Part shown: positions 1 through 64,000 of the stretch, piece after piece
Layout: the number at the start of each line of letters is the position of its first letter
Numbering within the stretch: position 1 is the first letter of the stretch
Assembly (NCBI RefSeq): GCF_963855985.1
Contig: NC_087117.1
Coordinates: 5,001-69,000 of the forward strand
Length of the DNA stretch: 64,000 bases
DNA from: Ostrinia nubilalis
Lineage: Eukaryota; Arthropoda; Insecta; Lepidoptera; Crambidae
Direction: 5' to 3'
Position numbers and translations under genes: made by a program
The notes under the pieces: generated by a model
The model's database searches: none
Told to the model about the DNA's origin: nothing
Seen by the model: the letters and a program-made list of their open reading frames with translations, nothing else

Positions 1-3000
1 TACGGTTAGGTTCCTGAAGACATTCTGAAAACCGGTTAGGTTCGTTTCAGAACCTAACTTTATGAAACCTAACAAAAACCGGTTAGGTTTCATGAAAACC
101 GGTAAATTAAAATTCCTGAAAAATTACGGTTAGGTTCCTGAAGACATTCTGAAAACCGGTTAGGTTCGTTTCAGAACCTAACTTAACCTAACAAAAACCG
201 GTTAGGTTTCATGAAAACCGGTAAATTAAAATTCCTGAAAAATTACGGTTAGGTTCCTGAAGACATTCTGAAAACCGGTTAGGTTCGTTTCAGAACCTAA
301 CTTTATGAAACCTAACAAAAACCGGTTAGGTTTCATGAAAACCGGTAAATTAAAATTCCTGAAAAATTACGGTTAGGTTCCTGAAGACATTCTGAAAACC
401 GGTTAGGTTCGTTTCAGAACCTAACTTTATGAAACCTACAAAACCGGTTAGGTTTCATGAAAACCGGTAAATTAAAATTCCTGAAAAATTACGGTTAGGT
501 TCCTGAAGACATTCTGAAAACCGGTTAGGTTCGTTTCAGAACCTAACTTTATGAAACCTAAAACCGGTAGGTTCAGAAAACCGGTAAATTAAAATTCCTG
601 AAAAATTACGGTTAGGTTCCTGAAGACATTCTGAAAACCGGTTAGGTTCGTTTCAGAACCTAACTTTATGAAACCTAACAAAAACCGGTTAGGTTTCATG
701 AAAACCGGTAAATTAAAATTCCTGAAAAATTACGGTTAGGTTCCTGAAGACATTCTGAAAACCGGTTAGGTTCGTTTCAGAACCTTAACAAAAACCGGTT
801 AGGTTTCATGAAAACCGGTAAATTAAAATTCCTGAAAAATTACGGTTAGGTTCCTGAAGACATTCTGAAAACCGGTTAGGTTCGTTTCAGAACCTAACTT
901 TATGAAACCTAACAAAAACCGGTTAGGTTTCATGAAAACCGGTAAATTAAAATTCCTGAAAAATTACGGTTAGGTTCCTGAAGACATTCTGAAAACCGGT
1001 TAGGTTCGTTTCAGAACCTAACTTTATGAAACCTAACAAAAACCGGTTAGGTTTCATGAAAACCGGTAAATTAAAATTCCTGAAAAATTACGGTTAGGTT
1101 CCTGAAGACATTCTGAAAACCGGTTAGGTTCGTTTCAGAACCTAACTTTATGAAACCTAACAAAAACCGGTTAGGTTTCATGAAAACCGGTAAATTAAAA
1201 TTCCTGAAAAATTACGGTTAGGTTCCTGAAGACATTCTGAAAACCGGTTAGGTTCGTTTCAGAACCTAACAAAAACCGGTTAGGTTTCATGAAAACCGGT
1301 AAATTAAAATTCCTGAAAAATTACGGTTAGGTTCCTGAAGACATTCTGAAAACCGGTTAGGTTCGTTTCAGAACCTAACTTTATGAAACCTAACAAAAAC
1401 CGGTTAGGTTTCATGAAAACCGGGTAAATTAAAATTCCTGAAAAATTACGGTTAGGTTCCTGAAGACATTCTGAAAACCGGTTAGGTTCGTTTCAGAACC
1501 TAACTTTATGAAACCTAACAAAAACCGGTTAGGTTTCATGAAAACCGGTAAATTAAAATTCCTGAAAAATTACGGTTAGGTTCCTGAAGACATTCTGAAA
1601 ACCGGTTAGGTTCGTTTCAGAACCTAACTTTATGAAACCTAACAAAAACCGGTTAGGTTTCATGAAAACCGGTAAATTAAAATTCCTGAAAAATTACGGT
1701 TAGGTTCCTGAAGACATTCTGAAAACCGGTTAGGTTCGTTTCAGAACCTAACAAAAACCGGTTAGGTTTCATGAAAACCGGTAAATTAAAATTCCTGAAA
1801 AATTACGGTTAGGTTCCTGAAGACATTCTGAAAACCGGTTAGGTTCGTTTCAGAACCTAACTTTATGAAACCTAACAAAAACCGGTTAGGTTTCATGAAA
1901 ACCGGTAAATTAAAATTCCTGAAAAATTACGGTTAGGTTCCTGAAGACATTCTGAAAACCGGTTAGGTTCGTTTCAGAACCTAACTTTATGAAACCTAAC
2001 AAAAACCGGTTAGGTTTCATGAAAACCGGTAAATTAAAATTCCTGAAAAATTACGGTTAGGTTCCTGAAGACATTCTGAAAACCGGTTAGGTTCGTTTCA
2101 GAACCTAACTTTATGAAACCTAACAAACGGTAGGTTCATGAAAACCGGTAAATTAAAATTCCTGAAAAATTACGGTTAGGTTCCTGAAGACATTCTGAAA
2201 ACCGGTTAGGTTCGTTTCAGAACCTAACTTTATGAAACCTAACAAAAACCGGTTAGGTTTCATGAAAACCGGTAAATTAAAATTCCTGAAAAATTACGGT
2301 TAGGTTCCTGAAGACATTCTGAAAACCGGTTAGGTTCGTTTCAGAACCTAACAAAAACCGGTTAGGTTTCATGAAAACCGGTAAATTAAAATTCCTGAAA
2401 AATTACGGTTAGGTTCCTGAAGACATTCTGAAAACCGGTTAGGTTCGTTTCAGAACCTAACTTTATGAAACCTAACAAAAACCGGTTAGGTTTCATGAAA
2501 ACCGGTAAATTAAAATTCCTGAAAAAATTACGGTTAGGTTCCTGAAGACATTCTGAAAACCGGTTAGGTTCGTTTCAGAACCTAACTTTATGAAACCTAA
2601 CAAAAACCGGTTAGGTTTCATGAAAACCGGTAAATTAAAATTCCTGAAAAATTACGGTTAGGTTCCTGAAGACATTCTGAAAACCGGTTAGGTTCGTTTC
2701 AGAACCTAACTTTATGAAACCTAACAAAAACCGGTTAGGTTTCATGAAAACCGGTAAATTAAAATTCCTGAAAAATTACGGTTAGGTTCCTGAAGACATT
2801 CTGAAAACCGGTTAGGTTCGTTTCAGAACCTTAACTAAAAACCGGTTAGGTTTCATGAAAACCGGTAAATTAAAATTCCTGAAAAATTACGGTTAGGTTC
2901 CTGAAGACATTCTGAAAACCGGTTAGGTTCGTTTCAGAACCTAACTTTATGAAACCTAACAAAAACCGGTTAGGTTTCATGAAAACCGGTAAATTAAAAT

Positions 3001-6000
3001 TCCTGAAAAATTACGGTTAGGTTCCTGAAGACATTCTGAAAACCGGTTAGGTTCGTTTCAGAACCTAACTTTATGAAACCTAACAAAAACCGGTTAGGTT
3101 TCATGAAAACCGGTAAATTAAAATTCCTGAAAAATTACGGTTAGGTTCCTGAAGACATTCTGAAAACCGGTTAGGTTCGTTTCAGAACCTAACTTATGAA
3201 ACCTAACAAAAACCGGTTAGGTTTCATGAAAACCGGTAAATTAAAATTCCTGAAAAATTACGGTTAGGTTCCTGAAGACATTCTGAAAACCGGTTAGGTT
3301 CGTTTCAGAACCTAACAAAAAACCGGTTAGGTTTCATGAAAACCGGTAAATTAAAATTCCTGAAAAATTACGGTTAGGTTCCTGAAGACATTCTGAAAAC
3401 CGGTTAGGTTCGTTTCAGAACCTAACTTTATGAAACCTAACAAAAACCGGTTAGGTTTCATGAAAACCGGTAAATTAAAATTCCTGAAAAATTACGGTTA
3501 GGTTCCTGAAGACATTCTGAAAACCGGTTAGGTTCGTTTCAGAACCTAACTTTATGAAACCTAACAAAAACCGGTTAGGTTTCATGAAAACCGGTAAATT
3601 AAAATTCCTGAAAAATTACGGTTAGGTTCCTGAAGACATTCTGAAAACCGGTTAGGTTCGTTTCAGAACCTAACTTTATGAAACCTAACAAAAACCGGTA
3701 AATTAAAATTCCTGAAAAATTACGGTTAGGTTCCTGAAGACATTCTGAAAACCGGTTAGGTTCGTTTCAGAACCTAACTTTATGAAACCTAACAAAAACC
3801 GGTTAGGTTTCATGAAAACCGGTAAATTAAAATTCCTGAAAAATTACGGTTAGGTTCCTGAAGACATTCTGAAAACCGGTTAGGTTCGTTTCAGAACCTA
3901 ACTTTATGAAACCTAACAAAAACCGGTTAGGTTTCATGAAAACCGGTAAATTAAAATTCCTGAAAAATTACGGTTAGGTTCCTGAAGACATTCTGAAAAC
4001 CGGTTAGGTTCGTTTCAGAACCTTACTTTATGAAACCTAACAAAAACCGGGTAAATTAAAATTCCTGAAAAATTACGGTTAGGTTCCTGAAGACATTCTG
4101 AAAACCGGTTAGGTTCGTTTCAGAACCTAACTTTATGAAACCTAACAAAAACCGGTTAGGTTTCATGAAAACCGGTAAATTAAAATTCCTGAAAAATTAC
4201 GGTTAGGTTCCTGAAGACATTCTGAAAACCGGTTAGGTTCGTTTCAGAACCTAACTTTATGAAACCTAACAAAAACCGGTTAGGTTTCATGAAAACCGGT
4301 AAATTAAAATTCCTGAAAAATTACGGTTAGGTTCCTGAAGACATTCTGAAAACCGGTTAGGTTCGTTTCAGAACCTAACAAAAACCGGTTAGGTTTCATG
4401 AAAACCGGTAAATTAAAATTCCTGAAAAATTACGGTTAGGTTCCTGAAGACATTCTGAAAACCGGTTAGGTTCGTTTCAGAACCTAACTTTATGAAACCT
4501 AACAAAAACCGGTTAGGTTTCATGAAAACCGGTAAATTAAAATTCCTGAAAAATTACGGTTAGGTTCCTGAAGACATTCTGAAAACCGGTTAGGTTCGTT
4601 TCAGAACCTAACTTTATGAAACCTAACAAAAACCGGTTAGGTTTCATGAAAACCGGTAAATTAAAATTCCTGAAAAATTACGGTTAGGTTCCTGAAGACA
4701 TTCTGAAAACCGGTTAGGTTCGTTTCAGAACCTAACTAAAAACCGGTTAGGTTTCATGAAAACCGGTAAATTAAAATTCCTGAAAAATTACGGTTAGGTT
4801 CCTGAAGACATTCTGAAAACCGGTTAGGTTCGTTTCAGAACCTAACTTTATGAAACCTAACAAAAACCGGTTAGGTTTCATGAAAACCGGTAAATTAAAA
4901 TTCCTGAAAAATTACGGTTAGGTTCCTGAAGACATTCTGAAAACCGGTTAGGTTCGTTTCAGAACCTAACTTTATGAAACCTAACAAAAACCGGTTAGGT
5001 TTCATGAAAACCGGTAAATTAAAATTCCTGAAAAATTACGGTTAGGTTCCTGAAGACATTCTGAAAACCGGTTAGGTTCGTTTCAGAACCTAACTTTATG
5101 AAACCTAACAAAAACCGGTTAGGTTTCATGAAAACCGGTAAATTAAAATTCCTGAAAAATTACGGTTAGGTTCCTGAAGACATTCTGAAAACCGGTTAGG
5201 TTCGTTTCAGAACCTAACAAAAAACCGGTTAGGTTTCATGAAAACCGGTAAATTAAAATTCCTGAAAAATTACGGTTAGGTTCCTGAAGACATTCTGAAA
5301 ACCGGTTAGGTTCGTTTCAGAACCTAACTTTATGAAACCTAACAAAAACCGGTTAGGTTTCATGAAAACCGGTAAATTAAAATTCCTGAAAAATTACGGT
5401 TAGGTTCCTGAAGACATTCTGAAAACCGGTTAGGTTCGTTTCAGAACCTAACAAAAACCGGTTAGGTTTCATGAAAACCGGTAAATTAAAATTCCTGAAA
5501 AATTACGGTTAGGTTCCTGAAGACATTCTGAAAACCGGTTAGGTTCGTTTCAGAACCTAACTTTATGAAACCTAACAAAAACCGGTTAGGTTTCATGAAA
5601 ACCGGTAAATTAAAATTCCTGAAAAATTACGGTTAGGTTCCTGAAGACATTCTGAAAACCGGTTAGGTTCGTTTCAGAACCTAACTTTATGAAACCTAAC
5701 AAAAACCGGTTAGGTTTCATGAAAACCGGTAAATTAAAATTCCTGAAAAATTACGGTTAGGTTCCTGAAGACATTCTGAAAACCGGTTAGGTTCGTTTCA
5801 GAACCTAACAAAAACCGGTTAGGTTTCATGAAAACCGGTAAATTAAAATTCCTGAAAAATTACGGTTAGGTTCCTGAAGACATTCTGAAAACCGGTTAGG
5901 TTCGTTTCAGAACCTAACTTTATGAAACCTAACAAAAACCGGTTAGGTTTCATGAAAACCGGTAAATTAAAATTCCTGAAAAATTACGGTTAGGTTCCTG

Positions 6001-9000
6001 AAGACATTCTGAAAACCGGTTAGGTTCGTTTCAGAACCTAACTTTATGAAACCTAACAAAAACCGGTTAGGTTTCATGAAAACCGGTAAATTAAAATTCC
6101 TGAAAAATTACGGTTAGGTTCCTGAAGACATTCTGAAAACCGGTTAGGTTCGTTTCAGAACCTAACTTTATGAAACCTAACAAAAACCGGTTAGGTTTCA
6201 TGAAAACCGGTAAATTAAAATTCCTGAAAAATTACGGTTAGGTTCCTGAAGACATTCTGAAAACCGGTTAGGTTCGTTTCAGAACCTAACAAAAACCGGT
6301 TAGGTTTCATGAAAACCGGTAAATTAAAATTCCTGAAAAATTACGGTTAGGTTCCTGAAGACATTCTGAAAACCGGTTAGGTTCGTTTCAGAACCTAACT
6401 TTATGAAACCTAACAAAAACCGGTTAGGTTTCATGAAAACCGGTAAATTAAAATTCCTGAAAAATTACGGTTAGGTTCCTGAAGACATTCTGAAAACCGG
6501 TTAGGTTCGTTTCAGAACCTAACTTTATGAAACCTAACAAAAACCGGTTAGGTTTCATGAAAACCGGTAAATTAAAATTCCTGAAAAATTACGGTTAGGT
6601 TCCTGAAGACATTCTGAAAACCGGTTAGGTTCGTTTCAGAACCTAACTTTATGAAACCTAACAAAAACCGGTTAGGTTTCATGAAAACCGGTAAATTAAA
6701 ATTCCTGAAAAATTACGGTTAGGTTCCTGAAGACATTCTGAAAACCGGTTAGGTTCGTTTCAGAACCTAACTTTATGAAACCTAACAAAAACCGGTTAGG
6801 TTTCATGAAAACCGGTAAATTAAAATTCCTGAAAAATTACGGTTAGGTTCCTGAAGACATTCTGAAAACCGGTTAGGTTCGTTTCAGAACCTAACAAAAA
6901 CCGGTTAGGTTTCATGAAAACCGGTAAATTAAAATTCCTGAAAAATTACGGTTAGGTTCCTGAAGACATTCTGAAAACCGGTTAGGTTCGTTTCAGAACC
7001 TAACTTTATGAAACCTAACAAAAACCGGTTAGGTTTCATGAAAACCGGTAAATTAAAATTCCTGAAAAATTACGGTTAGGTTCCTGAAGACATTCTGAAA
7101 ACCGGTTAGGTTCGTTTCAGAACCTAACTTTATGAAACCTAACAAAAACCGGTTAGGTTTCATGAAAACCGGTAAATTAAAATTCCTGAAAAATTACGGT
7201 TAGGTTCCTGAAGACATTCTGAAAACCGGTTAGGTTCGTTTCAGAACCTAACAAAAACCGGTTAGGTTTCATGAAAACCGGTAAATTAAAATTCCTGAAA
7301 AATTACGGTTAGGTTCCTGAAGACATTCTGAAAACCGGTTAGGTTCGTTTCAGAACCTAACTTTATGAAACCTAACAAAAACCGGTTAGGTTTCATGAAA
7401 ACCGGTAAATTAAAATTCCTGAAAAATTACGGTTAGGTTCCTGAAGACATTCTGAAAACCGGTTAGGTTCGTTTCAGAACCTAACTTTATGAAACCTAAC
7501 AAAAACCGGTTAGGTTTCATGAAAACCGGTAAATTAAAATTCCTGAAAAATTACGGTTAGGTTCCTGAAGACATTCTGAAAACCGGTTAGGTTCGTTTCA
7601 GAACCTAACTTTATGAAACCTAACAAAAACCGGTTAGGTTTCATGAAAACCGGTAAATTAAAATTCCTGAAAAATTACGGTTAGGTTCCTGAAGACATTC
7701 TGAAAACCGGTTAGGTTCGTTTCAGAACCTAACTAAAAACCGGTTAGGTTTCATGAAAACCGGTAAATTAAAATTCCTGAAAAATTACGGTTAGGTTCCT
7801 GAAGACATTCTGAAAACCGGTTAGGTTCGTTTCAGAACCTAACTTTATGAAACCTAACAAAAACCGGTTAGGTTTCATGAAAACCGGTAAATTAAAATTC
7901 CTGAAAAATTACGGTTAGGTTCCTGAAGACATTCTGAAAACCGGTTAGGTTCGTTTCAGAACCTAACTTTATGAAACCTAACAAAAACCGGTTAGGTTTC
8001 ATGAAAACCGGTAAATTAAAATTCCTGAAAAATTACGGTTAGGTTCCTGAAGACATTCTGAAAACCGGTTAGGTTCGTTTCAGAACCTAACTTTATGAAA
8101 CCTAACAAAAACCGGTTAGGTTTCATGAAAACCGGTAAATTAAAATTCCTGAAAAATTACGGTTAGGTTCCTGAAGACATTCTGAAAACCGGTTAGGTTC
8201 GTTTCAGAACCTAACTTTATGAAACCTAACAAAAACCGGTTAGGTTTCATGAAAACCGGTAAATTAAAATTCCTGAAAAATTACGGTTAGGTTCCTGAAG
8301 ACATTCTGAAAACCGGTTAGGTTCGTTTCAGAACCTAACAAAAACCGGTTAGGTTTCATGAAAACCGGTAAATTAAAATTCCTGAAAAATTACGGTTAGG
8401 TTCCTGAAGACATTCTGAAAACCGGTTAGGTTCGTTTCAGAACCTAACTTTATGAAACCTAACAAAAACCGGTTAGGTTTCATGAAAACCGGTAAATTAA
8501 AATTCCTGAAAAATTACGGTTAGGTTCCTGAAGACATTCTGAAAACCGGTTAGGTTCGTTTCAGAACCTAACTTTATGAAACCTAACAAAAACCGGTTAA
8601 AATTAAAATTCCTGAAAAATTACGGTTAGGTTCCTGAAGACATTCTGAAAACCGGTTAGGTTCGTTTCAGAACCTAACTTTATGAAACCTAACAAAAACC
8701 GGTTAGGTTTCATGAAAACCGGTAAATTAAAATTCCTGAAAAATTACGGTTAGGTTCCTGAAGACATTCTGAAAACCGGTTAGGTTCGTTTCAGAACCTA
8801 ACTTTATGAAACCTAACAAAAACCGGTTAGGTTTCATGAAAACCGGTAAATTAAAATTCCTGAAAAATTACGGTTAGGTTCCTGAAGACATTCTGAAAAC
8901 CGGTTAGGTTCGTTTCAGAACCTAACAAAAACCGGTTAGGTTTCATGAAAACCGGTAAATTAAAATTCCTGAAAAATTACGGTTAGGTTCCTGAAGACAT

Positions 9001-12000
9001 TCTGAAAACCGGTTAGGTTCGTTTCAGAACCTAACTTTATGAAACCTAACAAAAACCGGTTAGGTTTCATGAAAACCGGTAAATTAAAATTCCTGAAAAA
9101 TTACGGTTAGGTTCCTGAAGACATTCTGAAAACCGGTTAGGTTCGTTTCAGAACCTAACTTTATGAAACCTAACAAAAACCGGTTAGGTTTCATGAAAAC
9201 CGGTAAATTAAAATTCCTGAAAAATTACGGTTAGGTTCCTGAAGACATTCTGAAAACCGGTTAGGTTCGTTTCAGAACCTAACAAAAACCGGTTAGGTTT
9301 CATGAAAACCGGTAAATTAAAATTCCTGAAAAATTACGGTTAGGTTCCTGAAGACATTCTGAAAACCGGTTAGGTTCGTTTCAGAACCTAACTTTATGAA
9401 ACCTAACAAAAACCGGTTAGGTTTCATGAAAACCGGTAAATTAAAATTCCTGAAAAATTACGGTTAGGTTCCTGAAGACATTCTGAAAACCGGTTAGGTT
9501 CGTTTCAGAACCTAACTTTATGAAACCTAACAAAAACCGGTTAGGTTTCATGAAAACCGGTAAATTAAAATTCCTGAAAAATTACGGTTAGGTTCCTGAA
9601 GACATTCTGAAAACCGGTTAGGTTCGTTTCAGAACCTAACTTTATGAAACCTAACAAAAACCGGTTAGGTTTCATGAAAACCGGTAAATTAAAATTCCTG
9701 AAAAATTACGGTTAGGTTCCTGAAGACATTCTGAAAACCGGTTAGGTTCGTTTCAGAACCTAACAAAAACCGGTTAGGTTTCATGAAAACCGGTAAATTA
9801 AAATTCCTGAAAAATTACGGTTAGGTTCCTGAAGACATTCTGAAAACCGGTTAGGTTCGTTTCAGAACCTAACTTTATGAAACCTAACAAAAACCGGTTA
9901 GGTTTCATGAAAACCGGTAAATTAAAATTCCTGAAAAATTACGGTTAGGTTCCTGAAGACATTCTGAAAACCGGTTAGGTTCGTTTCAGAACCTAACTTT
10001 ATGAAACCTAACAAAAACCGGTTAGGTTTCATGAAAACCGGTAAATTAAAATTCCTGAAAAATTACGGTTAGGTTCCTGAAGACATTCTGAAAACCGGTT
10101 AGGTTCGTTTCAGAACCTAACTTTATGAAACCTAACAAAAACCGGTTAGGTTTCATGAAAACCGGTAAATTAAAATTCCTGAAAAATTACGGTTAGGTTC
10201 CTGAAGACATTCTGAAAACCGGTTAGGTTCGTTTCAGAACCTAACTTTATGAAACCTAACAAAAACCGGTTAGGTTTCATGAAAACCGGTAAATTAAAAT
10301 TCCTGAAAAATTACGGTTAGGTTCCTGAAGACATTCTGAAAACCGGTTAGGTTCGTTTCAGAACCTAACAAAAACCGGTTAGGTTTCATGAAAACCGGTA
10401 AATTAAAATTCCTGAAAAATTACGGTTAGGTTCCTGAAGACATTCTGAAAACCGGTTAGGTTCGTTTCAGAACCTAACTTTATGAAACCTAACAAAAACC
10501 GGTTAGGTTTCATGAAAACCGGTAAATTAAAATTCCTGAAAAATTACGGTTAGGTTCCTGAAGACATTCTGAAAACCGGTTAGGTTCGTTTCAGAACCTA
10601 ACTTTATGAAACCTAACAAAAACCGGTTAGGTTTCATGAAAACCGGTAAATTAAAATTCCTGAAAAATTACGGTTAGGTTCCTGAAGACATTCTGAAAAC
10701 CGGTTAGGTTCGTTTCAGAACCTTACTTTATGAAACCTAACAAAAACCGGTAAATTAAAATTCCTGAAAAATTACGGTTAGGTTCCTGAAGACATTCTGA
10801 AAACCGGTTAGGTTCGTTTCAGAACCTAACTTTATGAAACCTAACAAAAACCGGTTAGGTTTCATGAAAACCGGTAAATTAAAATTCCTGAAAAATTACG
10901 GTTAGGTTCCTGAAGACATTCTGAAAACCGGTTAGGTTCGTTTCAGAACCTTACTTTATGAAACCTAACAAAAACCGGTAAATTAAAATTCCTGAAAAAT
11001 TACGGTTAGGTTCCTGAAGACATTCTGAAAACCGGTTAGGTTCGTTTCAGAACCTAACTTTATGAAACCTAACAAAAACCGGTTAGGTTTCATGAAAACC
11101 GGTAAATTAAAATTCCTGAAAAATTACGGTTAGGTTCCTGAAGACATTCTGAAAACCGGTTAGGTTCGTTTCAGAACCTAACTTTATGAAACCTAACAAA
11201 AACCGGTTAGGTTTCATGAAAACCGGTAAATTAAAATTCCTGAAAAATTACGGTTAGGTTCCTGAAGACATTCTGAAAACCGGTTAGGTTCGTTTCAGAA
11301 CCTAACAAAAACCGGTTAGGTTTCATGAAAACCGGTAAATTAAAATTCCTGAAAAATTACGGTTAGGTTCCTGAAGACATTCTGAAAACCGGTTAGGTTC
11401 GTTTCAGAACCTAACTTTATGAAACCTAACAAAAACCGGTTAGGTTTCATGAAAACCGGTAAATTAAAATTCCTGAAAAATTACGGTTAGGTTCCTGAAG
11501 ACATTCTGAAAACCGGTTAGGTTCGTTTCAGAACCTAACTTTATGAAACCTAACAAAAACCGGTTAGGTTTCATGAAAACCGGTAAATTAAAATTCCTGA
11601 AAAATTACGGTTAGGTTCCTGAAGACATTCTGAAAACCGGTTAGGTTCGTTTCAGAACCTAACTTTATGAAACCTAACAAAAACCGGTTAGGTTTCATGA
11701 AAACCGGTAAATTAAAATTCCTGAAAAATTACGGTTAGGTTCCTGAAGACATTCTGAAAACCGGTTAGGTTCGTTTCAGAACCTAACTTTATGAAACCTA
11801 ACAAAAACCGGTTAGGTTTCATGAAAACCGGTAAATTAAAATTCCTGAAAAATTACGGTTAGGTTCCTGAAGACATTCTGAAAACCGGTTAGGTTCGTTT
11901 CAGAACCTAACAAAAACCGGTTAGGTTTCATGAAAACCGGTAAATTAAAATTCCTGAAAAATTACGGTTAGGTTCCTGAAGACATTCTGAAAACCGGTTA

Positions 12001-15000
12001 GGTTCGTTTCAGAACCTAACTTTATGAAACCTAACAAAAACCGGTTAGGTTTCATGAAAACCGGTAAATTAAAATTCCTGAAAAATTACGGTTAGGTTCC
12101 TGAAGACATTCTGAAAACCGGTTAGGTTCGTTTCAGAACCTAACTTTATGAAACCTAACAAAAACCGGTTAGGTTTCATGAAAACCGGTAAATTAAAATT
12201 CCTGAAAAATTACGGTTAGGTTCCTGAAGACATTCTGAAAACCGGTTAGGTTCGTTTCAGAACCTAACAAAAACCGGTTAGGTTTCATGAAAACCGGTAA
12301 ATTAAAATTCCTGAAAAATTACGGTTAGGTTCCTGAAGACATTCTGAAAACCGGTTAGGTTCGTTTCAGAACCTAACTTTATGAAACCTAACAAAAACCG
12401 GTTAGGTTTCATGAAAACCGGTAAATTAAAATTCCTGAAAAATTACGGTTAGGTTCCTGAAGACATTCTGAAAACCGGTTAGGTTCGTTTCAGAACCTAA
12501 CTTTATGAAACCTAACAAAAACCGGTTAGGTTTCATGAAAACCGGTAAATTAAAATTCCTGAAAAATTACGGTTAGGTTCCTGAAGACATTCTGAAAACC
12601 GGTTAGGTTCGTTTCAGAACCTAACTTTATGAAACCTAACAAAAACCGGTTAGGTTTCATGAAAACCGGTAAATTAAAATTCCTGAAAAATTACGGTTAG
12701 GTTCCTGAAGACATTCTGAAAACCGGTTAGGTTCGTTTCAGAACCTAACAAAAACCGGTTAGGTTTCATGAAAACCGGTAAATTAAAATTCCTGAAAAAT
12801 TACGGTTAGGTTCCTGAAGACATTCTGAAAACCGGTTAGGTTCGTTTCAGAACCTAACTTTATGAAACCTAACAAAAACCGGTTAGGTTTCATGAAAACC
12901 GGTAAATTAAAATTCCTGAAAAATTACGGTTAGGTTCCTGAAGACATTCTGAAAACCGGTTAGGTTCGTTTCAGAACCTAACTTTATGAAACCTAACAAA
13001 AACCGGTTAGGTTTCATGAAAACCGGTAAATTAAAATTCCTGAAAAATTACGGTTAGGTTCCTGAAGACATTCTGAAAACCGGTTAGGTTCGTTTCAGAA
13101 CCTAACTTTATGAAACCTAACAAAAACCGGTTAGGTTTCATGAAAACCGGTAAATTAAAATTCCTGAAAAATTACGGTTAGGTTCCTGAAGACATTCTGA
13201 AAACCGGTTAGGTTCGTTTCAGAACCTAACTTTATGAAACCTAACAAAAACCGGTTAGGTTTCATGAAAACCGGTAAATTAAAATTCCTGAAAAATTACG
13301 GTTAGGTTCCTGAAGACATTCTGAAAACCGGTTAGGTTCGTTTCAGAACCTAACAAAAACCGGTTAGGTTTCATGAAAACCGGTAAATTAAAATTCCTGA
13401 AAAATTACGGTTAGGTTCCTGAAGACATTCTGAAAACCGGTTAGGTTCGTTTCAGAACCTAACTTTATGAAACCTAACAAAAACCGGTTAGGTTTCATGA
13501 AAACCGGTAAATTAAAATTCCTGAAAAATTACGGTTAGGTTCCTGAAGACATTCTGAAAACCGGTTAGGTTCGTTTCAGAACCTTACTTTATGAAACCTA
13601 ACAAAAACCGGTAAATTAAAATTCCTGAAAAATTACGGTTAGGTTCCTGAAGACATTCTGAAAACCGGTTAGGTTCGTTTCAGAACCTAACTTTATGAAA
13701 CCTAACAAAAACCGGTTAGGTTTCATGAAAACCGGTAAATTAAAATTCCTGAAAAATTACGGTTAGGTTCCTGAAGACATTCTGAAAACCGGTTAGGTTC
13801 GTTTCAGAACCTAACTTTATGAAACCTAACAAAAACCGGTTAGGTTTCATGAAAACCGGTAAATTAAAATTCCTGAAAAATTACGGTTAGGTTCCTGAAG
13901 ACATTCTGAAAACCGGTTAGGTTCGTTTCAGAACCTAACAAAAACCGGTTAGGTTTCATGAAAACCGGTAAATTAAAATTCCTGAAAAATTACGGTTAGG
14001 TTCCTGAAGACATTCTGAAAACCGGTTAGGTTCGTTTCAGAACCTAACTTTATGAAACCTAACAAAAACCGGTTAGGTTTCATGAAAACCGGTAAATTAA
14101 AATTCCTGAAAAATTACGGTTAGGTTCCTGAAGACATTCTGAAAACCGGTTAGGTTCGTTTCAGAACCTAACTTTATGAAACCTAACAAAAACCGGTTAG
14201 GTTTCATGAAAACCGGTAAATTAAAATTCCTGAAAAATTACGGTTAGGTTCCTGAAGACATTCTGAAAACCGGTTAGGTTCGTTTCAGAACCTAACAAAA
14301 ACCGGTTAGGTTTCATGAAAACCGGTAAATTAAAATTCCTGAAAAATTACGGTTAGGTTCCTGAAGACATTCTGAAAACCGGTTAGGTTCGTTTCAGAAC
14401 CTAACTTTATGAAACCTAACAAAAACCGGTTAGGTTTCATGAAAACCGGTAAATTAAAATTCCTGAAAAATTACGGTTAGGTTCCTGAAGACATTCTGAA
14501 AACCGGTTAGGTTCGTTTCAGAACCTAACTTTATGAAACCTAACAAAAACCGGTTAGGTTTCATGAAAACCGGTAAATTAAAATTCCTGAAAAATTACGG
14601 TTAGGTTCCTGAAGACATTCTGAAAACCGGTTAGGTTCGTTTCAGAACCTAACTTTATGAAACCTAACAAAAACCGGTTAGGTTTCATGAAAACCGGTAA
14701 ATTAAAATTCCTGAAAAATTACGGTTAGGTTCCTGAAGACATTCTGAAAACCGGTTAGGTTCGTTTCAGAACCTAACAAAAACCGGTTAGGTTTCATGAA
14801 AACCGGTAAATTAAAATTCCTGAAAAATTACGGTTAGGTTCCTGAAGACATTCTGAAAACCGGTTAGGTTCGTTTCAGAACCTAACTTTATGAAACCTAA
14901 CAAAAACCGGTTAGGTTTCATGAAAACCGGTAAATTAAAATTCCTGAAAAATTACGGTTAGGTTCCTGAAGACATTCTGAAAACCGGTTAGGTTCGTTTC

Positions 15001-16203
15001 AGAACCTAACTTTATGAAACCTAACAAAAACCGGTTAGGTTTCATGAAAACCGGTAAATTAAAATTCCTGAAAAATTACGGTTAGGTTCCTGAAGACATT
15101 CTGAAAACCGGTTAGGTTCGTTTCAGAACCTAACTTTATGAAACCTAACAAAAACCGGTTAGGTTTCATGAAAACCGGTAAATTAAAATTCCTGAAAAAT
15201 TACGGTTAGGTTCCTGAAGACATTCTGAAAACCGGTTAGGTTCGTTTCAGAACCTAACTTTATGAAACCTAACAAAAACCGGTTAGGTTTCATGAAAACC
15301 GGTAAATTAAAATTCCTGAAAAATTACGGTTAGGTTCCTGAAGACATTCTGAAAACCGGTTAGGTTCGTTTCAGAACCTAACAAAAACCGGTTAGGTTTC
15401 ATGAAAACCGGTAAATTAAAATTCCTGAAAAATTACGGTTAGGTTCCTGAAGACATTCTGAAAACCGGTTAGGTTCGTTTCAGAACCTAACTTTATGAAA
15501 CCTAACAAAAACCGGTTAGGTTTCATGAAAACCGGTAAATTAAAATTCCTGAAAAATTACGGTTAGGTTCCTGAAGACATTCTGAAAACCGGTTAGGTTC
15601 GTTTCAGAACCTAACTTTATGAAACCTAACAAAAACCGGTTAGGTTTCATGAAAACCGGTAAATTAAAATTCCTGAAAAATTACGGTTAGGTTCCTGAAG
15701 ACATTCTGAAAACCGGTTAGGTTCGTTTCAGAACCTTACTTTATGAAACCTAACAAAAACCGGTAAATTAAAATTCCTGAAAAATTACGGTTAGGTTCCT
15801 GAAGACATTCTGAAAACCGGTTAGGTTCGTTTCAGAACCTAACTTTATGAAACCTAACAAAAACCGGTTAGGTTTCATGAAAACCGGTAAATTAAAATTC
15901 CTGAAAAATTACGGTTAGGTTCCTGAAGACATTCTGAAAACCGGTTAGGTTCGTTTCAGAACCTTACTTTATGAAACCTAACAAAAACCGGTAAATTAAA
16001 ATTCCTGAAAAATTACGGTTAGGTTCCTGAAGACATTCTGAAAACCGGTTAGGTTCGTTTCAGAACCTAACTTTATGAAACCTAACAAAAACCGGTTAGG
16101 TTTCATGAAAACCGGTAAATTAAAATTCCTGAAAAATTACGGTTAGGTTCCTGAAGACATTCTGAAAACCGGTTAGGTTCGTTTCAGAACCTAACTTTAT
16201 GAA
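1..16203. repeat. 124-bp TTAGG-containing satellite array
   Basis: Continuous tandem array from the window edge to about 16203, roughly 135 units. The full unit is 124 bp (for example 1-124 and 244-367). It carries three TTAGG and two CCTAA motifs, so the insect telomere pentamer occurs in both orientations, but this is not a simple (TTAGG)n telomere. Each full unit has two dyads: GTTAGGTTC / GAACCTAAC with a 6-nt spacer, and ATGAAACCTAAC / GTTAGGTTTCAT with an 8-nt spacer. Two deletion variants recur: type A (about 109 bp, e.g. near 1266, 4380, 6291, 9285) and type B (about 105 bp, e.g. near 10735, 10970, 13600, 15750, 15975). No gene lies in it. A subtelomeric or other heterochromatic location is inference. 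Confidence 0.97.
5450..16000. repeat. Higher-order organisation of the satellite (about 5 kb period)
   Basis: Within the right two-thirds of the array the short variants are spaced in a recurring order of about 357, 481 and 605 bp (2, 3 or 4 full units plus one short unit). Landmarks recur about 5.0 kb apart: short units near 6892, 7252, 7732, 8337, 9285, 9767 and 10370 are matched near 11910, 12267, 12747, 13350, 14295, 14777 and 15382; the paired type B units near 10720/10950 are matched near 15737/15963. The pattern is less regular to the left. Positions were read by eye and are accurate to a few bases. Confidence 0.7.
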
Positions 16204-16900
16204 CCCCTTTTGGAATTTTTGAAATGATTTTTGCACTTTATTTTCAAATTTTTCAATGGACATCACAGGCGTTAACCGTCTTATATTGTCCGTCTCGGCG
16301 AGCCCTATCCATAGACACCTCATTTATAGCGATCCGACGTCAAAAAATTAAAAAATTAGCCCGCCCACCCACCCTTTTCTCTTTAGGCAGGTAGACTTTT
16401 TCGTTATGGCCAAAAAATAATTTCCCGGTTTTAAGTTTATTCGGGCAAAATAGTGATTGAGGGATTATTTCGAAGTGATCTGAGTTTAGTTTAAAGTACA
16501 TTTAAGTCTTTTGACAATTTTTAATTCGATTACGTAATTTTTATTTTAATAATTGTGGCCGCTCCTGGTTGGGACGTTGTGGTGTATAAATAATTATAAT
16601 AGGAAGACAACAACATAGTAACTTACCGGGGACTGCGACAGCTGCATACTGTGCTCGGGAATCTGAAAAGAGAAAAGTTATAATTTTTAAGTAAATATTT
16701 ATTATTCTAATTTTATACTACTTAAGTTTACGAACCTTTTATTGTTTTAACTTGAGTTTTACTCCACGCGGTCAAAAGACTTAAATTGCTTTATTTTACT
16801 TACTGACGTGTACCTCTAGCGATGAATGTTTGGCTTAAGAACACCAGCCATAATGGGTCAGTGACACAAACCAACAAAGGTCTCCTGATTCCCCGCCAAT
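16204..16900. other. Unique-looking AT-rich DNA right of the satellite
   Basis: The satellite stops inside a unit near 16200 and passes into AT-rich sequence with no recognisable coding region. The short open frame on the minus strand at 16120-16323 straddles the junction and has no coding features. No transposon terminus was recognised at the junction. Confidence 0.5.
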
Positions 16901-16909
16901 TAAAAGACC

Positions 16910-17640
16910 GGGAAAAATGAGATGCAGCGTCGGAGAGTGGGAGGCAGGGAAAGCTGGACTTTCGTCTGCATCAGACTCAACCCTACCGCGTGCCGAACCT
17001 CCAAAGGCCCCAAAGAAACTCGCGCCAATGCGTCGGGCTTCTGGAGTTTCGGCGAGCTTACCCCAAATTCCCACTGCTACTAAAGATAGGACAGTCGATG
17101 CCAGAGACTCTCTTTAGAAGCCCAAGACTATCCTAAGCACCGTTTAATCTGAGGGGCGACATCAAGACCACCGTAATTGAGGCTCTGGGTCGGCTGTACC
17201 AACTTGTCAAGGAAGCGGAAATCGATCGGAAGAGAAAGGTTCCCAGCAAGAGCATGGTAGAACCTAAACCTGAAAGAGAGCTGGAAAAGGATAGGGCAGA
17301 GGAAAAGAGAGTAGATGAGGATAGGATAGTGGCAAAACTTCGGGAGAACAGGAGACTTCTGTTGGAAAATAGCATGAAAATGGAAGCCATGAAGGAAGAG
17401 ATCGATAAACAAGGGAGTTCCGTAGAAAAGACGTCATAAATGCTAGCGTAGCGGCTTCCGTACCCAACTAGCAGCGTACGTACAATTTTGCGCACTGACC
17501 CGTTCTGCAGTCCAGCAGCACCAGCAGTTTCAGGGGCGTGAACCGTTCCCAATCTCTCGTCTGCCATCGAAGATGGAAGATGATGAAGGACCAGGCTCGA
17601 CTCAGTCAATCAAGGCATCGGGGTTATAGCTCACTTCACA
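16910..17640 (+). mobile_element. Degenerate ORF1 (gag-like) of a non-LTR retrotransposon
   Basis: Two open stretches (16917-17117 and about 17150-17439) separated by a frame change look like the remains of LINE ORF1. The second encodes a charged helical segment with a Leu-Tyr-x-Leu-Val-Lys-Glu-Ala-Glu block, then a Glu/Arg/Lys-rich coiled coil. It breaks down just where a Ser-Tyr-Ala-Ser-Val-Ala-Ala-like motif would follow; that motif is typical of ORF1 proteins of R1/jockey-type LINEs in moths. The tract continues, degraded, towards 17820. Clade assignment is tentative. The element is clearly dead, with stops and frameshifts. Confidence 0.5.
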
Positions 17641-17644
17641 AAAT

Positions 17645-17715
17645 ACATCATCTCAACCATAGGACGTCCACTGCTGAACATAGGCCTCTCCCAATGCTTT
17701 CCATGTTGCACAAAA
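17645..17715 (-). mobile_element. RTE-type LINE 3' fragment
   Basis: A short stretch reading, on the minus strand, into the sequence around 'cagcagtggacgtcc' that marks the 3' end of lepidopteran RTE-type LINEs. Related pieces occur at 29763-30345, 35437-35655 and 58278-58496. Confidence 0.55.
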
Positions 17716-17719
17716 TACA

Positions 17720-18480
17720 CTCCACAATATTTCTGTTCTCGGTGTTGGCTGAGCAGTTCAAGCCAATACAGTCAGCGGCGGGGACTTCTACGATAGAAGG
17801 TTCCAGAAAGAAGAGGCGGTGACTCCGAAGCGGCGCGACGGCGCGGCGGCGTCTGGAGTAAGCCGCGTCAGCTCGTAGACTAGTGTAGAAAACAGCGAAT
17901 AATAGCGGGGTAAAAATATAATTATTAGACAGAAGTGGGTACGTAAGACAAAAGAAAAAATACGAATACCCACATTGGCATGAAAAGATCCCTAAATCGA
18001 AAAATAGTCGTAGCAACCCCTAAGTTATTTTAAAGTTCCTACTTATTCATCGATACCCCACACTGCCCCATACGATATGCGGTAAAAATAAATTCATCAC
18101 CACGTTACAAAATAAATGTAAACAAGTTGACTATCTTAAAAAAATATTTTTCAAGATTTTATTTTACCACTTTGTCGGCGTGATTGTTAAAAAAATACAA
18201 AAAACAAAATCAAAAATATTTTATTCAGTTTTAACAAAATACATGACAAAATTTTGAGAACCTCCTCTTTTTTAAAGTCGGTTAAAAGACAATTTTGCTA
18301 AAGCTCTGGCTGTGAAGGAAACTTCCAAAGCCGTAAGACTTGTATTAAAAAAAATAACTGTCAAACGTCAAATGTCAACTGTCATTACTGTCAAGCTGTG
18401 ACGCGTAAAATTTGGCGGTGTTTTGTTTTGCGAGTTCGCAAATCAAAGCGTTGTTTTTCTTGTAATTTAGTTGTGATTTT
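17720..18480. other. Upstream region and 5' flank of the RAP1-like gene
   Basis: Mixed sequence: more degraded retrotransposon-like DNA to about 17880, AT-rich DNA, and a fragment at about 18195-18300 carrying the 'aaaatattttattcagtt' and 'cctcctctttttt...agtcggttaaaa' blocks seen in other lepidopteran repeats. Several TGTCA blocks lie at 18358-18395. No TATA box was recognised. A two-codon upstream open frame (ATG CTG TGA, 18490-18498) precedes the proposed start at 18501. Confidence 0.4.
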
Positions 18481-18500
18481 GTGTGTGTGATGCTGTGATA

Positions 18501-18730
18501 ATGACGGCGAAGTTCTTTGTGTACGCGGGCGGGCGCTGGTGCGCGGTGGACACGGCGACGGGGCGCGTGGCGGGCTGGCGGCGGCGCGCGCGCTTCGTGT
18601 TTTCTTCGCGGGGCCGGCTGCAGTACGCGCGCTCGGCCGCGGTGCTTCGGGCTCTGCGAGCGTTGGCGGCGGGAAGGCCCTCGGCGGTGCGCGACGGAGC
18701 CCCGCTCTCGCAGTTCTGGAAGAAGTCCAG
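18501..18730 (+). CDS. RAP1-like gene exon 1
   Basis: Begins at the ATG after a two-codon uORF and encodes 76 residues, Arg/Ala-rich after an opening Met-Thr-Ala-Lys-Phe-Phe-Val-Tyr. It ends in phase 2 at an AG|GTCTGA donor. The strong GC bias opens other frames on both strands; these are shadows. I do not recognise a domain. Confidence 0.75.
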
Positions 18731-21700
18731 GTCTGATCAATGTTTTCACCTCCGGCTCTGCATTTTGACATGATAAACAGATGATACATTGTTTGTATGC
18801 TTAAACGTATATTTATCGTCGATGCAGAAACTTTGCCCTTCATAAACAGGCTGGAATGTCTCCAATTCTTAGAAATATGCTTCATTTGTGCTGATAGAGC
18901 AAGTTCTAACAAGTTAAAAGCTAACTAACTACCAAGAGATAACATAAATAAACATGACAAAGTAGTCCTTTTGTTTCATTGATCTTGCTTACTTGATAAG
19001 CAGTGGGCTAAGTGAGCTGCTTTGTTAAGACTAATAAATGTAAGTTACACAAAAATGTCTCCAGTACTAGTATCAGTTTCTTATCTGGGTGTATATTAAG
19101 TGTTCCTCCGTCTTTCAAATCAGTCTTTGAACATTTTTAACTTCATTAACACGATTATGAGATTCAAAACTAGAACTATATTTTTGTATGAAGTACTATT
19201 TTTAACCTCAGAATACAGAACAAACCAGAAGGAGTGTTCGATAACATTTCTACGCGGCAACTTGTGTCCAAAATACTTCCCCTCCCGCGCCCCTCTACCC
19301 CCTTTAGTGTTACTAGCGCCGTGTGACACCCCCATTTTTGGGGTAAAATTATGTAATTTTTTAAAGAGATGTTAAACAAGTAAAAAATAAGTAAGTGAAA
19401 TAAGTACACACGGCCAGTGTTAACTATCCATTTCCGTTTTTGCTCTCGCTCTTATCAAATGGTGATTCTTTGCGATAGAACGAGACGACATGACTGGCCA
19501 TAGGCATAGATAGTACCTACCTACCTATGAATTTAATTTTTACTCCGAAGTAACTAAGTGTAAGATGATTATTTATTTCTATTAAATAGTGTAATATATG
19601 TACTATATTTTATGTAGGTATAATATGTTATTTAAAAGTCAATTACAAAAGTCGAATATAAATTTTAGAATGCCAAGTAAAACAAAAAAGAAACTTAAGG
19701 TTCTTTATTATGTAAACATATCGACAACAAAACATTTGTTTACGGCGCAGTAGTGCTTTTAGTTTAACTTTTCTTGGAGTCAAAAACAGAATCCAAATCA
19801 AAAACATCACCAATACTTAAATTTGATTGCGAGGCAACTCTGGCTGTGTATCCTGAAAAAAAAATCAGAGTAAGTATGTAAGCAATAATTAATTACTTAA
19901 AATTATTATTAAATATACAAATATTGCTGCTGCTGATCTGTTGATACCAATGCCTTACTTTTGAATAAATGGGAAAGTATGAAATTCACGATAGTAATTT
20001 ATTATCTCCTCATTATTAGGGAGTAATATTATAAATTAATTCAATATATTGAAATCAAATCAAAATCAAAAATATTTATTCAGTTTAGACCACAAGTGGC
20101 ACTTATAATTTAATTAATCAGGTTGTCATGTCATGGATGAAATTACACTAAAAACTAATTAAAACAAAAAGGATGGGGAAAATATTCCATTATTCTGTGG
20201 TAACGCTAACAAAATTAACGCGTGAATTTTTTATAAGTAGACAAATTAATGTAATTCAATATAAAAAAGTAGGGTAAAATATTCCGTTGACCTGTGGCAA
20301 CACTTACAAAATACAACCGTGATTTTTTTTGAAAATTATTATTTAATTAAAATGAATTGGAAATGTGCTACTTACGGATAAAACATGATCCCATGCACTT
20401 TCTTCGTAATTCCAGTAGCATTCTTACATGTTGGAACGGCACAAGACGGCATAATTTAATTATAAAGTGTCAATCTGACGGATATGTAAACAATGCGCGC
20501 GCCGGCCATTGACTGATTGCTCTAAAGTCAAAGTAGTGCGATTTGGAGTACTTTATATGAATACACATTTACGCCCGTTGACGGTTTCTGGTTTGTTCCG
20601 TATTCTGAGTTTTTAACATCACTATCAGCTCACTCCCACGATCATTTGTAATTTGCAGGTCCAAGCGGCAGTCTGTGTCGAAGAAGGCCGGCTGCCGGTG
20701 CCGCCACCACTGCTGCCGGGATGCTCACCGCCATGGGTACTGAGACAGCTCTTGGTTAACTAACTTGCATTGCCGTTGCGGCGTATCATTAGCATCATTA
20801 CTAACAGCTTGCTAATCACATACTAATAAACCATTTGATGAATTGAAGAAATCTTTCTATCTAACCATAACAAAATCCACACCTTTGGTAGAACAAGAGC
20901 ACAATTCTGCCGTGCTAACGATATCAGCAGTAACTCCAATATTTTGCTCTTAAAAAACTCCTGTTAGCCCATCTGAAATAGAGCTCATTATGGTTTTGCC
21001 AAAAAATGGAGTTACTGCAGATATTGCTAATATGGCAGAATTCTTAAACTATTATTATTTCTATTATATTTTATGCAAATGAGAGCTAATTTTAAGCAAG
21101 AGAGATTGTTTGTTCTACCAAAGTTGTGTTGTGTATAGTACATTATTTCTTTAGATTTTCATTAGACATGCTAGCGTATAGATTACACAGTTACACTCGC
21201 ATTAAACCTATTTTTCAACCAATTTTAATCTTAGTTTACTACAACTAGTACTTTGTTTGGTTCTCTTAAAAATGTTGCATCTGTACATGGGTTAAATTAA
21301 CAATTACTTTATACCTTGTAATATCTTGGACTTACCATGTGCAATAGTAATTTTCTGGAATAATTCAAAGGAAGGAAGATGCCATTGTGTGTATGTTTCA
21401 TAAATTAATTGAGTATTCAATTTAAACTAGCTTGGATCCAAATCAATGTATAACCCAAATCATTTATAACTCTTTTTTCTTGCACAAATCATTTAATAGA
21501 GGAAAGCTTACATTAATGGAATTTGACCTGAAACATAGTAAATCACTGAATCCTTGTAAAAACATAATTTTATTTTGTTTCACATCATACTGTGAGTGTT
21601 TGATGCAACCCCACCTGTATCATGGTAAGTGATGATGAAGTAACTTATATCCAAAGAAATAAAATGATTGAGAACTATCTATGACCCCCTGCCAGCATTG

Positions 21701-24700
21701 CATAAGCGAATTTCACCCAATTATTCAGCTATTAAGTGTCATAAGCAGACTAACAATTTAAATGTTATATTTTGTTAAGAATCATTGACCAATAGCAAAT
21801 GCAAACTAATCACATAATAAAAGCTGGCGATTTTACTCCGTTCCAAACATACAGGCTGTCCCCTAAAGTATTAACTAACTGCGTTTTTAGCTATGTGAAT
21901 CAAAGAGCTACATATTTAGAAGTAGAAGTTTTCAGATTATTAAATCTTATACTTTACTTGAAAAACATAAAAAAAAAATCCAAAACTTTTATCATGTCCT
22001 GAATGGACACCTAACTTTATGGGACATTCTGTATTGATAGCCAATAGCCGACTGAAACCCTATGTAATGTGTCAGGTATGCGACTTCGTCCCCGGTGTCA
22101 AAGCTAGCCGACGCGGGCGTGCAAGTGACGTCATCGCTCGGCCAGCTGTCCTCGCAGGCCGGGACCACCGCGTCTCAACACCATGACGTCATCCAGAGGA
22201 CCAGCCATCCCTCTCCTAATAAGCCACTTGCGCAAGAGTCGTCGTCGCCGCGGAAAATTCGCCCCAAACCCCACTCAAAGCCGCGAGCGAAGCGCAAGCG
22301 GTCACACTCGGGAAGTCCGTTGAAGGCTGTGCAACAAAATGAAATATGTCTGACACAGGTATACTATCAGAAACCATTTAATTTATTATGCCTACTATGT
22401 ATGGACTCGCGCGATTGCCAGTGATTCAAAATCGCCAATTTTCCAAAACAGTTTAGAATATTTCAGATCCTAAAAGATCAAGTTAAATCTGCTGAATTAG
22501 CCATTGTAAAACACCTTTAGTCCAAAATTGTTATTGTATATTTCTTCGTCACTTAAAACTGAACGCTTTTTCCTATCGATAAAATATTTCTGAGCTCACG
22601 CGAACGTTGACCACTTAGGGTTGCACCATCTTGCTTTAACTTTAAGAATCGTCAAAAATTTGTGAAACTACATACAAAGGGCACCGGCTATCGTTAAAGT
22701 TAGGTGGTGAAACTCAGCCTTAGTATAGATCGTTTCATCCACGATGAGGGGCCCCACCATTCTTCCACTATTGTTTGAATGTTGTCGGTACACGCTAAAT
22801 TATCGCTTATACAATAATGACGCTCGGATTGCTCGGATTAAATGCCGCACCCTGCGCTTCCCTCGACCAAAAATTGGTGAGGCGCGTCTTTGTGGATGAA
22901 ACGATCTATCTACATACTAATTTATAAATGCGAAAGTAACTCTGTCTGTCTGTCTATCTGTCACGCTTTCACGCCTAAACCACTGAAGCGATTTTGATGA
23001 AATTTGGCATAGAGATAGTTTGAGTCCCGGGAAAGTACATAGGATAGTTTTTATCCCGGTTTTTGAAACAGGGACGCGCGCGATAAGGTTTTTCTGTGAC
23101 AGACAAAGTTCCACGCGGGCGAAGCCGCGGGCGGAAAGCTAGTATTATCATAACGTTCCCGTTGCTAAAGCCCGCAGACGCGCAGTGCAAGGAGCTGGTG
23201 ATCAACGAGGACGACGTGGAGCTGTACCGCGCCTACCTGCTCGCGCACGAGCCGGCCTTCGACCTGTACCGCTTCGACGCCGACGAGGCCTACAAATTAC
23301 GCGTCTTCTTCCGCATCAACCCGCTCGTGAGCGTCGAGCGGTGCGCGCGTTTAGAACGGATGCTCCGCGGTCGGACCACTAGTCAAGACATGCCGCTCGA
23401 AGACTTCGCTTCCACGCTCGGGCTCAAGGCCGTGGCCGAGCGGTCGCAGCCCGAACGTACACAGTACAGAATGAGGCAACTAATCGAAAATGATGTCACA
23501 GTCATTGAAGACTCGGACGAAACGGATAGGGAAATGAGAAATAATAAGACAAGACAAAATAAACATGAAAAAGTGAAAAGGAGAGAAGATAGAAACCGAG
23601 ACCAAATCAAGACGTCAAATGACCACGATTCCAAAGAGACTAATTTGAGTAGGGATAAGAAACTCATCGCATTACAGAAGCTGCTCGAGTCCTCTTCTGA
23701 TGATGATGAGGATATTAATAAAAAGAATAAAGAAAGGAAACGAAAGGCATCTTTCTCTGATGCTGACGACGCTAAACGAGTAACTAGACCTAAAATGGAC
23801 ACAAACAAGACACAACAGGACACTTCTTCGGACGAAGACGAAAAAAGATCTAGTAGCCCCTCTTCCGACGCATGTGATGAATTAGTTAAGAAGTTAAAGA
23901 AAATATTTGAGACCGATAACAGTAAACAAAAACCATCTTCTGAAAAAGATAAAAATAAAAACGACAGATCGAAAGCCAAGAATGAGGCAAAGAAAGCAAT
24001 TGACATATCGTCAGATGAAGACGATACAAATGACAGAGTACGGACGAAAAGTAAGAAAACGACTATAGACAACACAAATAAGCCAGAAAACAAAAACGAT
24101 AGGTCGAAAACTAAAAATAATGGAAAGAAAGCAATTAATGACACGTCATCCAACAAAGAGGATAAACTCAATAGAGCAAGGATGAAAAATAAAAACACGC
24201 TAGAAATCTCATCGAGTGAGGACGATGATACGAACCGTATAACTAGAAATGGAAATAAAATTAACACAAATAAACCAGAAAACAAAAATGACAAATCGAA
24301 AACTAAGACTGATGGAAAGAAAGCAATTAATGGCACGTCATCCAATGAAGAGGATAAACTTAATAGAGCAAAAACAAAAAATGAAAACTCGCGAGAAAGC
24401 TCGTCGTCAAGTGAAGACGAAGATACGGAAGAATCCTCATCTGATGAAGATGACGACTCTACTGATGAAAGTAATGGAAACCAAAAGACTCAAAAATCGT
24501 CTTCAGATGAAGACTTCGAAGTGAATAAGAGAAAAGTTAAAAAGTTAAAAAAATCTGGCGTCAGAAATAAAAGGTCAAGTTTAAGAAATGATAAAAAGAA
24601 GCAATATATCGAAGTGTCCTCGTCTGATGATGATGAGGATAATACAATAAACAGAATGAGGCTCAGAATCAAAAATCCTACTCGAGAAGACTCGAGTTCA

Positions 24701-27700
24701 GACAGTGAAGATGTAAATAATAAAATAAAGATTAAAAATAATAATCAAAAGACGGTAACAGAGTCTTCTTCCGATGAAGAAGAAACCGAAAATGTTAGAG
24801 CGAACACTAACAAAAATTCTAAACAGGCGACATCTTCAGATGAGTTCGACGATACGAACAAGACGTTGTGGAGGAAAAACCAAAAGAAACATACTGCAGA
24901 TAATGATGAATCCGAAGACGAAAACACGAACAAAATGAGGACTAGAAACCAGAATCAGGTTCAATCTTCTTCCAATACCACGAAAACGAAGAGCAAAAAC
25001 ACGAAAACGAACGCGAAAACATCGGGCGAAGATACAGATAAAGAGAATAAAGCTGAAGATATGAAGAAAAGGTTGAGAAACAAATCGAACGTCACCGTTA
25101 TCAGCTCCAGCTCGGGCGAAGATAAAAATGATGATGATGAGTTCGCCAGGAAGGCCAAGGTGTCGAAAGTCGTGAAACGCCTGAAGAAACGGATACGAGC
25201 TGCTCCTAAGCCCAGCGAAACTTCGTGAGTGTTTTACTATTTTATACTTTTTTATTAGATTTTTTCATGCCTTAATTTTCAAGTAGTGATTGCACCTTAA
25301 TCCAGTATTAGAAGGACTAAGTGCCATTTATCATTTTGTTATTAGTGGACGAGCTTACGCCTCCATTGGCATAGATTTTAATAAACAGTAACAAATTCTA
25401 ACAAATCTGTGAACTAGCCTGATGCCAAAGCTATAATAACATTGTACATTTTCTACAAATTATCACTCGTATGATGTTGTTACACGTTACGTGTGGCCTT
25501 TGAAACGTTACACGTAGCGTGTGATACTTTACACGTGACGTGTGATACGTTGCACGTGACGTGTGACACGTTGCATGTGATTTGTGGCACGTTACGCGTG
25601 ACATGACGTGTGATATATTAACACGTGACGATTTTCATGTGGTGTGTGAATGTGTGATATAGATGACCCACGCTGAACTGTCCCACCAAACTCAATGACA
25701 GGGGGGCGCTACCATCGTTCAACTATATGGTTTCCAACATGGCAAAAATCGGAACCAGCGATCCGGTATTGACGGTGGCGCCCCGCTGTCAATGTCATGG
25801 TTAGGACAGTTCAGTATTTTAGAACTATACCTTACACATGACGTGTGATATGTTACACGTGTTGTGTGACACTTTACACGTGCCGTGTGACGCGTCACGT
25901 GTCGTGCGTCGTATATGTCGTAACGTTTGCCGTGTCGTGTGTGGCAGGCGCGTGTATTCCACGCTGGAGGACCAGGCCATCGTGTCGTGGGTGTCGGCGG
26001 GTCGCGAGCGGCTCGTCAACGGGAACGCCGTGTGGCAGGAGCTGCAGACCAGGTTCCACTCCATCGCCGGACGCAGTGAGTCACCAGAATAGTGTTACCA
26101 TCATCATCATCATTATCATTTCAGCCACAGGGGAGCTGCAGACACGGTTCCACTCTATCGCCGGACGCAGTGAGTCATTAGAATATTGTTACCATCATCA
26201 TCAGCATCATCATTTCAGCCACAGGGAAGCTGTAGACCAGGTTCTACTCCATCGCCGGACGCAGTGAGTCATCAGAATATTGCTATCATCATCATCATCA
26301 TCATTTCAGCCACAGGGAAGCTGTAGACCAGGTTCCACTCCATCGCCGGACGCAGTGAGTCATCAGAATATTGTTGGGCTACGGTCTCATATCAAACGCT
26401 ATACGACGACGTAGGTACGACGCGATGTCAACGTCAAACGTTCCTATGGACGCCGTACGCCGACGTCAACGTCTGAAAAAGATCACAATTCACAACAGTA
26501 CATTTCTAAGTAAGTATTGTCATTTTATAGGAGACCACAGCCGGGCAGCCTTACGAAATGTAAAATCTTACTAGCCATAATACGAGTAAAGACCGTTTCA
26601 TCCACTCGGACGCGCCCCACCAATTGTTGGTCTCGGTCGCGCGGGGAGTTTGATCGGAGCAATCCGAGCGGCATTATTGTAGTGTGTGTGTAACACTCAA
26701 ACATTAGCGAAAGAATGGTGGGGCGCGTCGTCGTTGATGAAACGATCTACAGGGTGGAATTTTGTAATGCCACCTGGAGGGAAAGTACTCTTAATACTGT
26801 AGATAGAACATTTTACTCAAAGAAAACATTCCTTTATTTTTGAAAAGAAAGAGAACTGCATTCAAAGCTTTTCTAAATTTTTTCGAAAATTCACCACCAT
26901 ACCATGTAATTTTCTGTAAATAATTTAAGATTTCATGGTTTTCCTTTCATTTGATTTATCAAGTTTGTTAGAGAGATTTCATCCTTATACTTAACCCTAA
27001 CGATCGATGCAATAAAAATAAAGGGTGTAATTTTAGGCAAATTTTACTTGGTTCGATTCCCAGGTGTCATGTGGCAAGCCAATTTTTAGAAATCTTTGAA
27101 TGCAGTTCTATTTCTTTTCCTAAATTAAGGAATGTTTCCTTTGAGTAAAATTTTCTATCTACAGTATTAAGAGTACTTTCCCTCCAGGTGGCATTACAAA
27201 ATTCCACCCTGTATAACGGTCGTGGGTCCCGTCTCGGCCTCGTGTCTTTCTCCTGTCTCTGTCGCGGTGCGAACCGCCTCCTAAAAAGTGCTCTTTGGGA
27301 GCTTACTTGCATAAATAAATATTTTATTTTGATTTGATTGTATTGTAACGTTCGTTTGCGTGTGTCAGGCCGCACGTGGCACTCGCTGCGCAACCGCTAC
27401 CTGCGGCACATCCTGCCGGCGCTGGGCCGCCTGGCGCTGCCGCCCGCGCAGATCGCCCGCCTGCGAGCCGCCGCCGCACAGGGTGAGCATACTACGTGTA
27501 TATTTCAACATTAAAACCATATTAAATATCAGCTGAGCTTTCTTTAACCGACTTAACAAAAGGAGGACGTTCTCAATTCGGTTGGGTTTTTATGTATGTA
27601 CACCGATTACGCCGATATTTCTGATCCGATTTACGAAATTCTTTTTTGATCGATGCGAAATAGTTGCCATTTATTTGGTCCCATTAAAATTTAATTTAAT

Positions 27701-30700
27701 TTGAAAATGGAAAATGTTTATTTCGTTAACAACAATAATGAATAAAAGGACATTGTCAGAAACCGCCTAAAAACCGCCCAAAAACATTAACCCATCATAA
27801 TTATTTTCTATTTTTTTTAATACATTAAGCACCCTTTCATTCTAATGGACACTTAAGCATTGAAAAATTAAATAAATAAGTCTTTTAACGTTTATTCTAT
27901 AATACTATTACAACTTCCGGACGTTTTGGTGCGTGGCATGGTCTAAAACCTATCAAGTTCCATAATTTTTGCCGATAAAATCTGTACGAGGCATTACCGT
28001 ACTTTATTGCTGGGAGTCCATGTATAGTGATGTTCCTGCGGCCATCATAGACAATAAAATATCGATTTTGAAAATAAAATAAATCGATTAAACTGCTTTG
28101 AAGACTAGATTTGCGTTAAAAGCTAAAAAGATATTGACACTATTACAAGAAGCTATCTAAAGTGTCCAACTGGTCGAAGGTCGTAAATAAAATAAAAATA
28201 ATTCGGACCATAAACTGATATTCATGGTATCATAACTGTAAAAGTGTCAGAATCCGATGTTGAATCCAATGCCAGTTGAAGTGTGAGAAACATATATCAA
28301 CCTAGTATAGTTGCCAGTCTCTCATAATCTATGCCAATGAGGGTTTTCGCGATTGAAAAATCCGCCAGATGGCAATACGTAGACGTGAGGTCCAAATGCT
28401 GCATGATTGGTTATTTTTGACATGACATTGACAGATATCCACCAATCATGCAGCATTTGGACCTCGCGTCTACGTATTGCCATCTCGCGGATTTTTCAAT
28501 CGCGAAAACCCTCATTCATAGCACATGTATAATAATAGACCAAATGAACTTTTATAGATTGTGAAAGAGAAGATAAAGATTTTATTATTTTATTAAAATC
28601 TTGCCACGAGGTAGTTTTTCAGTAGAAACCAGGATTGGATAATCGCTACAGGCAAGTATCAGAACATTTTATAAATATTTTTAATCGATTATATCCTTGT
28701 GAATCGTTTAATAAATTGTCATTTTACTTTTTCAATTAAAACTTTTTCAATCCCTAGTCTTGTCAAACTGTCATAATGTCAACAAATTATAAATGTCACG
28801 TCAGTTGACTCAATTTCAGTCTTCTGTGCGTTTATTGTATTTTTATTTCAATGAAATAGTGCTAAAGGGTTAGTACTAAAAGTGAAAGCCTTTTTTCAGA
28901 AAGAAAACCAATGTGGTGCCCTTATTATTCATACTGTTTGAAAGTTACAAGTCAGTGATACAGAGTTGCCGACATTATAACTCCGTAGTGATACCATACC
29001 AAAGAAGAAGTTTTCCTAAACACTTGTGTTATTTTTATATGTGATCAAATAAAAAGGATTAATTCTACTGCTCAAATGGAATAACTTATCCCAAGAGACC
29101 GAATATAAAAAAAACCTCTCCATAGAAATTATCACCATCACGAGGATGTGAATTTTTTTGAGAATTTGATATTGGTCCTGTAAGAAAAGTAGTTGTATTT
29201 CAGTAGTAGAATCAACCCTTCTTGTTTCATCAGCAAGAGTAACTATAAAAACCCCCTGTAGGTAGGTATTATTAAGCTGAAGAGTTTGTTTAGTGTCAAA
29301 GACTCTCACACAGTGTAACTTAAATTGGCATATTATGATAATGAACATAAAAACTTAAATAAATATTTATGTTAATATTTTTTCTATTTATTTATTTTCC
29401 CAAAGCTTCACAGTGACAGCTGAAACAGCAATACTGTTGTAAAACTAAACTTGGAACAAACTGTTACAAATATTTTACAAATTAAAATAAAACCGCATGT
29501 TGCTTTACTTTCTCGTATAGGTAGGTAATAAATGTAATTAATGGCTAGATTATTAATGTTACTTTGTTACCCTCAATAGTGAGGAGATCTTATAAAATGG
29601 TAACCCTTTCATTCAAGTGCTCTTTCTTCGCATAGGCTTCTGTGATTTGGCCAAGGGCCACACACATTGCGATAACATTATGCGACATTGATTTGACAGC
29701 AGCGGAGTGAAGTCTTGCGACTATGAAAAATGATACCCTGTAATCGTAGCGCATATAGACATAGACGGGGCGAGGCACATAGCTCGTAGAGCTGATGGCC
29801 GCTGGGGCAGGAAAGTTCTTGAGTGGCGACCACGAGCCGAAAGACGTAGCGTGGGCAGGCCTCCCACTAGGTGGACCGACGATCTGGTGAAGGTCGCGGG
29901 AGGTGCCTGTATGCGAGCGGTGCAGGATCGGTCTTCGTGGAAATCCTTGGGGGAGGCCTTTGTCCAGCAGTGGACGTCTTTTCGGCTGAAACGAACGAAC
30001 GAACGATACGTATTACCACTATTTACCAGACATTACTATTTATTGCATACTAGCCGGATTACACGTAGGAGCACGCGCGTTACAGCTTCGGCCTTGCATT
30101 ATTATAAGATCTTGTTCCGCCCTTTTACGAACTTCCTCCGTGAGGATATCCCCGCCGAATTCTATGATGAACCTATCAAAAGTCATATTCTGCAATATCA
30201 ACCCACCACAAGGTGGACCGACGACCTGATAAAGGTAGCGGGAAGGCGCTGGATGCAGGCCGCTACCAACCGTGCGATGTGGAAGTCATTGGGGGAGGCC
30301 TATGTTCAGTAGTGGACGTCCTGTGCCTGAAATGATGATGATGATGATGAAATGAATGAAAATGACAAATCTTCGAACGTGTATAATACCGTGCCAAAGT
30401 AATCATATTTTATAATTTTGGCACCTTAATAACTATCATTATTATTATTATGTTTGTACGCTTTGGAGCTCACGGGTCAAAAGTGGCCCGGTCCTTTATA
30501 AGGCTTTATTATTATTATTATTGCCGTTTTTGTTGTAAAGATCATGCAGCGCTACTTGCGGATATTATTGGAAAGAAAACTATGTGGGCTCTAGATCTGA
30601 AGCCGCTTTAACGAACACGAAGTGCTCATACAATGCGGCGTATTTTCTTCCAGTCTTTAGTCAGGACATTAGTCGAATTAAAACCCCGGTTGAACGTGAT

Positions 30701-33700
30701 ATAGCCGCACTAGAATATGCTTTTTTGCATAATCGCAAGACTTCGTTCCGGTGTCGACCGAATGTTATCATGATGTATGTGGCCCAGGGGTTACCGTAGC
30801 CGCTAAGGTTTGAAACTTCTTGCTTAAAATATTGTAGTCTTTGGCATAGACTACGACGGTAGTCATGGAGATAGGAGTATGTTATCTCGTGTCAGATGTA
30901 AATGGTGAAAAGAAAACTCATGATTCGTGTTATTTTTATGCAATATGTAGGTATTTTATAAAAGTGGAACCCCGAGTGATCTCCAAAACCCATTCTATTA
31001 TTATATACGATTCGGCTTCGATATCTATAATACAATAGGAGTTTATTTCATGTGTCAGATGACAAGGGTGGAAACAACCTACGATTCATGTTGTTTATTT
31101 ACGTGCAATATGTGGGCATATTATAAAAGTGGAATGCCGAGTTGTATTTCTAAAACTTGTTCTATTATTTTATACTATTTGGCTGCGACTCGGCGTGACG
31201 ACAATACAAAACATTTTTCGCGAATCGGTGTTCATACATTCACACAATACATTAGACGCCATGTTGTCATAAACGACATATTATAAAATCGCTGTGATTT
31301 AATATTCTTAATCATTAATTTTATGGCAAGTGTCCATCAGGAATCATTGTTCTTACACACAGAATCGTATTATTTCGCTTTCGGGTAGTAATATGTCAAA
31401 ATTGTTGGTTCTTAGGCGAACAATGTATGGAGAACGAACATTGTCCTTTGAGATGGACTCTTTCTTGTAAATGCAACGGCACCTGTGCCAGAAAGAGTTA
31501 CTCTCGCTTTTATTTTTTCAGTAGAAGTTAGAGTAGGCGCACACCGTTGATTTTTCGTCGGCCGATAGTTTACTCGGGCAGTTGATCAAATGGGCATGTA
31601 TGGGAGTGCGCACACTACGCCGATTTGATTTGGCCGATTCTTCATACAATTTGAAATCGGGGACAACTATCGGCCAACTAAAAATCAACGGTGTGCGCCT
31701 ACTCTTATACTTAGTGCAAAAAGTTTTTAAAGTATCTCTGAAATCGAAAGTGTTGAATTCTTTTACATAAATATTCTAAGTACGTAGGTACGTATACAAA
31801 AATCATTTCAGTCAGAATTTTTTTTTACATGTGCCAAGTTTCATAGGCAGAGGAATTATTCGAAAGTCTCCATACAACGAATCTCCTCGTTGATCGGACA
31901 ATTTCGCCCGAACGAACATCGGCCCATTAGCTCAGTTGGTTAGAGCGTCGTGCTAATAACGCGAAGGTCGCGGGTTCGATCCCCTCATGGGCCAATATTT
32001 TTTTTTTCGGGAACAAAAATATAAATTTTCTACGATATACAATTCTGTTTTACAAGAATAGAAGAAAGAAAAGAACTGTGAAAGATACGCTGAAAGCCAT
32101 GGTTTGATATACAACGCGAAGAAAAGTGAGTGTATGGTCTTTCATAGTAGAGGAAAATGTCCAGATAATATTCCATCTATAAAACTCAATGGTGCGCCTT
32201 TAAAAAAGGTAGAACAATTTAAATACCTTGGACATCTAGTGACCTCTGATTTGAAGGATGATGCGGATATTGAAAGGGAGCGCAGGGCACTGTCTGTGAG
32301 AGCAAATATGATTGCCCGTAGGTTTGCTCGCTGCTCAGTGGATGTTAAAATCACTCTCTTTAGAGCTTTCTGTACGTCCCTATACACGAGTAGTTTATGG
32401 ATAAATTACACTAAGAAGCAGTACGGTGCCTTGCGTGTCCAGTTCAATAATGCCTTCAGGGTGCTGTTGGGGCTGTCTCGGTTCTGTAGCGCGTCCGGGA
32501 TGTTTGCCGAATTCGGCGTAGATTGTTTTTACACAACGATGCGAAAAAGGTGCGCATCCCTGGTGCGCCGGACCTGGGGGAGCTCAAGCAGTATCCTGAG
32601 GCTATTCTCTGAGCGTTTTGACTGTCAGTACATGAATCATTGTTGCATGATTCATGTGCTGCCTAATTTAAAATAACCATGACATTATTGAAATTATTAT
32701 TGATATTAATGTAATTATGTAAATTGTAATGTTGGATATATTTTATTGATTTATTTAATTTTAAATTTGAATGTAAACTAACCTTAACTAATATGATCCC
32801 AATGTGATTGAAATAAATAATTATTTAATTTAATTTAATTTTAATTTAATTTAATTTAAATTTACATTGATATCTGTATACATTTTTTTTAATATGCACC
32901 ACAATTACTACATAGTATAAAACAAAGTCGTCGTCTGTCCCTATATATGCTTAGATTTTTAAACTACGCAACGGAATTTGATACAGTTTTTTTTTAAATA
33001 AATTGAGTGATTCAAGAGGAAGGTTTTTAAGTAAGCTTCGAACCCGTGCGAAGCCGGGGTGGGTCGCTAGTAAAACAATAAAGCTGAGTTGCACCACCGT
33101 ATTTTACTTCAACAAACATCAAAAGTCTGTGAAACTCCATGCGAAAACACCGATTATTTCAAAGTTAAATAAATCGCCCAGTCCTGCAAAAATATTTACT
33201 GGCCCATGAGGGGATCGAACCCGCGACCTTCGCGTTATTAGCACGACGCTCTAACCAACTGAGCTAATGGGCCGATGTCTTTGCTGGCAAAAGTACAAAT
33301 ACCCACAATATCATTTTGTAGTTTAAAGATAAAAAGTCGTTTTTATTGCGCTTAAGATAGTATTTTTATAACACATTTTCTTATTATAATACTCTGTTGT
33401 AAAATATGATTAAATATCTAATAGATTGGCAATACAAGGATTAGTTCTGCTAAAAATACCTGTCTTTTGCATGAAAAATCATAAAAGGAGAAGGTCCTAA
33501 AAAATCGACTGGGACTGAATGGGTATCTCGATTCTGGATTTTTCTGAATTGGGTATCATCAGTAGTTCATTAAAATGCGCATTTTACCGCTTCGCATAGC
33601 AGGTTGCAAGTAATGTACGTACAACACCACTACATACGCAGTGACGTGCGATTGAATGCTTTCTGTTAGTTCGAATGTGCTCATTCCACTGCGGTATCAG

Positions 33701-36618
33701 CACTTGACGTTCGAATAATCTTTAGTACTACCAGAGTAAATACAAATGAGTAGGTCATCTTCATAGAAATGCCCGAGCGCGGTTTGTATGTGAGCGCGCC
33801 AATACGTATGCGGAGCGCACGCACACACTGACAAAATTTAGCGTTGATTAGCGGTGAGTTGCCCCGAATTTCACATACAAACCGCGCTCGGTCCGTTTCT
33901 ATGAAGATGACCTACTCATTTGTATTTACTCTGGTACTACGCAAGCAATGTAAAGTGTTTACATTATGTGTTTACTCTCATGCTCGCACTAAAAAGAATT
34001 AAAATGAAAAGTAATATTGTATAAACTAATAATAATTTCTCAAATGTTATAGTGTCATGCTTCTCAATCTGGACTGTTACTTAGCTTTATTATTAGTTTT
34101 TTTAAAGAGATAACTTGGCATTGTCATTCTCACTAAAATGTCTCTGGGGTGGTGGCGTAGTGAGGCGGGTAGTTACATTCCCTCTAATATGGTCGAGTGA
34201 AGCGATGGCTGGTTCACTCGTCATGTCTGTGAACAGGCGCTGCTTTCGGGGACTGGTCAATCCAAGTTATTCAAATTTATGTATGCGAGTCATTTCTACT
34301 AGTACCTTAATATGTAAGTCTAGATATTAGCACGTCACTACCTTGTTTAATATACCACGCAATCTTGTATACCTACCCATTCTTATGAAACACCATACAA
34401 GAATGCATGGTAAATTCAGTGAACTGCTCCTGAATCGAATGTACCTACTACTACTATTTCTATTTATTTATATTAACCGGCAGACAGTGGTGACTGAGTT
34501 TGTTGCGGCGCTTCTTCTCAGCACTTGCCAAATGTTGGTCTCGAAGCGCTGGTAGGGTAAAAAGATTATGAGACATGTAGAGGCTCCTTAAGAGCATATT
34601 TTATGACGATTTGTAAGAACTATTTATTAGTCTAAACAAATAAAGAAATTTTGACTTTGACTTTTGACTTTATGACGTCGCTGCTGTCATCATTGCTGTC
34701 GCGCGCAATGTGTTCTGTTTTTGGGCATATTGCTGCGACACTGGCCCCGCCCCCTTTTCACATCTCTCTTCAGTTCCTGTGGTCTGTGTATCGTAAGCTA
34801 AGCCTGTGTTGCGCAGGCTGCATGCGGCGCGGCAACAAGCAGGCCTCCATCTTGGCGCAGACGCCCGTCACCGGCGCCTCCACGCGCCGCAAGCGCCCGC
34901 CGCCCGCCTCGTCGCCTGAGCGCGGCCTGAGGGACCAAAGCAAGACTGGGACCGGTGAGTAACGTTATAATAAATTTCGGTTTTTATATAACCTATGACA
35001 CTCAGCAATAATGTGGCTTTCTATTGGTGAAATAATTTTTAAATCGGTTCAGTAGATCGCGAGATTACCCCTTACAATTTAATAAATATACAAACACACA
35101 AACTTTACCTCTTTATAATATTAGTAATGAATTAAATTAAAATAGAGAATATTGGGTCTTACTGCGACATTTTTTTTCACCATCATTTCAGTTACAGAAT
35201 GTACAATGGAGGGAAGTCGAACCTTAACTTCGAACTCCTCCTGTGTTCTTCTAATTTAATTTCGTTGCGGGTCCAATGACAGATATCTTTCCTCCGGGAC
35301 AAACTTGACCTTCACTGGTTGTGTTTTTATTCGCGGTCAAGCTGTAGATTCTGGCTGGAGTTGCAGCGGTGGGAACGAGAAAATCAAAATCAAAAATATT
35401 TATTCAGTTTAGACCACAAGTGGCACTTATGAGAGGTGTTAATAGTCCCATTACAGAATGTCCACTGCTAAACATAAGCCTCCTCCAATGATTTCCATAT
35501 TGACCGGTTAGTAACGGTTTGCTACCTTTATGAGGTCGTCGGTCCACCTTGTGGGTGGACGTCCTATGCTGCGTTTTCCGGTACGTAGCCCCTACTTCAG
35601 AACCTTGCTGCCCCACCGGCCGACAGTTCTGTGTACTATGTGCTCTGCCCATTGTCACTTTAGCAAAGCCTATAAGGAAATATTGTTACTTATATAAATA
35701 AGATTTTCATATAATTACTTTGTATGTAATGTTGTTAGTATGCCTCAATAAATAAATACTTGTTGATATAAAATAAATAAGTTAAATCTATTTCCAGAAA
35801 ACCGACCGAATCCGCAGGCGCGGGAAATGCCGAAACTACGAATATTGCGCTCCAGCGCCGCCCACGACAGCGACCCGGCATCCTCCGATGCGCGCGGGAC
35901 AGACGGGGACAAGAAAGGGGACACGCCCGTCATGAAACGGGACAAGAAGCGCGAGTTGTCCCGCACGCCTACTTATGAACAGCTGACTCGCCAATTCGCG
36001 GCGAGATCACGATCCACGCCCGCTGCCAGCCCTGTATTGCAAAATAGAGAAAAAACGCCGGATAAGTCGCCCAGACGAACGCGCAACTCGTCGCATGTCC
36101 GAGACGAATCGCAGACGAGCGATCAATCTCCCGCCCGGGACAAGTTGCGGGCCCGGGACAAGTCGCACGGAGACAAATCTCAAACGAGTGAAAAATCACG
36201 TACTCACGACAAGCCGCACGCTAAAGACGGATCCCAAACGAGTGACCAGTCACCCACCCGGGACAAGTCGAACACTCGCGATAAATCTCGTAGAGATAAG
36301 TCGCGCACTAAAGACAGATCACAAACGAGCGACAAATCGCATAGCCGTGACAAGTCGCACAGTAAAGACAAATCAAAAGCGAGCGATAAGTCACCCACCC
36401 GAGACAAATCGCGTACCCAGGACAAGTCGCAGATTAAAGACAGGTCTCAAACTCGCGACAAATCAAGCACACGCGACAAATCGCGGGAACGTGACAAATC
36501 TCAAAAGTCAGAAAAGTCCTCCACTCGCGACAAGTCGCGGACGAACGAGCCGAAGACTCGCGACAAATCGCAACCAAGGACGAGAAAGTTGTACAACCCT
36601 AACGCAGTGCTCCGCTGA
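18501..36618 (+). CDS. RAP1/TERF2IP-like Myb-domain protein, eight coding exons
   Basis: Proposed joined exons: 18501-18730, 20659-20736, 22076-22358, 23186-25224, 25948-26075, 27369-27482, 34817-34954 and 35798-36618. All introns are GT-AG and phases join without a break (3831 nt, 1276 residues plus stop). Exons 5 and 6 encode, at about residues 878-938, a RAP1-type Myb domain: Glu-Asp-x-Ala-Ile near its start, Val-x-Gly-Asn-Ala-Val-Trp in the middle, and Trp-His-Ser-Leu-Arg-Asn-Arg-Tyr-Leu-Arg-His at the end, the signature of vertebrate TERF2IP and fungal Rap1. Exon 4 holds about 680 residues with many Ser-Ser-Ser-Asp-Glu clusters (likely casein kinase 2 type sites). Exon 8 ends in an Asp-Lys-Ser repeat tail. 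I see no BRCT domain at the N-terminus and no RAP1 C-terminal domain. A role at telomeres or chromatin is inferred from the Myb domain only. Exon 1 is GC-rich and the start is the first in-frame ATG. Confidence 0.82.
19380..20658. other. Intron 1, AT-rich with repeat fragments
   Basis: No gene seen. At 20054-20102 a block ending 'cagtttagaccacaagtggc' matches 35381-35432; it is a dispersed lepidopteran repeat end. Confidence 0.5.
20659..20736 (+). CDS. RAP1-like gene exon 2
   Basis: A 78-nt exon between a TTTGCAG acceptor and a GG|GTACTG donor. It encodes a Cys/His-rich segment (Gly-Cys-Arg-Cys-Arg-His-His-Cys-Cys) joining exon 1 in frame. The cluster could bind metal, but it fits no named finger pattern that I can recall. 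It is too short to be found as an ORF. Confidence 0.65.
20872..21135. repeat. Imperfect inverted repeat in intron 2
   Basis: The arms 'ctttggtagaacaa' and 'ttgttctaccaaag' enclose a second inverted pair ('gcagtaactcca' / 'tggagttactgc'), so the whole 260 bp folds on itself. It is probably an old MITE. No transposase is present. Confidence 0.6.
22076..22358 (+). CDS. RAP1-like gene exon 3
   Basis: Starts after TGTCAG and ends at ACACAG|GTATAC in phase 0. It encodes a Ser/Gln/Pro-rich stretch turning basic near its end (Lys-Pro-Arg-Ala-Lys-Arg-Lys-Arg), a likely nuclear localisation signal. Confidence 0.7.
22617..22722. repeat. Small MITE-like inverted repeat
   Basis: Inverted termini of the type 'gggttgcaccatc' and 'ggtggtgaaactcagcc' with internal 'taactttaa' / 'ttaaagtta'. 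A common lepidopteran MITE arrangement, diverged here. Confidence 0.5.
22726..22908. repeat. MITE with perfect 17-bp TIR (family M1), intron 3
   Basis: Termini TAGATCGTTTCATCCAC and its exact reverse complement, 183 bp overall, with no coding capacity. A second diverged copy lies inverted at about 26588-26749. Confidence 0.8.
22916..23142 (+). mobile_element. Helitron-like short repeat (Lep1-like), copy 1
   Basis: It begins in 'ataaatgcgaaagtaactctgtctgt', contains a short (CTGT)n tract, and ends 'ccgcgggcggaaagctag'. This is a highly abundant lepidopteran short element, which I recall as a non-autonomous Helitron type (Lep1); the family name was not checked. It ends 43 bp before the exon 4 acceptor. 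Confidence 0.65.
23186..25224 (+). CDS. RAP1-like gene exon 4 (acidic Ser-rich exon)
   Basis: The acceptor is placed at GCGCAG|TGCAAG because only that one restores phase 0; the CCGCAG eight bases upstream would shift the frame. The first ~110 residues look folded (Asp-Asp-Val-Glu-Leu-Tyr... then Phe-Phe-Arg-Ile-Asn-Pro). The remainder is disordered Lys/Asn/Asp/Ser sequence with repeated Ser-Ser-Ser-Asp-Glu-Asp blocks. A module of about 63 codons is duplicated in tandem (near 24079 and 24268). It ends at a consensus GTGAGT donor. The minus-strand frame at 23383-24345 is an artefact of this composition. Confidence 0.85.
25478..25665. repeat. ACGTG-rich minisatellite in intron 4 (left part)
   Basis: Degenerate tandem units of about 20-23 bp built on 'cacgtgacgtgtgatacgtt'. 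They contain several CACGTG E-box palindromes. The array is interrupted by a MITE at 25671-25826 and resumes after it. Confidence 0.75.
25671..25826. repeat. MITE inside the ACGTG minisatellite
   Basis: Inverted ends: left 'gctgaactgtcc...caatgacaggggggcgc', right 'gcgccccgctgtcaatg...ggacagttcagt'. It splits the minisatellite, so it inserted after that array existed. Confidence 0.7.
25827..25942. repeat. ACGTG-rich minisatellite (right part)
   Basis: Continuation of the same degenerate repeat, reaching almost to the CAG acceptor of exon 5 at 25945-25947. The acceptor therefore lacks an ordinary long pyrimidine tract. Confidence 0.7.
25948..26075 (+). CDS. RAP1-like gene exon 5 (Myb, first part)
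   Basis: Encodes the first two helices of the RAP1-type Myb domain, with Tyr-Ser-x-x-Glu-Asp-x-Ala-Ile and Val-x-Gly-Asn-Ala-Val-Trp. It ends in phase 1 at GTGAGT. Three degenerate copies of its 3' end and donor follow in the intron (26128-26356). Confidence 0.88.
26128..26356 (+). repeat. Three tandem copies of the 3' end of exon 5 with its donor
   Basis: After exon 5 (ending 26075) the segment 'gagctgcagaccaggttccactccatcgccggacgca' plus GTGAGT recurs three times at about 95-bp spacing. The copies are separated by (CAT)n-rich tracts that each end in 'atttcag', so each has a potential acceptor and donor. The first copy stays open and in the same reading frame (a 45-nt cassette). The second and third carry a TAG. 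Compare the COP1 arrays. Confidence 0.85.
26588..26749. repeat. MITE family M1, second copy (intron 5)
   Basis: Ends 'gaccgtttcatccac' and 'ttgatgaaacgatcta' match the family at 22726-22908, with internal sequence similar in the opposite orientation. The next MITE abuts its right end. Confidence 0.7.
26750..27211. repeat. Long-TIR element with TA duplication (Tc1/mariner-like MITE)
   Basis: Termini CAGGGTGGAATTTTGTAATG and its reverse complement; similarity between the arms extends about 130-150 bp inwards. Flanked by TA on both sides (the left TA is the last two bases of the preceding MITE). 462 bp with no transposase frame. The TA target duplication and end structure suggest Tc1/mariner-type mobilisation. 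Confidence 0.8.
27369..27482 (+). CDS. RAP1-like gene exon 6 (Myb, third helix)
   Basis: Acceptor TGTCAG, donor GG|GTGAGC. It encodes the recognition-helix region Trp-His-Ser-Leu-Arg-Asn-Arg-Tyr-Leu-Arg-His-Ile, followed by a Leu/Ala/Arg-rich helix. It joins exon 5 in frame through a split Ser codon. Confidence 0.88.
27541..28336. other. Intron 6, left part
   Basis: AT-rich. The first ~120 bp ('ttaaccgacttaacaaaaggaggacgttctcaattcgg') belong to a dispersed repeat whose relatives lie near 18260 and 42705. No gene seen in the rest. Confidence 0.45.
28337..28515. repeat. MITE with about 75-bp near-perfect inverted arms
   Basis: The left arm begins ATGAGGGTTTTCGCGATTGA; the right arm is its near-exact complement ending CTCAT. 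179 bp with a small central loop. The very high arm identity suggests recent insertion or strong hairpin maintenance. Confidence 0.85.
28516..29762. other. Intron 6, AT-rich stretch
   Basis: No coding region or RNA gene seen. The block at about 29150-29215 (minus orientation) resembles 41195-41275 (plus), sharing 'ggaccaatatcaaatt' and 'aaatacaactactttt'. It is a dispersed repeat of unknown type. Confidence 0.5.
29763..30009 (+). mobile_element. 5'-truncated RTE-type LINE, C-terminal end of RT ORF
   Basis: Encodes the conserved C-terminal tail of lepidopteran RTE endonuclease/reverse transcriptase: [11 protein letters not shown], then Trp-Lys-Ser-Leu-Gly-Glu-Ala and Gln-Gln-Trp-Thr-Ser. It closes with a short (CGAA)n tail, as RTE elements end in short tandem repeats. 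Close relative of 58278-58496. Confidence 0.8.
30203..30360 (+). mobile_element. Second RTE-type LINE 3' end
   Basis: A more diverged copy of the same C-terminal tail (Thr-Arg-Trp-Thr-Asp-Asp-Leu-Ile-Lys-Val-Ala) ending in a (GATGAT)n/(GAAT)n tail. It lies 190 bp after the first fragment in the same orientation, but the tails differ, so two insertions are more likely than one. Confidence 0.75.
30876..31205. repeat. Diverged direct duplication of about 165 bp
   Basis: Two adjacent related blocks (about 30876-31030 and 31038-31205) share 'gtgtcagatg', 'cgattc.tgtt..ttt', 'tataaaagtggaa.cccgag' and 'ttctattatt..atac'. No coding function seen. Confidence 0.6.
31531..31704. repeat. Harbinger-like MITE with TTA duplication
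   Basis: TIR GAGTAGGCGCACACCGTTGA and its complement, flanked by TTA on both sides, 174 bp. A 3-bp TTA/TAA duplication is typical of PIF/Harbinger elements. Confidence 0.8.
31921..31994 (+). tRNA. tRNA-Ile (anticodon AAU)
   Basis: A 74-nt cloverleaf: 7-bp acceptor stem GGCCCAT/ATGGGCC, D arm GCTC..GAGC, anticodon arm TCGTG/CGCGA with loop CTAATAA (anticodon AAT at about 31955-31957), T loop TTCGATC. A T run follows as Pol III terminator (about 31998-32006). CCA is not encoded. One C-T mismatch in the T stem is shared with the second copy. It lies inside intron 6 of the RAP1-like gene on the same strand. Confidence 0.95.
32100..32875 (+). mobile_element. 5'-truncated non-LTR retrotransposon, end of RT ORF
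   Basis: An open frame (32104-32676) encodes the thumb/C-terminal part of a LINE reverse transcriptase: Asn-Ala-Lys-Lys-Ser-Glu-Cys-Met-Val-Phe, then Lys-Tyr-Leu-Gly-His-Leu-Val-Thr, then Ala-Asn-Met-Ile-Ala-Arg-Arg-Phe. An AT-rich 3' UTR and a (TTTAA)n tail (about 32820-32870) follow. The catalytic domains are missing. It sits between the two tRNA genes. Clade not assigned. Confidence 0.75.
33200..33273 (-). tRNA. tRNA-Ile (anticodon AAU), inverted copy
   Basis: Identical in all 74 nt to the tRNA at 31921-31994 but on the opposite strand; the two genes converge 1.2 kb apart. On its own strand it is followed by TTTTT as terminator, and both copies share the 5' flank ACATC. Identity includes the unusual T-stem mismatch, so the copies are recent duplicates or are kept alike by conversion. 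Confidence 0.95.
33731..33934. repeat. MITE with about 45-bp TIR and TACTA flanks
   Basis: Termini CCAGAGTAAATACAAATGAG and complement, with arms alike for about 45 bp; a second inverted stretch inside ('gcggtttgtatgtga' / 'tcacatacaaaccgc'). Flanked on both sides by TACTA, a possible 5-bp target duplication. Confidence 0.8.
34470..34675 (+). mobile_element. LINE 3' UTR fragment
   Basis: Contains 'gtttgttgcggcgcttcttctcagcac', 'ctcgaagcgctggtagggtaaaa' and an AT-rich tail ending in 'tgactttgacttttgac'. This is the 3' end of an abundant lepidopteran LINE; no coding part is left. It ends about 140 bp before exon 7. Confidence 0.6.
34817..34954 (+). CDS. RAP1-like gene exon 7
   Basis: Acceptor TGCGCAG, donor ACCG|GTGAGT. 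It encodes a basic Pro/Arg/Lys segment (Arg-Arg-Lys-Arg-Pro-Pro-Pro), probably disordered, entered from the 7.3-kb intron 6. Phase 1 at both ends matches its neighbours. Confidence 0.75.
34970..35135. repeat. Dispersed repeat in intron 7
   Basis: Sequence of the type 'atttttaaatcggttcagtag...cctctttataatattag', a common lepidopteran short repeat ending. No coding capacity. Confidence 0.45.
35256..35382. repeat. Dispersed repeat shared with 42960-43088
   Basis: Shares 'cgggacaaacttgaccttcactggttgtg' and 'gcggtcaagctgtagat.ctggct', then 'gagttgcagcggtg.gaacgag', with 42960-43088 in the same orientation. Type unknown. Confidence 0.65.
35437..35655 (-). mobile_element. RTE-type LINE fragment, antisense
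   Basis: On the minus strand this reads through the region around 'aaggtggaccgacgacct' and 'cctatgtttagcagtggac', as in the RTE 3' ends at 30203 and 58278. Degenerate. It follows a shared repeat block at 35381-35432. Confidence 0.6.
35798..36618 (+). CDS. RAP1-like gene exon 8 (Asp-Lys-Ser repeat tail and stop)
   Basis: Acceptor ATTTCCAG, stop TGA at 36616-36618. After about 90 ordinary residues the exon encodes some 150 residues built on a loose five-residue period, (Thr/Ser)-Arg/x-Asp-Lys-Ser, highly charged and surely disordered. It ends in Lys-Leu-Tyr-Asn-Pro-Asn-Ala-Val-Leu-Arg. The vertebrate RAP1 C-terminal domain is not visible. Confidence 0.82.
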
Positions 36619-36662
36619 CCTCTGAGTGCATTATAAGTGGCCGGTTCACCATTTTGTTGTCG

Positions 36663-36799
36663 ACTGTAGTACAGTCAGCGCCAAATAGTTTGTGACACCC
36701 AAGTAGCCAAAAAGATCGCAACACTTCTGTGTTACAATAAAAGGTTGTCATCTTTTTGGCCACTTTGGTTGTCACAGAATTATTTGACACTGACTGTAG
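36663..36799. repeat. MITE in the 3' UTR of the RAP1-like gene
   Basis: Ends 'ctgtagtacagtcagcgcca' and 'gacactgactgta', with inner arms 'agtagccaaaaagat' / 'atctttttggccact'. It starts 45 bp after the stop codon, so the transcript's 3' UTR probably includes it; it carries an AATAAA at 36736-36741. Confidence 0.75.
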
Positions 36800-36847
36800 G
36801 CACGCCGGTCGTTCGTATAGAAGTTTAAAATCATTATACGATTTGAA

Positions 36848-36853
36848 AATAAA
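36848..36853 (+). promoter_or_regulatory. Candidate poly(A) signal, RAP1-like gene
   Basis: AATAAA 230 bp after the stop codon in AT-rich DNA. The alternative AATAAA at 36736-36741 is inside the MITE. Which one is used cannot be told from the sequence. Confidence 0.4.
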
Positions 36854-36859
36854 TATAAA

Positions 36860-37701
36860 TTAAAATATTTTTAATAAAATCATGATTTGATCATGTATCG
36901 GAAAACGTTCGTGTGGTTTCGTTAATTTTAGAGCTTGTTAAGTGATTTTTCATGTGTTCAAGTATGTTTGGTATTCATAAATCTATCAAATTGTAACTGA
37001 ATGGATTTCCATTTGTATTTTAAAAAGTCAGGTTTATTGTTTTAGCTTTTAGCATTGCATAAAATGTTCCAACAATTTATTATGGATTGAGGATTATGTG
37101 CCTACTTTAAAAATGTTTTCATTATGTTAATATTATGCTTAAGAAGCTTTGAACGTGATAATGCATGTGACCAATTAACATAATTAAACTACTGGGAAAT
37201 GTATACAAATACAAGAAATGTGTATCGTTCTTTATTAACGTTACACAGCCAAGGTTTTGTATACATTTCCTAGGACACAAAATTTTTATTTCAAATATGT
37301 AATCCTGATTGGTTTTTTATCCTTGTAAGTTTTCAGTCGTTTTTAGTTTTTTTCAGTGTTACTCGACTAATGTAATAAACGTACGTTTTAATAAACGACG
37401 GAGACTTTTTCAAACAAACGACAGAAAGTGTCACATTGTGTTTATAGGAACTTGATTCAAGTGTAAATAGTATGTTAACTACCTCTTAAAGCCCGATGCC
37501 CGCCCTAGGAATAAAGGAACGTGCATGCTTTTTTCCATTCTTAAAAATACCGCGTATTATGTGACGTCACGTGCACGCCTACTTCCATATACCTACGAAA
37601 TATTTTATTTTTATGTGTTTTAACTTTCATACATTTAAAACACTCCTTTAATCTTTATTGCCAAAACTGAAATTAATTCCTTACATATACATATAAAAAA
37701 A
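36860..37701. other. Intergenic AT-rich DNA
   Basis: No gene seen. An inverted pair 'gggaaatgtatacaaa' / 'tttgtatacatttcc' at about 37195-37272 marks a small foldback. Confidence 0.45.
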
Positions 37702-37936
37702 CTAGCTTTCCGCCCGCGGCTTCGCCCGCGTGGAATTTTGTCTGTCACAGAAAAACTTTATCGCGCGCGTCCCTGTTTCAAAAACCGGGATAAAAACTAT
37801 CCTATGTTCTTTCCCGGGACTCAAACTATCTCTATGCCAAATTTCATCAAAATCGGTTGCGAGGTTTAAGCGGGAAAGCGTAACAGACAGACAGACAGAC
37901 AGAGTTACTTTCGCATTTATAACATTAGTTGGGATT
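37702..37936 (-). mobile_element. Helitron-like short repeat (Lep1-like), copy 2
   Basis: Begins 'ctagctttccgcccgcggct' and contains (ACAG)n. Nearly identical over about 235 bp to copy 3 at 38300-38534 and in the same orientation; inverted relative to copies 1 and 4. Confidence 0.7.
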
Positions 37937-38162
37937 CTTGCTTGTGCTACGCTTATGTTGAATGCTGTGTGGAGTGTATGGTTTCGGCGGGCAGAGGCTG
38001 TTTTGTGAAATGTGTTCTTCCATTTCTTTCAAAGAAAGGTTCATATCGAAGAGTAATAATTAAGTTACTTATGTCGAGAGATCTCCTTGAATATTTTAAT
38101 AAATGAATCTTGTTACACAATTTTGTTTTTATGATTAACTTTCCGCTTACAAACAACCCGGT

Positions 38163-38220
38163 AGTTAACTGCGCACCTGGCAGCCGTGACGTCACATCGC
38201 AGCCAGGTGCGCAGTTAACT
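38163..38220. repeat. Perfect 19-bp hairpin with a TGACGTCA loop
   Basis: Arms AGTTAACTGCGCACCTGGC and exact complement around a 20-nt loop that contains the palindrome TGACGTCA (a CRE/ATF-type site). Confidence 0.85.
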
Positions 38221-38299
38221 GTATCATATAATAAAGGTACTGTTATATTATACTGGCAGCGCATCCCTAGTCCCCTATACTGAGCATTTATTTTTAATA

Positions 38300-38534
38300 C
38301 TAGCTTTCCGCCCGCGGCTTCGCCCGCGTGGAATTTTGTCTGTCACAGAAAAACTTTATCGCGCGCGTCCCTGTTTCAAAAACCGGGATAAAAACTATCC
38401 TATGTTCTTTCCCGGGACTCAAACTATCTCTATGCCAAATTTCATCAAAATCGGTTGCGAGGTTTAAGCGGGAAAGCGTAACAGACAGACAGACAGACAG
38501 AGTTACTTTCGCATTTATAATATTAGTTGGGATT
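38300..38534 (-). mobile_element. Helitron-like short repeat (Lep1-like), copy 3
   Basis: Differs from copy 2 at only one or two positions over 235 bp and sits 363 bp from it. The two copies are therefore much younger, relative to each other, than copies 1 and 4. Confidence 0.7.
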
Positions 38535-39220
38535 TTGGACAACTAGTAACGTTACCATGCCACGAGAGGGCGCTGTGCGTTTCGTATTTACTAGAAGACT
38601 AGTGAGTATCCATTTAATATACAGAGTATGTAGAGGGAAGTAAATAAAAGCCTTTAGTTGTGGGAGGTTCACTTTACTGAGGCGCGAGTCACGAGAGTCG
38701 GCGGGACACAACAAAAACGAAATACAGGATGTAATCAATTGTAGATACAACAAATTATACTTTGGAAGATACTTTTTAACTTCGTTGTACACAAAATAAT
38801 AAGGCTTTCTTAAGGTACGTTCCTAGATGAGTTTTTGGATTGGCCTGTGGAGGACATGTCCCGCCGACTGCAATACACAACAATAGTCAAATAATCAAAC
38901 AAATGATCAGTGATAAATTGTTATAATAATACATACAGAACTCAATAATTTGATATCTTTTTACATTATTTTTAAAATTAACATTCACAATAGTTTTCTT
39001 TATTCTTCTGCCAGACCAACGCTAACATTTTTTGCCGAAAATTCACCAATTTTTGTTGACTTCAGATACATTGTTTAAAAAAATTATACACTTTTGTTAC
39101 TAGGACATCTAAACTTAAAAAAATAATATTATGTACAAACATTCCTGTATAAGGTTTAAGGATTTCACAAAACAAGTCAAACTTAAGTTTAAAAAACTTC
39201 AATATCTCCATTAGTGTAGA

Positions 39221-39935
39221 TCTAGCGTTTAACTCACTCAGTGCCTGATAGATGCTTTTTCTTCTTCTTTTATTTTGGCCACGACTTGATTTTGAGAACC
39301 ATGATTTCGCCAATGTCATATATGGGAGTAGCACGGGAGCGGTGACATTGACATAATTATGACGTGACAGAGCATACAAATCTGCCCCCTAGACAAAACG
39401 CACTTTTTGATCGAATCGAAAATCGAATCCGTCAAAACTCCATACAAAAAAGGGGCTTTTCGACCACTTCTCGACTGGTTTGCGATTAAAATTTGCACTT
39501 TGTCTAGACCCACTGAAGTCTCGCTGACATTTAAGGCTTCCACAGACCAAACGCGGGGCAGTAGCAGCGCAGTTTGAATGCGGGTCCGCGCAAGTTGTAA
39601 TACAAGAAACTCTTTGAAGTGTGTCTCGCGCTCCAACCGCGCCGCATTGCAACTGCCGAAATACAAACGAGGCGGCGCGGGTGCGGGCCCGCGCTGTTGT
39701 ATTACTATGACGGCCATATTAGCATGACACCGGACGCAGGGCGGTAGCAGCGCGTTGAAAGCGGTTTTTGAATATTGAATTTTTCACAACCGCTCGCGTT
39801 GCAACTGCTTTGAAACTGCGCTGCCTTCAGTGTGCCTACTGCCGCGCTGCAACTGACCCGCGTTTGGTCTGTGGAAGCCTTTAACGTCTCAAAAACACGC
39901 TCCCGAGCCGCTCAGGCACTGAGTTAAACCCTAGA
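39221..39935. repeat. Outer TIR element containing a nested TIR element
   Basis: Left end 'tctagcgtttaactcactca...gtgcct' and right end 'aggcactgagttaaaccctaga' are inverted copies. Inside, at 39532-39881, lies a second complete TIR element. Some internal sequence of the outer element is AT-rich with no frame. Confidence 0.7.
39532..39881. repeat. Inner nested TIR element, GC-rich
   Basis: TIR 'aggcttccacagaccaaacg' and its complement, about 350 bp. It is full of inverted GC-rich blocks ('agtagcagcgcagtttgaa', 'ttgcaactgc'). Confidence 0.8.
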
Positions 39936-39939
39936 CCAA

Positions 39940-40678
39940 TAAACTGAAACATCTTCAATATTTTCTAGTCCTATAAAATCTTGTGGACAGTGGTGCGCTT
40001 CTATTCATACACGTCAATATATTTTAGTTTCCAGAACGTTCTCCAGCCACAAAATGGCGGCCCAATAATTTCAACATACCCGCGTCTAACATCCATTCTA
40101 CGCTCTCTAAAATGTATCTTCCAGGCGGGCAGCCCTGAGAAAATATAACAAATACTCAAATAAAGTCTAATCGTAACTAACACCGACAGCGGGCGCTGTA
40201 GACAATGCTTCGTTTCGTTAACCGATTGAATAGCTTTGTACAGTCGACAACCCATCAGACTATACATTCTTCTAGTAAAATAACACCATTACAACTAACT
40301 AAATAGGGTGCCACTATGTTTGGTTTGACGTGCTGTCTGTGACATTCAAAGGTAGTCCAAAATTCACAACACGCTTTTGTTACAGTTGGAATAAGGTTGT
40401 GTTACGAACTTTTGACGCTGGCTGTACATCTAGTTCTAGTGTTCTATTCGAGTCGTGCGATGTGTATGTATTGATGTCTCAGCACTATTATTTCACTTAT
40501 TAGACAATCAGATTATTACTTCACTTGCAATGTCTATTTTGGGTCTCATCTAGAAATTGAATTGAATTCATAACTTGTCTCTTACTCTATTTCTAAAAAC
40601 TGTACAGGAAGTGGAGGTCCACACATGTTTTTTCACAATACAACTGACTCGAATAAAACACTAGCTATAGTCTGGTCC
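39940..40678. other. Intergenic DNA without recognised features
   Basis: Mixed-composition DNA. Short open frames exist on the minus strand but show no coding features. Confidence 0.4.
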
Positions 40679-40866
40679 GTGAGCACGTAGAATTTTGTCC
40701 AATGACCCCAAGCTTCCCATCCTTATCGCTTGCGCGTAATAATGTTGCTGTCGCGCTCGCACACTCACTGCGGGCGCGCGTCGCACAGTCGCGACAGCAA
40801 TATAATTACGCGCGAGCGATAAGGATGGGTAGCTTGGGGTCATTGGACAAAATTCTACGTGCTCAC
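40679..40866. repeat. MITE with about 55-bp near-perfect TIR
   Basis: Ends GTGAGCACGTAGAATTTTGT and complement, 188 bp. The inner part is GC-rich, with 'gcgcgcgtcgc' between the arms. Confidence 0.88.
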
Positions 40867-40869
40867 TGA

Positions 40870-41705
40870 CCGGGCTTTAGTTAGTATAACCGATATTTCG
40901 ACTCGGAGCGAAGCAGCACTGTCTACTGGCGCAGTTTCGCGACAACTTACGTCTACTTTAGAATTTGGCCTCCACTAGTCGAGCTAGTTCGGGTGCTAGC
41001 GTACGGGGATCACATCGAGATAATTAAAACGACTAATCTAATTTCATTTAGTATATGTGGTGTGGACCATCACCGCTTATCTTCTGGACTTGAGTCCAAA
41101 AAAAAGGAATAGTAATTATTGTTTACCAAGTATCCTCCCTACACTACACGATTGGTAATTCATTGATATACAGGATATTTTAAGTTGATCAAACAAAAGG
41201 GTGAATACTAACTACTCAAATACAACTACTTTTTCTACAGGACCAATATCAAATTCACAAAAAATGTACATCTCCATCTATACTAAATAAATGACTGTTG
41301 ATGAAAATTTGTATGGATAGGTTTGATTATGATTATACTTATTTAATCTTTGGTCCCTCAGTAAAAGCTGTTGTCCTTTTTGTTTGACCAAGAATAAAAA
41401 TAACATACTGTATAAATCGAAAATATGACCGACTGTTCCACTTTTTTGTTAATTATAACATTTGATATAAAATTAATTTCAAGTCCAGTAGAGGAACGTT
41501 TACCTTCAGAAGAATCAAGACTAACAACAGATGGTTAGCGATCATGATCCACACCACAAAATACTCCGACAGCGCGGCCTTTTCGTTTGGCACCTCATAG
41601 CACGAGCGACGCCGTGTTCTTTTCTATTCTTACAAGAGCGCTGGCCAGTGCCCTTACTTCTGATGCGAGCGGTAACATTCCCATTTTATCGATAATTTGG
41701 CAGCA
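40870..41705. other. Intergenic DNA with one dispersed repeat block
   Basis: 41195-41275 resembles the minus strand of 29150-29215. Nothing else recognised. Confidence 0.4.
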
Positions 41706-41706
41706 T

Positions 41707-41897
41707 TAAGCCTGGCTTTAGTGTCACGCGGACAGTCCGGTGCGGACCCGCTCCGCACATCCAATCTGTATGAACTTCTAGGGAGCGTTTTAGAGTAATG
41801 CGGTCCGGAGGAACCGCTCGCTCCCTAGCAGTTCATACAGATCGGCTGAGCGGAGCGATCCGCACTGACAGTCCACGTGACACTAAAACCAGCCTAA
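41707..41897. repeat. TIR element, Harbinger-like
   Basis: Ends 'taagcctggctttagtgtcacg' and 'cgtgacactaaaaccagcctaa' are inverted copies. Internal inverted GC-rich blocks ('tgcggacccgctccgcac'). Confidence 0.75.
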
Positions 41898-41935
41898 TAT
41901 TTTCACTGCTTCTTTCTTTGTAAGACCCGCAGACT

Positions 41936-42078
41936 AAAGACACTGGCTGATAGTTTGGTCTGTTTCCAATTTGTATGAGGAATCGGCCGATACCAAATCA
42001 GTGTAATGTGGGCACTTCTATACAAATGTTCATACTAAATATACAAAACTATCGGCCGAAAAAAAGTCTATAGTCTTC
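41936..42078. repeat. Diverged relative of the 31531-31704 MITE type
   Basis: Shares the 'atcggccga' and 'actatcggccga' blocks and the inverted layout of that family, with diverged ends. No coding potential. Confidence 0.45.
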
Positions 42079-42079
42079 A

Positions 42080-42955
42080 TAAGTGCCAAAATACTGGTCA
42101 AAATTAAATAAAATATTTTTCATTTGATTTGGAGTGTCTTATTTTGAAGTGAAAAGGTTACTTGAGGCACCAAGTTACTTGGAGCACAAAGTCTCTCAGG
42201 ATTACGCGAAAAAAAACTCCTTGTTGGTTCTTAAAAATGCCAAAATTAACAATTGAACCCTAAAAATATATTTTCTAATCCTGCAAAAATTAAGATGTCA
42301 CCGCTTGCATCGGCAGTAGCTACTGGGCGCTCTACTATTCCATAATCGCTCGTCACTTTACATGTAATATTTACTTTTTAAATACCTACCTAATATTTAA
42401 AATATCTAGTCTATTACACAAGAATGTCGTAGTTTTAAAATACAGATTTCTTCACTTGGATGGGACTTTAGGACAAAGGGTTTTAAAATACAATTTGTTA
42501 TATCTACGGATTTATTACTTCTATGGAATTTTCTCTATGGTACTGACATCGAAAATTCTACAAGGAACCAAAAACAATAAAGCAATTTTTCTCTTATTAT
42601 GTACAAAGTTTAAAAGCTTGCAAATCAAAAAAGAGTAATTTCTAGGCTGTTGAAATTGCTATTTTCCATGTCCTGTATGTCATCTTAGTGCTGTACTGGA
42701 ATGAGAACCTCCTCCTTTTGTGGAAGTCGGTTAAAAATTGGCCTACATCAGGCCACTGCTAAAAGCAACGCAAAAACTTTCAACCTCTTTCGTAATTCTA
42801 GAGGACACTCTTTTCACAAGCTTTATATTTCGTATACAGAACAAGGCAAGTATTTGATTGCAATCGCACCTGAATTTAAGTGAGATGCAGTCTAGGATAG
42901 TACATAATCTGCCCTATAAATAAGTGCTTGTTCACTCTTGCCTTGAAATAAATTA
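42080..42955. other. Intergenic AT-rich DNA
   Basis: No gene seen. 42705-42770 carries 'aacctcctccttttgtggaagtcggttaaa', a dispersed repeat also seen near 18260. Confidence 0.4.
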
Positions 42956-42959
42956 ATGA

Positions 42960-43088
42960 ATTAATTTTGTTGCGGTTCCAATTACAGTTTAACTTTCCCC
43001 CGGGACAAACTTGACCTTCACTGGTTGTGTTATTGGCGGTCAAGCTGTAGATCCTGGCTACACAGGAGTTGCAGCGGTGTGAACGAGA
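42960..43088. repeat. Dispersed repeat shared with 35256-35382
   Basis: Same orientation and blocks as 35256-35382; followed directly by the Helitron-like copy 4. Confidence 0.65.
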
Positions 43089-43146
43089 GGCGGGAATAGT
43101 CCCGTCTTGCCTTGAAAATTCATGCAAAACTTTCGTGCGAAATTCT

Positions 43147-43362
43147 ACTAATATTATAAATGCGAAAGTAACTCTGTCTGTCTGTCTCTCTTTCACGCCT
43201 AAACCACTGAACCGATTTTGATGAAATTTGGCATAGAGATAGTTTGAGTCCCGGGAAAGGACATAGGATAGTTTTTATCCCGGTTTTTGTAGGACGCGCG
43301 CGATAAAGTTTTTCTGTGACAGACAAAATTCCACGCGGGCGAAGCCGCGGGCGGAAAGCTAT
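43147..43362 (+). mobile_element. Helitron-like short repeat (Lep1-like), copy 4
   Basis: Same orientation as copy 1, ending 'ccgcgggcggaaagcta'. It has a small deletion (about 10 bp, near 43290) relative to copies 2 and 3. Confidence 0.65.
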
Positions 43363-43614
43363 AAACAATAATTTGTCACTTCGATGTCAGTGCCACAGAG
43401 AAATGGTTGCTGAGGTCGCTATCAGGTATTAAATTAACACAATGACCCTGTAAATATAGGGTCGCTATCTACCTAACCCTTGAGAAGAGAGTATGTACAA
43501 TTGAACAGTTTATTTCGAAGATCACGATCCTTAGTTCGAAGGACATTATTTAGAATAACGTTGGAATCGAAGTTTTTTACAATGCAGTCGAATAGGGAGC
43601 GAAGCGAAGTTAAT

Positions 43615-43790
43615 AAGGCTGTGGGAATTTATTTCCCACCATATTTCTATTAACCTAAAGGTCTAAAAAACAATGAAAAAATGCATGCATTTAAAAAGTC
43701 GTGGGAATGTAGGTCCCACCATATTTCTATTTAACCTAAAAGGTCTGAAAAGAGTGAAAAAAATTCATGTATTGAAGGGTAAATATCAAT
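43615..43790. repeat. Two-copy direct repeat of about 85 bp
   Basis: 'gtgggaat.ta..tcccaccatatttctatt.aacctaaa.ggtct' occurs at 43620 and 43703, each followed by an A-rich tract and 'atgcat'/'tcatgt'. No frame. Confidence 0.65.
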
Positions 43791-43794
43791 GTAA

Positions 43795-44570
43795 TAAAAC
43801 AAAATGTTGACACCATAGAAAAATATTTAAAAAGTAAGTGTATTTCACTGATACAATGATAAGAACGGTAGCTATTCTTTTAGCTTATAAATAAATAAAT
43901 ACCTTCATCATGCAAGGGAAGGGAATTCTCTCCCTAAATATTTATTTACCTAGGTGTTTAAGGCACAGTAAATATTTGTTTATAAAGTTTGCTGGTCAGT
44001 AAAAAAAATGAAAAGTTAATTTTAATGAAATAAAAAACTAACTTGCACTTCGCTCTCTATTCAATAACCCCCACGAAGCTACAAACTTCCTCTCTGTACA
44101 TTCAAGATCGCAAAACAGTCAATATCACTGAGATGGTCAATGCACAAACCTAAAGCTGCGTTCACACATAATAACATTACACTAATATTATAAAGAGGAA
44201 AGATTTGATTGTTTGTATTGAATAAACCCCGAAATTACTAGACTGTATGAAAATATATTTCACCACTAGAATACTACATTACTTTTGATGAATATACGCG
44301 GTACGAAGTTCGCCAGGTCATCTAATAAAATTTAAAAAATACAAACATTTATTTATGATTTGCAGAACATGCAAAAAGTATTTAACATAGTTGTCAATGT
44401 GATTTCTATATCTCTTATGCCATCATCCTAGGGTTAGTGAGGGTATGTTTCATATTGGGAGTGTGAACGCAGCTTTATTCTGATTAGTGCAAAACCCGAC
44501 AAAAAGTCAATCATCTTTAAAATTCAAAATTTTTACACCTTTTCACATACATAATTGTATTTCCAGTCGA
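43795..44570. other. AT-rich DNA downstream of COP1
   Basis: No gene. It includes a short dispersed-repeat ending at 44185-44330 ('tattataaagaggaaagatttg'). Confidence 0.4.
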
Positions 44571-44576
44571 TTTATT
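44571..44576 (-). promoter_or_regulatory. Candidate poly(A) signal of COP1
   Basis: AATAAA on the minus strand about 175 bp after the stop codon. A second candidate lies at 44681-44686. Both are consistent with a short 3' UTR. Confidence 0.4.
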
Positions 44577-44750
44577 ACACTTGTCCAATACAATACTTTT
44601 TAATTGTTTTTGTTCACATCACTTCCACTTATTCGTATATTCACTTGTACACTGTTTTCTGTACATCTATTTGTTCAGCGTTTATTCACATTGTGGTTTT
44701 TGGTACGTCTCGGTCAAAGAACTTCAGCCGACAATGGTTGCAGGAACACT

Positions 44751-44768
44751 TTACACCAACTCCAACAC
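44751..44768 (-). CDS. COP1: COP1 terminal micro-exon of 18 nt
   Basis: Reads Val-Leu-Glu-Leu-Val-stop after an ATTTCAG acceptor. It matches the known COP1 C-terminus and the phase 0 of the preceding donor. It is far too short for ORF detection and would be missed by most gene finders. Confidence 0.9.
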   Translation of the reverse strand: MLELV

Positions 44769-47700
44769 CTGAAATAAAAATAATACTGGCTACAATAATT
44801 GTTTGATTTAACTGTCACTTTAATAAAACTTATTTTCGTTAAGTGATAAGCAAGGATGGATGCGATTTGTTCAGATCCTTTCCCAGCGCAAAACTTTGAC
44901 TATACTCGCGTTGTTTCCCGGAGGTTGCAACCAGGCGACTTCGATCGTGGACGATGAAATTGAAATCGAAGAGTCTGTACATACCTACTTTGGGAGTATA
45001 GCTCGTATGTTGACGTTATTGAGATACTGACTTTATTGTGACCGTCTTAAAGTACCTAAAGCACAGGTATAGTGGTGTCACTTCTCACAACTCAGGAGCG
45101 ACATTTGCCTTGACCCTCGATAATATTGAGGGTGTGATCAGGGGATTGGATATTCTGACCTTGATGGTGCCCTGGCTGTTGGCGGCGAGCAGCACCTGGC
45201 TGTCGGCGGGCCGGCGCCAGCAGACGGCGGACACGAAGTCGCAGGGCTCCTCGTCGCGCCGCTCGCGCTCCAGCACTCACCTTGATGGTGCCCTGGCTGT
45301 TGGCGGCGAGCAGCACCTGGCTGTCGGCGGGCCGGCGCCAGCAGACGGCGGACACGAAGTCGCAGGGCTCCTCGTCGCGCCGCTCGCGCTCCAGCACTCA
45401 CCTTGATGGTGCCCTGGCTGTTGGCGGCGAGCAGCACCTGGCTGTCGGCGGGCCGGCGCCAGCAGACGGCGGACACGAAGTCGCAGGGCTCCTCGTCGCG
45501 CCGCTCGCGCTCCAGCACTCACCTTGATGGTGCCCTGGCTGTTGGCGGCGAGCAGCACCTGGCTGTCGGCGGGCCGGCGCCAGCAGACGGCGGACACGAA
45601 GTCGCAGGGCTCCTCGTCGCGCCGCTCGCGCTCCAGCACTCACCTTGATGGTGCCCTGGCTGTTGGCGGCGAGCAGCACCTGGCTGTCGGCGGGCCGGCG
45701 CCAGCAGACGGCGGACACGAAGTCGCAGGGCTCCTCGTCGCGCCGCTCGCGCTCCAGCACTCACCTTGATGGTGCCCTGGCTGTTGGCGGCGAGCAGCAC
45801 CTGGCTGTCGGCGGGCCGGCGCCAGCAGACGGCGGACACGAAGTCGCAGGGCTCCTCGTCGCGCCGCTCGCGCTCCAGCACTCACCTTGATGGTGCCCTG
45901 GCTGTTGGCGGCGAGCAGCACCTGGCTGTCGGCGGGCCGGCGCCAGCAGACGGCGGACACGAAGTCGCAGGGCTCCTCGTCGCGCCGCTCGCGCTCCAGC
46001 ACTCACCTTGATGGTGCCCTGGCTGTTGGCGGCGAGCAGCACCTGGCTGTCGGCGGGCCGGCGCCAGCAGACGGCGGACACGAAGTCGCAGGGCTCCTCG
46101 TCGCGCCGCTCGCGCTCCAGCACTCACCTTGATGGTGCCCTGGCTGTTGGCGGCGAGCAGCACCTGGCTGTCGGCGGGCCGGCGCCAGCAGACGGCGGAC
46201 ACGAAGTCGCAGGGCTCCTCGTCGCGCCGCTCGCGCTCCAGCACGCCGCGCGCCGCGTCGAAGCGGTACGCCAGCAGCGGCCGCGACAGACCCGCGTAGT
46301 ACACGTATCTGGGACGCACGGAACACATTAGTAACTGCCTTGATCGATCATTGACTAGGGGGCGTCCATTAACCGATTGAGTCCCAGACGGCATTAATTA
46401 ATGTCATAACAATTGATTATCTATTGTGTCTAGATTCGCGGAGCTTGAAGAATTAATTACGTGAGACAATTTTGACTATTTTTAACCCCCCCCCCCCCCC
46501 CCGCCCCCCTTGGTGAGATTTCATGAGATTTTGGCAGACCCCCTCCCCCACCCCCTAATCTATCGTGAGATTTTCCAAAATGCCAATTTGCAATGTAAAT
46601 GAGATAATACATGCTATATATAATAATGTAAATGAGATAATATAAGCTAATTAATATCATTGCTGAAAAGGAAAAACTTAGGTATAGATTTAAAAGATTT
46701 GGTAATCCACGTGATAAAATTGAATTTGAAATTTTACGAGATCGTTGTAGGCAACTAACTAAATCTCTCTACAAGGCTTAGGTATATAGCAAGAGTTGAA
46801 GACAATGTTCACAAAAATCCTAAATACTTTTGGAAATACATTAAGGACAAAAGGGCCGGCTCTGGGACCATTCCATCCAACATGTACAGAGAAAACGTCA
46901 AAGCATGCTCTGCCAGTGAGGTGGTAAATCTTTTCGCAGCTCAATTCAGTTCTGTCTACTCAGGACCTTCCAAGCTGGAGAGTAAGCACACTGTTGACAT
47001 TTTTGAAAACCTTCCACTACATAAAGTCACCATACATGAGAGACAGGTTTTACATAGATTGAAACGCGTTGATGTACACAAGAGTGCAGGACCCGACAAA
47101 ATACCACCGTTATTCCTAAAAAGGTGCGCATCAGTAATGGCCTATCCGCTGACTGAAATCTTCAATAAATCCTTATCTACTGGCATATTTCCCGAGGAAT
47201 GGAAAAAGGCACGCATTGTCCCTATCTTCAAGAGTGGCGAGCGTGAAAATGTCAAAAACTATAGGCCTATTTCCATCTTGTCCGCTATGTCTAAACTCTT
47301 CGAATCCCTAATATGCCCAATTCTTACTAACTATACAAAAAACATGATAAGCGATCAACAGCACGGCTTCCGGGAAAAAAAATCTGTTACTAGCAATCTT
47401 TTCTCCTACACCAACTTACTGATTGGGGAAATTGATTCGGGTGGACAGGTGGACTCAATATATACGGATTTTAGCAGTGCGTTTGATAAAGTAGACCACT
47501 TGACATTATTGAGTAAGTTGGAAAAGTCGTATGGTATAGCGGATCCTTTCTTGTCATGGTTTGAATCATACCTTGCTGGCCGTACCCAGTCTGTAGTCGT
47601 GAGCGGGCATGAGTCGTATAGCTATAAGGCAACTTCTGGAGTTCCCCAGGGTTCCCACCTAGGTCCTGTACTGTTCGTAATTTTTGTGAATGACGTTGTA

Positions 47701-50700
47701 CGGCGCGTAAAACACAGTTATTGTTCACTGTTTGCTGACGACATGAAAATATACCGCGAAATTAAATCCTGGGAGGACTCCGCACTTTTACAGGAAGATA
47801 TAGAGTCCGTTTATCAGTGGTGCCAGGACAATAAAATGATCTTAAACGTGGCAAAATGTCACCATATAACTTTCACTAAAAAAAGAATCCCTCTTCAGAC
47901 CTCTTACTCAATAAATGGTTCTCAGGTTGGCAGGGTTGATGAGATAAGAGATTTGGGTGTCATCCTGGATAAAAAGTTATCATTCATATCGCACTATAAT
48001 AACATCGTCAACCGGGCTTCCCGTATGCTTGGCTTCCTCAAGCGTGCCACAAAAGATTTTCGTCGAATTGACGCCAAAATAGCTCTCTATAATTCCCTTG
48101 TTAGGTCTATTCTCGAGTTCAGCAGCAGTTGAAAAAAGGATTCCATACTATGGTATGGAATCCTTTTTTCAACACACACATCAACAGAATAGAAAGAATA
48201 AACCGCTCTTTCACGCGACATCTAGCTTTTGTCAGTCGCGGTCAGATTACCGTGCACAACAGCTATGAAGAACGTCTTGATTTCTTCAAAATGCAGAAAC
48301 TATGCGACCGTCGCAAGACGCTAGACTTATTTTTCTTACACAAACTTCTCAACGGCATGGTAGTTTCCCAAGACTCACTTGAAAAAATTCGTTTTCGTGT
48401 TCCAAGGCAAAGTTCTCGCTATCTCTGTAGAGACCTCTTTCACATCCCTTTGTGCAAAACTAAGTTAGGCCAAAACTCGCCACTTAACCGGTTGTGTGCA
48501 ACGTATAATAAAGCGGTGGCTGGCAACTAGGGATTGCAATCCGGTCCGGCGGATCCGGTAATCCGGCGGATCCGGTGTGTTTTTGGACCTACCGGATCCG
48601 GTGAGTCGGCGCCGGATCCGGTGGCGGATCCGGTAAAGCAAAAAATACGCGAACGTGAACTGGGAAAGTCGAGTGCGCGCGCATTTGCCAGATCGCTAGA
48701 CGTGCCGCGACACTACATTGTATTTTCCTTTGCAAAAAATAAATGCTTCTTGTTTTATTGTTTCTTAGGAGTCAGATTGTTTCTTAAAAAGAACTGAAGT
48801 TGAATTTATAAGTACAAATTTAAAAGACTGTTTTGTTGATTTAAGTCTGTGTACCTAGATTATTAATAAGAGTTTAATAGTATTATTACTTAAGTACTTT
48901 CAGATAGGTACTTACATACAGCAATAAGTGAGAGTCAGACTGATTACTAACTTTATTATTTAAAATTTTCATAATTTTATTAGTACAAATTAGTACTTAC
49001 CAAAAATTACAATTAATACCGAAAAATATAAATAAAAGTGACTTTATTTTCCATAAATACGTATTTTCTTGTTCTTTTTATGTACTATTATCAAAACTAA
49101 AAATCACTAAATACTAGACCAAGTTACTTTGCAATCCGGCCGGATCCGTCCGGATCCGGCCGGATTAGCGTCAATCCGGTGAAATCCGGCCGGATTGAAA
49201 ATGATACCGGATTGCAATCCCTACTGGCAACCCAGACACAGACACCGGTCTTGACGTTTTCGGTGACAGCCTCCCTAAATTTAAGTCAAAACTCAAGCCT
49301 GTATTCGGAACGACTTAGGCACCGAACAAAATGAACAATTACTAAATCCTTTATATTGTTCGGTGCTTAAACTCTAGACTCTATTCAATTGATTTTTGTT
49401 TTTACTAGTGTATAATTACCCTAACATTGCAAAAAGAAATGCTGTGTATACCTGTAATTGAGGTCATATACGTATCATGTGTTAAACCATGTTAAAATGT
49501 ATGAACTGTATTATGTATGTGACTTTGTTGGTGTACCTAATAAATAAATAAAATAAATAAAAATAAAACATGCTTCGAAAATATTAGATTTTATAAAAAT
49601 AACCCGACCTGCGTAAAAAATTTACTTTTAGTACAATTTTTAACTATTAGTTTACATTTTGTTAATATTTAAGCATTGGTAGCAAACTGCGGATCTAAAA
49701 ACTGGGCCTGTGTTCATAAATGCAGACGGAGGATTTACTCTGTTTGTTGTGGAAAAAAATTTACGTGATATTTCTCGACACCCCCCCTCTCCCCCACGTG
49801 AGATTAAGTGAGGTTTTTCTGGACCCCCTCCCCCCTAAAAGTCTCACGTAATTTATGGACGCCCCCCTAGCATGCATCTCAGAATTACACGACGCGTAGA
49901 GAACAAATTTCAATCTAATTTGAGTAAATCTTCCGGCCAAATCAATGCGTTCAGCCTGCATCGCGATAGCGATCACTGTGCTTGCAAAAGTTGTTCACAC
50001 TGCCGCGTTCGCGTTCCTAACGTTCACGTTGAAAAATCCATTTTAAAATCAGAAAATCGCTAATGTCGCATACAGACACTGAACCGGACGCCACCTCCAT
50101 TGTCAAGACGCGTCAATGTGAACACATAGCAACAAGTTCATACACGACATCTTTTCACCATCATGCACGATATCGCGTACGCAAGCTGAACGCATCGGTT
50201 TGGGCTAAGCTTAGTAAAAAAAAGTTAAATATTTAGTTTTTTCTAGTGTTAAAGTACCCTAACTTTGCAAAAAGAAATGCTGTGTATACCTGTAATGAGG
50301 GCTATCGTTTTAGCGCTCACCAGTTGGCGCCACTGTAGAGTAAGGTCCTGTCACTTGCTAGTAGCGAAGACAGTGGCGCCAACTTGTGAGCGCTAAAGTG
50401 GTAGGAGGACTATCGCATTTGCACTCATCAAGATGGCGCCACTGTCGAGTAAGGTCCTGTCAATCGCCAGGGGTGCCAACTGTTAGGTATAAAAACGATA
50501 GCCCTCATTGAGGTCATCATGTGTTAAGCATGTTAAAATGTCTGTACTGTATGTGATTTTGTTGGTGAACCTACTTAATAAACAAATAAATATAAAAAGG
50601 ACTCACAGCGCGTTGTTCTCCGATCCGCAGGCGAGGTACTTCCCGTCGGTGGCGAGCCCGACGAAGTTCTTCTCGTTGGCGTGCCCGCTGAACGACCGCA

Positions 50701-53700
50701 CCACGCGCGGGCTGTCCACGCGCCACAGCTTCAGCTGCGAGTCCGTCGACGCCGACACCAGCGCGCGCGCGTCCAGGAACTGCACGTACGACACCGCCTT
50801 GCGGTGGTCGCGGAACACCTGCAAGGATCTGTGCTCAGCTGTGGCGCCATCTACACAGCGCCACAGCTGCAGCCGCGAGTCCGGCGACGCGACACCAGCG
50901 CTCGTCCAGGAACTGCACGTACGACACCGCCTTGCGGTGGTCGCGGAACACCTGCAAGGATCTGTGCTCAGCTGTGGCGCCATCTACACAGCGCCACAGC
51001 TGCAGCCGCGAGTCCGGCGACGCGACACCAGCGCTCGTCCAGGAACTGCACGTACGACACCGCCTTGCGGTGGTCGCGGAACACCTGCAAGGATCTGTGC
51101 TCAGCTGTGGCGCCATCTACACAGCGCCACAGCTGCAGCCGCGAGTCCGGCGACGCGACACCAGCGCTCGTCCAGGAACTGCACGTACGACACCGCCTTG
51201 CGGTGGTCGCGGAACACCTGCAAGGATCTGTGCTCAGCTGTGGCGCCATCTACACAGCGCCACAGCTGCAGCCGCGAGTCCGGCGACGCGACACCAGCGC
51301 TCGTCCAGGAACTGCACGTACGACACCGCCTTGCGGTGGTCGCGGAACACCTGCAAGGATCTGTGCTCAGCTGTGGCGCCATCTACACAGCGCCACAGCT
51401 GCAGCCGCGAGTCCGGCGACGCGACACCAGCGCTCGTCCAGGAACTGCACGTACGACACCGCCTTGCGGTGGTCGCGGAACACCTGCAAGGATCTGTGCT
51501 CAGCTGTGGCGCCATCTACACAGCGCCACAGCTGCAGCCGCGAGTCCGGCGACGCGACACCAGCGCTCGTCCAGGAACTGCACGTACGACACCGCCTTGC
51601 GGTGGTCGCGGAACACCTGCAAGGATCTGTGCTCAGCTGTGGCGCCATCTACACAGCGCCACAGCTGCAGCCGCGAGTCCGGCGACGCGACACCAGCGCT
51701 CGTCCAGGAACTGCACGTACGACACCGCCTTGCGGTGGTCGCGGAACACCTGCAAGGATCTGTGCTCAGCTGTGGCGCCATCTACACAGCGCCACAGCTG
51801 CAGCCGCGAGTCCGGCGACGCGACACCAGCGCTCGTCCAGGAACTGCACGTACGACACCGCCTTGCGGTGGTCGCGGAACACCTGCAAGGATCTGTGCTC
51901 AGCTGTGGCGCCATCTACACAGCGCCACAGCTGCAGCCGCGAGTCCGGCGACGCGACACCAGCGCTCGTCCAGGAACTGCACGTACGACACCGCCTTGCG
52001 GTGGTCGCGGAACACCTGCAAGGATCTGTGCTCAGCTGTGGCGCCATCTACACAGCGCCACAGCTGCAGCCGCGAGTCCGGCGACGCGACACCAGCGCTC
52101 GTCCAGGAACTGCACGTACGACACCGCCTTGCGGTGGTCGCGGAACACCTGCAAGGATCTGTGCTCAGCTGTGGCGCCATCTACACAGCGCCACAGCTGC
52201 AGCCGCGAGTCCGGCGACGCGACACCAGCGCTCGTCCAGGAACTGCACGTACGACACCGCCTTGCGGTGGTCGCGGAACACCTGCAAGGATCTGTGCTCA
52301 GCTGTGGCGCCATCTACACAGCGCCACAGCTGCAGCCGCGAGTCCGGCGACGCGACACCAGCGCTCGTCCAGGAACTGCACGTACGACACCGCCTTGCGG
52401 TGGTCGCGGAACACCTGCAAGGATCTGTGCTCAGCTGTGGCGCCATCTACACAGCGCCACAGCTGCAGCCGCGAGTCCGGCGACGCGACACCAGCGCTCG
52501 TCCAGGAACTGCACGTACGACACCGCCTTGCGGTGGTCGCGGAACACCTGCAAGGATCTGTGCTCAGCTGTGGCGCCATCTACACAGCGCCACAGCTGCA
52601 GCCGCGAGTCCGGCGACGCGACACCAGCGCGCGCGCGTCCAGGAACTGCACGTACGACACCGCCTTGCGGTGGTCGCGGAACACCTGCGAAGGATTAGGC
52701 CTCGCCCATCAGATACAGGGGTGTCTGGTGGCGTCTAAAGAGGCCGCGACGGCGCAGCACGTGTCCTGCGTGCCGCTCGCAGGAGGTTGAAGGCGTAAAG
52801 ACTGCCGAGCGAGACGAATGCCGAGCAGGGAACGCGGACGAATGCTTGAGGCAAAACCCCGACAGTGATGTCCCGCGTTCCCGACTCATATGGCTATCGA
52901 GGGCAACGTCAGGTTTTTAGTGGGTAGGTCCTGCCCTTATGGCAGGGAGAACCCCACATAACCCACTAGCTGCCCCCGCGGCTGGTGGGTATACAAATTA
53001 ATGTATTTTCCTGACGATAAAAAAAACACCTGCAAAGGATCTGTGCTCAGCTGTGGCGCCATCTACACAGCGCCACAGCTGCAGCTGCGAGTCCATACGA
53101 GGAGAGAGGAAATCATTGGGGAGATCTATACTTGACACAATGACTGGCACACGCTAACCGCGCCTGCAAACCTACATCGCGATATCAGAGTTTTCTGCCC
53201 TTAAAAGTGTATAAAGAAGACCGAGATTGTCAGTAATTGGGCCTTAGTCCCCGAGCACAACACCTGCTCGGAAGGAAGCATAACATCTAAGCTTCATCAA
53301 CAGCCCTTTACAGTCCACTGCTGGACTATGAGCCTCCTCCACTATAGTGGAGGGTTTTGCCATAATCTCCACGCTTGGCAGGCGGGTTGGAGATAGCAGT
53401 TTAAAAGATTGATGTTTTTCAGAGAGCGCTGCTGCCCATTCTCTGTTTGATGTGTAGTCCCTAAGTCGCCTCTTACGACACCCGCGGGAAGAGTAGGGGT
53501 TGGTGACAAATGTATTCTACTCTGCCGTCACCACACGGCTTCATCTAAGCTTATTGTGGTTGAACAGCAACAAGTCCCGGTAGCTAAGATGATGGTAACG
53601 GTGAGTGACTGAGTAAAAGTGAGCTCGCAAGTGTTTGTTAGCTTGCTTAGCTCACGGGCTCGCTCGCTAGCTCGCCAGTGTACCTGCAGCGGGTGGCGCG

Positions 53701-56700
53701 GCGCGCGCAGGTCGTAGTAGTGCACGCAGTGGTCCGCGGAGCCGAAGGCGAGGTGGCAGGAGGAGCGCGGGTTGAAGCGCACGCAGCCACGTTGAACATT
53801 GTTCGTTAGCTCGCTAGCTCACGGGCTCGCTCGCTAGCTCGCCAGTGTACCTGCAGCGGGTGGCGCGGCGCGCGCAGGTCGTAGTAGTGCACGCAGTGGT
53901 CCGCGGAGCCGAAGGCGAGGTGGCAGGAGGAGCGCGGGTTGAAGCGCACGCAGCCACGTTGAACATTGTTCGTTAGCTCGCTAGCTCACGGGCTCGCTCG
54001 CTAGCTCGCCAGTGTACCTGCAGCGGGTGGCGCGGCGCGCGCAGGTCGTAGTAGTGCACGCAGTGGTCCGCGGAGCCGAAGGCGAGGTGGCAGGAGGAGC
54101 GCGGGTTGAAGCGCACGCAGCCACGTTGAACATTGTTCGTTAGCTCGCTAGCTCACGGGCTCGCTCGCTAGCTCGCCAGTGTACCTGCAGCGGGTGGCGC
54201 GGCGCGCGCAGGTCGTAGTAGTGCACGCAGTGGTCCGCGGAGCCGAAGGCGAGGTGGCAGGAGGAGCGCGGGTTGAAGCGCACGCAGCCACGTTGAACAT
54301 TGTTCGTTAGCTCGCTAGCTCACGGGCTCGCTCGCTAGCTCGCCAGTGTACCTGCAGCGGGTGGCGCGGCGCGCGCAGGTCGTAGTAGTGCACGCAGTGG
54401 TCCGCGGAGCCGAAGGCGAGGTGGCAGGAGGAGCGCGGGTTGAAGCGCACGCAGCCACGTTGAACATTGTTCGTTAGCTCGCTAGCTCACGGGCTCGCTC
54501 GCTAGCTCGCCAGTGTACCTGCAGCGGGTGGCGCGGCGCGCGCAGGTCGTAGTAGTGCACGCAGTGGTCCGCGGAGCCGAAGGCGAGGTGGCAGGAGGAG
54601 CGCGGGTTGAAGCGCACGCAGCCACGTTGAACATTGTTCGTTAGCTCGCTAGCTCACGGGCTCGCTCGCTAGCTCGCCAGTGTACCTGCAGCGGGTGGCG
54701 CGGCGCGCGCAGGTCGTAGTAGTGCACGCAGTGGTCCGCGGAGCCGAAGGCGAGGTGGCAGGAGGAGCGCGGGTTGAAGCGCACGCAGCCACGTTGAACA
54801 TTGTTCGTTAGCTCGCTAGCTCACGGGCTCGCTCGCTAGCTCGCCAGTGTACCTGCAGCGGGTGGCAGGAGGAGCGCGGGTTGAAGCGCACGCAGCCACG
54901 TTGAACATTGTTCGTTAGCTCGCTAGCTCACGGGCTCGCTCGCTAGCTCGCCAGTGTACCTGCAGCGGGTGGCGCGGCGCGCGCAGGTCGTAGTAGTGCA
55001 CGCAGTGGTCCGCGGAGCCGAAGGCGAGGTGGCAGGAGGAGCGCGGGTTGAAGCGCACGCAGCACACGTTGAACTTGGCCTCGAGCGTGGCCACCGACCG
55101 CTCGGCGTTCAGCGCCCACAGCTTCACGCGCGCGTCGTCCGAGCCCGACGCCAGCAGACGCACGTCCGCCCTGCGAACATACAATGCACACGTGTTTATA
55201 AAAGGGGAAGACCAAGAAGGGTGAGAGTCACTTATAAAGACCAAGAAGGGGGAGAGACACTTTATAGAGACCAGGAAGGCCCCCCATTCACTCACGTCAC
55301 GGTCACTTTAAAGATACTAGAAGGGGGAGAGTCACTTTAAAGATACTAGAAAGGGGAGGGTCACTTTAAAGATACTAGAAAGGGGGAGAGTCACTTTAAT
55401 GATACTAGAAAGAGGAAAGATAAATAGAAGGGGGAATCAAGGGGGGGAAGAATTTATCGAGACCAAAAGGGGAGAATCACTTTATAAAGACCAGAAAGGG
55501 GAGTGAATATACTAGAAGGGGAAGAGTCACTTTATTGAGACCAAAAGGGGAGAGTCACTTTATCGAGACCAAAAGGCGAGTCACTTTATAAAGACCAGAA
55601 AGGGGAGGTTCACTTTAAAGATACTAGAAGGGGGAGAGTCACTTTATTAAAGACCAAAAGAGGAGAGTCACTTTATCAAGACCAAAGGGGGAGAGTCACT
55701 TCATAAGGGTCAGAAGAGGGACAGTCGGTTAACAGTAAATAATTAATAGTTGAAAATTAAAAGTCAGAAGCAAAGGTTGTTTTTTGGTTGTTTAACCTGG
55801 CTTAAAAAAAAGTCGTTGGTTACAACCGCATCTTCACAGCATAAAGTTCAAATTGATGTGGACTCTATGTCCACCACACGTGTGACGTCACACACCGGGG
55901 CGACGGAGACCGTTCCCTCGTAGTCGGAGGACGCGGCACGTGCTCGTGTGACGTCACACGCCGGGAGCGGCACCGACCTGTTGAAGTGCACGGACCAGCA
56001 GCGCTTGTCGTGCTCCTGCAGCGCTGCCGGTGGCCGCGTCCCACACGGAGACGGTTCCCTCGTAGTCGGAGGACGCGGCACGTGCTCGTGTGACGTCACA
56101 CGCCGGGAGCGGCACCGACCTGTTGAAGTGCACGGACCAGCAGCGCTTGTCGTGCTCCTGCAGCGCTGCCGGTGGCCGCGTCCCACACGGAGACGGTTCC
56201 CTCGTAGTCGGAGGACGCGGCACGTGCTCGTGTGACGTCACACGCCGGGAGCGGCACCGACCTGTTGAAGTGCACGGACCAGCAGCGCTTGTCGTGCTCC
56301 TGCAGCGCTGCCGGTGGCCGCGTCCCACACGGAGACGGTTCCCTCGTAGTCGGAGGACGCGGCACGTGCTCGTGTGACGTCACACGCCGGGAGCGGCACC
56401 GACCTGTTGAAGTGCACGGACCAGCAGCGCTTGTCGTGCTCCTGCAGCGCTGCCGGTGGCCGCGTCCCACACGGAGACGGTTCCCTCGTAGTCGGAGGAC
56501 GCGGCACGTGCTCGTGTGACGTCACACGCCGGGAGCGGCACCGACCTGTTGAAGTGCACGGACCAGCAGCGCTTGTCGTGCTCCTGCAGCGCTGCCGGTG
56601 GCCGCGTCCCACACGGAGACGGTTCCCTCGTAGTCGGAGGACGCGGCACGTGCTCGTGTGACGTCACACGCCGGGAGCGGCACCGACCTGTTGAAGTGCA

Positions 56701-59700
56701 CGGACCAGCAGCGCTTGTCGTGCTCCTGCAGCGCTGCCGGTGGCCGCGTCCCACACGGAGACGGTTCCCTCGTAGTCGGAGGACGCGGCACGTGCTCGTG
56801 TGACGTCACACGCCGGGAGCGGCACCGACCTGTTGAAGTGCACGGACCAGCAGCGCTTGTCGTGCTCCTGCAGCGCTGCCGGTGGCCGCGTCCCACACGG
56901 AGACGGTTCCCTCGTAGTCGGAGGACGCGGCACGTGCTCGTGTGACGTCACACGCCGGGAGCGGCACCGACCTGTTGAAGTGCACGGACCAGCAGCGCTT
57001 GTCGTGCTCCTGCAGCGCTGCCGGTGGCCGCGTCCCACACGGAGACGGTTCCCTCGTAGTCGGAGGACGCGGCACGTGCTCGTGTGACGTCACACGCCGG
57101 GAGCGGCACCGACCTGTTGAAGTGCACGGACCAGCAGCGCTTGTCGTGCTCCTGCAGCGCTGCCGGTGGCCGCGTCCCACACGGAGACGGTTCCCTCGTA
57201 GTCGGAGGACGCGGCACGTGCTCGTGTGACGTCACACGCCGGGAGCGGCACCGACCTGTTGAAGTGCACGGACCAGCAGCGCTTGTCGTGCTCCTGCAGC
57301 GCGCGCGTGCGCGTGCCGGTGGCCGCGTCCCACACGGAGACGGTTCCCTCGTAGTCGGAGGAGGCGAGCACGTTCTTGTGGTACGCGTTCCAGGACACGC
57401 ACGAGATCTTGTGCGAGCACTGCATCTCGGCGCACGGGTAGTGCACGTCCACGGCATCCCGCACCACCGCTTCGTACTCGAACACCTGGAAATCGAGGTT
57501 CTCGTGAATTTTGATCTGCTGTCCTCGCTGACATTCGGAGCCAATAAAACTCAGGTTTGATGAATATTTCGTATTATTTGAAAATGTATTGCAATAGTGC
57601 GTATCGCGCGGCGACTGGAAGGTAAGTGATTTTGACAGTACAAAATAATAATTATGAAGTTTAAAAACGCCTGCGATAAAGCAATAGCAAACAATTACAC
57701 GTACTAGAAATTACGATTTAGATAAGAAAGTAAGTTAATTAATTATTTAATTATAAGTTATGCAACTAAGTATTTGAGACACTTGATAGACGGATTGAGC
57801 CGTAACATCTGCTTTTATCATAAAGTTGATTATACCTAGCGGAATAGAGCAACAAAGGATTAAGCGAGCAAGTTCACTAGCAGCAACGCTGTGTATAAAA
57901 AAGATGCGTGATACGACGTAACAGAACCGTTTTTTGCAACTATTTGACAGTTCGTTAGCATTGGCACGCCAAAAACTTGAGCTCTGAGATTTTTTCAGAT
58001 TTTACGTGAGTGAAATCGTTAATGTTTATGAGAAGTGCTTCTGAAACGTGGTGAACTGGTGACTGGTTCAGTGATTGATTATTATTGTACAAAACAGGGG
58101 AATAATCCTGAAAAGTGACACACAAATGACATACAGTGACATCCTAAAATCGGTTTAGTTGACAGCTCGCGGTTCTTGCTCTATTCCGAAGGAATATTAA
58201 CTTTATGGCTTTTAGCTAGATAGCTTGATCTAAACACTGTCACTAAATTTAAATTAAATTCATGTTATATGCGTGACCGCTGATGGCCGCTGGGGCAGGA
58301 AAGTTCTTAAGTGGCGACCTCGAGCCGGAAGACGTAGCGTGGACAGGCCTCCCACTAGGTGGACCGACGATCTGGTGAAGGTCGCGGGAGGTGCCTGGAT
58401 GCGAGCGGCGCAGGACCGGTCTTTGTGGAAATCCTTGGGGGAGGCCTTTGTCCAGCAGTGGACGTCTTTCGGCTGAAACGAACGAACGAACGAACGATAT
58501 GCGTGACGTCACCTTGATCCGCTTGGTGACGCCGGCGATGGCGAAGAACTCGTCGTCCTTGTCGAACTCGATGGTGGACACGATGGTGGAGTAGTTGATG
58601 GCGTCGCTGCAGTACGACAGCGTGGCCAGCGGCCGCAGCGTGCGGTAGCGCGTGAACGCCACCAGGTCCTCGCGGAAGGCTTCAAGACCGCGGGCGCCGC
58701 CTAGCAAACGACAGACTGATATAGACCCATTACAGCAAGCAAGCAAGTAATTGCTATGGAAATGCCTTGAATGCCTTGAATCCTTAAATGCCTAGAGTTG
58801 GACAGACTGATATAGGCTAAAAGCGGGAGTCACTTTATCAAGACCAAAAAGGGGAGTCACTTTATAAGAGCCAGAAGGGGGAGAGACCAGAAGGGGGAGA
58901 GTCGCTTTATAGAGAATTGAAGCGGGAGTCACTTTATCAAGACCAAAAAGGGGTGTCACCTTATAAGAGGCAAAAAGGGGAGAGTCCCTTTATGTAAGCC
59001 AAAAAGGGGAGAGGCACTTTATAAAGACCAGAAGGGGGAGAGTCGCTTAAAAATACGCCTCATTAAATTAAAATTTAAAAAATTAATAAAATAAATTATA
59101 GGTGCCGGAAGGAGGAGAGTCGCTTTATAGGGACCAGAAGGGGGAGAGTTACTTTATAGAAACCTGAAGGGGGAGAGTCACTTTATACGGACCAAAAGGG
59201 GGGCAGTCACTTTACAGTAAATAATTTATAGGGATTTAAAAAGTGTAGTGCAGTGGAATAATTTTAAAAATTAAAACTAAGAAGCAAAGATTGACCCGGT
59301 TGTTTGTTGCGCTTTTCTAAATCGACCGTATCGCTGGTCTTACCCTCTAAACCATACACAAAACAAGAAAGAAAGAAATACACAGAAATAATTTACGCCG
59401 TCAATAAGCTCAACAAAAACAAGCATTACTGTACCTTGCGGCTGCGGCGCGCGGCTGGAGGCGCCCACCGAGTGGTGCGGCGAGCCCACCGGCGCCGCGC
59501 CCTCGGGCAGGCGCTGGTCGCCGCCTGGAACAAGCGAGCCTTCTTGAATTACAGTTCATACGTTAGAAAGAATGACGCGGGCGTTATTGCAAAAAAATAT
59601 ATTATTAAAAACCAAAAACCCAACTGCGTATGTTCGGTGTAATATGACCGAACAAACTGAATCAGCGCACTCGTTCGCGATGCATCGATTTTACCTCAAA

Positions 59701-62700
59701 TAACTAATTAGTGCAAATCACGGAACCATCGCGACCGGGTGCGCTCAGAACATTTTTAACATTTTAACATAACATTTTAACATACAAACTCTTTTATTGC
59801 CCGACCAGGAACATAAAAACCCTCGCCATGTTGCGGAAAACTAATGGTACTAATTTCTTTTAATGGCAACAGTAACTGAAAACTTCATTGACATGTCACC
59901 TTGCATGTCAGTCTATTGCTGTCAAAGTGTAAACAAACTTTATTTTAAATGTGCGCAATTGATTTTGTGAATTAAATTGCTAAAATCTTTTTATAGTCGT
60001 GAAAGAAAAGTGGTTCACAATGTGTTAAAGTATTTGTCGAAGAGAAATACTAAGGGTTCGGACAATATTTTCATTAAATAATGTTTCCGACAAAGGTTGT
60101 CAAATTGACTGACATGTTTATCGTATAGTACAGTCCACTATGAAAATTAGCTGTGGTTTGTTTCAACTACCTATTTCAAATTTTTTTGTCATTTTCTAAG
60201 TGTTGAATTTTATGGAATTGGGAAAGAAGTACCGAGTTTGATGCGTTCATGAGCAGACATTGCAGTTGAATATTCAAGTTCTGAATTTGACTATTCATGA
60301 TTAATAAAATAAATCCTACTAGCTCGATTGATGGTTTCATTTAATTTATTTAAACCAGGTTACCTATAATAATATTTTTTCGTTAATTAATGAAAATATC
60401 AAATTAGCCCGTAATCCTGAATCCTGATACATAAAGTTAGCCAATTAATTTAACACAGGTACGACTGTACTCAGTGTTGCACTATCAAATGCAATTGTCG
60501 CGCCTCTATGCCAGGGTTTTTATGTTCCTGGTCAGGCTATAATCCAAACATTCAAACCCTGAGCCGCAATAGCGTAAAAATGAACTAAAAAGAAACTACT
60601 AAAACAAATAAATAAATCATTTATTTGCTCAGAAACATGGTGACAAGACAACTTAGTGGTTCACAAATGCAGTCGGAGGCATCAATGACTATTTCTTTTC
60701 TTCCGCCATTCTTCTCAGCACCAGCCCATATTATTATGTTGACCTCAAGAGTTGGGGAGGGTCTGCAGCCTCACTACGGGGTCACAAAAAAAAGTGAGAC
60801 TGCGACACTGAGTGAGGTATTCAGTGTCGCAGTCTCACTTTTTTTATCCACAACGAGGAAGCTCTTGGACTGTATCTCACCTGATGATAAGTGATGATCA
60901 GGCCGAAGGTGGAAGCGAGCTTCACCCGGAATCCTCAACCACGGAGGAACTGGCTATCTTAACTCTAACTGCCGGAACACAACAATGCTGTTAACATTGT
61001 TGTTATGGCGACGGACTTAGGTAAGATGGTGGTAGCTAGCCAGGCGGACTTAGAACAAGCCCTACCACCAACCAAATGAGGGCTATCGTTTTAGCGCTCA
61101 CCAGTTAGCGCCACTGTGCGCTAAAGTGGTAGGAGGACTATCGCATTTGCACTCATCAAGATGGCGCCACTGTAGAGTAAGGTCCTGTCAATCGCCAGGG
61201 GTGCCAACTGTTAAGTATAAAAACGATAGCCCTCATTGAACAGAAAAATGTGCCCCCACTGGGAATCGAACCCGGGACCTCTGCGTCTGAAGCAAGTGGT
61301 TTTACCACTAGACCACAGAAGCGGTTACCACTACGGGGTCTCTACTCACAAGCGGCGCCCTCAGGCGGCGGCGGCTCGGGCGCGGGGCTCGAGCCCGGGA
61401 AGTGCAGCTCGTCGCTACGGGGTCGCAGCCTCGCTACGGGGTCTCTACTCACAAGCGGCGCCCTCAGGCGGCGGCGGCTCGGGCGCGGGGCTCGAGCCCG
61501 GGAAGTGCAGCTCGTCGCTACGGGGTCGCAGCCTCGCTACGGGGTCTCTACTCACAAGCGGCGCCCTCAGGCGGCGGCGGCTCGGGCGCGGGGCTCGAGC
61601 CCGGGAAGTGCAGCTCGTCGCTACGGGGTCGCAGCCTCGCTACGGGGTCTCTACTCACAAGCGGCGCCCTCAGGCGGCGGCGGCTCGGGCGCGGGGCTCG
61701 AGCCCGGGAAGTGCAGCTCGTCGCTACGGGGTCGCAGCCTCGCTACGGGGTCTCTACTCACAAGCGGCGCCCTCAGGCGGCGGCGGCTCGGGCGCGGGGC
61801 TCGAGCCCGGGAAGTGCAGCTCGTCGCTACGGGGTCGCAGCCTCGCTACGGGGTCTCTACTCACAAGCGGCGCCCTCAGGCGGCGGCGGCTCGGGCGCGG
61901 GGCTCGAGCCCGGGAAGTGCAGCTCGTCGCTACGGGGTCGCAGCCTCGCTACGGGGTCTCTACTCACAAGCGGCGCCCTCAGGCGGCGGCGGCTCGGGCG
62001 CGGGGCTCGAGCCCGGGAAGTGCAGCTCGTCGCTACGGGGTCGCAGCCTCGCTACGGGGTCTCTACTCACAAGCGGCGCCCTCAGGCGGCGGCGGCTCGG
62101 GCGCGGGGCTCGAGCCCGGGAAGTGCAGCTCGTCGCTACGGGGTCGCAGCCTCGCTACGGGGTCTCTACTCACAAGCGGCGCCCTCAGGCGGCGGCGGCT
62201 CGGGCGCGGGGCTCGAGCCCGGGAAGTGCAGCTCGTCGCTACGGGGTCGCAGCCTCGCTACGGGGTCTCTACTCACAAGCGGCGCCCTCAGGCGGCGGCG
62301 GCTCGGGCGCGGGGCTCGAGCCCGGGAAGTGCAGCTCGTCGCTACGGGGTCGCAGCCTCGCTACGGGGTCTCTACTCACAAGCGGCGCCCTCAGGCGGCG
62401 GCGGCTCGGGCGCGGGGCTCGAGCCCGGGAAGTGCAGCTCGTCGCTACGGGGTCGCAGCCTCGCTACGGGGTCTCTACTCACAAGCGGCGCCCTCAGACG
62501 GCGGCGGCTCGGGCGCGGGGCTCGAGCCCGGGAAGTGCAGCTCGTCGCTACGGGGTCGCAGCCTCGCTACGGGGTCTCTACTCACAAGCGGCGCCCTCAG
62601 GCGGCGGCGGCTCGGGCGCGGGGCTCGAGCCCGGGAAGTGCAGCTCGTCGCTACGGGGTCGCAGCCTCGCTACGGGGTCTCTACTCACAAGCGGCGCCCT

Positions 62701-62909
62701 CAGGCGGCGGCGGCTCGGGCGCGGGGCTCGAGCCCGGGAAGTGCAGCTCGTCGCTACGGGGTCGCAGCCTCGCTACGGGGTCTCTACTCACAAGCGGCGC
62801 CCTCAGGCGGCGGCTCGGGCAGCGCGGGCTCGGGCGCGGGCGGGGTGGCGGCGGGCGCGGGGCTCGAGCCCGGGAAGTATAACTCGTCGGCGCGGTGCGC
62901 GAAGTAGCA
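44751..62909 (-). CDS. COP1: COP1 E3 ubiquitin ligase, C-terminal part (partial)
   Basis: Eight exons on the minus strand, in transcript order: 62909-62792, 59524-59435, 58700-58513, 57485-57256, 55170-54960, 50818-50607, 46308-46128 and 44768-44751. Phases join perfectly (1248 nt, 415 residues plus stop). The protein reads as the linker and seven-bladed WD40 domain of COP1 (RFWD2), with [25 protein letters not shown] and [13 protein letters not shown] at the C-terminus. In animals COP1 is a RING-type ligase; the WD40 domain binds Val-Pro degron peptides, and the protein works with DET1-DDB1-CUL4. The RING and coiled coil must lie beyond 64000. An Ala/Pro-rich insert (first two visible exons) lies between coiled coil and WD40. 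Five introns hold exon-derived tandem arrays. Confidence 0.96.
45001..45158. other. Intron DNA between the terminal micro-exon and array 1
   Basis: No features seen. The intron from 44769 to 46127 also contains array 1. Confidence 0.4.
45159..46127 (-). repeat. Array 1: 121-bp units copied from the COP1 last-blade exon
   Basis: Eight copies, besides the functional exon, of the exon's last ~115 bp plus its donor, almost identical. Seven carry GTGAGT at the donor; the outermost (near 45159) has GTCAGA and passes into unique DNA. The period is not a multiple of three, so the copies are in rotating frames. The functional exon is at the right-hand end. Confidence 0.95.
46128..46308 (-). CDS. COP1: COP1 exon (last blade)
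   Basis: Encodes Tyr-Val-Tyr-Tyr-Ala-Gly-Leu through Ala-Asn-Ser-Gln-Gly-Thr-Ile-Lys. Acceptor GTCCCAG. The nearest donor (GTGAGT, 46127-46122) must be used, because reading into array 1 meets stops. Confidence 0.93.
48129..48172. repeat. 20-bp foldback inside the LINE frame
   Basis: Arms TTGAAAAAAGGATTCCATAC and complement with a 4-nt loop. The left arm is an inverted copy of the LINE sequence just downstream and introduces a stop codon. Confidence 0.85.
48528..49223. mobile_element. Non-autonomous hAT element with 8-bp duplication
   Basis: Ends TAGGGATTGCAATCCGG / CCGGATTGCAATCCCTA, flanked on both sides by CTGGCAAC, an 8-bp target duplication as in hAT elements. 696 bp; terminal regions are rich in GGATCCGG blocks and the centre is AT-rich. 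No transposase. It interrupts the LINE RT frame. Confidence 0.9.
49868..50225. other. Intron DNA without recognised features
   Basis: Short frames only. Lies inside the COP1 intron 46309-50606. Confidence 0.4.
50228..50600 (+). mobile_element. LINE 3' UTR copy carrying a MITE, abutting a COP1 donor
   Basis: Matches the 3' UTR at about 49400-49567 ('aaaaagaaatgctgtgtata', 'catgttaaaatgt') but is interrupted by a MITE. Its AT-rich tail ends at the COP1 donor GTGAGT (50606-50601). Confidence 0.8.
50295..50509. repeat. MITE family M2, copy 1
   Basis: TIR GAGGGCTATCGTTTT and complement, with an internal 'ggcgccactgt' / 'acagtggcgcc' pair. Comparison with the empty site at 49462-49478 indicates duplication of AT. 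Related copy at 61079-61237. Confidence 0.88.
50607..50818 (-). CDS. COP1: COP1 exon (WD40 blades)
   Basis: Encodes [16 protein letters not shown] and Cys-Gly-Ser-Glu-Asn-Asn. Acceptor CCTTGCAG, donor GTGAGT (50606-50601). A LINE 3' tail ends beside that donor, and array 2 precedes the exon. Confidence 0.95.
50819..52695 (-). repeat. Array 2: 133-bp units copied from the 5' end of a COP1 exon
   Basis: Fourteen copies besides the exon at 50607-50818, each containing the acceptor region (CTTGCAG|GTGTTC) and the first ~100 bp of the exon in altered form. The 13 inner copies share a shortened 'gagcgctggtgt' where the exon has a (GC)n run. The outermost copy (about 52625-52690) has the exon-like GC run. 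This is the only array upstream of its exon. Confidence 0.95.
52696..53025 (+). mobile_element. 5'-truncated LINE inserted in array 2
   Basis: 330 bp ending in a poly(A) tract, flanked by 15-bp direct repeats ACACCTGC(G/A)AAGGAT (52681-52695 and 53026-53040). The body ('tttttagtgggtaggtcctgcccttatggcaggga', 'ccccgcggctggtgggtat') is the 3' end of a LINE; R1-clade is a guess. Confidence 0.85.
53041..53098 (-). repeat. Displaced end of array 2
   Basis: The remainder of an array 2 unit ('ctgtgctcagctgtggcgcc' onward) cut off from the array by the LINE, ending at 'gcgagtcc'. Confidence 0.85.
53285..53548. repeat. Dispersed lepidopteran repeat
   Basis: Includes 'cagtccactgctggac' at its left, and 'tagtccctaagtcgcctcttacgacacccgcgggaag' and 'ctgccgtcaccacacgg' at its right. 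A typical retroposon-like unit; no protein recognised. Confidence 0.55.
53636..54959 (-). repeat. Array 3: 167-bp units copied from a COP1 exon 3' end
   Basis: Eight copies besides the exon at 54960-55170, each with the last ~105 bp of the exon, the donor (CAG|GTACAC) and a short 'gctagctcgc'-rich spacer. Donor copies lie near 53682, 53849, 54016, 54183, 54350, 54517, 54684 and 54851. The copy next to the exon is shortened (107 bp) by an internal deletion of 60 bp. Confidence 0.95.
54960..55170 (-). CDS. COP1: COP1 exon (WD40 blades)
   Basis: Encodes [14 protein letters not shown] and [11 protein letters not shown]. Acceptor TTCGCAG, donor CAG|GTACAC. Array 3 follows. Confidence 0.95.
55200..55725. 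repeat. Minisatellite, about 28-bp degenerate unit
   Basis: Units of the form 'agtcactttataaagaccagaaggggg' repeated about 18 times with variation, in the intron between the exons at 55170 and 57256. The same unit recurs at 58815-59215. Confidence 0.85.
55880..57255 (-). repeat. Array 4: 142-bp units copied from a COP1 exon 3' end
   Basis: Nine full copies plus a partial one, besides the exon at 57256-57485, each with the last ~95 bp of the exon, the donor (AACAG|GTCGGT) and a 'tgacgtcacac' spacer. Every copy lacks 11 bp of the (CG)-rich run present in the exon, which would shift the frame. Each unit contains TGACGTCA. Confidence 0.95.
57256..57485 (-). CDS. COP1: COP1 exon (WD40 blades)
   Basis: Opens Val-Phe-Glu-Tyr and contains [11 protein letters not shown] and [10 protein letters not shown]. 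Acceptor TTTCCAG, donor AACAG|GTCGGT. Array 4 follows. Confidence 0.95.
57560..58266. other. COP1 intron, AT-rich
   Basis: No gene or RNA gene seen. Confidence 0.4.
58278..58496 (+). mobile_element. 5'-truncated RTE-type LINE with 11-bp duplication
   Basis: The C-terminal tail of RTE RT (Arg-Trp-Thr-Asp-Asp-Leu ... Trp-Lys-Ser-Leu-Gly-Glu-Ala) with a (CGAA)n end, flanked by ATATGCGTGAC (58267-58277 and 58497-58507). Antisense to COP1. Confidence 0.88.
58513..58700 (-). CDS. COP1: COP1 exon (start of WD40)
   Basis: Encodes Leu-Glu-Ala-Phe-Arg-Glu-Asp-Leu, then [13 protein letters not shown] and the first blade. Acceptor TTTGCTAG, donor AAG|GTGACG. An RTE fragment ends 17 bp from the donor. 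Confidence 0.93.
58815..59215. repeat. Second minisatellite of the 'agtcactttat' family
   Basis: The same ~28-bp unit as 55200-55725 but in a different COP1 intron, interrupted by AT-rich DNA at about 59045-59100. Confidence 0.82.
59435..59524 (-). CDS. COP1: COP1 exon (linker)
   Basis: A 90-nt exon with acceptor TTCCAG and donor AAG|GTACAG. It encodes a Gly/Pro/Ser/His linker and joins both neighbours in frame. No tandem array accompanies it. Confidence 0.8.
59797..60540. repeat. TIR element of about 740 bp
   Basis: Ends 'gcccgaccaggaacataaaaaccct' and 'agggtttttatgttcctggtcaggc' are inverted; the interior is AT-rich with no transposase frame. Confidence 0.75.
60787..60845. repeat. Perfect 25-bp hairpin
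   Basis: Left arm starts AAAAAAAGTGAGACTGCGAC; the right arm is its exact complement, with a 9-nt loop. Lies in a COP1 intron. Confidence 0.9.
61079..61237. repeat. MITE family M2, copy 2
   Basis: The same TIR as 50295-50509 with an internal deletion of about 55 bp; AT on each side. Confidence 0.85.
61247..61322 (-). other. tRNA-like sequence (SINE or tRNA pseudogene)
   Basis: Minus-strand sequence with a good B box/T arm (GGTTCGATTCC) and an A-box-like 'tggtctagtgg', but the D stem and acceptor stem do not pair properly and the anticodon arm is irregular. Best read as a tRNA-derived remnant. Confidence 0.5.
61331..62791 (-). repeat. Array 5: 103-bp units copied from a COP1 linker exon
   Basis: Fourteen copies besides the exon at 62792-62909, each with the exon's 3' end, GTGAGT donor and a duplicated 'ctacggggtc' spacer. 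All lack about 35 bp of the Ala/Pro coding run present in the exon. Copies are almost identical; one carries a G-to-A change near 62498. Confidence 0.95.
62792..62909 (-). CDS. COP1: COP1 exon (linker, Ala/Pro-rich)
   Basis: Acceptor CTTGCAG at 62916-62910, donor GTGAGT at 62791-62786. It opens with Cys-Tyr-Phe, the conserved end of the COP1 coiled coil, then a Pro/Ala/Glu-rich insert. Array 5 follows directly. Confidence 0.85.
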
Positions 62910-62984
62910 CTGCAAGGTATATCACACGTCATCAGAACCACATAAACAAAAGGAACATGATGAATTCGTGCACACGCATATCCA

Positions 62985-63410
62985 AGGTAACATTTTACAC
63001 AAAATGACTGTACGGGGCATTTCACTTAAACATGTTAATGCGGTATAAAAATAATTAATTTTGGTAACATTTTACCCGTAATATCTGCACGGGGAATTTC
63101 ACATAAAAGTGTTGTGATGAAAAAAATATGAATTTTGGTACGGGGAATGTCACTTAAATGCGTTAATGCTGTGTATAAATCATGAATTTTGGTAACATTT
63201 TACTTAAATGCCCGTACGGGAAATGTCACTTAAATGTGTTAATGCTGTGTAAAAATCTTGAATTTTGGTAACATTTTCCTCAAAATGCCCGTACGGGGAA
63301 TGTCACTTAAATGTGATATGGTGTAAAATATGATGAATTTTGGTAACATTTTCCTCAAAATGCCCGTACGGGGCATGCCACTTAATTTTGGTAAAAATTT
63401 TACTCAAAAC
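62985..63410. repeat. Five-copy tandem repeat of about 80 bp
   Basis: Unit 'cccgtacggggaatgtcacttaaatg...gaattttggtaacatttt' repeated with increasing divergence. It lies upstream of the first visible COP1 exon, in an intron. Confidence 0.8.
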
Positions 63411-64000
63411 TCTTGTGGCAAATGTGTAGTTTAATTGGTAACTCTGTGTGTTATACAGTGTGTCCGGGCATGTAGTGATCAAACTTTAAAGGCGTAATCT
63501 ATGGACAATTTTGTCGGTGAAAATACTTTAAATTTGGGGCTTGACCCATTTCTCGCATTTTTACAAGGATTTAAGTTTTTAATTTTAAGTTTTCACCTCT
63601 TCCTTCAAAAACAAGTGATAGCGTGGGTAACTTAACATTAATAAGCAAATATTTTATATCATGCGATAGCCAATAAAATTATCTACTAGTAGAAGTAGAA
63701 AACAGACACAAGTTTCATACATTTTAAGGGAGTAAGAATGGATTTAATTAGAAATAAACATGATTTTTTTCACATCTTTTTCAGTTATTTCCCAACACAA
63801 GAAAAACCAGGTCGTTAAGGTATGTTTTATTTACATTGTATTATTAGTATTTGAGCCATTCTACAAAACGAATGTAAATTTATTAGTCTACGTCTATTAG
63901 TTTCGACGTAATTGTTGTACAGATATACCCATTCCCAGCGGTTTCCATAGTAATCGGAATAGGTTGTGTGATTCTTTCAGGCAGTGCATTTTCGCATGTC
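63411..64000. other. COP1 intron to the window edge
   Basis: AT-rich DNA. I looked for the preceding COP1 coiled-coil exon on the minus strand and did not find it here. Confidence 0.4.

Follow-up and report, generated by a model that had tools for sequence, protein, structure and literature searches.

Five of the eight COP1 exons visible in the window, the whole 64-kb stretch of DNA analysed here, each adjoin an intronic tandem array built from copies of their own splice junction, with periods in TRF of 121, 133, 167, 142 and 103 bp, as the sequence-only reading had described. One further array, which that reading overlooked, lies in an adjacent gene, giving a total of six exon-edge arrays in two genes and on two strands. 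The COP1 cluster is real and unusual, and the presence of five such arrays in one gene within a 64-kb window is striking. We consider it probable that the arrays originated by ordinary tandem duplication in GC-rich exons, were filtered by selection and were then amplified and homogenised.

Anatomy of the exon-edge arrays

The COP1 (RFWD2) gene occupies the minus strand of the window, where its eight 3' exons are visible between 44751 and 62909:

62909-62792, minus strand: COP1 exon E1
59524-59435, minus strand: COP1 exon E2
58700-58513, minus strand: COP1 exon E3
57485-57256, minus strand: COP1 exon E4
55170-54960, minus strand: COP1 exon E5
50818-50607, minus strand: COP1 exon E6
46308-46128, minus strand: COP1 exon E7
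44768-44751, minus strand: coding part (to the stop) of COP1 exon E8, a short final exon encoding VLELV-stop

Joining the eight exons yields a spliced translation of 415 codons with zero internal stops and GT/AG ends at 7/7 internal junctions. Residues 59-415 of this translation match human COP1 (5hqg) with an E value of 1.3e-155, extending to the last residue. The top-scoring database relative is Plutella xylostella COP1 (81% over the whole query), and some partial COP1 records are closer still, at up to 90% over 69% of the query. Every named entry from rank 1 to rank 41 of the match list is a moth or butterfly, with no other insect named before rank 47, and the window is judged to be lepidopteran; a search for COP1 relatives in viral contigs gave two stretches that fit a pattern and zero that were confirmed. 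The spliced COP1 protein needs no unit-derived sequence. The five COP1 arrays and the one in the neighbouring gene are as follows:

45160..46244, minus strand: array A, 121-bp unit consisting of the last 117 bp of E7 plus GTGA; 9 copies including the exon
50819..52695, minus strand: array B, 133-bp unit from the acceptor side of E6, of which some 98 bases are exon-derived and altered; 14 extra acceptors upstream of E6
53632..55073, minus strand: array C, 167-bp unit consisting of the last ~110 bp of E5, the donor and the intron start; 9 copies including the exon
55903..57380, minus strand: array D, 142-bp unit consisting of the end of E4 (with an 11-bp deletion), the donor and the intron start; 10 copies including the exon
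61331..62888, minus strand: array E, 103-bp unit consisting of the end of E1 (with deletions and substitutions), the donor and the intron start; 15 copies including the exon
26038..26376, plus strand: array F, 94-bp unit consisting of the last 38 bp of a Rap1-like Myb exon, the donor GCA/GTGAGT and the intron start

Exact motif searches together with TRF returned 8, 14, 8, 9 and 14 extra junction copies for arrays A to E, reproducing the numbers of the sequence-only reading, and the resulting total of 53 comprises 39 donors (A, C, D and E; one altered to GTCAGA) and 14 acceptors (B; one of them a variant), which bears out the earlier statement that the gene holds more than 50 extra splice sites. 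Also reproduced was the asymmetry between the arrays, four of which (A, C, D and E) follow their exon and carry donors, with B alone preceding its exon and carrying acceptors. When the real site is included, the motif searches find 9 donors in A (8 GTGAGT and 1 distal GTCAGA), 9 in C, 10 in D and 15 in E, and 14 acceptors in B plus a variant copy at 52685. With 7.4-14.8 tandem copies by TRF in A to E and 3.6 in F, all are minisatellites, taken as arrays in which a unit of 10-200 bp recurs head to tail three or more times; in A to E and in F alike the unit contains the splice site of the adjoining exon, and in 6/6 arrays the exon itself forms one end. The TRF intervals of the COP1 arrays amount to 7,367 of the 18,159 bases between E1 and the stop codon (41%, with C taken as the union of two TRF rows and the exon copies counted). 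Searching the window with E2, E3 and E8, each with 40-base flanks, returned no copy elsewhere; the E3 search gave two 19-21 bp matches, both in the E3 flank.

The plus-strand gene that houses array F encodes a Rap1-type Myb domain (PF08914, E 1.3e-9, a match obtained on the two array-flanking exons joined by hand). Its donors lie at 26075, 26169, 26263 and 26354, and its units are 88-95% alike, that is 5-12% diverged, and hence more diverged than those of the COP1 arrays. Since array F sits in a second gene, the underlying process is not specific to COP1.

Several other repeats and mobile-element-like sequences were observed in the window. Positions 1-16203 are a satellite of 104-124 bp subunits in 357- and 481-bp periods (TRF), rich in GGTTAGG / CCTAAC, motifs reminiscent of TTAGG, the insect telomere repeat; the satellite is possibly subtelomeric. 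Two direct repeats of 239 bp (37698-37936 and 38296-38534; 99.2% identical, starts 598 bp apart) could be either an element's terminal repeats or the product of a recent duplication. The intron between E6 and E7 contains a reverse-transcriptase ORF (46759-48173; PF00078, E 1.7e-32) with an inverted repeat of 21-bp perfect arms at its end (48128 and 48153), and two COP1 introns share 125-bp copies that are 97.6% identical (50387-50511 and 61115-61239) and look MITE-like by eye.

Unit uniformity, shared changes and apparent turnover

The units within each COP1 array are close to uniform. Counting the real-exon copy and the edge copies, letter-identical units make up 8/9 in A, 13/15 in B, 6/9 in C, 9/10 in D and 12/15 in E. 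Such near-perfect identity in GC-rich sequence would be expected of an assembly or amplification artefact, a reading that we regard as highly improbable in view of the way the units differ from their exons. Array A shows zero change from E7 over 117 bp, and in the other 4/5 COP1 arrays the units have in common indels or substitutions that the exon lacks: relative to E6 the B units show 5 substitutions and deletions of 4 bp and 1 bp; in C, a 1-bp deletion and a junction substitution set the units apart from E5; D has lost 11 bp of E4 in a CG-rich run and also differs next to the junction; and E differs from E1 by deletions aligned as 21 and 12 bp and by 3 clustered substitutions. The reading frame is thus broken by indels in the B, C and D units, the deletions in E sum to 33 bp, and A has none.

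Variation at the level of single units likewise argues against an artefact. Edge units differ from the rest, single units of C and E carry a 60-bp deletion and a substitution, respectively, and the outermost copy of array B (52685) retains the bases that are missing from the inner copies through their 4-bp deletion. In addition, array B is split by an insertion:

52680..53040, plus strand: retroposon-like insert of ~330 bp inside array B, with an A-rich end and a target-site duplication

The 16-bp target-site duplication, at 52680 and 53025, matches at 15/16 positions, and unit sequence of array B is found on both sides of the insert, with an acceptor remnant near 53030 and a remnant of the unit to ~53090. 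The unit-shared changes, the edge variants and this insert with its target-site duplication argue that the arrays have existed in the genome through time, and the divergence among the array F units points the same way. Exact copy numbers could nonetheless be wrong, and in array A taken alone little other than the changed distal donor speaks against an artefact. The distal edge of array E has a duplication of 11 bp or more (60773 and 61330), which suggests the trace of another insert; between the two copies, adjoining that edge, ARAGORN places a tRNA-Leu-like sequence (61250-61322), which is perhaps part of an insert.

The state of the exon in relatives was followed by pattern searches at two places in 37 of 120 listed COP1 relatives. 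At the first, DEL/DDL is followed by Y in 30/31 relatives in which the pattern was found and by F in 1, and the H encoded by array E occurs in 0/31; at the second, SASTDS-x-LKLW, which is lost from array B, is present in 34/34 relatives where found. At both places, therefore, the COP1 exons of this genome keep the state typical of their relatives. Because the common unit differs from the exon and the exon keeps the state of the relatives, the units are best read as altered copies that were amplified or homogenised later.

A rough clock was set using a mutation rate of 2.9e-9 per site and generation. The internal units show 1 point difference in 6,423 bases, a count that excludes edge copies and the 60-bp deletion in C, as against the 5 substitutions in ~98 exon-derived bases of B. 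At this rate the time since uniformity is ~5e4 generations (Poisson upper bound 3e5), the founding of array B dates to ~2e7 generations ago, and that of array A, with 0 differences in 117 bases, is bounded at 9e6 generations. The clock is rough in that the substitutions of B fall within the latter half of its exon-derived sequence, which conversion or a clustered event could explain. Uniformity is recent relative to the founding of the arrays, and the arrays therefore seem to turn over continually.

Exon-edge position and the origin of the arrays

Units A to E have a GC content of 0.66-0.75, GC3 is 0.83-0.99 across the COP1 exons (0.92-0.99 in the seven larger ones), and 1-kb windows of the COP1 locus that contain none of the arrays A to E have a GC content of 0.33-0.41 (47001-50000, 59001-61000 and 63001-64000). 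To judge how far exon-edge position is surprising, we collapsed the arrays to give a COP1 locus of 11,505 bp; the resulting values depend on which copies we chose to remove, on the requirement of at least 9 bases on each side of a boundary and on the GC cut-off of 0.60. A random seed of unit length then spans a splice boundary with a probability of 0.105-0.171, and five out of five has a probability of 4.5e-5; for array F the corresponding random-seed value is 0.106. Among seeds of at least 60% GC the boundary-spanning probability is 0.38-0.67, depending on unit length, and that of five out of five becomes 0.035, or ~0.13 once wholly exonic windows are dropped. The earlier argument against ordinary minisatellites, that they would not start on exon ends time after time, was hence too strong. 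The position at exon edges is largely predicted by GC-rich seeding together with purifying selection, with some excess left.

The same argument is further weakened by arrays in the COP1 locus that are not exon-derived. Related 29-bp minisatellites, AGACCAGAAGGGGGAGAGTCACTTTATA-like, occupy two COP1 introns (55201-55721 and 58811-59217), each upstream of an exon acceptor, of E5 and E3 respectively, and a 76-bp array (62986-63394) lies in the intron upstream of E1. These are tandem like A to E, but their units contain no exon sequence, and their TRF matches are 65-90% as against 98-100% in A to E. Among arrays with a period of 60-200 bp and at least 3 copies, 6/7 span a splice boundary, the seventh being the 76-bp array; this tally takes TRF rows outside the 16-kb satellite and excludes a degenerate coding repeat at 36152-36485, which has 2.2 copies.

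The explanation we favour is in terms of minisatellites (VNTRs) for which short tandem duplications in GC-rich coding exons would have supplied the seeds. A duplication lying wholly within an exon would in most cases disrupt the gene and disappear; one that spans the boundary would leave one intact exon with a working junction, its extra copies falling in the intron and being spliced out. Because wholly exonic duplications would mostly disrupt the gene and intronic copies would be removed by splicing, it is mainly the boundary-spanning ones that would survive. An intronic copy would then be free to change, as the frame-breaking indels of B, C and D and the in-frame deletions and substitutions of E may record, and the copies could have been amplified and kept uniform by unequal exchange, slippage or conversion. 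Three observations speak against this account: array A shows no decay; E2, the most GC-rich COP1 exon (0.833), has no array; and the unit of array F is lower in GC. Moreover, five out of five remains somewhat unusual even with GC-rich seeds, at the probabilities given above with and without the exonic filter.

One could instead imagine a dedicated process acting at exon edges, in which replication or transcription stress at the GC step, co-transcriptional R-loops, or RNA-templated or template-switching repair repeatedly duplicates junctions in this lineage. The 6/7 arrays found at splice boundaries, the random-seed probabilities for COP1 and F, and the occurrence of arrays in both genes and on both strands would fit such a process, which we nevertheless judge rather unlikely: most of the excess vanishes once seeds are conditioned on GC, the preponderance of the donor side (5/6 arrays) is insignificant (two-sided coin 0.22), and folding gives no structure common to the units. 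In single-strand DNA folding against dinucleotide shuffles, B gave z scores of -3.4 and -3.2, D in sense -2.2 and E in antisense -2.2, and the remaining 8/12 folds lay between -1.1 and +1.5; hairpin-driven slippage was rejected as a general cause, strong excess structure being found in unit B only. The proposal that amplification is specific to the locus and tied to GC-rich exon edges stands in part, in that the five COP1 arrays are indeed GC-rich, and fails on locus specificity, array F lying in a neighbouring gene. GC alone also leaves array F unexplained, because its unit is lower in GC, is not notably GC-rich and has a CAT run in the intron part. A broader version, in which lineage-wide hotspots copy junctions into introns across the genome and splicing picks among them by position alone, seems to us unlikely; if true, many genes would carry long runs of identical decoy splice sites. 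Ordinary duplication followed by a selection filter fits the data at least as well as a dedicated process.

Splice-site choice and known systems

The nine-base donor is the same as the real one in 9/9 copies in C, 10/10 in D, 15/15 in E and 8/9 in A, the real copy included. In none of arrays A to E is the common unit length divisible by three. If the frame is continued through the real donor, a stop follows directly in C and E, within the second copy in D and at the third donor in A; use of the second donor in A or D would add 121 or 142 bases, respectively, and shift the frame. In array B, entry at any of the 13/13 exact-copy distal acceptors leads to a stop after 38 codons. Because the other sites give stops or a frame shift, normal COP1 appears to require the junction copy on the intact exon, and we infer that splicing would use the junction attached to that exon, meaning the first of the donors or, for array B, the final acceptor. 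A search with the array-A read-through peptide, restricted to proteins 0.55 to 1.75 times the query length, gave 12 proteins among 426 candidates, each aligned over 33% of the query; the array junction was found in 0/12, and 12/12 continue into the ordinary COP1 C-terminus, a result for array A that does not bear either way on whether the source species uses the sites.

Tandem exon duplication, including that which gives rise to mutually exclusive exons, involves whole exons with both splice sites and intact frames. The COP1 arrays resemble it in placing copies of exonic sequence beside an exon, but differ in that they consist of partial exons with one junction and are altered in 4/5 cases: units of A, C, D and E carry the donor-side edge only and those of B the acceptor-side edge only, so that no copy combines an acceptor, a donor and an intact frame as a mutually exclusive exon would. 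In a reported potato case, a tandem duplication across an intron-exon boundary copies splice signals as here; that case comprises a single duplication and a new intron, whereas the present arrays have 4-15 copies, with the extras apparently inside an old intron.

The closest precedent is the VNTR in intron 18 of human ABCA7, a tandem array which likewise flanks an exon and has a 25-bp unit that starts at GT and includes the exon 18 donor (2018; PMC5954066). ABCA7 involves that one short-unit array in one gene; in the present window the units are 94-167 bp long and contain as much as 117 bp of coding exon, there are five arrays in one gene and one next door, and one array is on the acceptor side. 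In ABCA7 the next copy can serve as donor, retention of one unit with a frameshift having been seen, and in 90% of cases the alternative transcripts in one brain area were jointly more abundant than the canonical one (PMC5954066). With array length, exon 19 skipping rises and total expression falls, and unit retention does not rise (PMC5954066). Decoy-rich arrays can therefore matter.

The arrays might act on COP1 itself, by way of decoys that reduce productive splicing or produce truncated isoforms under regulation, with selection maintaining the arrays. The match of nearly all donors to the real one, the stops behind the distal B acceptors and the behaviour of longer donor-carrying ABCA7 arrays could all be taken in this sense. 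We think it very unlikely, since donor identity is a consequence of the overall uniformity of the units, in which the coding-derived parts vary just as little, and since unit retention in ABCA7 is unchanged with array length (PMC5954066). Duplication in GC-rich exons followed by selective loss thus remains our preferred origin for the arrays. In the literature searched, from which most subscription papers fell outside the scope, we found neither several exon-edge arrays in one gene nor the present locus; the kind is known from single cases, and the number of arrays per gene, the long coding-derived units, the acceptor-side array and the involvement of a second gene were not met there.

Series of 9 to 15 near-identical donors amount to a natural competition test of splice-site choice where the sequence itself gives no basis for deciding, and in which rules based on first transcription, exon size or proximity would be measurable from the RNA of one species. 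If exon-edge arrays are common in Lepidoptera, they would generate splice variation by mutation and could also mislead gene annotation.
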